DNA from: Apostichopus japonicus
Taxonomy: Eukaryota > Echinodermata > Holothuroidea > Aspidochirotida > Stichopodidae
Assembly: GCF_037975245.1 (NCBI RefSeq)
Contig: NC_092580.1
Span: forward strand, 2,141,501-2,205,500
Direction: 5' to 3'
DNA length: 64,000 nucleotides
In this document: in pieces, positions 1-64,000 of the stretch
Numbering within the stretch: position 1 is the first letter of the stretch
How the letters are laid out: each line of letters begins with the position of its first letter
Program-made: the position numbers and the translations under genes
Notes under the pieces: generated by a model
What the model was told of the DNA's origin: nothing
What the model saw: only the letters and a program-made list of their open reading frames with translations
The model's database searches: none

Positions 1-4
1 CACT

Positions 5-80
5 AGCTTACCTTTATACATATGCTGATTTGTCCATTCTAGTAGCTTACCTTTGTACGTATGCTGATTTGTCCATTGTA
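5..80. repeat. Two-copy 39-bp tandem repeat
   Basis: AGCTTACCTTTRTACRTATG followed by CTGATTTGTCCATT occurs at 5 and again at 44, with three or four differences. It lies in the IFT122 intron or intergenic space. Confidence 0.8.
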
Positions 81-198
81 CATCCCAATAGCTAGATACT
101 GCCCATCGTTAGTCCAGCTGCAACAAGTTATTCTACTGCTACATCTGTGTTTAGATACAGCCTTCTGTTCCATTGACCACAAACCTGGGAAGCGGATA

Positions 199-308
199 CA
201 CAACAACCATTAATGTATTGCAAATACACAACAACCATTAATTGATAGCAGATACACAATAAACATTAATAGAAAGCAGATAAACAATAACCATTAATGG
301 ATACCATA
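199..308. repeat. Short tandem repeat of about 29 bp, four units
   Basis: Four degenerate units share ACAAYAACCATTAATR followed by TAGCAGATAC-type sequence. It ends just before the SINE at about 318. Confidence 0.75.
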
Positions 309-317
309 TGTATGTAT

Positions 318-505
318 GTATTTTAGATCCTCCTGCAAGCAGGAACTCGCGAAGAAGCCATCATTGGCTTATCAAAGCCGCAAGCTGACCGAAGTCATTC
401 TCTTAGATTCATATTAAATGTCCATGATTATGAATTGTCAACAACTCTGTAACTGGACGACATACATTAATCTTGGAGTGACTCGAACTTGGGACCTTAT
501 GATTG
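318..505 (-). mobile_element. tRNA-derived SINE, family A, 5'-truncated copy
   Basis: On the minus strand it has a Pol III B-box-like AAGTTCGAGTCACTCC (478-493) followed by a body that closely matches the fuller copy at 46005-46240 on the plus strand. Shared landmarks are a CTTCGGTCAGCTTGCGGC segment, a CCTGCTTGCAGG hairpin and a TAAAATACATAC tail. The A-box end is missing in this copy. Confidence 0.8.
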
Positions 506-6027
<5,522 letters not shown>

Positions 6028-6439
6028 TTTGTCAAATTTACTCGCTGGAATTCTCTCTAGTGCGCATGAGTGGAATGCAGATCTTGCTTGCCGACTGACG
6101 CGGTTGCTTGCCAACGTACACTACATGGAAAGCACAGTTAGATAAGGAGTCAGCGTAGCATCGCCAATTAAAGGGATGTTCCGATGACAAGCACGTTGAC
6201 ACTTGGGAAATATTCCACACTGTGACTGTTAGTTTGTCCCTAATTCAAGATATGGTTGATTAAATTGAACCTATTTTTGGTGGCAAAACCTGTGATTCTG
6301 AGTCGATCACAAAAGGTGGTCTGTGGTTCCATAACGGCAAAATGTTCTTCGGAAGACCAGTTGTTCTCGTGAAGTTCCATGGGGCGTTTTCCCGACCTTC
6401 TAACGAGACCCTTTTCTTGCTTGATGTACCAATTTCACC

Positions 6440-6935
6440 CTCATCATCTTAGCGACCCTGCAGATGCAGTGTTGTGGGATGGGGTTATTTTTTTTGGGGG
6501 GGGGGGTATCCCCTCTTTTGCCAAGGATAAGAAAGTACTCGATAAGGTCCAGAAGAGGCCTCACTAGGATGATTAGTTCCTTAAAGGGTGGTCCTTATTA
6601 TAGGAGGTTACAGCTGCTGAATATCACCACACTGGAGCTTAGGAGGTTACGTCGTGACTTGATTCAGGATTTCAAGATTGTGTATGGTTTTGACAATTGA
6701 TCCTTCACTGACTATTTCATGTTTACTAATAGTATTTGTACCATCAGAGGTCATTGTTTTAAACTCCAGAAGTTACAAAGTAGGATTAATATTCGGCATA
6801 ACTTTTTTTTTCTTTCTTATAGGGTTGTGAATGAATGGAACGGTTTGTCTGAGAAAGTTGTACTTGTAAGCTTTAGTGTGAATGGATTTAAGAATGCTTT
6901 CGACAAGTACTTTAAGCATTGTAATCGGGTCTGAT
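6440..6935 (+). pseudogene. Non-LTR retrotransposon reverse transcriptase C-terminal tail, frameshifted
   Basis: Two adjoining frames resemble the C-terminal end of Jockey/CR1-type LINE ORF2 proteins: KVLDKVQKR, then MISSLKGGPYYRRLQLLN, TTLELRRLRRDLIQDFKIVYG, and downstream IRGHCFKLQKLQSRINIRHN, RVVNEWNGLSEKVV and FKNAFDKYF. Family members carry the same order: L-P-(x)-RR-RGD-x-I-x-x-(Y/F)-K-I, then R-x-N-FF-R-V-x-WN-x-LP, then FK-x-x-L-D. The frame changes near 6570 and there is a stop between 6700 and 6718, so it is dead. No 5' part is visible. Confidence 0.8.
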
Positions 6936-6999
6936 TTTTTGGTGTCATCGGTTTTTTTCCCTCTCAGTCCTTGATCCTTGATGGGGACATGACTGCCCC

Positions 7000-9900
7000 T
7001 CCTGATCTCTTTTCTACTAAGCTAAGGCTAAACTCCCCTTTGAGAAACTGTTATATGAGTGATGAGGCTAAGATGAAAATGGTGTTACAATTTACAACCT
7101 TTGAGGTAATTTATGTACAAGTAGTTTTTTTGCCATTTTCCCCCACAAATATTGTCCATTTCTGTTTTTCTTATATTTTTTGGCCGACCCTCAAAATGGG
7201 TCGCTATATACCTAACATTAAATACCAGATGTGTAACTAAGAGTAGTATCACCAGTCCCTGTGATAATGATATACTCATCACAACACAATACATATGACT
7301 CAGGAACATGGTAATGGCGTCGTGTATAGAGGTTTGCCGATTAATGTCGGAATCAAGAATTGACATGCTGTGTGTACTATAATGTATAGTGTTGTGTAAT
7401 ACACTCGTTCCCCCTCATGACCTAAAACAAGATGGTAAAGGCATTATATCTAACCGGAGGTTGGTTCTTGTTCGCACTCGCATTCTTCTATTCTGAATTT
7501 ATATCTAGACCTGCGTATACGTATATATTTACTTCAGTGTACGCCATTTACGTCAATGGTTATCCTCAGAAAGGAAACTAAAATGTCCACATCAGATTAG
7601 AAACAAAGTCGAGTGGAATACTACACCTACATTTGTGACGTCATTATTTCCTTCCAAGTAAAATAGCGGGAACTTCTCGGCTGGCAGTGACCCCGAAAGG
7701 TCAATAAGGAAGTCATTAAAATAGCAGTATATGTCGAATGCTGCCCTGAGGATAACTTCAACTATTGATCAATTTAAGACACATTGCTGTATCTCTTCCT
7801 CTTTCAGTCTTTACGTCAATTAATCTCTTTAAACTCTCTTTATAAAGTTACCGATTTGTTACCATTATTGTTTAAACTTGAACCATTAGTCATGCAGTTT
7901 GAGTAACATCACATAGGCCTGCAAAGTTTGCAAACGCTGATTATGTTACAACACAAAATTTTGAACTTGAAATATTGGAAAGGAGATTGTGCAACAAATA
8001 AACCGCACCGTAAGCAGAGTCATATCGATTACAGCATAACTCCAGATTATTGACACATAACGTTGCTTTTTATAGGAATGGTTATTGCAAAGACTTTCCA
8101 AACTGCATGACAAAACTACTGTAATTAATATCATACAGGTAATACATGACAACGCGACCGTTTGATAGATCAAAAGCAGGACAAAAATTTCTGGTAGGTG
8201 TGTAAATAATTTGTTACCAAAATCATCTGAAAACTGGTTTCTGTAGAAACTCAGCAAGGAATCGATAACCGATGAACGAATAAACGTCACTATTGCTACG
8301 TGTCCCCGCGCCAGGCGGGAGCCGAGCATGACCACGGCGTCAAATGGAACTGGAAACATAAAACTGACCACTGGCAATCCTAAAATTCACCTCATTCTTT
8401 GTCAACATCAAGAAAAGAGCCCTATTTAATACATATGTACCCGCATGGCAATCTATAAACTCTGGACACGGTATGTTAGTATGAACTTTGGGTAATACTA
8501 GCACCTGATCAGTGACGAGAACGGGATATCGAAGGTATAAGGGGAAGAGAGAGAGAGAGAGGGGGGGGGGGTTCTAACACCCCGACGGATTAAGCTCGAG
8601 GTCGAACATACAGGGCCACAGACGAATGATGGATTTTATTAAAGGCGCCGGGTGGTCCTGCGGTCGTTGAAGTCTACACGCATGTATGCGGTCTGGGGAA
8701 CGTCTCCCATCTCCCATCTTCCAACACCCTCCCCTCATTTGTTTTAAGACGTCCGAGTGATGCATGCTGAGGCGTGTTTAGACTTTAAATTTGGTCTCAA
8801 GTTAGCTCTAAATGCAATATTGTGATGATAAATACTCTTGATTTGTGTGTGTGAGTGTGTGTTGTTGAAAACTAGGTGTTCACCCACATAGTGGTCTTAT
8901 TCTTCCCCAGCCATTCCGGCTACCCTCACCCAGTTTGCGCACGGCACTGGTCGACTGCACTTGACGCTTTACCTCAAAATGCTCTTTCTCAGTACGTCGA
9001 TATACTTGTCTTCGCATCAAGTTTAGATCATACGGAGGTTGTCCAGGTGCGTTGCTCTGTATAAAAACAATTGGTGCCGGTCCCGTGACAATCAACTTGA
9101 ATCTAAGAGGATTTTATACGACATAAGGGTGAAGTTGGCCTCATGCACCGACGGGCTGTATCCATGTGTGAGCAGCTACAACAGCAGAGAAACACAAACT
9201 GGGTCAGGAGAAGGGGACAGGGCTACACTGGGTCCCAAGTCTGCCCCTGGACGGGGCAAAATAGTCTAACAATTGTTAATTCAGAGTCTACCTTTACCTA
9301 TAGAACTCACGATTGACTGACAAACTCAAATTTCACCGAAAGGGTGTAAGAGGGACGTGATTTTGGTATAAATCTTGGCACAGAATATTCTGGGAGAGTA
9401 GAGGGGTGGGTATAGAGAGAAATATGGGCATTGCATATGTTATTTCTGTTCACTTTAGTCAGGTATGTATTCCAGGCACTCCCAACGATGTGGGAGTGTC
9501 TGTCCGGGCTTGTATGCGCTTGTAAACAATCAGTCATTTTATAGCACCGCTATTCTCATACTCCCATGGTTATCACAAACTGAAGATAAACTGAAGAAAA
9601 TAAATATATACAGTACACACAAAACGTGCAAAATGTGATCATGCCGGGGTTAATGGGATTGATAACTCCCGACCTCTACACGTACACAGGCCTGCTGAAT
9701 TATACTCATAGCGACGTGAAATACCGTAATGACACAGAAGTATACGTAACGTCGTTATGTAATCAATCAGTAAATGAAAATGTTCATAAAAGAATGTAAT
9801 ATTGTATGTTGGTATATGTTTCCTCCAAGCGAGTGAAGAATTCTTCGGTATTTACCCATGGTTCATATGGTTCATATTTCGCAGAAATGATATGTTCGTT

Positions 9901-10000
9901 GCTATTTATTCGCAACCAGTCATTTAAACTTTCCCCGGAAGTTTCTCAGAAATCCTATAACATATGGCAACAGTTACTACCGGAAGTCTCGCCGTGACTT
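7000..10000. other. Intergenic between IFT122 and the metalloproteinase, no gene found
   Basis: Holds an (AG)n next to a G11 run (8548-8571). The longest open frame (8377-7946, minus, 143 codons, hydrophobic) has no family signature, no supporting splice structure and no repeat of its content elsewhere. I treat it as chance. Confidence 0.5.
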
Positions 10001-10049
10001 TGGATTGTGTAATGAGACAATGGGTAATACTAGGTTAAATATTACATAT

Positions 10050-10064
10050 ATATATAAATGTCGA
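10050..10064 (+). promoter_or_regulatory. Candidate TATA element for the metalloproteinase gene
   Basis: TATATATATAAATG lies about 210 bases upstream of the metalloproteinase ATG. Only the motif and its distance support it; the transcription start is unknown. Confidence 0.3.
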
Positions 10065-10266
10065 ACCACAGAGGGTGGATCATTTCGAAAACGTTTCTCT
10101 GTAGCCAATAGACTGGCTGGCCAAAGACAAACCTTTGTCTTCTTTTTCAAGGCAGTTGTATTGAAAATTACAAAAGAATAACCAAAATATAAAATATACG
10201 TGTTCAATAACTTCTTAATTTAAATCTCTATTTTTGTGACATTTTCTGTTTAATTTATCTTGGATA

Positions 10267-10488
10267 ATGGCATCCTCAAATATGGGATTAGTCCTCAATG
10301 TATTCCTAGGTATTCTTTTGTGCCTTGATTTCAAGTTAGGTGGTAGCAAGAACCAAGTGCAAGCGAGACCATTCCGTCCAAGAGACGCCAGCAGAGTATT
10401 TCATTCCTTGCGCCCGTACAGACCAGGCCCACCGGCACGGAATCTTGAAGAGAGACCTCGATATCAGCCAAACGAAGATAAAGCATGG
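10267..10488 (+). CDS. Metalloproteinase exon 1: signal peptide and N-terminal propeptide
   Basis: 74 codons, ATG to a TGG|GTAAGA donor. The hydrophobic stretch [17 protein letters not shown] is followed by an Arg/Pro-rich linker. An in-frame ATG four codons later (Met6) could be used instead. Confidence 0.88.
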
Positions 10489-13400
10489 GTAAGATGGCGC
10501 CTCACATTTGATAAAATATCACTTTTCTCAGATAGAAAGTCAAATTTATTGATTAAAAGCTATTGAATCATATGTTGAAGCTATAGTCATTTACGTGATC
10601 AAAATTAATAAAAAAATTAATATGGGCGAGGGGGGGGGGGTGGGGTTACATAGGCCTATATTATTTTTCTTTTATGCCATTAATATTTGCACGTGCGAAC
10701 GGCCTCTACGTTAGCATGCATATACATATAAATTACGTAATATTACGCTCTTAATTGGTTGACTAACGTGGTACATAACATTTACACGATTACAAAAATC
10801 AAAGCCAAGGGAAGGGGAGGGAATGGGAGGGGGGTACGGGGAGGGGTAAGGGAGGGGTACGATGGTGTTACATGTCACTCAGCCTTATTTGTTTCGTTAG
10901 TCATCTATTTCGTGGACTTTTGTTTTTGAGAAATTTGCCAGGATGTGAGAGGAGTGGAATGGTTGTATTAAATGATTGTAATTCTTACCAAATTTGGTAA
11001 TATGACCTTTGGCGTTGCACTTTAAATAATATACGAAGTAATAAATGAAGGCCTGATATTTAATTACTGCTTGGGTATGAGAATTACCATTTTGTCATTT
11101 CGATACGCGCCATATGATAAAAAAATCTGTTTTGGATTTTTGACTGAATGGGACCAATAGTTATTGCTATAATTAGCAATCTTTTAGTGAAGAATAATTT
11201 GGAGGAGTCGATCGCATATTTGTATCAAACTTCCACAAAGCTGAAAATTTCTGCAAATCACGTATATATTAAACCGTAAGCTGCTGTTTTTGAAGACTAA
11301 TTAGGGCAGTGGCGTAGGAAGGTACTTTTGAGTGGGGGGGGGGGGGGCTGAAGACTGATGGCCGGCCTGGGGGAGGGGTCTTTGGATTTTTTTTTGTATT
11401 TCCAGGTGGCCTCAGATGCAATTTGGTGCAATATAGCACACTTCAACACCCACTCCATTTTGTAAATAATTTTGCATTTTCACCTGGCCTTAGATGCAAT
11501 TTGGTGCTCCAAATGAGATTTTTTTCTCATTTGGAAATGAAAAAGGGGTTTTCTGACTTGCGATCGGGGGGGGGGGGGGCGGAATGATACTTCCGCCCCT
11601 CCTTACTTTGCACAAGGGGTGGGGGCGGCTGGCGCCCCCAGCCCCCGGTTCCTACGCCCTTGAATTAGGGCCTATTGTTCAACAGTCAAAGCTGTTTTCA
11701 AAGGTTGTGATTTTCAACTGACATTATCCATAGAGTTAAAGCAGCATTTTGCGTCCTCGACTATGATATTTCTCAACCTCATTGACTCCACTATGCCATA
11801 ACGACATACATAACTAGCTTTTCTATTTATATTTTACTTCAAATTGTGGCATAAAAGTCGAAAAAATTGCAACTTTCAACTTTGTTGTTCTCCAAGATAT
11901 TTTCCGTTGGGAACCCAATAAACCTCGCCCATAATATGAATATTTAAACACTACGAACGTCATTGACAGATACGTAATATAACACCACGCTTGATTTGTG
12001 TACAGTCTATATGGCAGTTGTACCAGGGAGTTGCATAACAACTCCCAACGCAAAGTCTTGAATCTATTTTTAGCAACGACTCATAACTAAACCTGCATCT
12101 CTAATTGGTTGAATTCAAACTAGTGGGTTTGGGAACTGAATGCGATTTAATTTTGTATGTGGAATACTCGCCAATTAACGTTTTGGCAGGGAAAAACTTG
12201 GCTAATATCTTAATTTGCTGTTTTGTGATTTGATGTATGTAAAAAACTCGATGGACATGTCAAAAAAGTAGAAAACGGCGACCAAACGCAAAACGCTCAT
12301 GAATAAACATACTATTCACTGATTGGTGGAATTCAAACTAGTGGATTTGGAGATATGAAAACTTTGTCGAGGACACTTTTACTCGTTATCGATATAAATC
12401 GTTAATTACTCGCTAATTAACGCTCTTGGCAGGGTGAAACTTGGATGGTATCTTAGTTTGCTGGTTTATGATTGATACATGTAAAAAAATCGATGCACAT
12501 GTTAAAAAGGTGGAAAAAAGCGACCCAACGCAAAATGCTGCTTTAAGTGTAACTTTCTCTTCTTTTGCAGAAATTTATGAAAAAGTACGGCTACATAAAC
12601 GATGGGGTTACCGACAACGAATTTCGTGATAAATATCGCAGGGGTGACATGTACAACGAAATCTGCCGTGTTCAACGGTATATGGGATTAACTCCCACGG
12701 GGAATTTAGATGACACAACCTGTGAGAAAATGGACTCTTCTAGATGTGGATTTCCTGATAAGGAGATATCCAGCCACCCTACACATGGTAGTACACGTCG
12801 GGCGAAACGCTACGTCTTAGATGGTGGACGATGGGAACAGAGCATTGTAACATACAGGTAAATGCAATTTGATACAGATTCCATTATGATCATTTTAGTG
12901 CCCGCAACCTAATATGAAAAAAAGGGAATGATTGTTCGATATTCATTATATTCTCTTCCTCAAAGATCGACGAATAATGAGCAGGATGGGTGGGTGCAGG
13001 TGTTCCGAGGGAACGGGTGAAGGGTTGGTCAGCTGCCCCTCCTTCAATGTCATTCTAGAGTAACCGGTGGCAATATCGATTAACCGAGAAGGACAATGCA
13101 TCCAACTAACGGAAACGAACCATGTCTCATTTCTCTCTCTTTCTCTCTGCAGAGTTTTGGATACTTCGACTAAAATATCGATAAGTAATTCAACATCCGT
13201 TATTCGAATGGCTTTTGACGTTTGGCAGAGACACATCCCCTTGGTATTCCAAGAGGTAGCAACAGGCGATGCTGATATCTACTTATCATTTAAGACACTG
13301 GACCATGGTGACAGCTTTCCATTCGATGGGCCTGGTGGAACTTACGCGCATGCGTACGGACCTCAGTCTGAAAAGAGCAATCTTACTGGCGACGTCCATT

Positions 13401-15463
13401 TTGATGATTCTGAAGAATTTGTTTTGGAAGGCTTTGACGGTTAGTATAATCCTCTCCCCCCTCCCCCCCCCCCCCCCACATACACACACTCCACTGCCGG
13501 GTACTCGATCTTATCACATGACTTATGTCATCTTCTCACGCGCATATATTACATGAGATTGAAAGGGAAATGAAAGGTAGATGAGTTTATACATTAATAA
13601 GACAGTAGAAATACTACGCATTATTTACACTAGAGACAGAGGCACACAGAGTAAAACACACACGTTATCATCGACATCCGATGACCACTACGAGACCTAT
13701 TATTCATTCTTCTCAAGAAAGAAAATCCTGCTTCATGTTCCAATCGTTTATAAATTTATGACTTATTTATGATTTATCGAAAAGTCGGCGGATGGGGAAT
13801 AGGTGTTTGGGAGTTGAAGAATTATCAGTAATTCTATCTGCTTTTGTTTTCTTCTCTTCAGGGATAAATCTCTTCTGGGTTGCTTCACATGAAATTGGTC
13901 ACAGTCTTGGCCTAGGGCATTCGGATGTTTTCGGGTCACTGATGTGGCCTTATTATGGACAAACCAAATGGAATGGCAACCTGAATTATGATGACAAGCT
14001 AGGCATCCAGGCGTTATACCGTGGTAAGTCAATAGACTGTTTAAAAGGCTTCAAAATCAGATTATAAAAGACACGGTGGCGATGTGGTGATGATACTATC
14101 GCCGTAGGTGGGGGAGGGGGTCATGGTCCCCCACCTTCCCTCCATCCTTACGCACGTCACTGATATGAACACTTGCAATTGTTTACTGACCGACTGTTTT
14201 TGCGTCTGTTAATCATTTGATCTCGAAATCTTTTCTTAAAACAATGCAACTTAGTTACTGAATGAGTTCCAAAAGTGGCAGCATTTTGGACATGATGTCC
14301 TATTTAGTTAGACCTTTAATAACGCAATAATAACTGCGTTACCTGTTTACATGCGTAACTTACCTGCTTACCTGCTTACACTTACTTATCTATGTGTAAA
14401 AGTAAGTTGGCCTGACGTTTCGATCCTTACGCACGTCACTGATATGAACACTTGCAATTGTTTACTGACCGACTGTTTTTGCGTCTGTTAATCATTTGAT
14501 CTCGAAATCTTTTCTTAAAACAATGCAACTTAGTTACTGAATGAGTTCCAAAAGTGGCAGCATTTTGGACATGATGTCCTATTTAGTTAGACCTTTAATA
14601 ACGCAATAATAACTGCTTACCTGTTTACATGCGTAACTTACCTGCTTACCTGCTTACACTTACTTATCTATGTGTAAAAGTAAGTTGGCCTGACGTTTCG
14701 ATCCTAGCAGGATCTTCTTTAAAGGCTAAATGAAAAAGTCATTTAGCCATTTGAAGAAGATTTTAGCCTTTGAAGAAGATCCTGCTAGGATCGAAACGTC
14801 AGGCCAACTTACTTTTACACATTCTCTTCTACAGGCTCTCTAGTGGATAAGCAGTTTGCTAACAGTTTTATTTTATTTTGACTTACTTATCTAAATTGTC
14901 TTCTCTTGTTTTCAGACGACTCAGTGATGGAAATTCTAGAATCTTCAATGTCCGCACAATCGTCCTCCAGCGAAGTATTGTCCTCGTCCATACAATTCTC
15001 TTCTTCAATGTCCGAGGCCTGGGACGAGTCTTCCGGATATGAACCGCCGCCAACGTCATCAGTATCGAGATCGTCGGTGACATCACCAGATGCATCCGGG
15101 TCATCGTCATTATCATCGTTTGTACCAGAATCAACATTAGAGTCTGAATCAGAACAAACGTCACATTCGTCAGAGACGAGGCCGTCGTCAGAATTTGAGC
15201 CGTCGTCGTCGTCGTCGTCGTCGTCGCAGTCGTCATCATCGTCATCATCGACGTCTCTTTCTTCGTTGGATCTGTCGTCATCGGCGTCGTACACGTTCTT
15301 ATCGTCGCTGCTCTCTTTGGACTTATTCGATTCATCATCTAATGAATATTCATCGTACTCATCATATTCCTCTCACGATACATACGAGGAGTCTTTTTCG
15401 TCTTACGATAGTTCAGGTTCATCCGAGTTTGATTTGTCAGAGAGTTCTTCGACACACTGTTGA
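10267..15463 (+). CDS. Matrix metalloproteinase with serine-rich C-terminal tail (five exons, 501 aa)
   Basis: Secreted zinc endopeptidase (M10A family) that cleaves extracellular matrix proteins. Exons are 10267-10488, 12571-12857, 13153-13439, 13862-14023 and 14916-15463; phases 0, 2, 1, 1 agree at every junction. Residues 1 to about 30 are a signal peptide. The propeptide has the peptidoglycan-binding-like fold ([17 protein letters not shown]), cysteine switch SRCGFPD (131-137) and furin site RRAKR (150-154). The catalytic domain carries [18 protein letters not shown] (221-238), GDVHFDDSE, the zinc ligands [12 protein letters not shown] (275-286) and a Met-turn LMWP, ending IQALYRG. The hemopexin repeats of most MMPs are absent; residues 320-501 are Ser/Asp/Glu-rich. 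Zymogen activation by furin is inferred. The exact MMP number cannot be assigned. Confidence 0.95.
11307..11662. mobile_element. hAT-type MITE, 356 bp, with perfect 8-bp target duplication
   Basis: Ends CAGTGGCGTAGGAA on the left and the complement of CAAGGGCGTAGGAA on the right. It is flanked on both sides by AATTAGGG (11299-11306 and 11663-11670). An 8-bp target duplication and CAGNG terminus are hallmarks of hAT transposons. Internally it has two G13-G15 runs and a duplicated AGATGCAATTTGGTGC segment. No transposase. Confidence 0.9.
11740..12542. mobile_element. TTAA-flanked inverted-repeat element, 803 bp
   Basis: A 15-bp perfect inverted repeat AGCAGCATTTTGCGT at both ends abuts TTAA (11736-11739 and 12543-12546). 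Inside is a diverged tandem duplication of 220-240 bp (AATTCAAACTAGTGG at 12113 and 12331; CTAATTAACG-type at 12172 and 12412). The right end lies only 24 bases before the exon 2 acceptor. Confidence 0.75.
12571..12857 (+). CDS. Metalloproteinase exon 2: propeptide, cysteine switch, furin site
   Basis: Acceptor TTCTTTTGCAG and donor AG|GTAAAT. Encodes [19 protein letters not shown] and RRAKR, then [16 protein letters not shown] at the start of the mature enzyme. Confidence 0.95.
13153..13439 (+). CDS. Metalloproteinase exon 3: catalytic domain, structural zinc and calcium sites
   Basis: Acceptor CTCTCTGCAG and donor G|GTTAGT. Encodes [40 protein letters not shown] and GDVHFDDSE, the metal-binding loops typical of MMPs. 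Confidence 0.96.
13862..14023 (+). CDS. Metalloproteinase exon 4: catalytic zinc helix and Met-turn
   Basis: Acceptor TTCTCTTCAG and donor G|GTAAGT. All three zinc-binding His residues and the catalytic Glu are present in [11 protein letters not shown], followed by LMWPYY and [11 protein letters not shown]. Confidence 0.97.
14144..14702. repeat. Tandem duplication of 279 bp in metalloproteinase intron 4
   Basis: Two nearly identical copies, 14144-14422 and 14423-14702, differ mainly by a 4-base GTTA insertion. Each ends with GTAAGTTGGCCTGACGTTTC followed by GATCC, which is the arm of the adjoining hairpin. High identity means recent duplication. Confidence 0.92.
14670..14822. repeat. Large inverted repeat with hammerhead-ribozyme-like arms
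   Basis: Arms 14670-14731 and 14762-14822 are near-perfect reverse complements, separated by about 30 bases. Each arm contains GATCCTGCTAGGATC followed by GAAACGTCAGGCC in one reading direction. A third copy of the same module lies at 33368-33412. It belongs to a dispersed element family, possibly Penelope-like or retrozyme-related (inference). Confidence 0.7.
14916..15463 (+). CDS. Metalloproteinase exon 5: Ser/Asp/Glu-rich tail and stop
   Basis: Acceptor CTTGTTTTCAG; the split GAC codon keeps frame with exon 4. 182 residues, more than half serine, with runs of 7-8 Ser, interspersed acids and aromatic [10 protein letters not shown] segments, ending SSSTHC and TGA at 15461. It has no hemopexin repeat, transmembrane segment or GPI-type hydrophobic end. 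Much of the Ser coding is TCG/TCA/TCC triplet repeat, so repeat expansion helped build it. The reverse strand also stays open (Asp or Thr runs) purely as a by-product. Confidence 0.85.
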
Positions 15464-15598
15464 TGTTTGCTGTAGGGTGCAAATCCCTTTGATATCCTCT
15501 GCATGGTGATATCCATTTCATGTCTGCTAGATATGGATGGATATCCCTTTAAGTCTTCTTCACGATAAAATATAACTTTAATGTCTTCCAAATGATTG

Positions 15599-15915
15599 AT
15601 ATCCTCTTTGATGCCTTCTACATTATAAGTATATCCTCTTTGATGCCTTCTACATTATAAGTATATCCTCTTTGATGCCTTCTCCATTATAAGTATACCC
15701 TCTTTGGTGCCTTCTACATTATAAGTATATCCTCTTTGATGCCTTCTCCATTATAAGTATATCCTCTTTGGTGCCTTATACATTATAAGTATATCATATT
15801 TGATGCCTTCTACATTATAAGTATATCCTCTTTGGTGCCTTCTACATTATAAGTATATCCTATTTGATGCCTTCTACATTATAAGTATATCCTCTTTGGT
15901 GCCTTCTAAATAATA
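15599..15915. repeat. 32-bp minisatellite, ten units, just after the metalloproteinase stop
   Basis: The unit begins ATATCCTCTTTGATGCCTTC and ends TACATTATAAGT. From unit 3 on, units alternate between GATGCC and GGTGCC, giving a 64-bp higher-order unit. It lies in the predicted 3' UTR; the period is not a multiple of three. Confidence 0.93.
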
Positions 15916-16014
15916 GTATTACTTCGATGTATAAGATGATGATGTATATCCCTTCATATCATCAACACTATGGATATGACTTTTATATGATGATGGATAT
16001 CCATTGAAGACCTT

Positions 16015-16020
16015 AATAAA
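16015..16020 (+). terminator. Candidate poly(A) signal AATAAA for the metalloproteinase
   Basis: First canonical AATAAA after the stop codon, 552 bases downstream and beyond the minisatellite. Usage is inferred. Confidence 0.45.
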
Positions 16021-16472
16021 TATTTTATATTCTGTTAATGTCGATGAACACTTACTTGTTAAAAGTTCTTCGTGGTAACAGCCAGAGGAATGTTTAATAG
16101 TTGCTACTCTTATAAGTTCTTGGACAATTTTAAGGTTGTTCAACCTCTTATATGTCAGAAATTGTTATAAACCTATATGATTTCGAATGAGTATATAAGG
16201 CGGAGAGAGACAGAGATGAGGTAACGAGGTGTAGGGTATGTAGGTGTATAGGGGAATCCTTACAATTAAAAAATTAATGATGTGAAGAAAATATTTGTTG
16301 TTTGTGTTCAGATTCTAATAACATAGTATGAAAGAAAGACGGAGTTATTATACAGGCCTGACAGGTTTTGTTTTGGTATCATTGTTATTGGTGTTTGCTA
16401 AAAAGTGATCATGAAAATAATTAACGTAAGAATACTATCAAACACAAAAGAAGTTTAACCTGCTTACAACAC

Positions 16473-18558
16473 ATATATTCCATATTATAAATTATATAAA
16501 TTATATGAATATTGGTTATATTTTCATGTAGTGATTTCATGTACATTTTTTTTTTAAAAGAAACAAATTAAGATTATCACTGCTGGCGTTGCCGTTTAAC
16601 ATACCTGACAAAAATCTGAAATATTAATGGTGGAAAAATTATTTTGACTCTCTCGTTTTAGATTTCGTACTCTAGGTATCAAACTATGGACATTTTGTCA
16701 CACTTATTTTACAGCATCCTTGTTTTTTGCTTTCATGCCAGACGAGAGGGGTCGGGAAAGTCACGCAACTTGCAAGCTTAGGGCACATCCCACCTTTCTT
16801 CATCTGTATAGCTCCCTCCCCTATCTTCTCCCCTATATAAGGAGGTCCAAGCAATAGCGTCCGCAGAAATGGTCTCATGGGGGGGGGGGGGTCAATAGGT
16901 CATGTAGGTGTAACACACTTCTTGATACTATCTAAGCGGAGCGCCACCATCGGTTGGCGCAGAGCGTATCACCATATTTAAAAATTGAGAGAACAAGACT
17001 ATAAAATATTTATGAGAAAACATAATCAGGAGTCTATTAAGAGCATCCTGATCAAATCTAAAGAATTCAATAGAACCCCACTTTCAATTAGTTGTAAATC
17101 CTCCACTGGGACCCCGGATGACTATGAAAGGCATCCTGACCAAATCTGGAAGAAAAATGGAACGGAGGGTGATAAAATGCACTATATAACATGACAAAAC
17201 AACCCCCCTTCTACACAGACACACCTTCACACGTCTTCTAATATTCTTTCGTTATTTATTGGGACCTATTTTGCTATTCCTTGGTCTTTTAATGGATAAC
17301 ATCACAAATATGTAAAACAATTTCTCTTTCAATGAATAAAGAAGGCAATGGATAATTTTATGTAATTTATTCAATCACGCGGTTTTTGTTTTGAATGGCA
17401 GTAATGAAATTTATCAAAGTTTTCCAAATGGAACTAAACGTGTACAGTTTTAAATAAGAAATTATAAGAATCTGTTCCTTAAACCATTGTCTAATTGGTC
17501 TTCTTTTAATTCGTGTAACTTATTCATGAAACAAATCATCGAGAACAGGCATTAATTACAATATCATGGAAATGTTTTCTTCAAATTTCAATGGGGGAAA
17601 TGATCAGTTCCCCTGGTTACACCGTCATTTAACCCCCTTCTTAACCACTCACCCCCACACACCGATACTAATCCTAAGGCAGCATGTTTCCTCGTGACAA
17701 GCAGCATGCAATGTTCTTTGCTATTTCCATGGATAAGGTCTCAGCTTTAAGCATATTTCGAAGTTTTTCCAAAAACGCGCTAGCGTACCTACATACACAT
17801 GTTGTATAAATGTCGTTACACGGCATCCGTAGTGACATCGTTTTTTGTGCCAAATTTCTTTTTCAATCATGCCTTTATTTTGCTTTCCGAAGTTATCTTT
17901 TAGAATGGTTATAATAATGATAACATCTAAAGACTTCTGAGTGGTATTTCTGTTTCCTGTGAAATCGTCTCGCTGAGATATTAGTGGTTGAATTTCCCGT
18001 ACGTTTTCACGGTAGGCCCCTCCGTTCAAGGTCAATTGACGACTATAACATTAGGTCCAAAATATTCCGATTTTGGTCCTCGTTTTCCACTCTTACCGCG
18101 ACAACTCCTCGTTACGTATCTACGGTGTCTTCTAAACGACATCATTATAAACAACGTTCTACATCATCGATAAGGTTTTTGTTGTCTTTCTTAAGTCATT
18201 TCATAATACTTTTTCTACGATATATATAAGTACACTACGGGGAAAGAACCAATGGCCGTCTTCGTGAACTCAACAACCTCAACCCTCCTCCTATAGCGAT
18301 CAATTCGCTCAATTTGTGAAAAAGTTCTAGTTTTATTCGTTCTCATTTGTTGTATATTATTATCTTTCATATGCGTCGAGCGCTCTCTTTTACAACTTCA
18401 CTAAACGCCCAGTGTCCGAGCTTTGACAATTTCCGTCACGCAACCGGAAATTGAAAAGTCGATTAATTTCACGTTTAGTTCTTAAAACGCAGCACGCAAT
18501 GTTCTTTGTTATTTCCTTGACGTAATGCATGGAGCAGCCAGTGGCGTAACGATGACCA
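16473..18558. repeat. 2-kb tandem duplication, copy 1
   Basis: Matches 18600-20873 throughout, with small indels, an intact GCGCC...GGCGC hairpin (16942-16961) and a poly-G run. Both copies end in GCATGGAGCAGCCAGTGGCG. Short open frames such as 18035-17721 (minus) recur in the second copy only because the copies are recent. No protein family recognised. Confidence 0.9.
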
Positions 18559-18599
18559 TGAGGAGGGGGGGGGGCAAGTGCCCCTCTTGCCTCTATATA

Positions 18600-20873
18600 T
18601 TATTATATTCCGTATTATAAATTATATGAATATAGGTTTATATTGTCATGTAGTGATTCCATGTACATTTTTTTGGAAAGAAACAAATTTAAATTATCAC
18701 TGCTGGCGTTGCCTTTTAACATACCTGACCGAAATCTGAAATTTTAATGGTGGAAAAATTATTGTGACTCTCTCGTTTTAGTTTTCGTACTCTAGTTATC
18801 AAACTATGGACATTTTGTCACAATTATTTTACAGCACCCTTGTGTTTCATTTCATGTCAGACGAGAGGGGTCGGGAGAGTCACGCAACTTGCAAGCTAAG
18901 GGTACATCCCACCCTATTTCATCTGTATAGCTCCCCTCCCCTATCTTCTCCCCTATCAGGAGGTCCAAGCAATAGCGTCCGCAGAAATGGTCACATGGGG
19001 GGGGGGGGGGGGATCAGTAGGTCATGTAGGTGTAACACTTCTTGATACTATCTAAGAGGAGCGCCACCATCGGTTGGCGCGGAGTGTACCACCATTTTTA
19101 AAATTGGATAGAACAAGACTTTAAAATATTTATGAGAAAACATCATTATTAAGAGCATCCTGATCAAATCTAAGAAATTCAATAGAACCCCACTTTCAAT
19201 TAGTTGTAAATCCTCCACTGGGACCCTGGATGACCATGAAAGGCATCCTGACCAAATCTGGAAGAAAAATGGAACGGAGGGTTATAAAATACTGCCCGAT
19301 ATAACATGACAAAACACCCCCCCCCCCCCTCTCTTCTACACAGACACACCTGTCATCTAATATTCTTTCGTTATTTATTGGGACCTATTTTGCTATTCCT
19401 TGGTCTTTTAATGCATAACATCACAAATATGTAAAACAATTTCTCTTTCAATGAATAATGGAGGCAATGCATAATTTTATGAAATGTGTTTAATCACGCA
19501 GTGTTTGTTTTGAATAGTAGTAATGAAATTTATCAACGTTTTCCAAATGAAATTAAACGTGTACAGTTTTAAATATGAAATTATAAGAATTTCTTCCTAA
19601 AACCTTTGTCTAATGGGTCTTCTTTTAATTCGTGTAACTTAATTAATCTAAAAACAAATCATCGATGGGGAAATGATCAGTTCCCCTGGTTACCCGTCAT
19701 TTAACCCCCTTCTCAACCACTCACCCACACACCGATACTAATCCTAAGGCAGCATGTTTCCTCGTGACAAGCAGCATGCAATGTTCTGTGCTTTTTCCAT
19801 GGATTAGCTCTCAGCTTTAGGCATATTTCAAAGTTTTCCCCAAAACGCGCTAGCGTACCTACATTCACATGTTATATAAATGTCGTTACACGGCATCCGT
19901 AGTGACATAGTTTTTTGTGCCAAATTTCTTTTTCAATCATGCCTTTATTCTGCTTTCCAAAGTTATCTTTTAGAATAGTTATAATAATGATAACATCTAA
20001 AGACTTCTGAGTGGTATTTCTGTTTCCTGTGAAATCGTCTCGCTGAGATATTAGTGGTTGAATTTCCCGTACGTTTTCACGGTAGGCCCCTCCGTTCAAG
20101 GTCAATTGACGACTATAACATTAGGTCCAAAATATTCCGATTCTGGTCCTCGTTTTCCACTCTTACCGCAACAACGCCTCGTTACGTTTCTACGGTGTCT
20201 TTTAAACGACATCATTATAAACAACGTTCTACATCATCGATAAGGTTTTTGTTGTCTTTCTTAAGTCATTTCATAATACTTTTTCTACGATATATATAAG
20301 TGCCGTACGGGAAAAGAACTAATGGCCGTCGTCGTGAACTCAACAACCACAACCTTCCTCCTATAGCGATCAATTCGCTCAATTTGTGAAAAACAGTCGC
20401 AGTTCTTGTTTTATTCGTTCTCATTTGTTGTATATTATTATCTTTCATATGCGTCGAGCGCTCTCTTTTACAACTTCACTAAACGCCCAGTGTCCGAGCT
20501 TTGACAATTTCCGTCAGGCAACCGGAAATTGAAAAGTCGATTAGTTTCACGTTTAGTTCTTAAAACTATCGTAAATTATCTTTAACATATTATGATGGAA
20601 TGATTTCCATCGAAATTTTGGACGAATCTTTCGTAAAACTCTAGAAACTGAGGCAAAAAGATCATGTTTGGAATGTTTCGATTTTCTCTAGGCTCGAGCG
20701 ACAGTTCCCCTGGTTACACCGTCATTTAAACCCCTTCTCAACGACCCTGCCCCCCCCCCAGATACTATCCCATTCTAAGGCAGCATGTTTCCTCGTGACA
20801 CGCAGCACGCAATATTCTTTGATATTTCCTTGACGTAATGCATGGAGCAGCCAGTGGCGTAACTTTGAACCTG
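18600..20873. repeat. 2-kb tandem duplication, copy 2
   Basis: Second copy of the unit at 16473, with an extra segment 20568-20800 that copy 1 lacks. That segment itself re-uses the GGCAGCATGTTTCCTCGTGA module found inside both copies (17680, 19750, 20778), so the array is nested. Confidence 0.88.
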
Positions 20874-21150
20874 GGGCCCCGGCTCCTGGCCCAAAAGGGC
20901 CCCTACCAGGAGGTCCAAGCAACGGCGTCCGCAGGAATGTTCACATGGAGTCTGGGGGAGGGGGGGGGGATGAGTAGGTCATGTAAGTGTAACACACTTC
21001 TTGATACATGCATTATGGGTCCGTATGCAATGAACATAACTAGAGAACTGTTGGTTGGGTGAAATCATTGAAATGTCAAATGTTTAACTTTTTTTACATT
21101 TTCCAGGGGGGGGGGGGCAAGTGCCCCAATTGTCCCTTCCTGCGGACGCC
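20842..21150. mobile_element. hAT-like terminus and GC-rich repeat debris
   Basis: CAGTGGCGTAAC at 20853 resembles the hAT MITE end at 11307. The same start occurs at 18540 and a variant (CAGTGACGTAAC) at 26839. A matching right end was not located, so these are treated as fragments. Confidence 0.4.
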
Positions 21151-21159
21151 CATGGGTCC

Positions 21160-24100
21160 AAGGATTTATGCAGGTTCAATGCAGGGCTTAGTTTAGAACA
21201 TATGAATGGCCATTTAGCATTTACACATTGTTTCCAGCTGACAAATATGTTTTAATGCTAAAATTCATCAAGAGAAATGACAGAACAATACTATCAACAT
21301 AGCTATAAAAAATTTTTGTAACTATAAACCATGGAATGAGGATTGAGGAATTCGGCTTCTGGATACATCTTACAACTTGTATGAGTGAGAAACAACATTA
21401 AGTCTTGCATCAGTTTTTCCTTCCCAGTAAAAACGGGCCCTCCCTATCCAAAGAGGTATCGCGTTTTTCTGTTCATCAATATAGTGGGCCCCCCTTCTGG
21501 TAGGGGCCCCCGGCTCAGCACGGTCCGAGCCCATAAGAGATACGAGGCTGCCCCCACCTACCCCTCTCACAGCTGCCACCCGCCACCGGTTGGCTGGTTT
21601 CTTATGTTCCCCTCACGAAAGATGTAATATAGCAGGGTGGCTCGTGAGCCATTTGCGGCTCTTTCCAAATTAAATGCACGGCTAGCGGAGACATGTTGTC
21701 AGAGCTCCTTGTTACATCATAAATAATAATATACGGTAAATTGACAACATATGTGTAAGTTTTGTTCATGTCATGTTGCTCTCAAAGATCAGACGTTTAT
21801 CGTATTTTGCTGCTGTTACATTACTAAAGCCGTTGGCCACCCCTTGGAATATAGACTCTTAGAATCGGCAGTTAGTCTAGTGACCAAATATTCGACAGGT
21901 GGAAGCGAATAGCTCGCACTACTTAATGCACCACAGTTAGTGCGCCCAGAACTATTTTAGCATTGCATCACGTAGACAATTTATGTTTCAGATGTGAAGT
22001 ATTAAGTTGACTCTAATATACTCTAACCTATACAGAAGCAGTATTTTATATATATAGATATATATATATATATATATATACTCTTGGGAAAACTCTCGCA
22101 GTATTGCTGTAGGTGAGAAATTGTGTCTGGGAAGTAAAGACTTAGCGAATCAAGGTATTGACATCTCATACAGTATAAGTTGTAAATCCAAGCTACCGCG
22201 TCATTCCTTTAACCCGGTGTCTACGGGATCATCACCCTACGCAGCAGGATTAGAGGAGCATGAATAGATTATGCCTCCCCATCGATACTAAGTTCACCTG
22301 AGCGTAGTGAACAACAATAGATTTACGCCGAAACGGCGCAGACTGTGTTGGTTATTCGTTACTGTTTGGAAATTGTGGCTTGCAGATACAGTGGAAGTTG
22401 TGAAAGAAATTGTGGACCACCTAATTACTGATAAAGGGCCTAACTGAAACAAAGTAACATACATGCCGCAAACTTAACATGATATAGAATATGGAAGGAA
22501 TTATTTGTTGGTAAAACGGGACGGATGCTCCATCTCTTGCCCAGTTGAATGTTTACTGCTAGAACGACGATAACCTATCATCCGTCTGTTAACTAGACGT
22601 CAATGTAGCCTACAGAATGGTCGTAGTCAAGCAGTATATGGACCCATCGATACTCAACTGAAGTGTCGAGAAATTAAAACTATGCTTACGGTCGTTGGAC
22701 TTTACAAGATAACTGGATTTTAATGTGTAGGGCATATATGTTAATACAGTAAGCTAGGCTGTGTTAAATATATGACCCACGTAACTATGCAATTAAAATC
22801 CACAAAGGTAAGAATACAGTACTAATTGCCTATATGTATACAATGTAGACATATTCTAGGGTTCGGTATCTTAGTTTCGGATGTTAGAAATTACTTTTAT
22901 GGCCATGTCGAATTCTAAGTTAATTATACGGACATAGTTTGAGGTTCTTCTTTCGATGTTTCAACGGAAATATATTTTAATAGCTTGACTTGTTCAATTT
23001 TCATGTCAAATAATGAATTATCAGTTAAAAGTTTTGATACATTTCAACTTTCTGTTTAAATGGGAGTCACGTACTACCGTGGAACCTTTATTATGGATGA
23101 TCAAATGTTGAAAGTGAAATCAAGTTTATTAATTGCTCCCATAATCAATCTTCATTTGTTTAATAATTTAAAATGTTACCTCAGTTGGCCAACTGTAATC
23201 TTATAGTAAGTAAAGCTAAATAAATTTGGCAAAATATGTTGACTAGAAGCAAATGCACATTTTGTATTGACCCTTTGTACAGTTTCGATAGTAGCCTATA
23301 CCACCCTTACTAACACAATGTCATAGCTTAACAAAACTAACTTAACGAGTCAAGTTTGATGACGGTAAAGTCTAAATTTGACAATTTTCCAGTTTTACTT
23401 TATCATCGGCTATATGAGATACAGTGATGTGAAAAGTGGACAGTTATAGTCGAATGTCGCAAAGAGCCAAATGGAATACTATTATTACCGACTTAATTAT
23501 TTGGTGTCCATGATATTGGAAGTTGTTTCAATCTGATCATTCGAGCTTTAATCGTATTTTGAGTAATATTCAATGAAGCAGAAATATCAAAATTAGCAGA
23601 AATTAGAGGCCAAACCTGTTTCTACATTTCCACTACAAAGATCTTAAAAGTGTAGCAAACCCATCCATCACCATCTTTCAATATCGCAGAGAGATACATG
23701 TGATGAATAACGTCCCCAAATATCTCAGAAATATATTCTCATTATTCAATTTGAGAGATATCCCACCTAATTCATACCGTATAGACTGCATCAAATCTTA
23801 CATTATCGAATCACATATACTTGAATTATGGCGGTTTTTTTTATGTATTAATACTAATGCTTGCAGTTGCTGTAATAGAAGTGGGTTTTGCCGATGTTTC
23901 CTGACATGACCTAGCACTGGCATTGGTTTTAGTGTAACTCTATTTATAGTCAACTTGAATATGAAACGAAATACATACAACGGCAAAGTCAAAGGTGTTA
24001 CGACTTTAAAAAACCTAATACTTCATCGTCGGAGCAAAAGTTTCTTTCGACATTTCGGGAGTTGTTCATTACACAAAAGTCCCTAACATATACAGTAATT

Positions 24101-27100
24101 AAGTTATGAAGAAAATGATTGGAGTTTCTCTTCCTTTCGATATATCGTTGGTAGTTTCAACCCTTTCTTATTGATGGTGTTTTGTTTATTATTGCAGCAT
24201 CAATACAGATTATGTTTGGATGTGTGTTTGGCAGAAACCTTTGCAAATCTCGTTATATTAGTTTCTACATATACACCCTCTATTTAATTAACTTTAATAA
24301 TTAGCAGCACAAACAGGCTAGTACATCACCGTCTTAATAACGAGACTTAATTCCTGTTTGACTTAATGAGTTAGGTACTTTTGCCCAAGATGATTCCGTA
24401 TATTAGGTTACAAATCACCACCGGTAATGCACGATAGCTGTATCGCAGTATAGTATCGAATTTGCCATTATTGCATGACTCCAGGCTAATTGTTTAGGAG
24501 GAGACAATCGTATCTATTTGTACATACGTTCACCTTGGATGTATTTCAGACGGAACCTACAAATTAAGATTATAATAAGTAAACCGGTGAGCCAAGTTAT
24601 CGGTGTCTAAAAGAAGTAATTACTTTGTTAGTTACTATATATGGTGGAAAAGTTTCGGTGATCTTGTCGCATTGGTCTATACTGCTGGTTTCAATCTTTG
24701 CAAGGAGAGACACTTTTCGGTATAGTCCGAGCCATTACCCAGAACCATGTTTTCTCTTTCTTTCCCAAACGGCAGAAATCCTTTTCTGTCATATTTACTC
24801 ACTAAAGTAAGCAGTCAGCTGATATAGACTCTCCCTCCCCCATGTACCCCCCCCCCCATCCCCCATGTACCTCCCAATATGGACCATAGAAATTTGCAAT
24901 ATAGGCCTATATGACATCATATGACATTTATTATGAAGTACAATTAAATAATATATGATGATATGAACCATCAATGCACGGATTATGCATTTGCCGTGAT
25001 TTTTTCAGCATGCTGCTTTGAATTTACCGATAGCGTTTCATGCTGTCGTTCTGGATTGATAATATTTGGTAAAATTGGTACAACAGTTTCATAAAGGCCC
25101 GTCTACACCAGGGAGATATTAGGTCCTAACAACTCACTCGGCCTATACTGTCTTCCTTTCGGCAAAATATGTAGATAATTTAATACCCATGCAGGACAAC
25201 CAGTAGTACCTCCACATACCATTATACAGTCGGTCCAGTAGGCCTTAGTAATGATTCCAGCTAATGTCAGGCCTTACTACTACGTTTACTTCTTTTGCCA
25301 AGATCTTTTCTGTCTGAAACATTGATATATCTAATTTAACCATCTCCAGTTTCATGCAACAAGTAATGGAATTCAACATGTAGAAAGGTTTATTTGGGTT
25401 GTAGTTCTATTTTAAGTTTAGGACAAATTTTGGGGCTGTTTACAAATGATCTTTAAAACGAAAAAATGCCTTACGTTTGGTCGCAATGTTTTTTTCGCTT
25501 TACTTTTTCATGCTGTCTTCGTTTCCAAGGCCGCGTTAAGCTTATCAATGACTAGTAATGAGAATTGACCAATCTGCTTATCATGGGTCCGTTCTTTCAT
25601 CCGGCCTCTCGTTATTCAAACAAACAATATAGCGTGAAGTTCTATTGATTTATCTTCATCATTTCAATTGGGCTATTCTCATCGATTTTGGCTGAGACTT
25701 GAGTAATCAGAGAGATCCTTAGCGGGTGTACTCGACACAGTCTCCAAGGAGCAAATATTACTTATAACGAGAGACCGTGAAAGAAAACAACGGTGATTTA
25801 AATTAATGAGTGGGTCTCGCGCTGACAAACGCCATCTCAATGGTCAGTGAAGGGTGTGGACCGGGGGAGGGCATTCTAAATAGCCAGCTGAACAAGAATC
25901 CCGAAATGCAAGCTCTCATCTAATGATTATGTAACTAGCGCAACCCGAGCTCACATAAAAAATAGCAACTCCCGGCATATAGATACATCCCCTACTGGCC
26001 CCAAGAAAGGATATCGCACTATCCACGAGTGGATATAGGCCGTTATGTTAGCAACAATGCAACCTATGGCATCTGACAGGTCGTGGGTTCGAGCCCTGAC
26101 CCGCTAAATTAACGTCAGTTTTTCATCCTCTGAGATGGTATTCCCATCCAAATAGTCTACCAAATTGTAAAAGGAATTAATGAATCTATACTCCGTAAAA
26201 TAATTGCCCTCAAGGGCGATTATCGTAATATCAATTTTAAATTCAACAAGGAACTGCAAATGTATGTTGCAACTGATTCAGATCGAAGATTCATCTTACG
26301 AAATGTTTCATCAAACAACTCGAAATATAAATATGTCTATTACTATATACCTGTTTAATAAACGATTTACAATTAGCATAGGTGACTCCCGTCCACCCTT
26401 TGTGGAAATCAATGAGCATATGCCGAATGTGTGTATACGTCATCTTGACATAGAGACGATAGCCATCATAAACAGTGACCAAATATATTACAAAGAGACA
26501 TGATGGCCACTCAAATTAAAATTTGAACAATTATATTCCCTCAATTACAATTTATACTCTCAAAATAGTACTCTCAAATCTTTTGGGGGAAACTTGAGGG
26601 TCAAAGATCTTCCAGGAAAGCAATTTTAAACATCAAAATTTAGTGTAATTATAGAAGGCAATGTTAATGATCTTATCGCGGTAAATTTTAATTTCATCGT
26701 TTTTCCATTATTTCTGTGACATTCTGTCAACATTATTAATAATTATTATTATTATTATTTTGTTTTCTTTCAATTATTCCTGTTGCAATTATTCCTGTTG
26801 TTCTATGCCTGTTGCAGAACTATGTTCTAGATCAAACCAGTGACGTAACTAGGTCGGTGCGAACTCCCAGGGTTAGGCCCCAAGGGGGGGGGGGGTAGGA
26901 CTTTGAAAAATGCCACTGATCAGCTGCAGCCAGCCGTCGGCCATAAGCCAGTGCAGCGTTGTGTAGCCAGTAAACCAAACGCTCCCCAAAAATAGGAGTT
27001 CAAAAGAAATCCTGTCCACAACAGAGAAAGAACGAGAGGGCCGCATTTGAGCCTCTTTGAGGTGCCAAAAATACTGCTCAGCCCCAACCCATGGTTGACA

Positions 27101-28700
27101 TTGGCTGAATGTGAACTCTCATTTGGGGCCCCTTTTCTATTGTGGTACCGTGGCCCTGTTGGCGATGCCGGGTCGTTGAACCTTAAATATAGGACCCCAC
27201 GAAACATAGATTGGTGACGTTGAAATTGATTTCAACATTGATAAAGTGAAAGGATTAAAAAGAACCCCTATTGATCCAACATAATCTTATTATTGTAAAC
27301 AGAGATGTAAACATAACTGTTACAAGAGAAGTCAAGTTTGAAGCCTTTAGAACGACTATTTTCTTAGGTACTGAGTCGAAGTTATTGATTTATATTGTTA
27401 GTCTTTGTTATTATATGCTAAAAGAGTGGATTAGCATCTTATTAGTCGATAAATCCCAGGGATAAAGCCGATAAACATAAGGTTATTCCTCGGGCATACT
27501 CTATCAATTCTGTGACAGGGTGGGTCTAATTATTGGTAGCAACGTTTTTAAAATACGATTAAAAAGAAGCCATGCTACAAAAACTAAACTCTCATAATTA
27601 TGTTACTTCACTAATTTATTTTTGCGATGGTCAAACACTACAGTCAAACTCTCTAACTCTTTGCTGGATGTTAGGAAACCATTTTTAGAAGGTGGGGGGG
27701 GGGGGGAATATCTATATAGCAAAATAGTACAAGTTTCTTCATAACTATCCTTTTGTATATATTTAGGTCTTGGATTCGAACGTGATGGTCTGGGACTTTA
27801 ACGAATAAGCCATGCTGCAATGCTCGTTACAAGGTCGCTAATTCTCTCATAGACAAAGTTCATTACATCTCTTATGTCTTATCTTACGTCCTTATGATAC
27901 GTCTCTTATGTCTTACGTCCTTATGATACGTGTTAAAAATTGCAGTCAACTTAGATCCTAGGTTCTGCACTCAAGGAATGGGTCCTGGGACTGTGTCTGT
28001 AGGAGACCAACATTGTGTGGTTTGGGTGCACGTGACAGATACAGATGTAATTCCAGTAGTTGGCCTTCATTGAATAACTTGGTGGTTCCAACTAAAGACT
28101 AATCGTTAAAATCCAAAGCCTGTCTATCAATCCACCAACTATTGTTTTGAGTCGGATATTCATCTTCATTTACGTTCCAGTCGATGAAATATTTTGTATT
28201 CGGTCACCAATCGATATCAACGTACTGTTCTATTCATGTTTTCGATCAGTCACAAGGTAATGATTACATTAAATATTTACGTATACAAACATGATTACAA
28301 AAGGCAATGGTTTTAACCGTGATGTTGTTCTTCATCTATTCATTGCGACCGAAAACTTTGCTACGAACTTTAATTTATCGATACACATCAACCCCGCCTG
28401 CGGAGTGATTGTTTGTGCGTATATGCATGCGTTTGTTTAAGAACGCATACCATTGAATTTTCGATGACTCGTGCGTTCTTTATATAATTTAAATGTCTCT
28501 GGAATTTTCGTCAAAGTAACATTTGGATATATCGAGACAATCTGCACACGGGAAGTTGATCGAAATTAGAAGCTGCGAGCATTGGAACTTTGTCCGTTAA
28601 ACTACATCGCATAATTAAGAAACTTCCTTAAAGGAATTGAATGCTAAGCCTAAGTCTCGCTAAATCTCAAAACGGTAAAACAAGTCCCATATGCCAAGAG
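21160..28700. other. Intergenic stretch, no gene found
   Basis: Contains a (TA)n microsatellite (22046-22080), C10 and G11 runs (24847, 26885), a hAT-like end at 26839, and a B-box-like GTGGGTTCGAGCCC at 26083 that may be a decayed SINE. All open frames are under 100 codons and unconvincing. Confidence 0.6.
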
Positions 28701-28733
28701 CATTGCTTGAATACCTGATAAAAGACCGTGTGT

Positions 28734-28863
28734 ATGTCCGTCATGTTAGTTACGAATCCAAAGTCGCAGACTCAAGTTACTATATATGTCTCACCGAGTG
28801 CGCTTTTGAACGTGTTAATTGACTCAGGATTGCATTTGGTTGACAACCGCTATGGAAACACAG
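28734..28863 (+). CDS. Uncharacterised gene, exon 1 (coding or 5' UTR)
   Basis: Ends CACAG|GTAAGC. It is followed by a very short 64-base intron with a T-rich end. Coding status is doubtful because the next exon offers its own ATG. Confidence 0.4.
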
Positions 28864-31800
28864 GTAAGCGAAATCGTAGTTATGGATTATTTTTTATAAT
28901 TTTTTTTCCACATTATTTTGCCTATAGGTATGACAGATATGTTGTCGGGAGGCTACAATACCCAAGGGAAGGTGTCACCCCGAAACAGGAAGGTAAGATT
29001 TCATCAAACGTAGCCAAATTAATTGGTTACAAGAAAAATATAGGTATAAACTATATTGATATAATAAACAGGTGTGCTGTATAGGACTGCATACATGGAC
29101 GTCGTTATGGGCTACCTTGCGTCACAACCACTTTAAACACTAATCACGAATATGAAAGAGCAATACATTTAACAGAAGCCGATAAGCGATAAGGGATAGT
29201 GTTGGTGAGTAGTGTTGTTCAAGCAACGTGTGGATATGCACTTTCACATCGGGAATTGAATCTTGTTACAAACGGTGACATACAATCAATTTGTTGAAAT
29301 AATTCCTGAAAGTTCGTATACAGGCTTGCTCGTTATGTTGGCTAAGCTAAAAAAATGAACAATAAATTTTGTGTAATCATAAATTGACCAAAAGTCAAAC
29401 ATATACTTCTATACCGGAATAATCCGATGGTTATAGTTGTAAGGTCTACGTTGGTCTATAAATTATGATTGTTTAATCATACCTAATAGCCGAAGGCTAC
29501 AGCGAGTGTATAGACAAGCTAATGGTATTGGCCAACTCATTCATATCCAATAATTATGCATTTTATATCCCAGCCTGGTTCTAAACCACTTTGGTCCAAT
29601 TTGATTTAAGCTAACCATAGCCTATAGTTTCGCTCATCTACGCATGTGGTATGAACTTGGCTTATGGGGGAGATATCGTAGCTACCCCATGCCAAGGGGA
29701 GGTCAGAGTTGTATCATACCTTTCACACTCCTGGGGTCCGACAGATGACAACACCGGGTATTGTTAACTTTGAGTGTGCGGTTCATAAAATTGCCTGCTG
29801 TCGGACCACCAGTGGTCTGCATAACTGCATAACAGTCTTTAGTTTTGTCGAGCAAACATGGTCAGATCATAGCACGGGGTAGCTCTATAGAACCGGTTTT
29901 GCGATTTGTTTTTCAATCCAATGGATAAAAATGTAAGTAAAACCTTTTTTTATTTACATTCAATGTTGTAACAACGTGTCATTATGGTGAACAAAATCAT
30001 GAGAATAATTGTCTCAAATATTTATCACAGAATTCAATGTCTCGAGTCAACTTATAGTGAATCGCGTACGAAATATAAATAGTAATAGCATCCCCTCCGT
30101 GTAAAATGGACTGACTCGTTATGATTCTAAACTATCAAACTTATGGCAGACTTTCTGTACTTACTTGAATAACTTGGACACTGATCTTACCCCGCGCCAG
30201 ACATAAATGTTCTCCTACCCGTCCCTAGTGCATTAACATGCGGAGATGTCTTTTGTTAATCCAAGTCAAGCGAAAACTCAGGTCAAGTCGCATGCTATTC
30301 AGGTTAAGTCAAGTTAAAGGGGGCCTATAAATTGATAAATTGAAGTAAACAGATGTCATGACATTCTGTTAAGACCGACTTTATTTCAAAACTAAAACTT
30401 GCGAAGATAAAAAAGTGTCGCAAGGAGTTCGAACTATATAGGCCTACTGCTAACATTGCATATTTAAATATCTAATAAATCTGTCAACATGTTTTATCGT
30501 GTGTGGTCACTGTTTGAATCTTTGTCTTCATATTGCCATAATTAGTGTTTTTTTTTTTTGATTTTTTTTATAAAGTTCGTTGAAGTGGCTGGTAACCTGA
30601 AGTGCCCCTTTGGTAGCTTTAGTGTCTTAAGTGTTCCTTTTAAGTTCCAAATTAAATTTTAAGTAAAGGCCTATAACCTGTCGTGCAGAAAGTGTTCCTG
30701 TAAGTGTCACTATATTTTCCCTTGAAATGCCAAGATGACTGTACTTTATGTGATTGTTTAAGTGATTTGTTGTCCCTTTTAAGTGTCCTTTTAACTGTAA
30801 CTATATAGTCCGTTCAACAGGCAAGTCATTTTAAGTATCCATTTTAGTGCTTACGTCTCATTTTCCCTTAAAATGACGAGTGCCTTTAAGTCCCCTTAAG
30901 TGTCCCTATATGGTTGGTCCCTTTAAGTGACAAGTACCTTTCATTTATTCATTCATTGCTTTAATGTCAATTTAAGCGTCCCTTTAAGTGTCAATATGTA
31001 CAGTAGTCCCTTTAAGTGATATTTAACCTTATGTATCAATTTAAGAGTTTTACCGTCCCTTTAAGAGTCACGCTATCGTTCCTTAAAGTGGTAATCAACC
31101 TGAAGTATTTCTTTAAATAGTTAAGTGTCTCTTTATGTGTCGCTCTAAGTGACACTACATAATCCTTGAAGTGACAAGTGACTTAAAGTATACCTTTAAG
31201 TTTCAGTAAGAACCCCTTTAAGTTACACAAATTAAACCTTTAAGAGCCCCTTTCAACGTTTAAGTGTCCCTTTAAGTGTACATTTAAAGGAATAGTCCAG
31301 ACCAAATTTTAATATTAGTAAATAGCTAACCAGAAAAAAACAAAACAAAGCTTCACCAAAGCATAAATCTGATTTACAGGATGCGAGAAAATGCAGTTTT
31401 GAAACTAATCCAAAATTCTAAACAGTATGAACATGGTTGTAACGCCACGGATTTACTTTGTTCACCCAGCCCAAATGATTTCTAGGGCCTCTATCACTGG
31501 GTCCTGGTTCAAAGAAAAAATAAGCGAAAAAATCCCTACACATTAGGGTGTTACAATATTTCAGACCTTTTACCTAAATTAATTATAATATACTGTATAT
31601 AGTATTGTGGCTTCAAGCGAAGTTATCATTAACTACATGAAGGGGATTAACGGTGATAAAAGCCAGTAATTAATTAATATGACTAAGAGGCTCACTCTCA
31701 CCTTTACTGCAAGCTATGTACTTTTAATCTGTGACGAAGTCTACCTACGGCATCGAAATAATACACATTTTCATCAGTGTAAGGAATTTTGAATGACAAA

Positions 31801-34800
31801 ATCTTCTTCGGAGCGTTTTGAAATCTTAATACAATATCTGTATGGCAAATATATAGGCACCATAGATTTGGATACACGGATAGTGGGAGTGTATCCGTGA
31901 CGTCACAACCATGTTGGCAATAATTCTTGTCCTATCTTGAATGGTATAAATAACTGAATAAGTAGCTAGCAGGGGTTACATAGGGAGAAGGGGTGGGGGG
32001 GGGGGGGAGTGGGCACTGTTCAAATGGTTAGAAAGTTCCTTCTATGTCGCAGGAATAAAATCCTCTCTTCCGGGGCCCTGGATTTCTACGTTTATAAACA
32101 TTCGTATGTTGATTCATACAGAATGTGCTAACGTAAGTTTTTCCGACACATTGTTGTGGATGATTAATTATGGTGTGCATTTGAAACCATGGTGACAAAA
32201 TACAAATAAAAAACAAAGAACAAAACAAAAAACGTAGCAGATGTTGAATTTTACGCAAAGGAATAAACTAGTTCCTAAAAACATAGCAAACATCTTAGTA
32301 GAGTAAAATCACACCAGGAATCTTGTAAATAAAAACAATACAGCAAATAACATATATTCGTGGGACACAATTTCTTTGGTATTGAATTAAACAGCTAATA
32401 ACCTGCTAATTGGGAGTGGTTATTACGCAAAGATCTTTCGAATATTTTGAGTTGATTTACAAGTATGGTAAATAAACCATCCCCAAGTGATGCTAAACTC
32501 CGACAGTAAGATAAGATTAGGCTAGACCCCATACGAGGGGATCCCCAAATGGTTAAGTCACCTTGGGCATTGCGGACTACATACACCACGTTGGTCTTAA
32601 CAATATAGCTACGTAAAGTTCTTAATTGTTGAGAAAGAATATTTTTTTATGGGCCCACTTATAGATATACTTTGTTTAACGTAAGTGATCTTTATCATAT
32701 TGATTATAACTTTTATATATTTTTTTCATTTACAGAGAGAGAAAGCTCATGTTAAGATGAGGGACAGAATGCGCCGTAAGATGTATGGTAAGAGATTCAT
32801 GCCTGTATATCATTGTAGCTGTAAAACGAGTGTTGTCCCTCAGTCACAATTAGTGTCCTATAGCCCGCCGATATTTGTTCTTTTTTTTCCCGATTGATCT
32901 AATATCCTATACTTATTTTTAATTCACATCGGATGTATAAGAAATAGAGCCTATTTAAGGATCATAACTGGAAAGACAAGCCTCTTATTTTCACATTATT
33001 AAAGTTTTCTACTTTTAAGTAAAGGTATATGTACCGGTGACAGACATTATGTCATTTGTATGGAAAAGACAAATATCCCACAATGCATGTTAGTTAAAAA
33101 CCCCATCTCAATATCTTGTCCATAATCAAGATATTGTTGATTGAATGGAATCTATTTTGACTGTCTAAACCCTCGAGTTTTCCCTCGAGTATATCGCAGT
33201 ATAGGTTGTTTGTGATGTCATAACGATAAATGGTCTTCGAAAGTTTTACTTTCCTATTAATCGGGAGGCCACGTGTAACGATTTCAGACCTTTTATCGCT
33301 AATAATTCTTAAAATTCATTGTTTCCTTCTGTATGTTATCAAAGAAAAAAGTGTACAAAACTTAGAGGGCCTGACGTTTCGATCCTAGTAGGAGCTTTTT
33401 CAGAGGCTAAATAAAACGAAAGCAAACTAAAGGACACATAAGGAGGGACAGTGGCTGTTTGCAGTAGATACGCAGTTTGTTAACAATTTTCTCTCCCTTT
33501 GAAAGAAAATTAAAATGCGGTAATTTCTACTTCAAATGTTAAATTATTCAACCGTTGCGTGTTTTTTTTACGAAAACAGTTTTCAAACATTGTAAAGGGG
33601 TGAGGGGTGGGGTGGGGAAATCTCGGTATGAAAACTTTTGAGCGTGTTTAGAAATGTGGAACGTTTCGTACTGAAATTCTTAAGCTACTTGTTTGAAGAA
33701 ATCTTTCTCATTTTTTTGATATCAGGATCGTCTGTTCTACAGACGAGGCTACAGAATCCTGCTTCCAATACAAGTCGATCCCTTCCCGCCATAACTACAA
33801 TTGCTGATCAAGAGACGTCCCCAAAGAAATCATTGCTGAACCGAGATGGATATTGGTAAGGGCTAACCATGAGATTGGGAAAATGGGAATTTGGAGAAAT
33901 GTTTGTTTAGGCCTACTGTACATAGGGCCAGTATCGGGACAGATTTAACGTTGTTGATTTATCTCTAACCTTCACTTTGAATAAGAAGATTTACACCATC
34001 TGGAAGATATTAAATTGTTCATATGTCTGCATATTCATAGGCTATCTCTGTATTGTTAATATGTAAGTATACACTTTCAGTATAATCTTATCTCATATGT
34101 TGTTATTAGGTCTGGTTTAAGTAAAGTAGCCCTACGTTTTAAATTGGTTCAAGGTGGGTTCCTTTCGGCATATAGCGCAGTGATATGCACACAGAGTTTG
34201 GGGATTGGGAGGGTGTGGCAGGAATGAGTGAGTGCGTGGGTCGGGGGGGGGGGAGGAAGAGGAAAGGTCCGCATAATTCTAAAGAATATGTCTCTCTTTA
34301 CTTGGCTGGAAGTCATCATTCTGATGTTTTCTTTGACAGGCGAACCCAACAGGAACGTTATGATACCATGCTTCACACCGGTAACCCAACAATCGGCGGA
34401 AATAGAGACAATGAATCAATCCAATCGCTAATGAACAGGGTGATGGAGAAAAAAAGACAGACGCAACCAATACAGAACAACTCGTTATTAACAATAAGGT
34501 AAAAGCAGCACGACCCATGGTATCGCATTTTTTGCTCTTAATAAACACGCACTGATTAATGGCAGCTACTGTTCAACCACACAAACCAACGTTAGCTCAA
34601 CTTTTGCGTTGATTCGGCGATACATAGACAATTACATTTGTGCACTTAAGAGGTTCTGTAATAGCGCCATGGTAAAAGAAATAACTATGCAAACGAGTGA
34701 CCGTAAGTTTCAATTGAATAAATCAATATCATGTTGCAATGATACCCCCCCCCCCCCCCACGAATATCACATCCACATATTTGCACATATCAAATAGAAA

Positions 34801-37746
34801 AGCGATTATGCAACATAGGCAGTGTTCGCCTTCTTTCTGAAGAAATTCAGACTATTTTTGTAAAGAAATTCCAATTTCATGTTTATGCTACATCTATAGT
34901 GCTTGTACATAAACGTGACCATGCTGATCATTATATCCGGGACCCTTTACTGCTGGGACCTATGGTGATCTGATCATATATAGCTGATGTAAAGATACGT
35001 TATTGAGTGTCATGGCCCGCCGGGTGGGTGTAAAATGTCACTGTGGCCTGAAAGATCAATTTCGTACTCACCACTCAGTGGATTTTCATATGCTTGTTTG
35101 TGTTGCAGGTCTTACAGACGCCCGACAGCACCTTACGCAATTCAACAACAATCATTGATAAAGTAAGTTGCTAATTGACGTATTAATAGGTTTGTTCATG
35201 TTCATAATCTTGTGTGAAGTGCAATTGGCCCATGGGTGGTGATGGTGGCGGTGGGGGGGGGGGGGGGTGAGGGTTACGTGTGGTGGTTAGGGAAGGTATG
35301 AAAATACACACCCTGCATTCATATGATGAAGTATATAGATTGGTTAGCCCTCACAAAAAAAGTTCCAAGTTGTATCACAGTCTGTATATAGCTTTGCATG
35401 CAGGGAAGCCACACCTTTTATAACTTTGTTCAATTTGAATGACATGGATTTACTTTATTATTCTCTTACACGTCTCCTATACATACACACTCCGATCTTC
35501 CAAGCCTACATACTGGTAACATTCTTGCACTGCGTATATGTAGAGGAGACAATTGAGTATCGTCATTCGTAAAAGAAACAAACCAGTGAGTTTTGGGGCA
35601 TATACACACTGTCGGGAACAATTCCATTTTACAACAATTTATATTCCCTAGTTGACGAATAGCTTTGACCTAATGTTTTGACCTATTCAGACCTATTCTG
35701 TACGGAAATCTGGATTATAAAATTTGAAACAAATTAAGAACCAACGGCGTGCCATGAAGCCTCTTACTAGTTTGAAAATTGTTGAAGTTATTAACCTGGC
35801 TTGCACTATGGCGTGAAAGGGCACTGTACAACGAACTTCACACTATAGTTAATGATATGTAATAATTTGTAAGTCGTGGAGTTGTTTTACTTATATTTCT
35901 TGCGGATTCAGTCTGTTTGAATTGAGTCCCTCGGGTCAAGTCTCAAGTTTCTGGGAGCCATTCAAGTCTAGAGTTATTGAGGGCAAAGCTGCAGTCTGGT
36001 CTCAAATCAACGTATCAATGATTACTCCAAAATGACTTTGCGTGGGAAAATGAATAATACAACCCCCCCCCCTCATTATTTCTCTTAACGGTGTATTACA
36101 AATAGCAGGAAACATTTTTCCATATGAAAGTGATAAAATTACTTTCTCTAATTTTTTCTTCATTATACAATCACCAGTATTTACTTATTATCTAAGTTTT
36201 AATTGAAAAAGGTTTAAGTTACCATTTTCTTCTGCACAGACTGTGAGATTCCCTGCAGAATGTTTTAAATAACACATAGAAATTAAAAATAACCAAAATA
36301 AAAATGCACAGTATAATCTGATGAATTTACATAAACCTCCTTCGGAACTTACACATGTTCTATTATTACCAGCAGTTTTTTTTGATAAAAATGCACAGGC
36401 TTTTTTTTGGTAAGGGGGAAGGGTTCCGATTTGAAGAAGATATGGACTTTTGAATCGGGACAAGGGTCTCAGAGGACGTCAACCTTTCCGATTGAGAAAG
36501 TTTTGTATAAGTAGGGTTGCTAAAACGTAAAAATGGTACAAGCTTTTGCGACTTACCAATCTCTTAGGTGATCGAAAGTACTCTAGAGGTTTTCTAATTT
36601 CTCTTTTCCAGGAAAATGGTTGGCATCGCACCCCTACCTCGAGGAAAGCCAGAGAAGAAAGGACCGTACGTACTGGTTCTCCAGACTCGTAAGAACAGCA
36701 AGAGTTTGAAAGAACCGAAGAACACCAAAGACTTGCAGCCAGTTGTGGTCACTTCTGATGATCATGTGTCATCTGAGACAACTTTATCTGGTCCAGAATC
36801 AAAACCTGAAATAAAGCCTTTACCCCAGATAAGTAAATGGAAGCCTAATCTAAATAATATACCTAAGCCCCCCTCACCCGTCGAGTCGGACGATCGGGCT
36901 GTTACAAACTACAAGTTACAATTACAACACGCGAATAGATTAGCGGAGACTCGCTCTCATTTACCATCTCATTCCATGGAACGCCAAACGTTACAAAAAT
37001 ACTCCGCTTTACCGAGCATTTCAAAGATTGTGAATGAACCTTCGGAATCTACTGTAACTGAAGTTAATTCAGATACGTCACACAGGGAAGGTAATAACGA
37101 ACAGGGGGGAGCCCATCTCGATAAAGACACAATTCCAAGTACCAAGGAAACTTTTCGGTCCAGGAAGAGTAACTCGAATGAAATATTAGAAGTCATGGAA
37201 GCGAAGAAACAAGCGAAACGAGGGAAACATGCCGAAACTGATTTTAAGACGTTACTAAGGACTAGACATAGGTATACGTCAGATACAAGAATGTTTAAAG
37301 ATGATTTGGTAAACATGAGACGTCTGTCAATCATATCTGAAGGTAATTCAGCCACATCCGAAAGTCAGGGCAGGGTATCTTCTGCCGAAAGAACGAGCAG
37401 CCGTGCCAGCATTGCGTCCTTAAAAAGTGTTCCATCACTTGAAAAAATCGACGAGACCAAAGTTGTGAAGGAGGGCGTCGGTGAGCGTGCAATGCTTCCA
37501 ACTGTTAAATCGCCGGGCGCGATTTACCTCATTCAGGAAGAAACGATGGACGCGAATCTAAATGGTTCGGGACATTTGTATGCGCCCCCGAGCACACCCG
37601 TGTCCCGTAATGAGGATGCCGAAATGAAGAAAACTACGGAAGGGGAACAGGGCATTATAGATGAAAATTGCAACTCTAGCAACCATGATAGAATACACGG
37701 TATGAAGTGGATATCAGGAGATGACGAATTTGTAAAAGTCAAGTAA
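28734..37746 (+). CDS. Uncharacterised multi-exon gene, predicted disordered protein (530-574 aa)
   Basis: Exons 28734-28863, 28928-28992, 32736-32787, 33726-33855, 34340-34498, 35109-35162 and 36612-37746 join in frame (phases 1, 0, 1, 2, 2, 2), each with GT-AG borders and a pyrimidine-rich acceptor. I do not recognise the family. The protein is polar: a basic segment REKAHVKMRDRMRRKMYG, then Gln/Asn-rich and Ser/Thr/Lys/Glu-rich regions, with KPLPQISKWKPNLNNIPKPP and a serine-rich RASIASLKSVPSLEKI. No transmembrane segment, zinc motif or enzyme signature is seen. The start is uncertain. If exon 1 is 5' UTR, translation would begin at the ATG at 28930 (MTDMLSGGYN, 530 residues); a TATATATG at 28778 could then be a TATA box. 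Seven-fold phase agreement makes the gene itself likely. Confidence 0.72.
28928..28992 (+). CDS. Uncharacterised gene, exon 2
   Basis: Acceptor TTTTGCCTATAG and donor AAG|GTAAGA. Encodes MTDMLSGGYNTQGKVSPRNRK in the joined frame. Confidence 0.55.
30600..31283. repeat. Degenerate CCCTTTAAGTGTC repeat field in intron 2 of the uncharacterised gene
   Basis: About ten exact TTAAGTG words and many one-mismatch variants (TTAAGTC, TTAAGAG, GCAAGTC) lie mostly in the same orientation, every 20-60 bases. There is no fixed period, so it looks like an old, decayed simple repeat. Confidence 0.8.
31288..31900. mobile_element. Possible MITE starting at a TTAA site
   Basis: TTAA (31284-31287) is followed by AGGAATAGTCCAGACC, resembling the AG-starting termini of the two other TTAA elements. 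The matching right end was not found, so it may be truncated. Confidence 0.3.
32736..32787 (+). CDS. Uncharacterised gene, exon 3 (basic segment)
   Basis: Acceptor TTTTTTCATTTACAG and donor G|GTAAGA. Encodes REKAHVKMRDRMRRKMY, nine of whose 17 residues are Lys, Arg or His. Confidence 0.62.
33368..33412. repeat. Dispersed copy of the hammerhead-like module
   Basis: The minus strand reads AGCCTCTGAAAAAGCTCC then TACTA, GGATC, GAAACGTCAGGCC, matching the arms at 14687-14731 and 14762-14805. Downstream similarity (GCAGTTTGTTAACA against GCAGTTTGCTAACA) shows the repeat extends beyond the module. Confidence 0.7.
33726..33855 (+). CDS. Uncharacterised gene, exon 4
   Basis: Acceptor TTTTTTTGATATCAG and donor TG|GTAAGG. 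Encodes SSVLQTRLQNPASNTSRSLP and continues to SPKKSLLNRDGYW. Confidence 0.68.
34340..34498 (+). CDS. Uncharacterised gene, exon 5
   Basis: Acceptor TTTTCTTTGACAG and donor AG|GTAAAA. Encodes RTQQERYDTMLHTGNPTIGG and MNRVMEKKRQTQPIQNN. Confidence 0.68.
35109..35162 (+). CDS. Uncharacterised gene, exon 6
   Basis: Acceptor TTGTGTTGCAG and donor AA|GTAAGT. Encodes SYRRPTAPYAIQQQSLIK. Confidence 0.65.
36612..37746 (+). CDS. Uncharacterised gene, terminal exon
   Basis: Long open frame of 377 codons to TAA at 37744, after acceptor CTCTTTTCCAG. It is the best-supported part: the frame is far longer than chance in this AT-rich sequence. Starts KMVGIAPLPRGKPEKKGPYV and ends WISGDDEFVKVK. No canonical poly(A) signal was seen in the next 400 bases. 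Confidence 0.85.
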
Positions 37747-39189
37747 TTGATAATTCCCAAATCCTTAACATTGCCGTAGGCCATTCTGCACGCAATGTGT
37801 TTGTTAATTTGCATGAATGAACTCGTTGTTCAAAAGAGAATCTTACCAATCAAAAATTTTTCTAAGAAATAATACTTTGGTTAGCAATTTGGATACGAAA
37901 GCCTATTAACAAATTAGCCGATTGACGAACCTTTTTTCAGTGGCACCAATTGGCTTTCGTAATTTATCTATCGCAACGACTGATATAAACATCTGAATGT
38001 CAGAATACTTAGGAAACGAACGTGTCGAGCTACCACAGATTGTTTTCGCAAATTTGGGTAAAGTCTGAGGTGCGTGTGTGTGTGTGTGTGTGGGGGGGGG
38101 GGTATTGGGAAAACGCCATTTCCCTGTGTCCTCGTGATGTGTTGGTATGGCACTGGAGATGACAACTTTCATCTTCATCGGAGGGTCCAAAACTCAACTG
38201 ATCTTGCAATTTAAATGGTAATTGTTTTAATACATTGGGTTACAACCTGTTAACACTATGATTTGTGTATGATTATCAACGTTTTTTTCGAAACCAATGC
38301 TTGGAAAAATGATATCCCCCCTCCCATTACAACGACCCCTCCAACCCGAACCACATGCTCCCCCTTATAATGTCTCTCATGTGTCCAGTTCCACCTTGTG
38401 ACCTTTGAAGCGATATATATCTACCCATGTGCTAAAGATATCCACTGACGTAACGTTATAATATGACAGGTATATCAAGCTGCTGTACCACGTGATCGCA
38501 ATCGTCCAATCATCGTCTAGTGATTGTAAACTATTTGCTAATGACTGGCTATGATTGCTTTCCACAATACATATGTGGTTGAAATTGATCATCTGGTGGC
38601 TAAAGCTGATTACGTAACAAACTGACTGAAAATTGTCTGCATTTTTAGGTCAAAACCACACCTTCATAGCAATTTTTATTGCAAAGATTAAGATATATGA
38701 CCGTTTTTAATTTGATAACATTTCGTCAATGTATCTGGCAACAGAAAGGCGAATACCATCATGAAGTTTAGTTGAAAATGTCATTGCTTTTGTCTTTAAA
38801 ATATTTCATATCATTTATCCACAGAGGAAAATAATATTTCTATAAAAAGGTTGGATTTTGTGGAAATTCTAACTTCAGAGATTATTGACAACTAAGCAAA
38901 CACTCCAAACGCGACAGGTTTCAAGCATTAAAAAGAACGATTATAGTAGCCTAAGTAAAACCTTTTCAAGAACATCTCTCCACGTGAAATCATAGACTAA
39001 CTACATGTGATTTCACTTTTTGGAATATTGGAGCTAGGTTTCATCCAGCCCAAGTAAGTTACATATAATCAATTTTATCTCCGGTAAGGGTATAAGATAT
39101 TGAAATGGTATTTTCAAGTGTGGAATGTTTTTTTCTTCAATTTAAGTTTGACACATTCTTCCACCAGTATTATTCCATTTAATGATATT

Positions 39190-39470
39190 GCAAAAGTTTA
39201 TATGCCAAACAAAGTTTGCTGGTACTGTATGCTGGTAACCTGAAAGGCTAACTTTGACATATTTCAGTTTTGGATACCATGTACTAAGACAGGTTAAATA
39301 CTTTACATGATATGCTGGTAACATGAAAGGCTAACTTTTCCGGATTTCAATTTCGGGTACCATGTACCCCCAGACAGTTGAAATAGTTTACATGGCAAGC
39401 TGGCTACAAGAAAGACTAAACTTCCAGGCTTTCAGTTTGGGGTGCCAGGTGAAATATTTACCTGGATTAG
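39190..39470. repeat. Tandem repeat of about 83 bp, three to four diverged units
   Basis: Units share GCTGGTAACMTGAAAGGCTA, a TTTCARTTTNGGGTACCATG-type block and a CAGGTTGAAATA-type block, at 39228, 39311 and 39391. Confidence 0.75.
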
Positions 39471-40449
39471 AAGACCATAATAATTTAGTATGAAAGGCAA
39501 AGGGTAGATTATTTAGGACATGAGATTGGCAACCCTGATTTTGATTGTGTTCGCCAAGCTCGTTGAAATAAAACAAATCTAAGACCAACCTTTGTGCACT
39601 GGCAGATCATATGTTACACTGAAGGGGCATAAGTTGTATACAAGGGGGATGTCAATTCCAATAATATGGAATGGAATTGGTGTTTAGGAATGAGTCTTTC
39701 AACCCCCCCCCCCACCGTCCCTCTCCCGCATCAATCAATCTCTCCGTGACTGAAATCCTGGTTGAACTCAAATTGGAACCACCTTCTATGATCTAAATTT
39801 GGACCTTATGAGAGCACAACAAGAATAAGATGAAAATATTCTTACTATCTTGCAATATATTCTCGAAGGATACTTAAAGAGGCAGTTTTACTACGCAACA
39901 AATTGCTAAACAGCTACAGTATTGCAAATATCTGCTTCTGTTAAGTAAGATTAAAACTGTAATACAAATATCATATGAAATGATTTTAAAGCATGCAGTT
40001 AATTGTAAGCCTTAGGTAACGACAGTTGATAAACATAACGTGACCTAATTGTCCACATGGCAACGGCAATTGAAAACCTTTTTACTTATTGAATATGTAC
40101 CTGAATATCATTGCATTAATCAGGTATTAAAAACATGTTGACTTTGATTAAAATTTTACAGCTATTAAAATACATATCTGATTACTGGAACTATTACTTT
40201 GGCTATTTATAAACTCTGTTAACATTATTGGCGTTAAAAACTCTGATCTGGTGGAATTTTGACTAAATAACAAAGAAAAGTTTAGATAATATTAGTTAAG
40301 AACATGAGAACAATAAGATTAAGAACATGAGAACAATAGAACAATAGAACATGAAATTGTGATAAAACAGAAGATTAAGATCAAATGAACACTGATGCAA
40401 ACACAAAGCAATGATCTTGATTATTTGTTATAAACACTGAGCAGTAGAG

Positions 40450-40610
40450 ACAATGCGGCACGGTGTTATAGGACAATGAGATACATTGTAAAAGGACAAT
40501 GGGACTCATTGTTATAGAACAATGAGATACATTGTTATAGGATAATGTGACACATTTTAATGACAATGAGATGTATTGTTATACAACAATGAGATGCATT
40601 GTTCTGGAAT
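40450..40610. repeat. Tandem array of palindromic ACAATG-CATTGT units
   Basis: About six units of 28-30 bp, each containing ACAATGAGATACATTGT, whose ends are complementary and can form a small hairpin. Confidence 0.85.
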
Positions 40611-41161
40611 AATACTTGCAGAATCAACACAAGCTGCTGCCAAGTTTATTAAGTTCAGTCAGTGCTGTAACACTGTCAACTGCAATTGGTTTGCTTTTTC
40701 AAACCAATGAAGACTTAGGAGTGACACTTAGTATTCAGTATAATAAGTACAATGGCCATGGTTACTATGGTAACCTGATTTCAGCACACTACATGCAGAC
40801 AATGTTATTGGTAAACGAGAGTCACCATCCATGTTGTGTAACTTGTGATTAGTTAATTGTGAAACAATACCTACATAATTGTCCTAGTACTATATAAACA
40901 TTACAGAGATCATTTGCTAGAATACTAAGACTGCTTGCCCACTCTTATTATTATTCGTGTTATAAAACGAAAGAGAAAAAAGCAACACTAACTAATGGCT
41001 GAAACAAAACCTGTTTGAATTACAAAAACATCTATAATATTTGCAAACCTGCATCATATAAATTCTATGAAAAGTTGAAGCCTTGATACCATCATCCTCT
41101 GATGGTCTTTAAGTGGAAACTTTATCTGAAAAGCCTTCTAATTTAAATACATTCTACTGAT

Positions 41162-41167
41162 TTTATT
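41162..41167 (-). terminator. MBD4: Candidate poly(A) signal for MBD4
   Basis: AATAAA on the minus strand about 540 bases past the MBD4 stop. Motif only. Confidence 0.35.
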
Positions 41168-41708
41168 TCTCAATAACGGTGCTCATGTAAACCTTTAAGT
41201 AATCCTCTGAATATGTAAGTGGTTGATTCATACTCAACTGTCTTCTAATTTAAGTACATTGATTATTTCTGGTGAGTGTTCCTGTAAGCTATTAATAAAA
41301 TCCTCCGAAAATGCATTTAACTCTGAAATGCTTTCTAATTTCAACGCTGATTAATTCTGGGTGACAGTGCCTCTTGTAAGCCTTCAGAAAGTCCTCTGAA
41401 GAAGTAAATGGACACATGATTCTGCTTTGAATACTGCGTAATAGATATCTGTATAAATTTAATCTTCTGATGACATCATGTGTTAATGTCATCCTTGGAT
41501 ATAGTCTCTGAAAACATTTGTTCTGGACTGTAAGCAAAGTTTGCTTGAATTATTTCTGTATAAAATTTAAATATGATAATACGATACCTTTCGGATTTCA
41601 CATCATCCTCTTAAGTGCTTTGCAGGAAGAAAACTCTTGAAAAAGTTAAGTCAAATCGTGGAATCGTTTCTACAAAAATTGAAGCATGCTTGGTAGAAAC
41701 TTTCAATC

Positions 41709-41783
41709 CTAAATTCCTAACTCCTTCCAATTTTCTTTTAGCCAGTCGTGGTACTTGTTCAACATATGGTCCGTTGGTTTAAC
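41709..41783 (-). CDS. MBD4: MBD4 terminal exon
   Basis: Acceptor TTTTGTTTCACAG. Encodes [20 protein letters not shown] then ELGI and TAG; human MBD4 has [11 protein letters not shown] at the same place. Confidence 0.93.
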   Translation of the reverse strand, partial: VKPTDHMLNKYHDWLKENWKELGI

Positions 41784-44700
41784 CTGTGAAACAAAAGAAA
41801 TTGTATGAGATGGTTAAAGTGCATTTATTGGGTAAAACAACATAATTACAGAGTGCTGTTCTTTTCATGTTGTCACCTTATCTAAATTCCATGCTTAATT
41901 ATAATAATCAGATGGGATATTGATGTAGTAAGCAGAGAGTTTTATGAACTTCTAATGTAGGTTTATGATATGTAGGTTATTTGTAGGTTTACTTCATATG
42001 TACAGTAGGTTTATTTCTTTAAAAGAGCTTTCCAGGTAAGGCAGGGCAACTTTCAACATTGTCCTGAGCACTCACAAAAAAAAATTCACCTTTTCAAGAC
42101 GGAACACTTGACTTAATAATTATAGCAGTGAAAATTCCTCCACTTTGGTCGACCTTTGAACCTGATATCACCACTGCCAAACAGCTATTTTATTCTGTGT
42201 GACATTTGTGTTGAATTTGTACTCCTCTATTCAACACTATTTATATCATAACAATTGTAAAAGATTTCAAAGATATAGCAAATAAGTTTGACAGTAACAT
42301 ATGCAGGATTATGATTGGCTGAGCATAAAACACAATTTTTATATTCAAAACTTTTGAACTGAACGGAAAAACTCTATACTTTGGCACTTCTTCTTTACAT
42401 TTTCGCAGTGGATGAAACATATAATTTGCATATTTACCTGTCGCCACTCATTGACACAAAATATTCTGTAGGAATCATGGCCTAATTTGCATATTTACTT
42501 GTCTGCACTCATAGACACAAAATATTCTGTAGGAATCATTGCCTAATTTGCATATTTACTTGTCTCCACTCATAGACACAAAATATTCTGTAGGAATCAT
42601 TGCCTAATTTGCATATTTACCTGTCGCCACTCATTGACACAAAATATTCTGTAGGAATCATGGCCTAATTTGCATATTTACTTGTCTGCACTCATAGACA
42701 CAAAATATTCTGTAGGAATCATTGCCTAATTTGCATATTTACTTGTCTCCACTCTAGACACAAAATATTCTGTAGGAATCATTGCCTAATTTGCATATTT
42801 ACTTGTCTCCACTCATAGACACAAAATATTCTGTAGGAATCATTGCCTAATTTGCATATTTACTTGTCTCCACTCATATACACAAAATATTCTGTAGGAA
42901 TCATTGCCTAATTTGTGTATTTACCTGTCTCCACTCATAGACACAAAATATTCTGTAGCTAATTTGCATATTTACCTGTCTCCACTCATTGACACAGAAT
43001 ATTCTGTAGGAATCATGGCCTTATTTGTGTATTTACTTGTCTCCACTCATAGACACAAAATATTCTGTAGGAATCATTGCCTAATTTGCATATTTACTTG
43101 TCTCCACTCATAGACACAAAATATTCTGTAGGAATCATGGCCTAATTTGCATATTTACTTGTCTCCACTCATTGACACAAAATATTCTGTAGGAATCATG
43201 GCCTAATTTGTGTATTTACTTGTCTCCACTCATAGACACAAAATATTCTGTAGGAATCATTGCCTAATTTGCATATTTACTTGTCTCCACTCATAGACAC
43301 AAAATATTCTGTAGGAATCATTGCCTAATTTGTGTATTTACCTGTCTCCACTCATAGACACAAAATATTCTGTAGCTAATTTGCATATTTACCTGTCTCC
43401 ACTCATTGACACAGAATATTCTGTAGGAATCATGGCCTTATTTGTGTATTTACTTGTCTCCACTCATAGACACAAAATATTCTGTAGGAATCATTGCCTA
43501 ATTTGCATATTTACTTGTCTCCACTCATAGACACAAAATATTCTGTAGGAATCATGGCCTAATTTGCATATTTACTTGTCTCCACTCATTGACACAAAAT
43601 ATTCTGTAGGAATCATGGCCTAATTTGTGTATTTACTTGTCTCCACTCATAGACACAAAATATTCTGTAGCTAATTTGCGTATTTACCTGTCTCCACTCA
43701 TTGACACAGAATATTCTGTAGGAATCGTTGCCATATTTCCCAATCCCAAACAGTTCTTCTGGATATTTCCAATCTTTTGTCAAAAACTCATCTGTAATAA
43801 AAAGGAATAAGATCGATGTATTCTACATTTCAACAGATCTAACAATAATGAAATCATTTGAAATCATTTGGTATATAACTTGCAAGGGTTCAACCCACAA
43901 GTCCTCCTCTAAGCCTAGTGAAGCTCGATTTCAGAGAAGATTGGGGTAGTTTTACGCATACCTGATTGATCACTAGAGGAAGCGTTTTATACTGTGCACC
44001 CACTCCAGCCCTGATTTGAGACGCTCAGATCTGTAGAGGCTGTTGTACTGTTTTGTCCAGCATAGGACTACTGATGTAGGTTCCTATCAATTCTTGATCA
44101 GACAAACCTTCAGGTGAGCTAATGTCTCCATTTAACAACTTTATATGAGTTAAGTTATTAAGTAACTTTATGCTTCTTAATGACATTCTAGGAAATAAAG
44201 AGTAAATCATGCTTAGAAAATCAAAAAGAGAAAGAAAAGGAGTAAAATATCTAGCAATGAGAACATAAAGTATCTCTACCTGAAAATCTGATCATCATTT
44301 TAGCTCTTTTCTCGTGAAGTCCTAATGTCCAGATCATGTCTGCAATTGGCTTCCAGTCTGCTTTCTGTGTGACCTCGGGGGAAGGGTACTTGTCAAGGAA
44401 CTGCCACAGGATAGGAATCGCTTTCACACCTGATATTAAAATAATAATAGTAATCAGCAGTTATTTTTACGACGCTTAATGTGGGAGAAACCCGCAAGGG
44501 CTTATGGAATTACAACTCACATGTCGGGTGGCTTTCAATTCAACATTTTTAGCTCAAATTTGGAATCTTTTCAATTTAGAAAGTCATTCAGATGGGAAAA
44601 CCGTAGATTTCTCATGGATTAAAAATCCACCTTACTATGACCCGGCCGGGTATCAACCCGGAACCTCCCGATTGCTAAGCCTCATTGCTTCAAATGCCAC

Positions 44701-45875
44701 CGCCTTTATCCACTCGGCCACATCACCGGTAACAACGGAAACTTAGAACAAGTTATATGCAATAGCAAGACATCACATATGGTTTAATGAGTTAAAACAC
44801 TAAGCTAGCATATGAAGCACTCAAGGCACATGCCAAACTACAGTATCCTACTACACTACTTTCACTAGTGATCAAGACCCATGCAGTTCCAACCAGCTAT
44901 GGGCCTTAACTATCTCATCCCTATCTATGAAATGTTTATGGGAATGAGATCTTGTAGTCAATTGGCTAGTTGCAGCCTATTAGTGCTCATTCGGTATCCA
45001 TAGCAACGATTACCATGGAAATGCATGATGTGGAAAATTGACAAGTGAGGGTTCTATTTTGGGGTCAGGTGACTTAACTTGTCCATTTGTGTGTGTGCAT
45101 GAGTGGTTAAAAATAGTGTGTCACTAACACCTCCCAATGGACTTGAAACTTGGTTGGTATTTGCCTGGGTGTGGGATGAACTACATCTGTGACATATGAC
45201 ATCATAGTTCAAAGGTCCAATAACCTCAAGACCCAGCATTTTGGTTGTGATGTGATGCCAAAATGGCAAACTTGATGAGACCATCAGACATGTTACTTAA
45301 CAAAAACTGGCTGAAAGCATCATGCCCATACAGGAAGTGAAATCTGTTTGACTAATGTTTGAATGAAATGTTTACAGCCTATTCATTAATGTAAAATGTA
45401 AAAAGGTCAATAGGTCAGTGAGTTGAAGGACACTGGGTGTATCATGATCACCGGACCTTCAGAGTGATTACATCACAGTGGTCTTGTGCCCAAAATTTAG
45501 GATGAAATCTGCGTATGTATATTTGTTTGATATTTCAAACTTTTTATTTTGAGCTATATTCTTTTATCCTTAATACTTGTTTTGCAAACCAGTAAATTTT
45601 TAGACATTCAAAGCTTCTATGAGTAAAGAAATAATTCATATAAGACAGCGCTATTTCAGTCCCCTGTTTCAAGTTAATGCACTCACCTGTTGTTTTGTTC
45701 AAAAATATGGTGGCCACAAGCAACTTCCAAGGATCATGAAATAAGTTCTCTTGAACCAAATTGTACGGTGACTTTGGTGGGGTCCACTTTTCTCCTTTGA
45801 CTTTGGATTGTAAACTGGAGGGTGTCGTCTTGAAATAAGGGCTTGTCCTTCCTCTGGATCTCAATGTTCTGGTTA
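41709..45875 (-). CDS. MBD4: MBD4 glycosylase domain (four 3' exons, 172 aa)
   Basis: C-terminal HhH-GPD mismatch glycosylase of MBD4, which removes thymine or uracil opposite guanine at deaminated CpG sites. Exons 45875-45687, 44429-44280, 43791-43688 and 41783-41709 join in phases 1, 1, 0 and end at TAG. Conserved blocks as in human MBD4: [52 protein letters not shown], the helix-hairpin-helix [20 protein letters not shown] with the catalytic Asp in GNDSY, and [12 protein letters not shown]. All key residues are present. Upstream exons linking to the methyl-CpG-binding part at 56-61 kb were not found; see that entry. A tandem array of exon-derived units fills the last intron. Confidence 0.95.
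42420..43738. repeat. 61-bp minisatellite made of the MBD4 catalytic exon's 3' end and splice donor, about 22 units
   Basis: On the minus strand each unit reads GGCAATGATTCCTACAGAAT, then ATTTTGTGTCTATGAGTGGA, GACAAGTAAATATGCAAATT and AG. That is, codons [15 protein letters not shown], a usable GTAAAT donor and about 17 intron bases. Unit length is 61, with a few 50-bp units. A higher-order repeat of 417 bp is visible: 42904-43257 recurs at 43321-43674. The units lie immediately 3' of the true exon. Confidence 0.96.
43688..43791 (-). CDS. MBD4: MBD4 catalytic exon (helix-hairpin-helix and catalytic Asp)
   Basis: Acceptor TTTTATTACAG and donor CAG|GTAAAT. Encodes [20 protein letters not shown] followed by [15 protein letters not shown]. 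The 3' 44 bases plus the donor are the source of the adjoining 61-bp array. This is the only copy with the full exon. Confidence 0.95.
44280..44429 (-). CDS. MBD4: MBD4 exon: central glycosylase helices
   Basis: 150 bases, donor G|GTAGAG. Encodes [30 protein letters not shown] and [12 protein letters not shown]. Confidence 0.94.
44455..44730 (-). mobile_element. tRNA-Ser-derived SINE, family B
   Basis: The minus-strand head has a perfect A box TGGCCGAGTGG (44720-44710) and a T-arm CCGGGTTGATACCCGG (B box). The arrangement is like tRNA-Ser(UGA) with degenerate anticodon stem. An unrelated body of about 190 bp follows, with a poly(ATT)-like tail. Lies in an MBD4 intron. Confidence 0.8.
45687..45875 (-). 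CDS. MBD4: MBD4 exon: N-terminal part of the glycosylase domain
   Basis: Acceptor TTGTCTTATTTCAG and donor G|GTGAGT. Encodes a basic linker [14 protein letters not shown], then [20 protein letters not shown] and [14 protein letters not shown]. Starts in phase 1, so a preceding coding exon must exist. Confidence 0.94.
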
Positions 45876-46004
45876 CTGAAATAAGACAAAACAATGTCAA
45901 ATTAATATAAATATCCAACAAAGCTCAAGCCAAATTTATTAGCACTGCAACAGTAGCCCATACAAGCAGTACAGTAGATTCTGATCTTTTGAATGCCTCA
46001 TACA

Positions 46005-46240
46005 AGGAGTGTCAGCTCAGTGGTTAACGCCAGTGCCTTCAAATCATAAGCTCCCCAGTTGGAGTCACTCCAAGATTAATGTATGTCGTCCAGTTACAGA
46101 GTTGTTGACAATTGACAATTCATAATCATAGATGTTAAATATGAATCTAAGAGACTGACTTCGGTCAGCTTGCGGCTTTGATAAGCCAATGAGGCTTCTT
46201 CGCGAGTTCCTGCTTGCAGGAAGATCTAAAATACATACAT
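46005..46240 (+). mobile_element. tRNA-derived SINE, family A, fuller copy
   Basis: Starts with an A-box-like TCAGCTCAGTGGTTAACGCC, a B-box-like AGTTGGAGTCACTCC, then the body and tail shared with the copy at 318-505 (minus). Confidence 0.85.
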
Positions 46241-48338
46241 TTACCAAAGATGTACAAAATACATGGCAAATTTGGTTGTTTTTTCATAGATCCCATACCC
46301 ATTTAGGGTGCTCACAGCTGCATCCGCATACATGCACAAGTAAACTGGTCAAGAAACCTGATGTGTTGCAGTAGAAGTTTGAAATATTTTGTATTTAGCT
46401 TTGTGGTAATTAACATATATATACATAATTTATCTCTACAAGTAGAACAGTTGAAGAAGTGTTATATGAAGTTTTATACAAATTACCAACCACACTCACA
46501 TACCATGAGTTCAATTGCATCATTCTGATACAGTGGCATTTAAACTCCATCCCTCTCCCCCCCCCCCCCACTTCCCCTTACCACCCTACAGTGTCTTATC
46601 CCAAGTCTCAGGAGTCAGGAGTATTAAAGGGACAGGCACAACATTAATTTTAGTATCTTGTAGACCAATACAAAGTATTCTGCTATCAGTACAGGTTGCA
46701 TTTCTACACCACCTTTAAGTTTGGCATTTAAACACCTGAGGCCTATTAATGAAATTGGCAGAATTGTCTAACACACACAGACCATGTCAGTACCTCAGTA
46801 ATGTAACACATGTATGTAACATAAAACTCACTGGGTACACATACGGCTTGCACGTTATTAACAAGTAATAAGGTACACCAGGACCAATGGAATTGAATGC
46901 CATCCAAGGATGATGTGTTGCTCATAAGAAATTGTTTGGATGAGCAACAAGAATTTATAAAACAATGAATTATCATTGACATGCATTAAAGGAGCCTTCC
47001 AGAGTTCTAGCGTATCATAACGGTGACTGCCTCATAAACCGCAACTCGTCTGAGTTGGTGATAGTCTACTTTGATGTCTGCATCAGTATTAAAACTCTTA
47101 CAAATGAGATCTCTTTAAACTCAATTGTAATCTCACTATATATAAATAATTCCATTGTATAAAAGTTGCTAACTGTGCAACTTCATCAAAATGGCACACT
47201 GCCAAAAGCCAGAGGATGGAATACCTTATGAACCAGTGTTATCACCCTATACAGCAGACTTTCTGAATAGGTGAACCACAGGGTCAAATCCATCCTGCTA
47301 AAAGGACTTCCATCTGAACCCACCCAAGAATAAGCCCATAATCTTGCACTTAAATCATATGCGGGCCCGTCAGGAATTGTAAGCTTGAGCAACATACTAG
47401 CCTATGTTGCTCAATTTAGATGTAGAGAGATGTTGGTTCACTTTGTACTTTTGCTCCATCATATGCTTTTCTCTGGTTCTCGTAGAAATCTATCGAAAAC
47501 CCCTGCAGTAACTGTAGTACATACAGCACCAGTTCTAACAATAATCATAGATATGTCTGGAAAACATACCGCATTAATTCCAGTCATAGAAATCATCCTA
47601 TTGCCTTGGTTAAACTGGTACCGCTTTTCTCATAGTGAAAGTTTTCAGCTCATCAAACAGCTCTGAAAGCCCCTCCCCCCCCCACCTCCACTTCCTGTCA
47701 CCTTCCCCAAAGAAATTTACAAAAAGACTTTACAAATGAATTGCCAAAGTCTACATATGTCAATATCATCATCATCCTTTATTCAACAATGACCGATTCC
47801 GGTAGAAAATTTCTACAGCATAAACTGACTCTTACAGAATAATTCATTACAGTTTTCTCTTTTGGCAGACTATTGAACTAATCCAGCACAAAATAACTCA
47901 CAGATTGTGGAGTAGTGGACTTCAATGATTTCTTAATGTTTATGGCAAAGAAATATATGAATAAAAATGAGATTGGTTCAATTCTTACAAAAGCAAAAGG
48001 ACGTTCTTTCTAAATTGATTTTACATATTTCTCAAATTACATGAAACACAATGGGCCACAATGACAAGGATCTTTAGATTACACCTGTATTTTGAAGTTA
48101 CTCTCATTTTACCGTAATGTGACATGGTTTTACCATACAAAGTGGCTTTAAAGGACCGATAACAGAGTACCCTTTAAACGTGACACAACCTAGTTTACCA
48201 CCCTTGTAACAGGAATGGTGACGTTATATACATATTCAACACAAGTTTGTCATTATTAAGTAAAGCATTACATGTTTAATTTGTGGGAAACACATGATTC
48301 ATTATTGGATGTAACCCTTACAGACTATTGTTAATGAA

Positions 48339-48906
48339 CAATAGTCCAGTGGTTATAGCCACACATCTCTTATTAAGTTTCAGGGGCATCTAGCCACGCC
48401 CAAACTCAACAATAGTCCAGTGGTTATAGCCAAACATCTCATATTAAGTTTGAGGGGTATCTAGCCACGCCCAAACTCAACAATAGTCCAGTGGTTATAG
48501 CCATAAATCTCTTATTAAGTTTGAGGGGTATCTAGCCACGCCCAAACTCAACAATAGTCCAATGGTTATAGCCATAAATCTCTTATTAAGTTTGAGGGGT
48601 ATCTAGCCACGCCCAAACTCAACAATAGTCCAATGGTTATAGCCATACATCTCTTATTAAGTTTGAGGGTTATCTAGCCACGCCCAAACTCAACAATAGT
48701 CCAATGGTTATAGCCATACATCTCTTATTAAGTTTGAGGGGTATCTAGCCACGCCCAAACTCAACAATAGTCCAATGGTTATAGCCATACATCTCTTATT
48801 AAGTTTGAGGGGTATCTAGCCACGCCCAAACTCAACAATAGTCCAATGGTTATAGCCATACATCTCTTATTAAGTTTGAGGGGTATCTAGCCACACCCAA
48901 ACTCAA
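48339..48906. repeat. 71-bp minisatellite, eight units
   Basis: The unit starts CAATAGTCCAATGGTTATAG and ends TCTAGCCACGCCCAAACTCAA. Copies are over 90 percent identical by eye; the first two carry AGTGG instead of AATGG. Confidence 0.95.
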
Positions 48907-51900
48907 CAGAAGGCGCTCTCATATCAGTCCTATCTACAGTAGTTCTGCGATACAGGACAAGTTGCAGTCTCTACCTGCAGATCATATTAAACAGTACCGT
49001 GACTTGATCACAGGTAGTATTTACAACTTACTTCAAACTTATTAAAGAAAGAATCTTTTTAAATATATTTTGAAGTTTTCAAGACAAACTCATTGTTTCA
49101 TGCACCTTAACTAGTGTCTGCATTTGGCCCCCTCACAAGTGGAACTATGAACTAGTCAATCAACTAGTGCATCTGTATTCAAGTTGATGCTATGAGTTTG
49201 CAACCTTGTGCGCACTTTCACACAATCGTGTTACTTTCATATAGAGATCTGTGTGCACTATAGAACATGTGTTAATAGGACGTTTCTTTGATATAGAGAT
49301 CTGTTAAACTATAGAACATGTGTTCATAGGACTGATATGACAGTACTTTCTGTAGAAACACTGGAGAACCACCATTTTGTGCGAATAAAACATGATACAA
49401 ATTTACAACGGAAAACAAAAATACAGTTATCAACAGTTTGTAAACTATCACTACAAATGATAGATTTATGTTGTCCAACAACACAATGTTGAGCAATGTA
49501 CTTGAAAAGTTTTGCAAGTGTTTGCTTTGCAAAAGTTCCAGTACGGTCTGATGTAAATAATACTTTTAAATATCATTCTCAAACATCAGCGTAATGCCAC
49601 TGGAAATAAAAATGGAGGATATCACATAGATCTTGCTATTCACTTGAGACAATAAATTGCACATGTTCTACTAAGAAAAGACCACAGAGAAAAGCAGGAA
49701 ATTAATTCTCTCACTGAAAATAAAGTTGACAAAGGGAATATTTCCAATTCTATTCTCTGAATACAGTTTATTATTTCTCTTCAATATTCAGAACGGGTTG
49801 TATCTCCAGAATTAGAACCATAAATAAATGCCTTAATTCAACAAATAGTATACTTTCATATTTGTACATTAAAATGAAAATGCATGTTATAATAATAAGT
49901 ACAAGCAAGGTATAGGAGCAAACTAGAGCAACTAAATTAACAAAATAATGCGCAAAGGTTATACAGTCAGCAAACTTCAATCCATGTCAATTTAATTTAT
50001 AATCTTACGTTGATTCTTTTTACTAGAAGGTAAAAAGGAGCAGACATAAATGGATACAAAAACAATTAAGAATGAGCTTGACCGCATGGCTTGATTGCCA
50101 GATGAAATAATATAAATCAAAACCCTGAAATAACCACCCCCCCCACCCTCACCATCACCTCAAAAAAAAACCAAAAAACAAGCATACCTAAACAAACCCC
50201 CACAAATCAGGAAATTTCATTTGTACAAGTCAAAGAAAGCCAATACAAGATTTTTACAGCAAAATTTACAAGAAAAGTTACTTCCACAGACCCCCCCCCC
50301 CGCCATCTATTACTTACACAAACTGTTCACGTAAATTGTTGATTAAATCTGATAGATTTTCACATGCTGATTATAATAAGTAAACAAATATTTTTTTTTC
50401 AGGCTGAAGAATTTTATGACATCCAACACGCAGTTTCCGAAAAAAATCAGGCATACAGAATATAACAATTATCTTTTTGCTGTTAAAATCTGGCAACTTT
50501 GGCTGTAAATGACAATCCAAAGCAACAATACACCCTGCAAACTCTCTTGGCAAATATCTTAGTGGATTGTACCCGGACAAAACCAAAGATTTGACTGCAG
50601 TTAACATTGATTTTTCCTCTCTAATTTTTGATGTATTGATGTTGTCCATGAAAGGTTGAAGATATGAGTCTTCCTGTAAGGGCAAACTTATGCTGACATC
50701 AGTACTTCAATTTCCTGTATTGGTTACTCTAATCCAACAGCGACTCTTAAGGCTGATCATATCTTGAATGTATCCTTAACAACATAAAAGAGGTTCCTTT
50801 AAATCCAACAATTGTCTGTTTCTGTATCGGACGTACTGGTCTATAAAACCAAAGTCTAACCAGCCAATTCTAGCCAAAATAGGACAAATTTCTTAGGTGG
50901 ATCAACTTTAATGTCAATACTGAGTAACGCTTGGTTACGATTGGAACCATTGCCAGATGCAATAAGAAAAGTTCCTAAAAGCTGTATTTTGCCTTGGGTT
51001 AAAATATGGGCACAATTTTGTCCATGCCATGTGATGTTTTTACATATATGAATCAATCTCAATCTTAGAATAAACAAATGTTTTGCTGCTGCTTGTCAAA
51101 GAAGATTCAAGTGTATAACCTGACAATACAGAACATTTTTTGTCCCAAAACATTTAATTAAAATGGCTTGAATTTGTTCACAGTTTAAGTTTATGACTAC
51201 TTTCATTGTTGCAGATCGCATGTTTTGTTGGGGGGACTACAGCAAAAATACTGGTTCTCTGTACCTAGGCTTATCTTTTGCAGTTTAATATACTACAACT
51301 AGATTGTGATCAATGCTAACACCAAATACAGCTTTAGAGAATTTTTACCAGCAAAAAACTGTTGAAATATGACAGCCTCCTGCAGAGATAAGTTGAAAGC
51401 TTTCACAGGATCTGTTACATTAATATATGAAGTGACCTAAGTGACGAGTCACACTGTTGCCTTTTTATAATTCCCAAGCGAGAATTTCAACTTAACGATT
51501 AAACAAAACTAAACAAATAAACACAATTTGGACATTCCAACAGTATTTTTAACTAGGAAGACTACTATATTAAACAAGCAACAGTCTAACATGCTGAAAC
51601 AAAGTAATGGGTTTGTTTCTCTTGCTTTTTTCAAATCATCAAAAGAGTCTTTTTTTTTGCCTTCCAAACTCTAATAACATTAATTTTTTGAAGGATTTGG
51701 ACTTGGAATGTAATTTGTAAAAGTGCAATTTTACTGATATTTTTTCTGTATTTAAAAGCAATACAGTATCATCACAGCCAAATCATTCTAATCAAAAATG
51801 AATATTCATAGATCTAGCTATTTCCAAGTATCCATGATTAAGTCCAATTTTGCTTGTCCTAGTTTGACAAAACACCATGATTTACATAGATTATGTTTCT

Positions 51901-53734
51901 CTTGTGAAAGATGCCAAGTACAAAAATGAGTATTGAAGAATCAAACATGAATTGGTCCAAACTCTATACTCTGTAAGTATGTTCACTTCTTAATTAAGAT
52001 AAGAAACCCTAAAAATATATTATAATGTCCTACAAGGTCAAGTGGTTCGTTTTCTTTTCTTCCAAACATATTAAATAAAAGATAATTTTTTTTGGCAATT
52101 AAGGCTTTTTAACAGAATCAGCTAGGTCAATGTGGCAAAAACTAAGAGATTTACTCTTAAAGAGATCATGATAGTAAAGAAAAAAACAAAGAGGTACATT
52201 AGAAATATGACAATGTGAACCAGAAGAGTCAACTGATTATGGCCAGTAGCATATTAAGGCCAATCATTGTACATTTATTTTCTCTGTTTGTACAGTTAAT
52301 GTTGTCCTAATATTGTTTCATTACCGGTGTTAACATTCGTTTATACCAGTCATCCCCCATATTCCAGATTACTAGAACACATGTGGTTAGAGCAGAACTT
52401 TCATACACGAGGGATTAGTCTTTTAGTTGGTGTGTTATTGCACATAACATATCTTTCATCTTATTTTGTATTTTAATAACACCCACCACATACCATGGAG
52501 AGTAAACATCTGTTCTTGAAATCTGTGGCCCAAATTCCTTCCAACAATGGCTGTTTGTGCTAATAATTCGCACAGACACCCAAAATGAACCTAACCAAAT
52601 AGGTATCAGTAAATATGGTAAAAAGCACATGCATTGCTAGGATAGGAGAACCACTTGTGTGCTGTCAAGCGAGAAGTAATAAGAACCCCCAGGTGACCTC
52701 TGACTCTTGTACAGCATACCAAAGCGAACTAGCAACCACTGTTGTAGAAGAGTGACTTTTATCAATCAAGGAGAAGCCATTATTCTGAATGGACTTCAAA
52801 CAGCAAACAAACAGTTTTCAGTACAAGCATAAACTGCATACTGACCTTCTTCTTTCCTGTTTAAATATTTCTTCTTCTAAATATTTTAACCATTTCTTGT
52901 TAGGAAATGAAAACCTGCCAAATCCCATGTGAACAATCCTCCATTTCACAGTGTTTGGGTCGTTCTTTAAAGGTAAAGATTCACAGAGAAACATAACAGT
53001 AGGTCTTTACAGTGGTAATACATGAGTGGGGTATTGCAATCTATTGCCAAGAAAATCACAATTAATAAACCCAATTTGTGTATTAAAGAAACCCACAAAT
53101 GGTACTGTATCTTCTCTATACTATTGAAAATGCATTAAATAGCTTTGATTTGAAGAGTGGAAAGTTGTTTATACTACAAAAGTCACAAAGACTTGTGATT
53201 GCCAGTTTGGCATTTAACTAAAAAACTTGTGAGCATCAGTTTGGCGTTTAACTAAACCTGGCGACTCCCTGGGATTACCATCAATAAATCATTTAACCTT
53301 TCTAACATTTCAAATTTGTGTATCTTGTACTAATACCTGATAATGTCAGACAACATTAACCTGCTAAGAAAGTAACTTTCACCTGTTGCTACTCTGCGAT
53401 GCTTTAAATCTAGTAGATGCCAAGATGATTTTTAATGATGCTTTGGTGTCACCATTATTGTAGGTGTGACAAAAGTAAAATGTTTCCTATACATTTGATT
53501 AGTCCAGGCAATAGAACCAACCATGTATGTTTATAGTAATAAAGCCAGTCATCTTGTTTTGCATTTACAGACGAGTTAAATACCCTGAGATTGCTACTGA
53601 GATTTTCATAGTTTTAACCCCCAAACCAGCGTAAACTTCACAAGGGACACATCAGAGAGGAGAAACCCTGGTGGGCCTGTGAGATGCTGGTACCTTTAAA
53701 CATTTTGCTGGGTACCAGAATAAACTAACATTCC

Positions 53735-54130
53735 CTGATCGCCAATGCCCCTTTTAGTTAGATTCCCTCATTGGCAATGCCCTCTTTTTGTTAGATTCCC
53801 CCAATGGCAATGCCCTCTCTGTTAGGTTCATTCATTGGCAATGCCCTCTTTTTGTTAGATTCCATCATTGGCAATGCCCTCTTTTTGTTATCTGATTCCC
53901 TCATTGGCAATGTCCTCTTTTTGTTAGATTCCCTCAATGGCAATGTCCTCTCTTTGTTAGGTTCATTCATTGGCAATGCCCTCTTTTTGTTAGATTCCAT
54001 CATTGGCAATGCCCTCTTTTTGTTATCTGATTCCCTCATTGGCAATGTCCTCTTTTTGTTATCTGATTCCCTCATTGGCAATGCCCTCTCTTTGTTAGAT
54101 TCTCTCGTTGGGGACAATGCCCTCTTTTTC
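53735..54130. repeat. 33/36-bp minisatellite, about eleven units, open on both strands
   Basis: The unit is TTAGATTCCCTCATTGGCAA plus TGCCCTCTTTTTG; a TTATCTGATT variant adds 3 bases. A 135-bp higher-order block (33+33+36+33) repeats once. Unit lengths divisible by three keep a frame open on plus (Leu/Ile-rich) and minus (ESNKKRALPM-like). One unit is 31 bp and breaks both. Confidence 0.93.
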
Positions 54131-56342
54131 AGTGAGATGACTGCATGTGATGCGAGACAATGCGTGACTTATCTGGTTAGAAATCATCCCAAATCCTGCA
54201 AATCAAAAACTTGTATTTTGCTAATACATCTATCTACTACCAAGTTTGAGAACAAGGCAATCAAATATTCAAACTTTTTCTGAAAAATCAAGCAATTCTC
54301 CAGTCTAAGGCACTGATATTTGGATAAATATGGAATTTGGATAGAAAGAAGAAGAAACTGTATATCATGATTGGTTTCGTCTTCAATTCTTAGAGAGATT
54401 TGTATCATCAATTCTATACACAGCAAAGAATATTAACACTAGATAACATTCTAGAAAATATCTTCAAAATAATGCAAATCATTTGCTTGTCACCAGCCAA
54501 GGAATTGCTAGGAAATTTTTAAATTTATTATCATTTTTAAATTATATTTTTAATGCTACAGTCTCACTAAAATATGTAACTATTTTCTTGTTCTTAAATG
54601 TAATTAAAGTGGCACACACACCAACAAAAAGGAAAGAATGGATGATTAAATGATGAAAATATGACTAGATTTGACAAATGTTAATCTAACAGTTTTAAGA
54701 TGGTCTAACTTGATTTCATTTTTGCACCTTTTCATGTTCCTAACATTAGACGGGTGGTGTGAAAAGTTGGCTGCAATTTCTAGTTTACTAAGTTTAGGTT
54801 CACTAATGAGGTAACAAAGAGTTATTCACTACTTTATGTGGATGTTTCATAACACAAATACTTTACAATTTGTTACCTAGCGTTCTGATAGTTATGTGCA
54901 TTCATATAAATAAACTTGGTGTCTGGGTAACCTCAAAAAAGTTATCCACAGTAAAGAATTTCATTTCAAAAACTGCTTAAAAAAACAAATAAAACCAAGC
55001 CAAGTCTGGGTGAGGTGACTGTTTTGTCTAGGGTGCAGTATGTACATGCTATCCTCTGGTAACCCTGTATTAAATCTTTTTGTCACCAACTGCTAACAAA
55101 AGAGTCCTCTTAATTAGATCCAGTCATGGATGAAGTTTGGAAATGATGAAAGACCTTTTCAGACTTATCGATCCAACAGTTTAAATACAAAAATAACAAT
55201 GATCCTATCACCAAACCTTGTGTGAGACACACAGTAAGTATTAACCTAGCCTCCTGCCTAGGAGATATATACTTGATTCAAGCATCCAGTCTGAACCACC
55301 TTTTGGGCCATTGAGTTTGATTTATATACAGGAATGATATGATACACAACGACAACAACGCAGTCCAGTAAAATCGACAACGTTACAACAGTTACCATTG
55401 GCAACAAAGTGGACAAAGGTGTGGTTTGAAAGCTGTTTACGACAAAGAGAAAATGACAGGGTGTCCCATCTGGTGGTTTTCATTGTCATCCTCTGTGTTT
55501 CTGTCCACATTTCTTCTTCGATTTTACTGCAACCACGACAAGGAAAATTCCGCCGACCGGGTAAGTAGCCCACTAGACAAACCCTTGTAAAATCATTGAT
55601 GTTCATTACACAATTAACTGTCATGTACAGTTAATATTTAGATGACTGGAACCAATTCATGAGGGGAAAATAAAACAAGCTGATTGCATTTCCCCCCCCC
55701 CCCCCCCTCCAAAGTCTTTAACATCACAGATTGCTCCAATATTTAATCACTCCCTGCTTGAAGATGAGTCTTAAGCTATACTAGGTCATTTTAAGAGGAA
55801 AAGGTTGCCATCTTGTAAATACCGGGATCTACGTACGACAAATGTCACCTTAAACTCTAATGGTACGACCTGTAATGCCGAGGAATGTGTTCTCTCTTTC
55901 AGATTAGGGATCATTTAAGGCACATGCGATTAGAATGAGGATGCCACCCCGAGCAGAGGGCTCAACATGCGGACCTGGTGAAAGTACTAGAACCAGAGGA
56001 GACACTCATGACCTAGTCGAGGAAATAACATCCTCCTGCAACTAGAGAAAGCAACTGAAAACTCTGATACCACCCTTCATAGATCCTCTGACACCAGTAA
56101 TATAAGCAGATGTGACACTTTTAACGTGTCGTGTTCACATTTTTTTCTTTAGCCCTGACTGCCGCCATGTTTTTTTTAGTTTTTCAAATTATGAGCTACT
56201 GGTACAGTAGTTTGCAAATTTCAAAAACAGCAGGTATCGATCAAGCAATACTCCTCAACACCCTCTTTTGAGTTTATGCTCTCTACTACCGCATTATAGT
56301 TTGATCATCTCCTGTGTGTTATCAGTGAGCACTGTCAACATA

Positions 56343-56769
56343 TCAGACCATCCCGCCATCAAAATCATCTTCTGATTCTGACTCGCTGCTGGTCATCTGC
56401 CTCTCCCCTGGTTTCAGGAAATTCATTTTCACAAGAAGTTTTTGAAAAGCTTGAGACCTACTGGCTTTATCCTTCTTGGAATCATCCGGTTGCAGCACCC
56501 TCCTCGGCCCCCTGGCTGCCGCCGGAGCTCGACTCTTTGGCACTTTGGTCTTTTTTCTCTTGGATTTCGCCTGCTCTGTCTTTTCTAACAACGGTCTTTT
56601 CATGGGCTTGGCTTTCTTTGCAGCAGGGGGGGTCTGTTTAGGTGTTCTTATTTTGGCGCCGGGAGATGTTTTGTATCGGAAACTGAAATCGTCGATCGTA
56701 TAGTCCAGTTTAGCTTCCTCGATGTGCGCCATGAGCTCTGGCCGGGATCTGAACTTCTTCCCTTCGGGA
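56343..56769 (-). CDS. MBD4: MBD protein exon 3: second half of the domain, basic linker, stop
   Basis: Acceptor CTTCTCTCGACAG. Encodes PEGKKFRSRPELMAHI, KLDYTIDDFSFRYK, then KKAKPMKRPLLEKTEQAKSK and the acidic end. No GTAAG or GTGAG donor was seen inside it. Confidence 0.88.
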
Positions 56770-59700
56770 CTGTCGAGAGAAGAACAAAAAGGGATGGAAC
56801 ACAGATATTATTGAAAATTTGATCAAATAAAGCTGGCTGTGGTGTATCAAGTAGTGAGATGATGAGAAGGCAAAAAGGACTGTAGAGTAAAACTGCATCT
56901 TCTATTAACGTTGAAGGTGCAAGACTCTTTGACAGCCTTTGGGTGAACAGAAAGGAGACAAGATAAAACAAATATTAGTTTGGTCAAAAGAACTGCACTG
57001 CAATTTTTATATCCACAATAACTTAGTTAAAAGAGCTCACTGATGTTTGGTTAAGTGAACAACCAAAGTACAAAATACTAAACAACAAGAACCCAGCAGG
57101 CACTATGGTTCCTTGCTTTAATGGGATATTAAAGTGTTGTTTGTCATCGCCCAATATCATAATCTCTATGCCCACATGAACCAGCAATTAAGCAACAACT
57201 GTATTCCAAGTTTGGATACAATCTATGTCTTGAAAGGTTGTGGAGTTATGGCAATTTTGAAATTTTGGCCTCCCCCCCAAAAAATTGGGCACAATAAAAT
57301 GTTGTGCCCAAATGGTCCCAAAAATATTGGGCTTCAGTTCACAAATCTGGGCCCAAAGAATGTGTCTCAAAATGCATATTTGCTGGAAATAAAATTTGCC
57401 CAGATGGCCTTCATGTACCAGCCATATCCAACAACTGCATACCAAGTTTGGCTATAATTCACCTTACGGTGGCAGAGTTATTGCAATGTAAAGATTTTTA
57501 AGTTTGGCCCCATAACCTTGTTAATATTTGTCAGGTCAGCTTCAAAAACAACATGGCACACCTTCTCACTATAATACATCTACACAGCAAGTACGACAAA
57601 TATCCATCACAGACCCAAGTCAGTTTCAAGAGCTCACTGATGTTTGGTTTAAGTGAACAACCAAAGTACAAAATACTAAACAAAAATTGTAAAACAGTAA
57701 CGACTACTTACAAAATCCATATAAATGAGCAAAGCTTTTACCACCATAGCATTTAAAGTCGAACGATAACAAAGACTAACAGATTCTCAATTTAGCAATA
57801 AAAAACATCAATTTCCATAAGGATAGACAAGGCAGCATGTTGAGGCTAATTAAGAAATAAAGAAAACAGGAAAGCCACAAAAGCAATACTGGAAAACAGA
57901 AAGGATTAAGAAAGACAAAACTTCAAACTGAAACAAAACTATGCCTTCACAGAGCTTACATACAAAACTATGCTTTCAAAATTCACAAAGCATATATACA
58001 AAACTATGCCTTCACAATTCACAAAGCATAAATACAAAACTATGCCTTTACAATTCACAAAGCATCAATACAAAACTATGCCTTCACAATTCACAAAGCA
58101 TAAATACCAAACTATGCCTTCACAGAGCATAAATACAAAACTATGCCTTCACAGATCATACCTGAAAATATACACATCATATTTGCCTGCTGATTTCCCT
58201 GTCATTCTCTGGCTTATTTTTCGTTTCCAACCTTCTGGCACCCCTTCCGTATCCTCTATGGTCAGTGTCGGTTGCCTTGGGGTTGACACTTTGGCCTCAC
58301 TGTTGTTACTCTTCTTATTGTTTTTATCGACATTCTCGTCATCGTTTTCTTCCAGGTCTTGGCCCGCTTTGTCATCAATTACAAGCTCATTATCAGACTC
58401 CAGCTCACTTTCCTCTGCCTCTTCTGCTTCCTCGGCAGTTTTGTCTTCACTCTGCTCATCTTTCTCTGTCTTTGAATTTAATTCCGAAGTTTCAACATCG
58501 GATTTCACCTGGTCGCTGTCGTCCGAAGATGAAGACATCTCGGTGCTATTATTGGCATTTTCATCGATAAGTTTTTTCTTGAAGTGTTTGGTCGTTGGAG
58601 AAGCATGACTTTCTGGAGGAGGACTCAATGGCTTAATTTTACAAATCGTGCTGCCGCAATTGTCGCTGGATTCAGATGAGACTGTTCTGTGAAGAAAGAA
58701 TAACAATAACACAAGATAAACAGATATCTGTTATTGTCAGGGAAATGTTTCAAAACTCCAAATGATCTAATACTCCATATACTCAAAGTTAACTTTATTC
58801 ACAATGAAATGAATGCAAAAAAAAAAAACAACAGGGAAATTTTCATTTGCCATTTTCAGTGTAATATACGCATTCACATTTTCCAGTACATCAATGAAGC
58901 AGAATGATGGATGCAGTTACTTGTTTGTTTACAAAAGTCTAATTAAGTTGTCATAAATGGAGAATTTGGGCTTTCATTTCTTGTTGTATTTCTAATTACG
59001 TTTAACTTTTTCTTAAATTTCTTCTTTTCACAATTTAGTAAATGATAGAGACTATAATTCAGTGGTCAACAACCTTTGTAGGACGCGACCCAGCCAATAG
59101 TTTGTGGGTTTCAGTCAATCAGTCATCTATCTGTCCCCTTTCCCCCCTCCCAGTTATAATCATATATAGTAAGACGGGGTAAAAAAAAAACGTTTCCTTA
59201 AAGTTTAACATAAAACTCGTTAGGTAGATGCTTAGGTAGATATTTTAGCATTGTCAGTTGACAAGTGGGAATACCTTCCTAAATAGCCATAATAAAAATT
59301 TCAATCACAATGAGTAAAGGAGAAATTCCAGAAAAGGGGTGGTTTTTTTTTACCCCGGCTGTTCGTCATTTTTGGGGTAAAAAAAAACCCTGCTGGGGTA
59401 AAAAAAGTCCACACTGTTAAAACAACATACTACCAAAGAAAATGTGCAAAACCACCAGAAATATTTTCAGCACACTTTAGAAAAGCTTTATTTGGGCATT
59501 TTCAATCAAGTTCTGCATGAATTAACCTATTGCCAAAGGATAAACTCCCGGAAACAAACCCCACCTTCCGAGACTAAGCAAGATTCTATCAAGACTGTTT
59601 AATACCCCCTAAAACATTATTGACCATGTTTTATGAGTTTTATTCTATATATTAGTATCACATCCAGCTGTGGGGTTGGGACTTAGGGTAGAGAAAAATT

Positions 59701-61605
59701 TAGGACTCTAAAAATAACAAGATAACCATATACAGCAGACATATATTGTGTTAGGCTATAACACTAGGCTAACATAGAAATAACTTAGGTTAAGAACAGG
59801 CAACAGTTAGTTATAAAAATGTAAATTATTATATTGGTAGAAATTAGAGGAGCATAGATGTACTCCCTGTGTCAATCATATAGCAATTCTAACATTCTGT
59901 GATAAATATAAACCATTTTGGGAGGAAATTAGGACTGGTCTTTTTTTACCCCAAACGGACACTAAACCCTGGGGTAAAAAAAAACCACGTCATTCGAGAA
60001 AACTGGCAGATCGTGCGGGTAATTACATTACTGATTCATGTAGGTACGCCTCTTGTTATCATAACCAAGAAACAAAAACCTCTATATCAGTTCTAATATT
60101 TTTGCAGGATAAAGTTAAAGGACAGTGTTCAGAACTTAAATATTTGCTATTTTTAGAGTATGGGAAAAATCGGCGCTAAAAGTATCGGTACGCCGATGGA
60201 AAAGAATAGTAACAATCAATAAAGTATGTCAGAATTGACTTGGGCACCATGGTTTTCACATACACCATACAAAAATGTGTTTCTATTTCTCACGACTTGT
60301 AGTTGGGGGGTGGTTTTTTTTTACCCCAACTACCCTGTGGTTTTTTTTTACCCCGTCTTACTATAATCATTATAATCCCACTTGGCTCTACTTCAAGGAA
60401 TCAACATACAATCCTTTAGATTGACACACAGGGCCGACAGCGTCCAACTTATAACATGACCTTGACTGAAGTGACGATAACTTTACACAGGCCTTTCTTA
60501 CTATGATTTCTGAAACGATCTTGCGGCTGATCGAAAAATCCTTTGCGCCCCTTAAAATTGGGTCGCAACCCATAAGTTGCGGACTGTCGGGATATTATTT
60601 CAAAGTTTAAATATCTATTGGTCGTTATTTTCTGTTTCAGTGCTCAATAGTTTAGACTTCGTATCGTACAATTATGCAAACACTCTTAAATATTGAGCAA
60701 ATTTGAAGGATTATCAAATGTAATGAACGAGCACCGTTAAGTCATTGAATTCCTTCTCTTATACAAGTATATTGCATTATTGGGCTTCTTTGCTTTCTCC
60801 CCGTCTCCCTACCCCTATGATAGTATCTAACGATGTCTGATGTCATAATTCATATTACTCATATGAACAACTTTTATGGTCAGATTATCCATTAAATTTG
60901 CCAAGGTTTAAGATTAGCTAATGTCAGACTATATAGACAGCAATAAAAAGGTATAGGCTAGGCCTATATGAAATTAGAATCCTTAGGCCATAATAATGAA
61001 AATACACTCGTTTGACAAAAGTACTAAATAAGCCTTGGCAAAGTTACATTGGGGTTAATATTAATTAAGTCAGTTGAACTTCGCAAAGTTTTGGATTTGT
61101 GTCCGACGCTGACGTCTTGGATAAAACACATTGGTACTAGCAGTAGTACTAGTATAATCGCTGAGTGAATCCCTGACAAGCCATGTGTTTACTACATATA
61201 GGTTACACACATAGCGTAGGTTACTCATTCTTAGTCATAATACAGCTTGCTGCTTGGTCTATGCTTGCATTGGTAATGGTAGCGTAGTGAGTTAGGTTGC
61301 CTAGCGTTATGTAAAATGCATGCTTAGGTACAGAATAGGCTACACTTTGTACTGGAGAATCTTTACTTATGTCAGTACTGAAAGCTTATACAATAGTCCG
61401 AGCGCGCGAAATAATGGTAGTATGGAAAGGATGCAAGACTGAATTATATCACTGTATTTCATGGTTCTACAATATGTCAAGCGTTTTAGACTTAACCATC
61501 AGTGATGAATGATCTCGAGTGAGTGAGAACTCTTGTAATTTCATGTAAAAGCACTTACTCTGTTGGAACACTAACCACCTGGCTCATTTGCTCCGTTTCT
61601 GCCAT
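56343..61605 (-). CDS. MBD4: Methyl-CpG-binding domain protein, N-terminal MBD4-like part (332 aa)
   Basis: Exons 61605-61559, 58686-58162 and 56769-56343 join in phases 2 and 2, from ATG to TGA. After an acidic, Ser/Glu/Asp-rich N-terminus comes the methyl-CpG-binding domain, residues about 163-228: VPEGWKRKISQRMTGKSAGK, YDVYIF, SPEGKKFRSRPELMAHIEEA and DFSF. It binds methylated CpG in DNA. The C-terminus is a Lys/Arg/Pro-rich segment ending SSESESEDDFDGGMV. The order and strand match the N-terminal half of MBD4, whose glycosylase exons follow 10.5 kb downstream, but the third exon has an in-frame stop and no clear donor. It is therefore either an alternative end or a separate gene. MeCP2-like identity of the domain alone is an alternative reading. 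Confidence 0.87.
57037..57690. repeat. Segment flanked by 57-bp direct repeats in the MBD intron
   Basis: AGCTCACTGATGTTTGGTTA and the following AAGTGAACAACCAAAGTAC occur at 57037 and 57630. Between them two CCAAGTTTGG-TA-CAAT modules (57208, 57441) repeat. It could be a short inserted element. Confidence 0.65.
57945..58160. repeat. 36/24-bp minisatellite abutting the MBD exon 2 donor
   Basis: Units contain ACAAAACTATGCCTTCACAA followed by TTCACAAAGCATAAAT. About six units run up to the splice donor (GTATGATCTGTGAAGG on the minus strand), which itself resembles the unit edge. Confidence 0.9.
58162..58686 (-). CDS. MBD4: MBD protein exon 2: acidic region and first half of the domain
   Basis: Acceptor CTTTCTTCACAG and donor AG|GTATGA. 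Acidic runs such as EEAEEAEESELESDNE precede GVPEGWKRKISQRMTGKSAG. Confidence 0.92.
59169..60361. mobile_element. Inverted-repeat element of 1.19 kb with GGGGTAAAAAAAAACC hairpins
   Basis: Perfect terminal inverted repeats of about 20 bases, starting GTAAGACGGGGTAAAA, are flanked by TA on both sides (59167-59168 and 60362-60363), as in Tc1/mariner targets. Eight copies of the GGGGTAAAAAAA word lie inside, several as facing pairs forming hairpins (59340-59391 and 59938-59990). No transposase. Confidence 0.85.
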
Positions 61606-61691
61606 TTCGCGAAGTTGCGTCTCATATTCTGATTGCTTGTTAGAATGCAGTTCATCTTGAAATTCAACATGCTGTTGCAGTTTGTTTAAAG
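61559..61691 (-). CDS. MBD4: MBD protein exon 1 (ATG at 61605; may extend upstream)
   Basis: From ATG at 61605 it encodes MAETEQMSQVVSVPTE to donor GA|GTAAGT. The same frame is open upstream to an acceptor-like TATTTGCAG at 61692, reading LNKLQQHVEFQDELHSNKQS then EYETQLRE, which looks like a coding coiled coil. A further 5' exon is therefore possible. Coordinates cover the longer version. Confidence 0.6.
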
Positions 61692-61699
61692 CTGCAAAT

Positions 61700-62860
61700 A
61701 CCTAATTAGCGATACGACAGTCACGAATCACACATATTTACAATAACTTCTTTCGCGGAACAGAGAGATCATCAACATCAATTAATCTTAGAAGTATGTC
61801 GAATTAAGAAAAAAAAAGGGAATGCTCGATACCCTTAATATGTTTGATATTTTATTATTTTGTTTTGAATGCCAATGATGAACACTGTGGTAACCATGAT
61901 TGTAGACAGTCCATGAAGTTGCAGGTCTCATCCCAAAACTTGGCTAAAAAAGGACTGCAAGTAAATTATGTAATCACTTTGAAGGTACATCGCCATACAC
62001 CTAAAAAGGGATAGTGGGGCAGGGACGTACATTAGCGATTTTGCAGAGATATGTTAAACTTGGTTTCAGCGCCTTGGCGCTAGAAAATTAACTTCTTAAT
62101 GAAATTGATGCCATACGCTATCTTTTTGCCGTATAGGATTTTTTTTTTCTTTTTTCATGTATTTATTTCCAGTATAAATATTAATATTTATAATGATATT
62201 ATGTAACAAGAAAAATTATTTAAGAAAGTTAGTTTACAAAAAACAAAATAAATCGGTTTGCAAAGAATGTGTCATTTTTCTCAGTGTATGCAATTTACAC
62301 TTCTAATGAACTCATTTTTTCTGAGCAGCATTGCTTACAGTACTCATAAGAGAGTTAAAATCTATATTAACAATTCTAGAACAATACTTTGAAAAGTAAT
62401 AATTCTCTTATCTCATATAAGGTACATTATTACTGAAAACAAAAGGGGATGGTCCTGTATGATTCATACATCCTTTCTGAACAGTTGCACTACTCCCGGG
62501 TGGGTTTTTATTCTTTCAATTATGTAACTCTTACGGTTTCTTATCTATACTACCAAAACAAAATATAGGTTGTGGTCACCATCGTATAGAAATACGGCTA
62601 AGCAGTTTCATGAAACGATCAGCCACGTCTAACGAATACGCGCGCGTTTGTAAGCGCAAGTTGTCTTCATCATTACATATGCCTCACCGGCAAGAAATCA
62701 TACCGTGTCAGAACTTACTGCATGCGCAAATTGCACCGACGCGACGCGACGCGACTGCTTTGTAAAATCCGTCCGGTCACAGTCCGCGGGTCTGTGCTAT
62801 TTGCGAGAAATTTTGCTCACGACCCGACCAAGATACGACAGTCTGTCCTCGTCGTGACCA
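61700..62860. other. Upstream region of the MBD gene
   Basis: AT-rich until about 62630, then a CpG-rich patch (62636-62860) with CGACGCGACGCGACGCGAC. The patch could be the promoter or first exon of the MBD gene on the minus strand, but no start was identified. Confidence 0.4.
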
Positions 62861-63502
62861 ACCCGGGGGACAAACTAAAACGAATGACAGCGAATGACCG
62901 AATGACAATTGACTTTGTACAGGGTAAATTATCATTTGCGAATGACAGCGAATGACAGCGAATGACAACGAATGACAACGAAGGCCGGTGGTGAGAAGAG
63001 ATAGAATGAATAACGGAGTGGAGTAAATGCGGTTATTGGTTTTCTGCGCAAAAATGATTTGAGGAAAATCGCATGTTACGTGGTTGTAGGGTTTTGGTGT
63101 AATTTACGGATAGAAACCACAGGAAAGATTTTTGTGTGAGAATGCACTTGAGTGCTGTGCTTTTTACCTCTGTAGATTTATATAGAAAGATAACTGAAGC
63201 CGTTTCAAGATTATAGTATTGTTAGTTTCTAACAATTAATATCGGAAAAATGACGTTAAATTTACTTTTTAAAATCAGACTTACAATTTCGCTTGCTATA
63301 AGATGCGTTTTTATCTTGTCCGTACTATACTAGATCTAGATACCCACGAAGTCTGAACTGTGATATCCAGTTGAAGCAAATGTACTGTGCTGTCATTACT
63401 GTCATTCGTTTTAGTTAACGCGAATTTTTAGTGTGTACAACATATTGTCATTCGTTACGTGTAACGCAATTGTCATTCGTTTTAGTATCACCCCAACCCG
63501 GG
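62861..63502. mobile_element. Possible MITE with repeated CGAATGACA words
   Basis: The left part CCCGGGGGACAAACTAAAAC is followed by several direct CGAATGACA words. The right part (63400-63502) carries the complement TGTCATTCGTTTTAGT three times and ends CCCCAACCCGGG. Words point inward from both ends. The target duplication was not resolved. Confidence 0.6.
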
Positions 63503-64000
63503 CATATCATGCGTGCGTACCAGCGTGGGTGGATATACTGTCATAAAGTTCTCCGCGCTATATCGTAGCTAGGTTATTTCCATATACATAACTTCAGAGA
63601 TATGTTACAGCACCGAAGCGCAAGATATGACTTCATATTAAGAATAAAGCCATGCTGTATATTTTTGAATATCTTGTTATGCACCACTTATAAGGAACAT
63701 CGTATCTGCAAATAAATTGGGATATTCCGGATGATTCTCCCTCCATTCTTTCCTTCATCGCTATATCTTGTGATAAACACTAGTACCCTATTAACTGCAT
63801 TTAGTTTCTGAAAGTTTTTGAGAGTTATAGCATAATTAGCAACTTTATGTGTGGCGAAAGACCTGTTTTGTTTTTGTTGTTATTGTTGTTGCTGGAAATT
63901 TCTAGTCTGACGAGTTGTTGTGTTTTTTTCTTCTATGCTACCACACAACTCGCGCGCCTATTCTACCGTAGCGCAAGTACCTGATCCACGAGAGCCTAAT
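63503..64000. other. Right end, no feature recognised
   Basis: AT-rich sequence with a (TTG)n-like patch near 63870. No gene or repeat was recognised. Confidence 0.6.

Follow-up and report, generated by a model that had tools for sequence, protein, structure and literature searches.

Copies of an exon end and its splice donor form a minisatellite in an MBD4 gene of the sea cucumber Apostichopus japonicus, and similar arrays occur in other genes of the genome

Where the end of a coding exon, splice donor included, has been copied many times into the intron that follows, the question arises which of the donors is used, how the row of copies came about and whether it is peculiar to the gene in which it is found. 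Such an arrangement is present in an MBD4 gene of Apostichopus japonicus, encoded on the minus strand of the window, by which we mean the whole 64,000-nucleotide stretch analysed (C20:2141501-2205500 of a genome of 671,581,487 bases in 35 contigs). The protein encoded by four joined glycosylase exons matches MBD4 PDB chain 4dk9, which we take to be the human protein, with an E value of 2.4e-71 over residues 3-145 of 146; the identity proposed by a first-pass annotation, made from the DNA letters, is thus borne out. A whole-genome protein search retrieved only those four MBD4 glycosylase exons at E ≤0.001. The Asp encoded by the penultimate exon is the catalytic residue. The relevant parts of the gene are listed below (a slash marks the exon-intron boundary).

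58162..58730, minus strand: open stretch with the exon for the first half of the MBD domain (Pfam MBD; donor CAG/GTATGA at 58161); 58730 is the limit of the open reading frame rather than a mapped exon start
45687..45875, minus strand: exon at the start of the glycosylase domain, donor CAG/GTGAGT
44280..44429, minus strand: exon before the penultimate one, ending ...MMIRFS, donor CAG/GTAGAG
43688..43791, minus strand: penultimate exon of 104 nt (4dk9 alignment), whose last 44-45 bases are the array seed
43679..43687, minus strand: authentic donor, intron side GTAAATACG, reading CAG/GTAAAT with the exon end
41709..41783, minus strand: last coding exon, starting at 41783 (4dk9 alignment)

A second array was seen in the same gene, consisting of six 36-bp units at 57946-58161 on the minus strand. 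It begins no more than about 8 bases away from where the MBD-domain exon has its donor and was apparently built from intron rather than exon sequence.

The array behind the penultimate exon was reported by TRF as 22.0 copies of a 61-bp unit at 42422-43732 (score 2083). On the minus strand it contains 22 GTAAAT sites between 43687 and 42437, that is, the authentic donor and 21 decoys, which are spaced by 61 bp (17 times), 51 bp (three times) and 60 bp (once). Its features are as follows.

42422..43687, minus strand: minisatellite array of 21 decoy units, each with GTAAAT (three of 51 bp, one of 60 bp, 17 of 61 bp)
43637..43687, minus strand: first unit, 51 bp, adjoining the exon and ending at decoy 43636
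43636, 43575, 43514, 43453, 43392, 43341, 43280, minus strand: decoys 1-7
43219, 43158, 43097, 43036, 42975, 42924, 42863, minus strand: decoys 8-14
42802, 42742, 42681, 42620, 42559, 42498, 42437, minus strand: decoys 15-21
43213..43670, minus strand: higher-order block, copy 1, shifted by 417 bp from its partner with one mismatch in 458
42796..43253, minus strand: higher-order block, copy 2, partner of 43213-43670

A unit combines 44-45 bases of the exon with the first 16 of the intron, among them the donor. The 17 full 61-bp units vary at 10 columns and have a mean pairwise identity of 0.951. A single mismatch in 458 positions separates the two higher-order block copies, which share exact stretches of 374 and 83 bp; the array has therefore grown recently, in a step of 417 bp. 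Each 51-bp unit comes after an exon-like donor in which CAG/GTAAAT is preceded by TTCTG and AAT; such donors belong to the exon itself and to the units that end at 43392 and 42975, so that each higher-order block is headed by exon-like sequence. These data agree with the first-pass description of a 61-bp minisatellite amplified about 22 times, of units made of exon end, GTAAAT donor and intron start, and of a 417-bp block as a second amplification. An Asn-to-Tyr change said to be common to all units holds for most of them: the underlying A-to-T change is present in 15 of the 21 (as a Tyr codon in 14, while a 1-bp deletion disrupts the codon in the other), and the remaining six retain Asn. When the array was used as a DNA query against the whole genome, in a search able to skip common words, the window itself was the one locus listed.

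The 64-kb window is repeat-rich, and TRF found further minisatellites at 53730-54129 (33 bp, 12 copies) and 48337-48908 (71 bp, eight copies, 97% matches). At 14144-14705 a 279-bp segment is duplicated in tandem with 99% identity and is directly followed by a partly inverted copy of its end; it lies downstream of exons of the matrix metalloproteinase type, which gave Peptidase_M10 matches within 13064-13441 and 13762-14064. Elsewhere in the genome, contig C29 carries several COX1 pieces at 14745-31219, one of them about 15 kb from the rest; these are perhaps mitochondrial fragments or belong to a misplaced contig. Contig C35 carries a full-length mitochondrial COX1 in which AAA, read by code 9, coincides with Asn of mammalian COX1; code 9 is used by echinoderm mitochondria and is shared with flatworms. 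A lancelet origin is thus not supported; a search for GFP also gave no match, which is weak evidence since its control likewise found nothing.

It had been proposed that every unit carries an intact decoy donor, and this view did not stand. All 21 decoys have GTAAAT; in 15 of them the G at position -1 is lost (CAA/GTAAAT), so that the consensus G is absent at both -1 and +5. The authentic MBD4 donor also lacks the +5 G but has the -1 G. The six other decoys have the same 9-base donor as the authentic site and nearly the same flanks. Pairing with the 5' end of U1 was predicted at -1.8 kcal/mol for the CAA/GTAAAT decoys versus -8.3 kcal/mol for the authentic site and the six intact decoys. Each of the four decoys closest to the exon is of the weakly pairing CAA/GTAAAT type, a run that is not improbable given 15 such decoys among 21 (about 0.23 by hand calculation). 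Likewise, with 10 of 61 columns variable, the six donor columns would all be invariant by chance with a probability of 0.32, and donor invariance is therefore no sign of constraint on the decoys. As far as the DNA can tell, nothing points to selection for them.

According to the earlier view, use of a distal donor shifts the reading frame. This is not so for the first decoy (43636), which lies 51 bp from the authentic donor and whose use would add 17 residues in frame, and the three 51-bp units are each divisible by 3. Use of decoy 2 would create a stop 37 nt before the exon junction, and for use of decoys 3-21 (19 of 21) stops are predicted 98-1,175 nt before it. Premature stops located more than 50-55 nt before a junction usually lead to transcript decay; by this rule decay is expected for the products of decoys 3-21. 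Some low-level use of the decoys is quite possible; it would then slightly lower MBD4 output by this route.

Arrays of a related kind are on record in other animals. In 1995 Turri is said to have described a minisatellite with multiple splice donor sites in human IFI6 (6-16, G1P3), and intron gain from tandem arrays was reportedly dealt with by Rogers in 1989 and Zhuo in 2007. Among the closest parallels are the lancelet mirages, minisatellite-like duplications of intron-exon boundaries that one report describes in globins, citing Adh3 as well, with units of 10-72 bp in Adh3 and 150-160 bp in globins and with lengths that vary between haplotypes (PMC3087553). To these another report adds PGBD5 and TnC (PMC3902484). 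The Adh3 data and RT-PCR are said there to suggest that mirages leave regular splicing undisturbed (PMC3087553), as is likewise stated in the second report (PMC3902484). The MBD4 array shares with the mirages (Adh3, the globins BflGb6 and BflGb9, TnC, PGBD5) the tandem duplication across an exon-intron boundary, here 44-45 exon and 16 intron bases, many copies with splice signals (all 21 decoys have GT, and six have the -1 G), a unit length within the reported range, and block turnover, although the near-identical 458-bp block copy comes from one assembly and bears only indirectly on length instability. It differs in belonging to another phylum, the echinoderms, in having 21 decoy units compared to 6 and 3 repeat units in two BflGb6 haplotypes, and in affecting the donor side only; moreover, regular splicing is a prediction for MBD4. 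In the features that can be examined in the DNA, the MBD4 array fits the description of a mirage.

Human IFI6 resembles MBD4 in that a minisatellite offers several donors in tandem units. It differs in gene and lineage, and two downstream IFI6 units reportedly serve as donors, giving rise to three mRNA species (PMC4526556). Repeats at human exon-intron boundaries of segmental duplications, which generate introns according to PMC2812944, and tandem-array intron gain also place splice signals in repeats at exon edges; however, those cases yield new introns or variable exons, whereas the MBD4 units have no clearly good acceptor. The statement that no such case had been described may thus hold for DNA-repair genes but not for the kind of array. 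Among the open-licence papers listed in literature searches, no title or abstract opening mentioned mirages in echinoderms or this MBD4 array. A homologue of Adh3, the classic mirage gene of lancelets, was found on C6; in the seven loci L006-L012 TRF arrays overlapped no matched exon stretch and no mirage was seen, donor positions being approximate.

The idea that the array is unique to MBD4 had to be rejected because scans for runs of three successive donor words turned up further arrays seeded at exon ends. A genome search with AGGTRAGT, whose listed matches cover C1 and C2 up to 10.27 Mb, gave at least 13 clusters among those matches. All 13 were inspected; six of them have their first donor at the end of an open stretch that looks like an exon, and five of the six are supported. 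No exon was seen at the clusters at C1:3939066, 4481656, 4703609, 4704988 and 12874892, and exon anchoring was ambiguous on inspection at C1:14163908 and C2:6511341. Stricter words, for which the listing is complete, retrieved six arrays of CAGGTAAGT and nine of AAGGTAAGT. Inspection by eye of about 230 bases upstream of all 15 array starts identified four arrays that are exon-anchored with exon bases copied (KRI1, L045, L048, L049). Two others, L046 and L052, have long open frames without Pfam match that run into the arrays, and upstream of the other eight no exon was seen by eye. The exon-associated arrays from both searches are listed here.

YJU2: exon-anchored array (Pfam PF04502, 2.8e-12; PDB 6zym, 2e-12)
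UGCG: exon-anchored array (PDB 26qs, 7.6e-17)
SPTLC1: exon-anchored array (PDB 7yjm, 1.1e-5; no Pfam match)
C1:2433492 (L030): array in an amino-acid transporter gene (PF01490, 5.5e-8)
C1:2475062 (L058): near copy of the transporter, 41 kb away, assigned by sequence only
C2:4780958: sixth exon-like cluster, no family match; six units, differing from the exon end
KRI1: array (PF12936, 7.9e-29)
L045: array behind a long open frame without PDB or Pfam match, in a gene presumed to be VPS39
L048 and L049: arrays behind exon-like stretches, no family match
L056: array flush with an exon-like end, without clear exon copy or family match

SPTLC1 is the weakest case, with only about 5-12 exon bases resembling the units. 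The two near-identical transporter genes share an exon-end donor array made of 76-77-bp units, and the pair offers a chance to compare array growth in paralogues. Extrapolating by hand from five independent cases in 31.9 Mb, we arrive at about 105 exon-end arrays with AGGTRAGT donors in 671.6 Mb (Poisson 95% interval about 34-246), or about 63 (13-185) if only the three strong cases YJU2, UGCG and transporter are counted. Compared with reversed-word controls, and counting overlapping matches rather than arrays, the AGGTRAGT searches yielded 592+421 versus 508+286 and 453+518 versus 412+295 matches, and the stricter words 61 versus 48 and 50 versus 38. Given this modest excess, we make no claim that donors are preferred sites of array formation; on rough considerations, arrays seeded at random would often take in real donors as well.

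Decoy quality differs among these genes. With the exon end included, the YJU2 array numbers 30 units, which are 39 or 41 bp long; of its 29 decoys, 11 equal the real donor and 18 carry the G-1A change. In KRI1 all nine decoys in the piece examined are CAG/GTAAGT, identical to the real donor, with more beyond, and all eight decoys seen in L048 keep the -1 G; the KRI1 and L048 arrays were found via intact donor words, however, so that comparison of the -1 G with YJU2 and MBD4 is biased. We also considered YJU2 as a reservoir of in-frame repeats and rejected this, since the frame continued from the exon runs into a stop codon in unit 2, although inner stretches are open. In UGCG and KRI1 read-through ends at the donor or directly behind it and in L048 a few residues beyond it, and among the five genes read through only L049 is open through its units. 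There, at C2:13555057-13555197 on the minus strand, an exon-like stretch and five 33-bp decoys are open in frame (SVQIVTKVSHE repeats).

We think it likely that the MBD4 array reflects neutral, mirage-type growth of a minisatellite seeded at an exon end, and that the authentic donor is the one mainly used. A tandem duplication with breakpoints about 45 bases before the exon end and about 16 bases into the intron would have started the array, and unequal exchange or replication slippage would have enlarged it to 22 copies, the exon end being one of them, with the recent 417-bp block duplication as part of this growth. The spliceosome would mostly use the authentic donor and remove the array with the intron, as suggested by the location of this donor beside the exon's own acceptor, by the weakening of the four nearest decoys through G-1A and by the poor cryptic acceptor described below. 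The same anatomy in YJU2, UGCG, KRI1, the Aa_trans gene pair and others argues for this account; the six of 21 decoys whose 9-mer is identical to the authentic donor are a point against a neutral reading. Because downstream units of IFI6 serve as donors, bypass of the decoys is not to be assumed, and because the KRI1 decoys seen equal the real donor, weakening is not a general rule. A model in which appreciable use of the decoys adjusts MBD4 output, the level being set by array length or splicing-factor balance, appears quite improbable to us. It would have decoy 1 produce an isoform longer by 17 residues, decoy 2 a truncated protein and decoys 3-21 degraded transcripts, which fits the predicted products (+51 nt in frame; a stop at 37 nt; 19 of 21 stops 98-1175 nt before the junction), and it can draw on six decoys that match the authentic donor in predicted strength and on the precedent of IFI6 (PMC4526556). 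Yet the four nearest decoys are weak by predicted U1 pairing, the strong ones would require exons of about 400 to 1,355 nt, invariance of the donor columns is not above chance (0.32), and lancelet mirages are reported to leave splicing undisturbed (PMC3087553, PMC3902484).

The units had further been suggested to act as 44-base cryptic exons read from AG/GC to the next donor. An extended form of this idea, in which the AG and GT of a unit are both used, so that units form cryptic exons or initiate intron gain in the sense of Rogers' tandem-array model, is very unlikely in our judgement. Each full 61-bp unit contains AG...GT, and PMC3087553 and PMC2812944 consider intron gain from tandem arrays in lancelet globins and in duplicated human genes. 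The proposed acceptor ATTAG/GC, however, has only 31% pyrimidines at positions -20 to -5 compared to 62-88% in 10 acceptors of this genome inferred by homology or exon shape, which speaks against the 44-base exon; the AGs of one unit have shares of 0.31 (proposed AG/GC), 0.62 (TACAG), 0.56, 0.62 and 0.38, and thus range from 0.31 to 0.62 against 0.62-0.88 in the comparison set. Exons of 44-45 nt or 28 nt would also be very short. That the array is an assembly artefact is extremely improbable. Nothing in this analysis spoke for it, although short-read assemblies can misjudge such arrays; the units differ in ordered, diagnostic ways, and the same anatomy is present at independent loci. Should the sequence come from the A. 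japonicus assembly of 2023, the underlying data are 64x HiFi reads with a mean length of 14.7 kb, more than 10 times that of the array (PMC10344927). The array is real, and its neutral growth beside a donor in regular use remains our preferred explanation.

In a broader reading, exon-end donor arrays would be common in this sea cucumber genome, which would tolerate them and possibly put them to use; strong AGGTRAGT donors alone would account for some tens to a few hundred of them. We consider this rather unlikely, the more so as YJU2 is not readable in frame. If it were true, YJU2, itself a splicing factor, and similar genes would show the spliceosome a row of near-identical donors, and polymorphism in array length would translate into heritable variation in NMD-coupled output of MBD4, YJU2, KRI1 and UGCG or, where units are open in frame as in the five 33-bp decoys of L049, into heritable variation in protein length.

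Taken by itself, the MBD4 array clearly exemplifies a curiosity already on record, and the wider result is the recurrence of such arrays across one echinoderm genome, which, judged from their anatomy, suggests that mirages are not peculiar to lancelets. Recurrent arrays, some with decoys identical to the real donor, represent natural many-donor constructs that allow tests of how the spliceosome chooses among many equal 5' splice sites.
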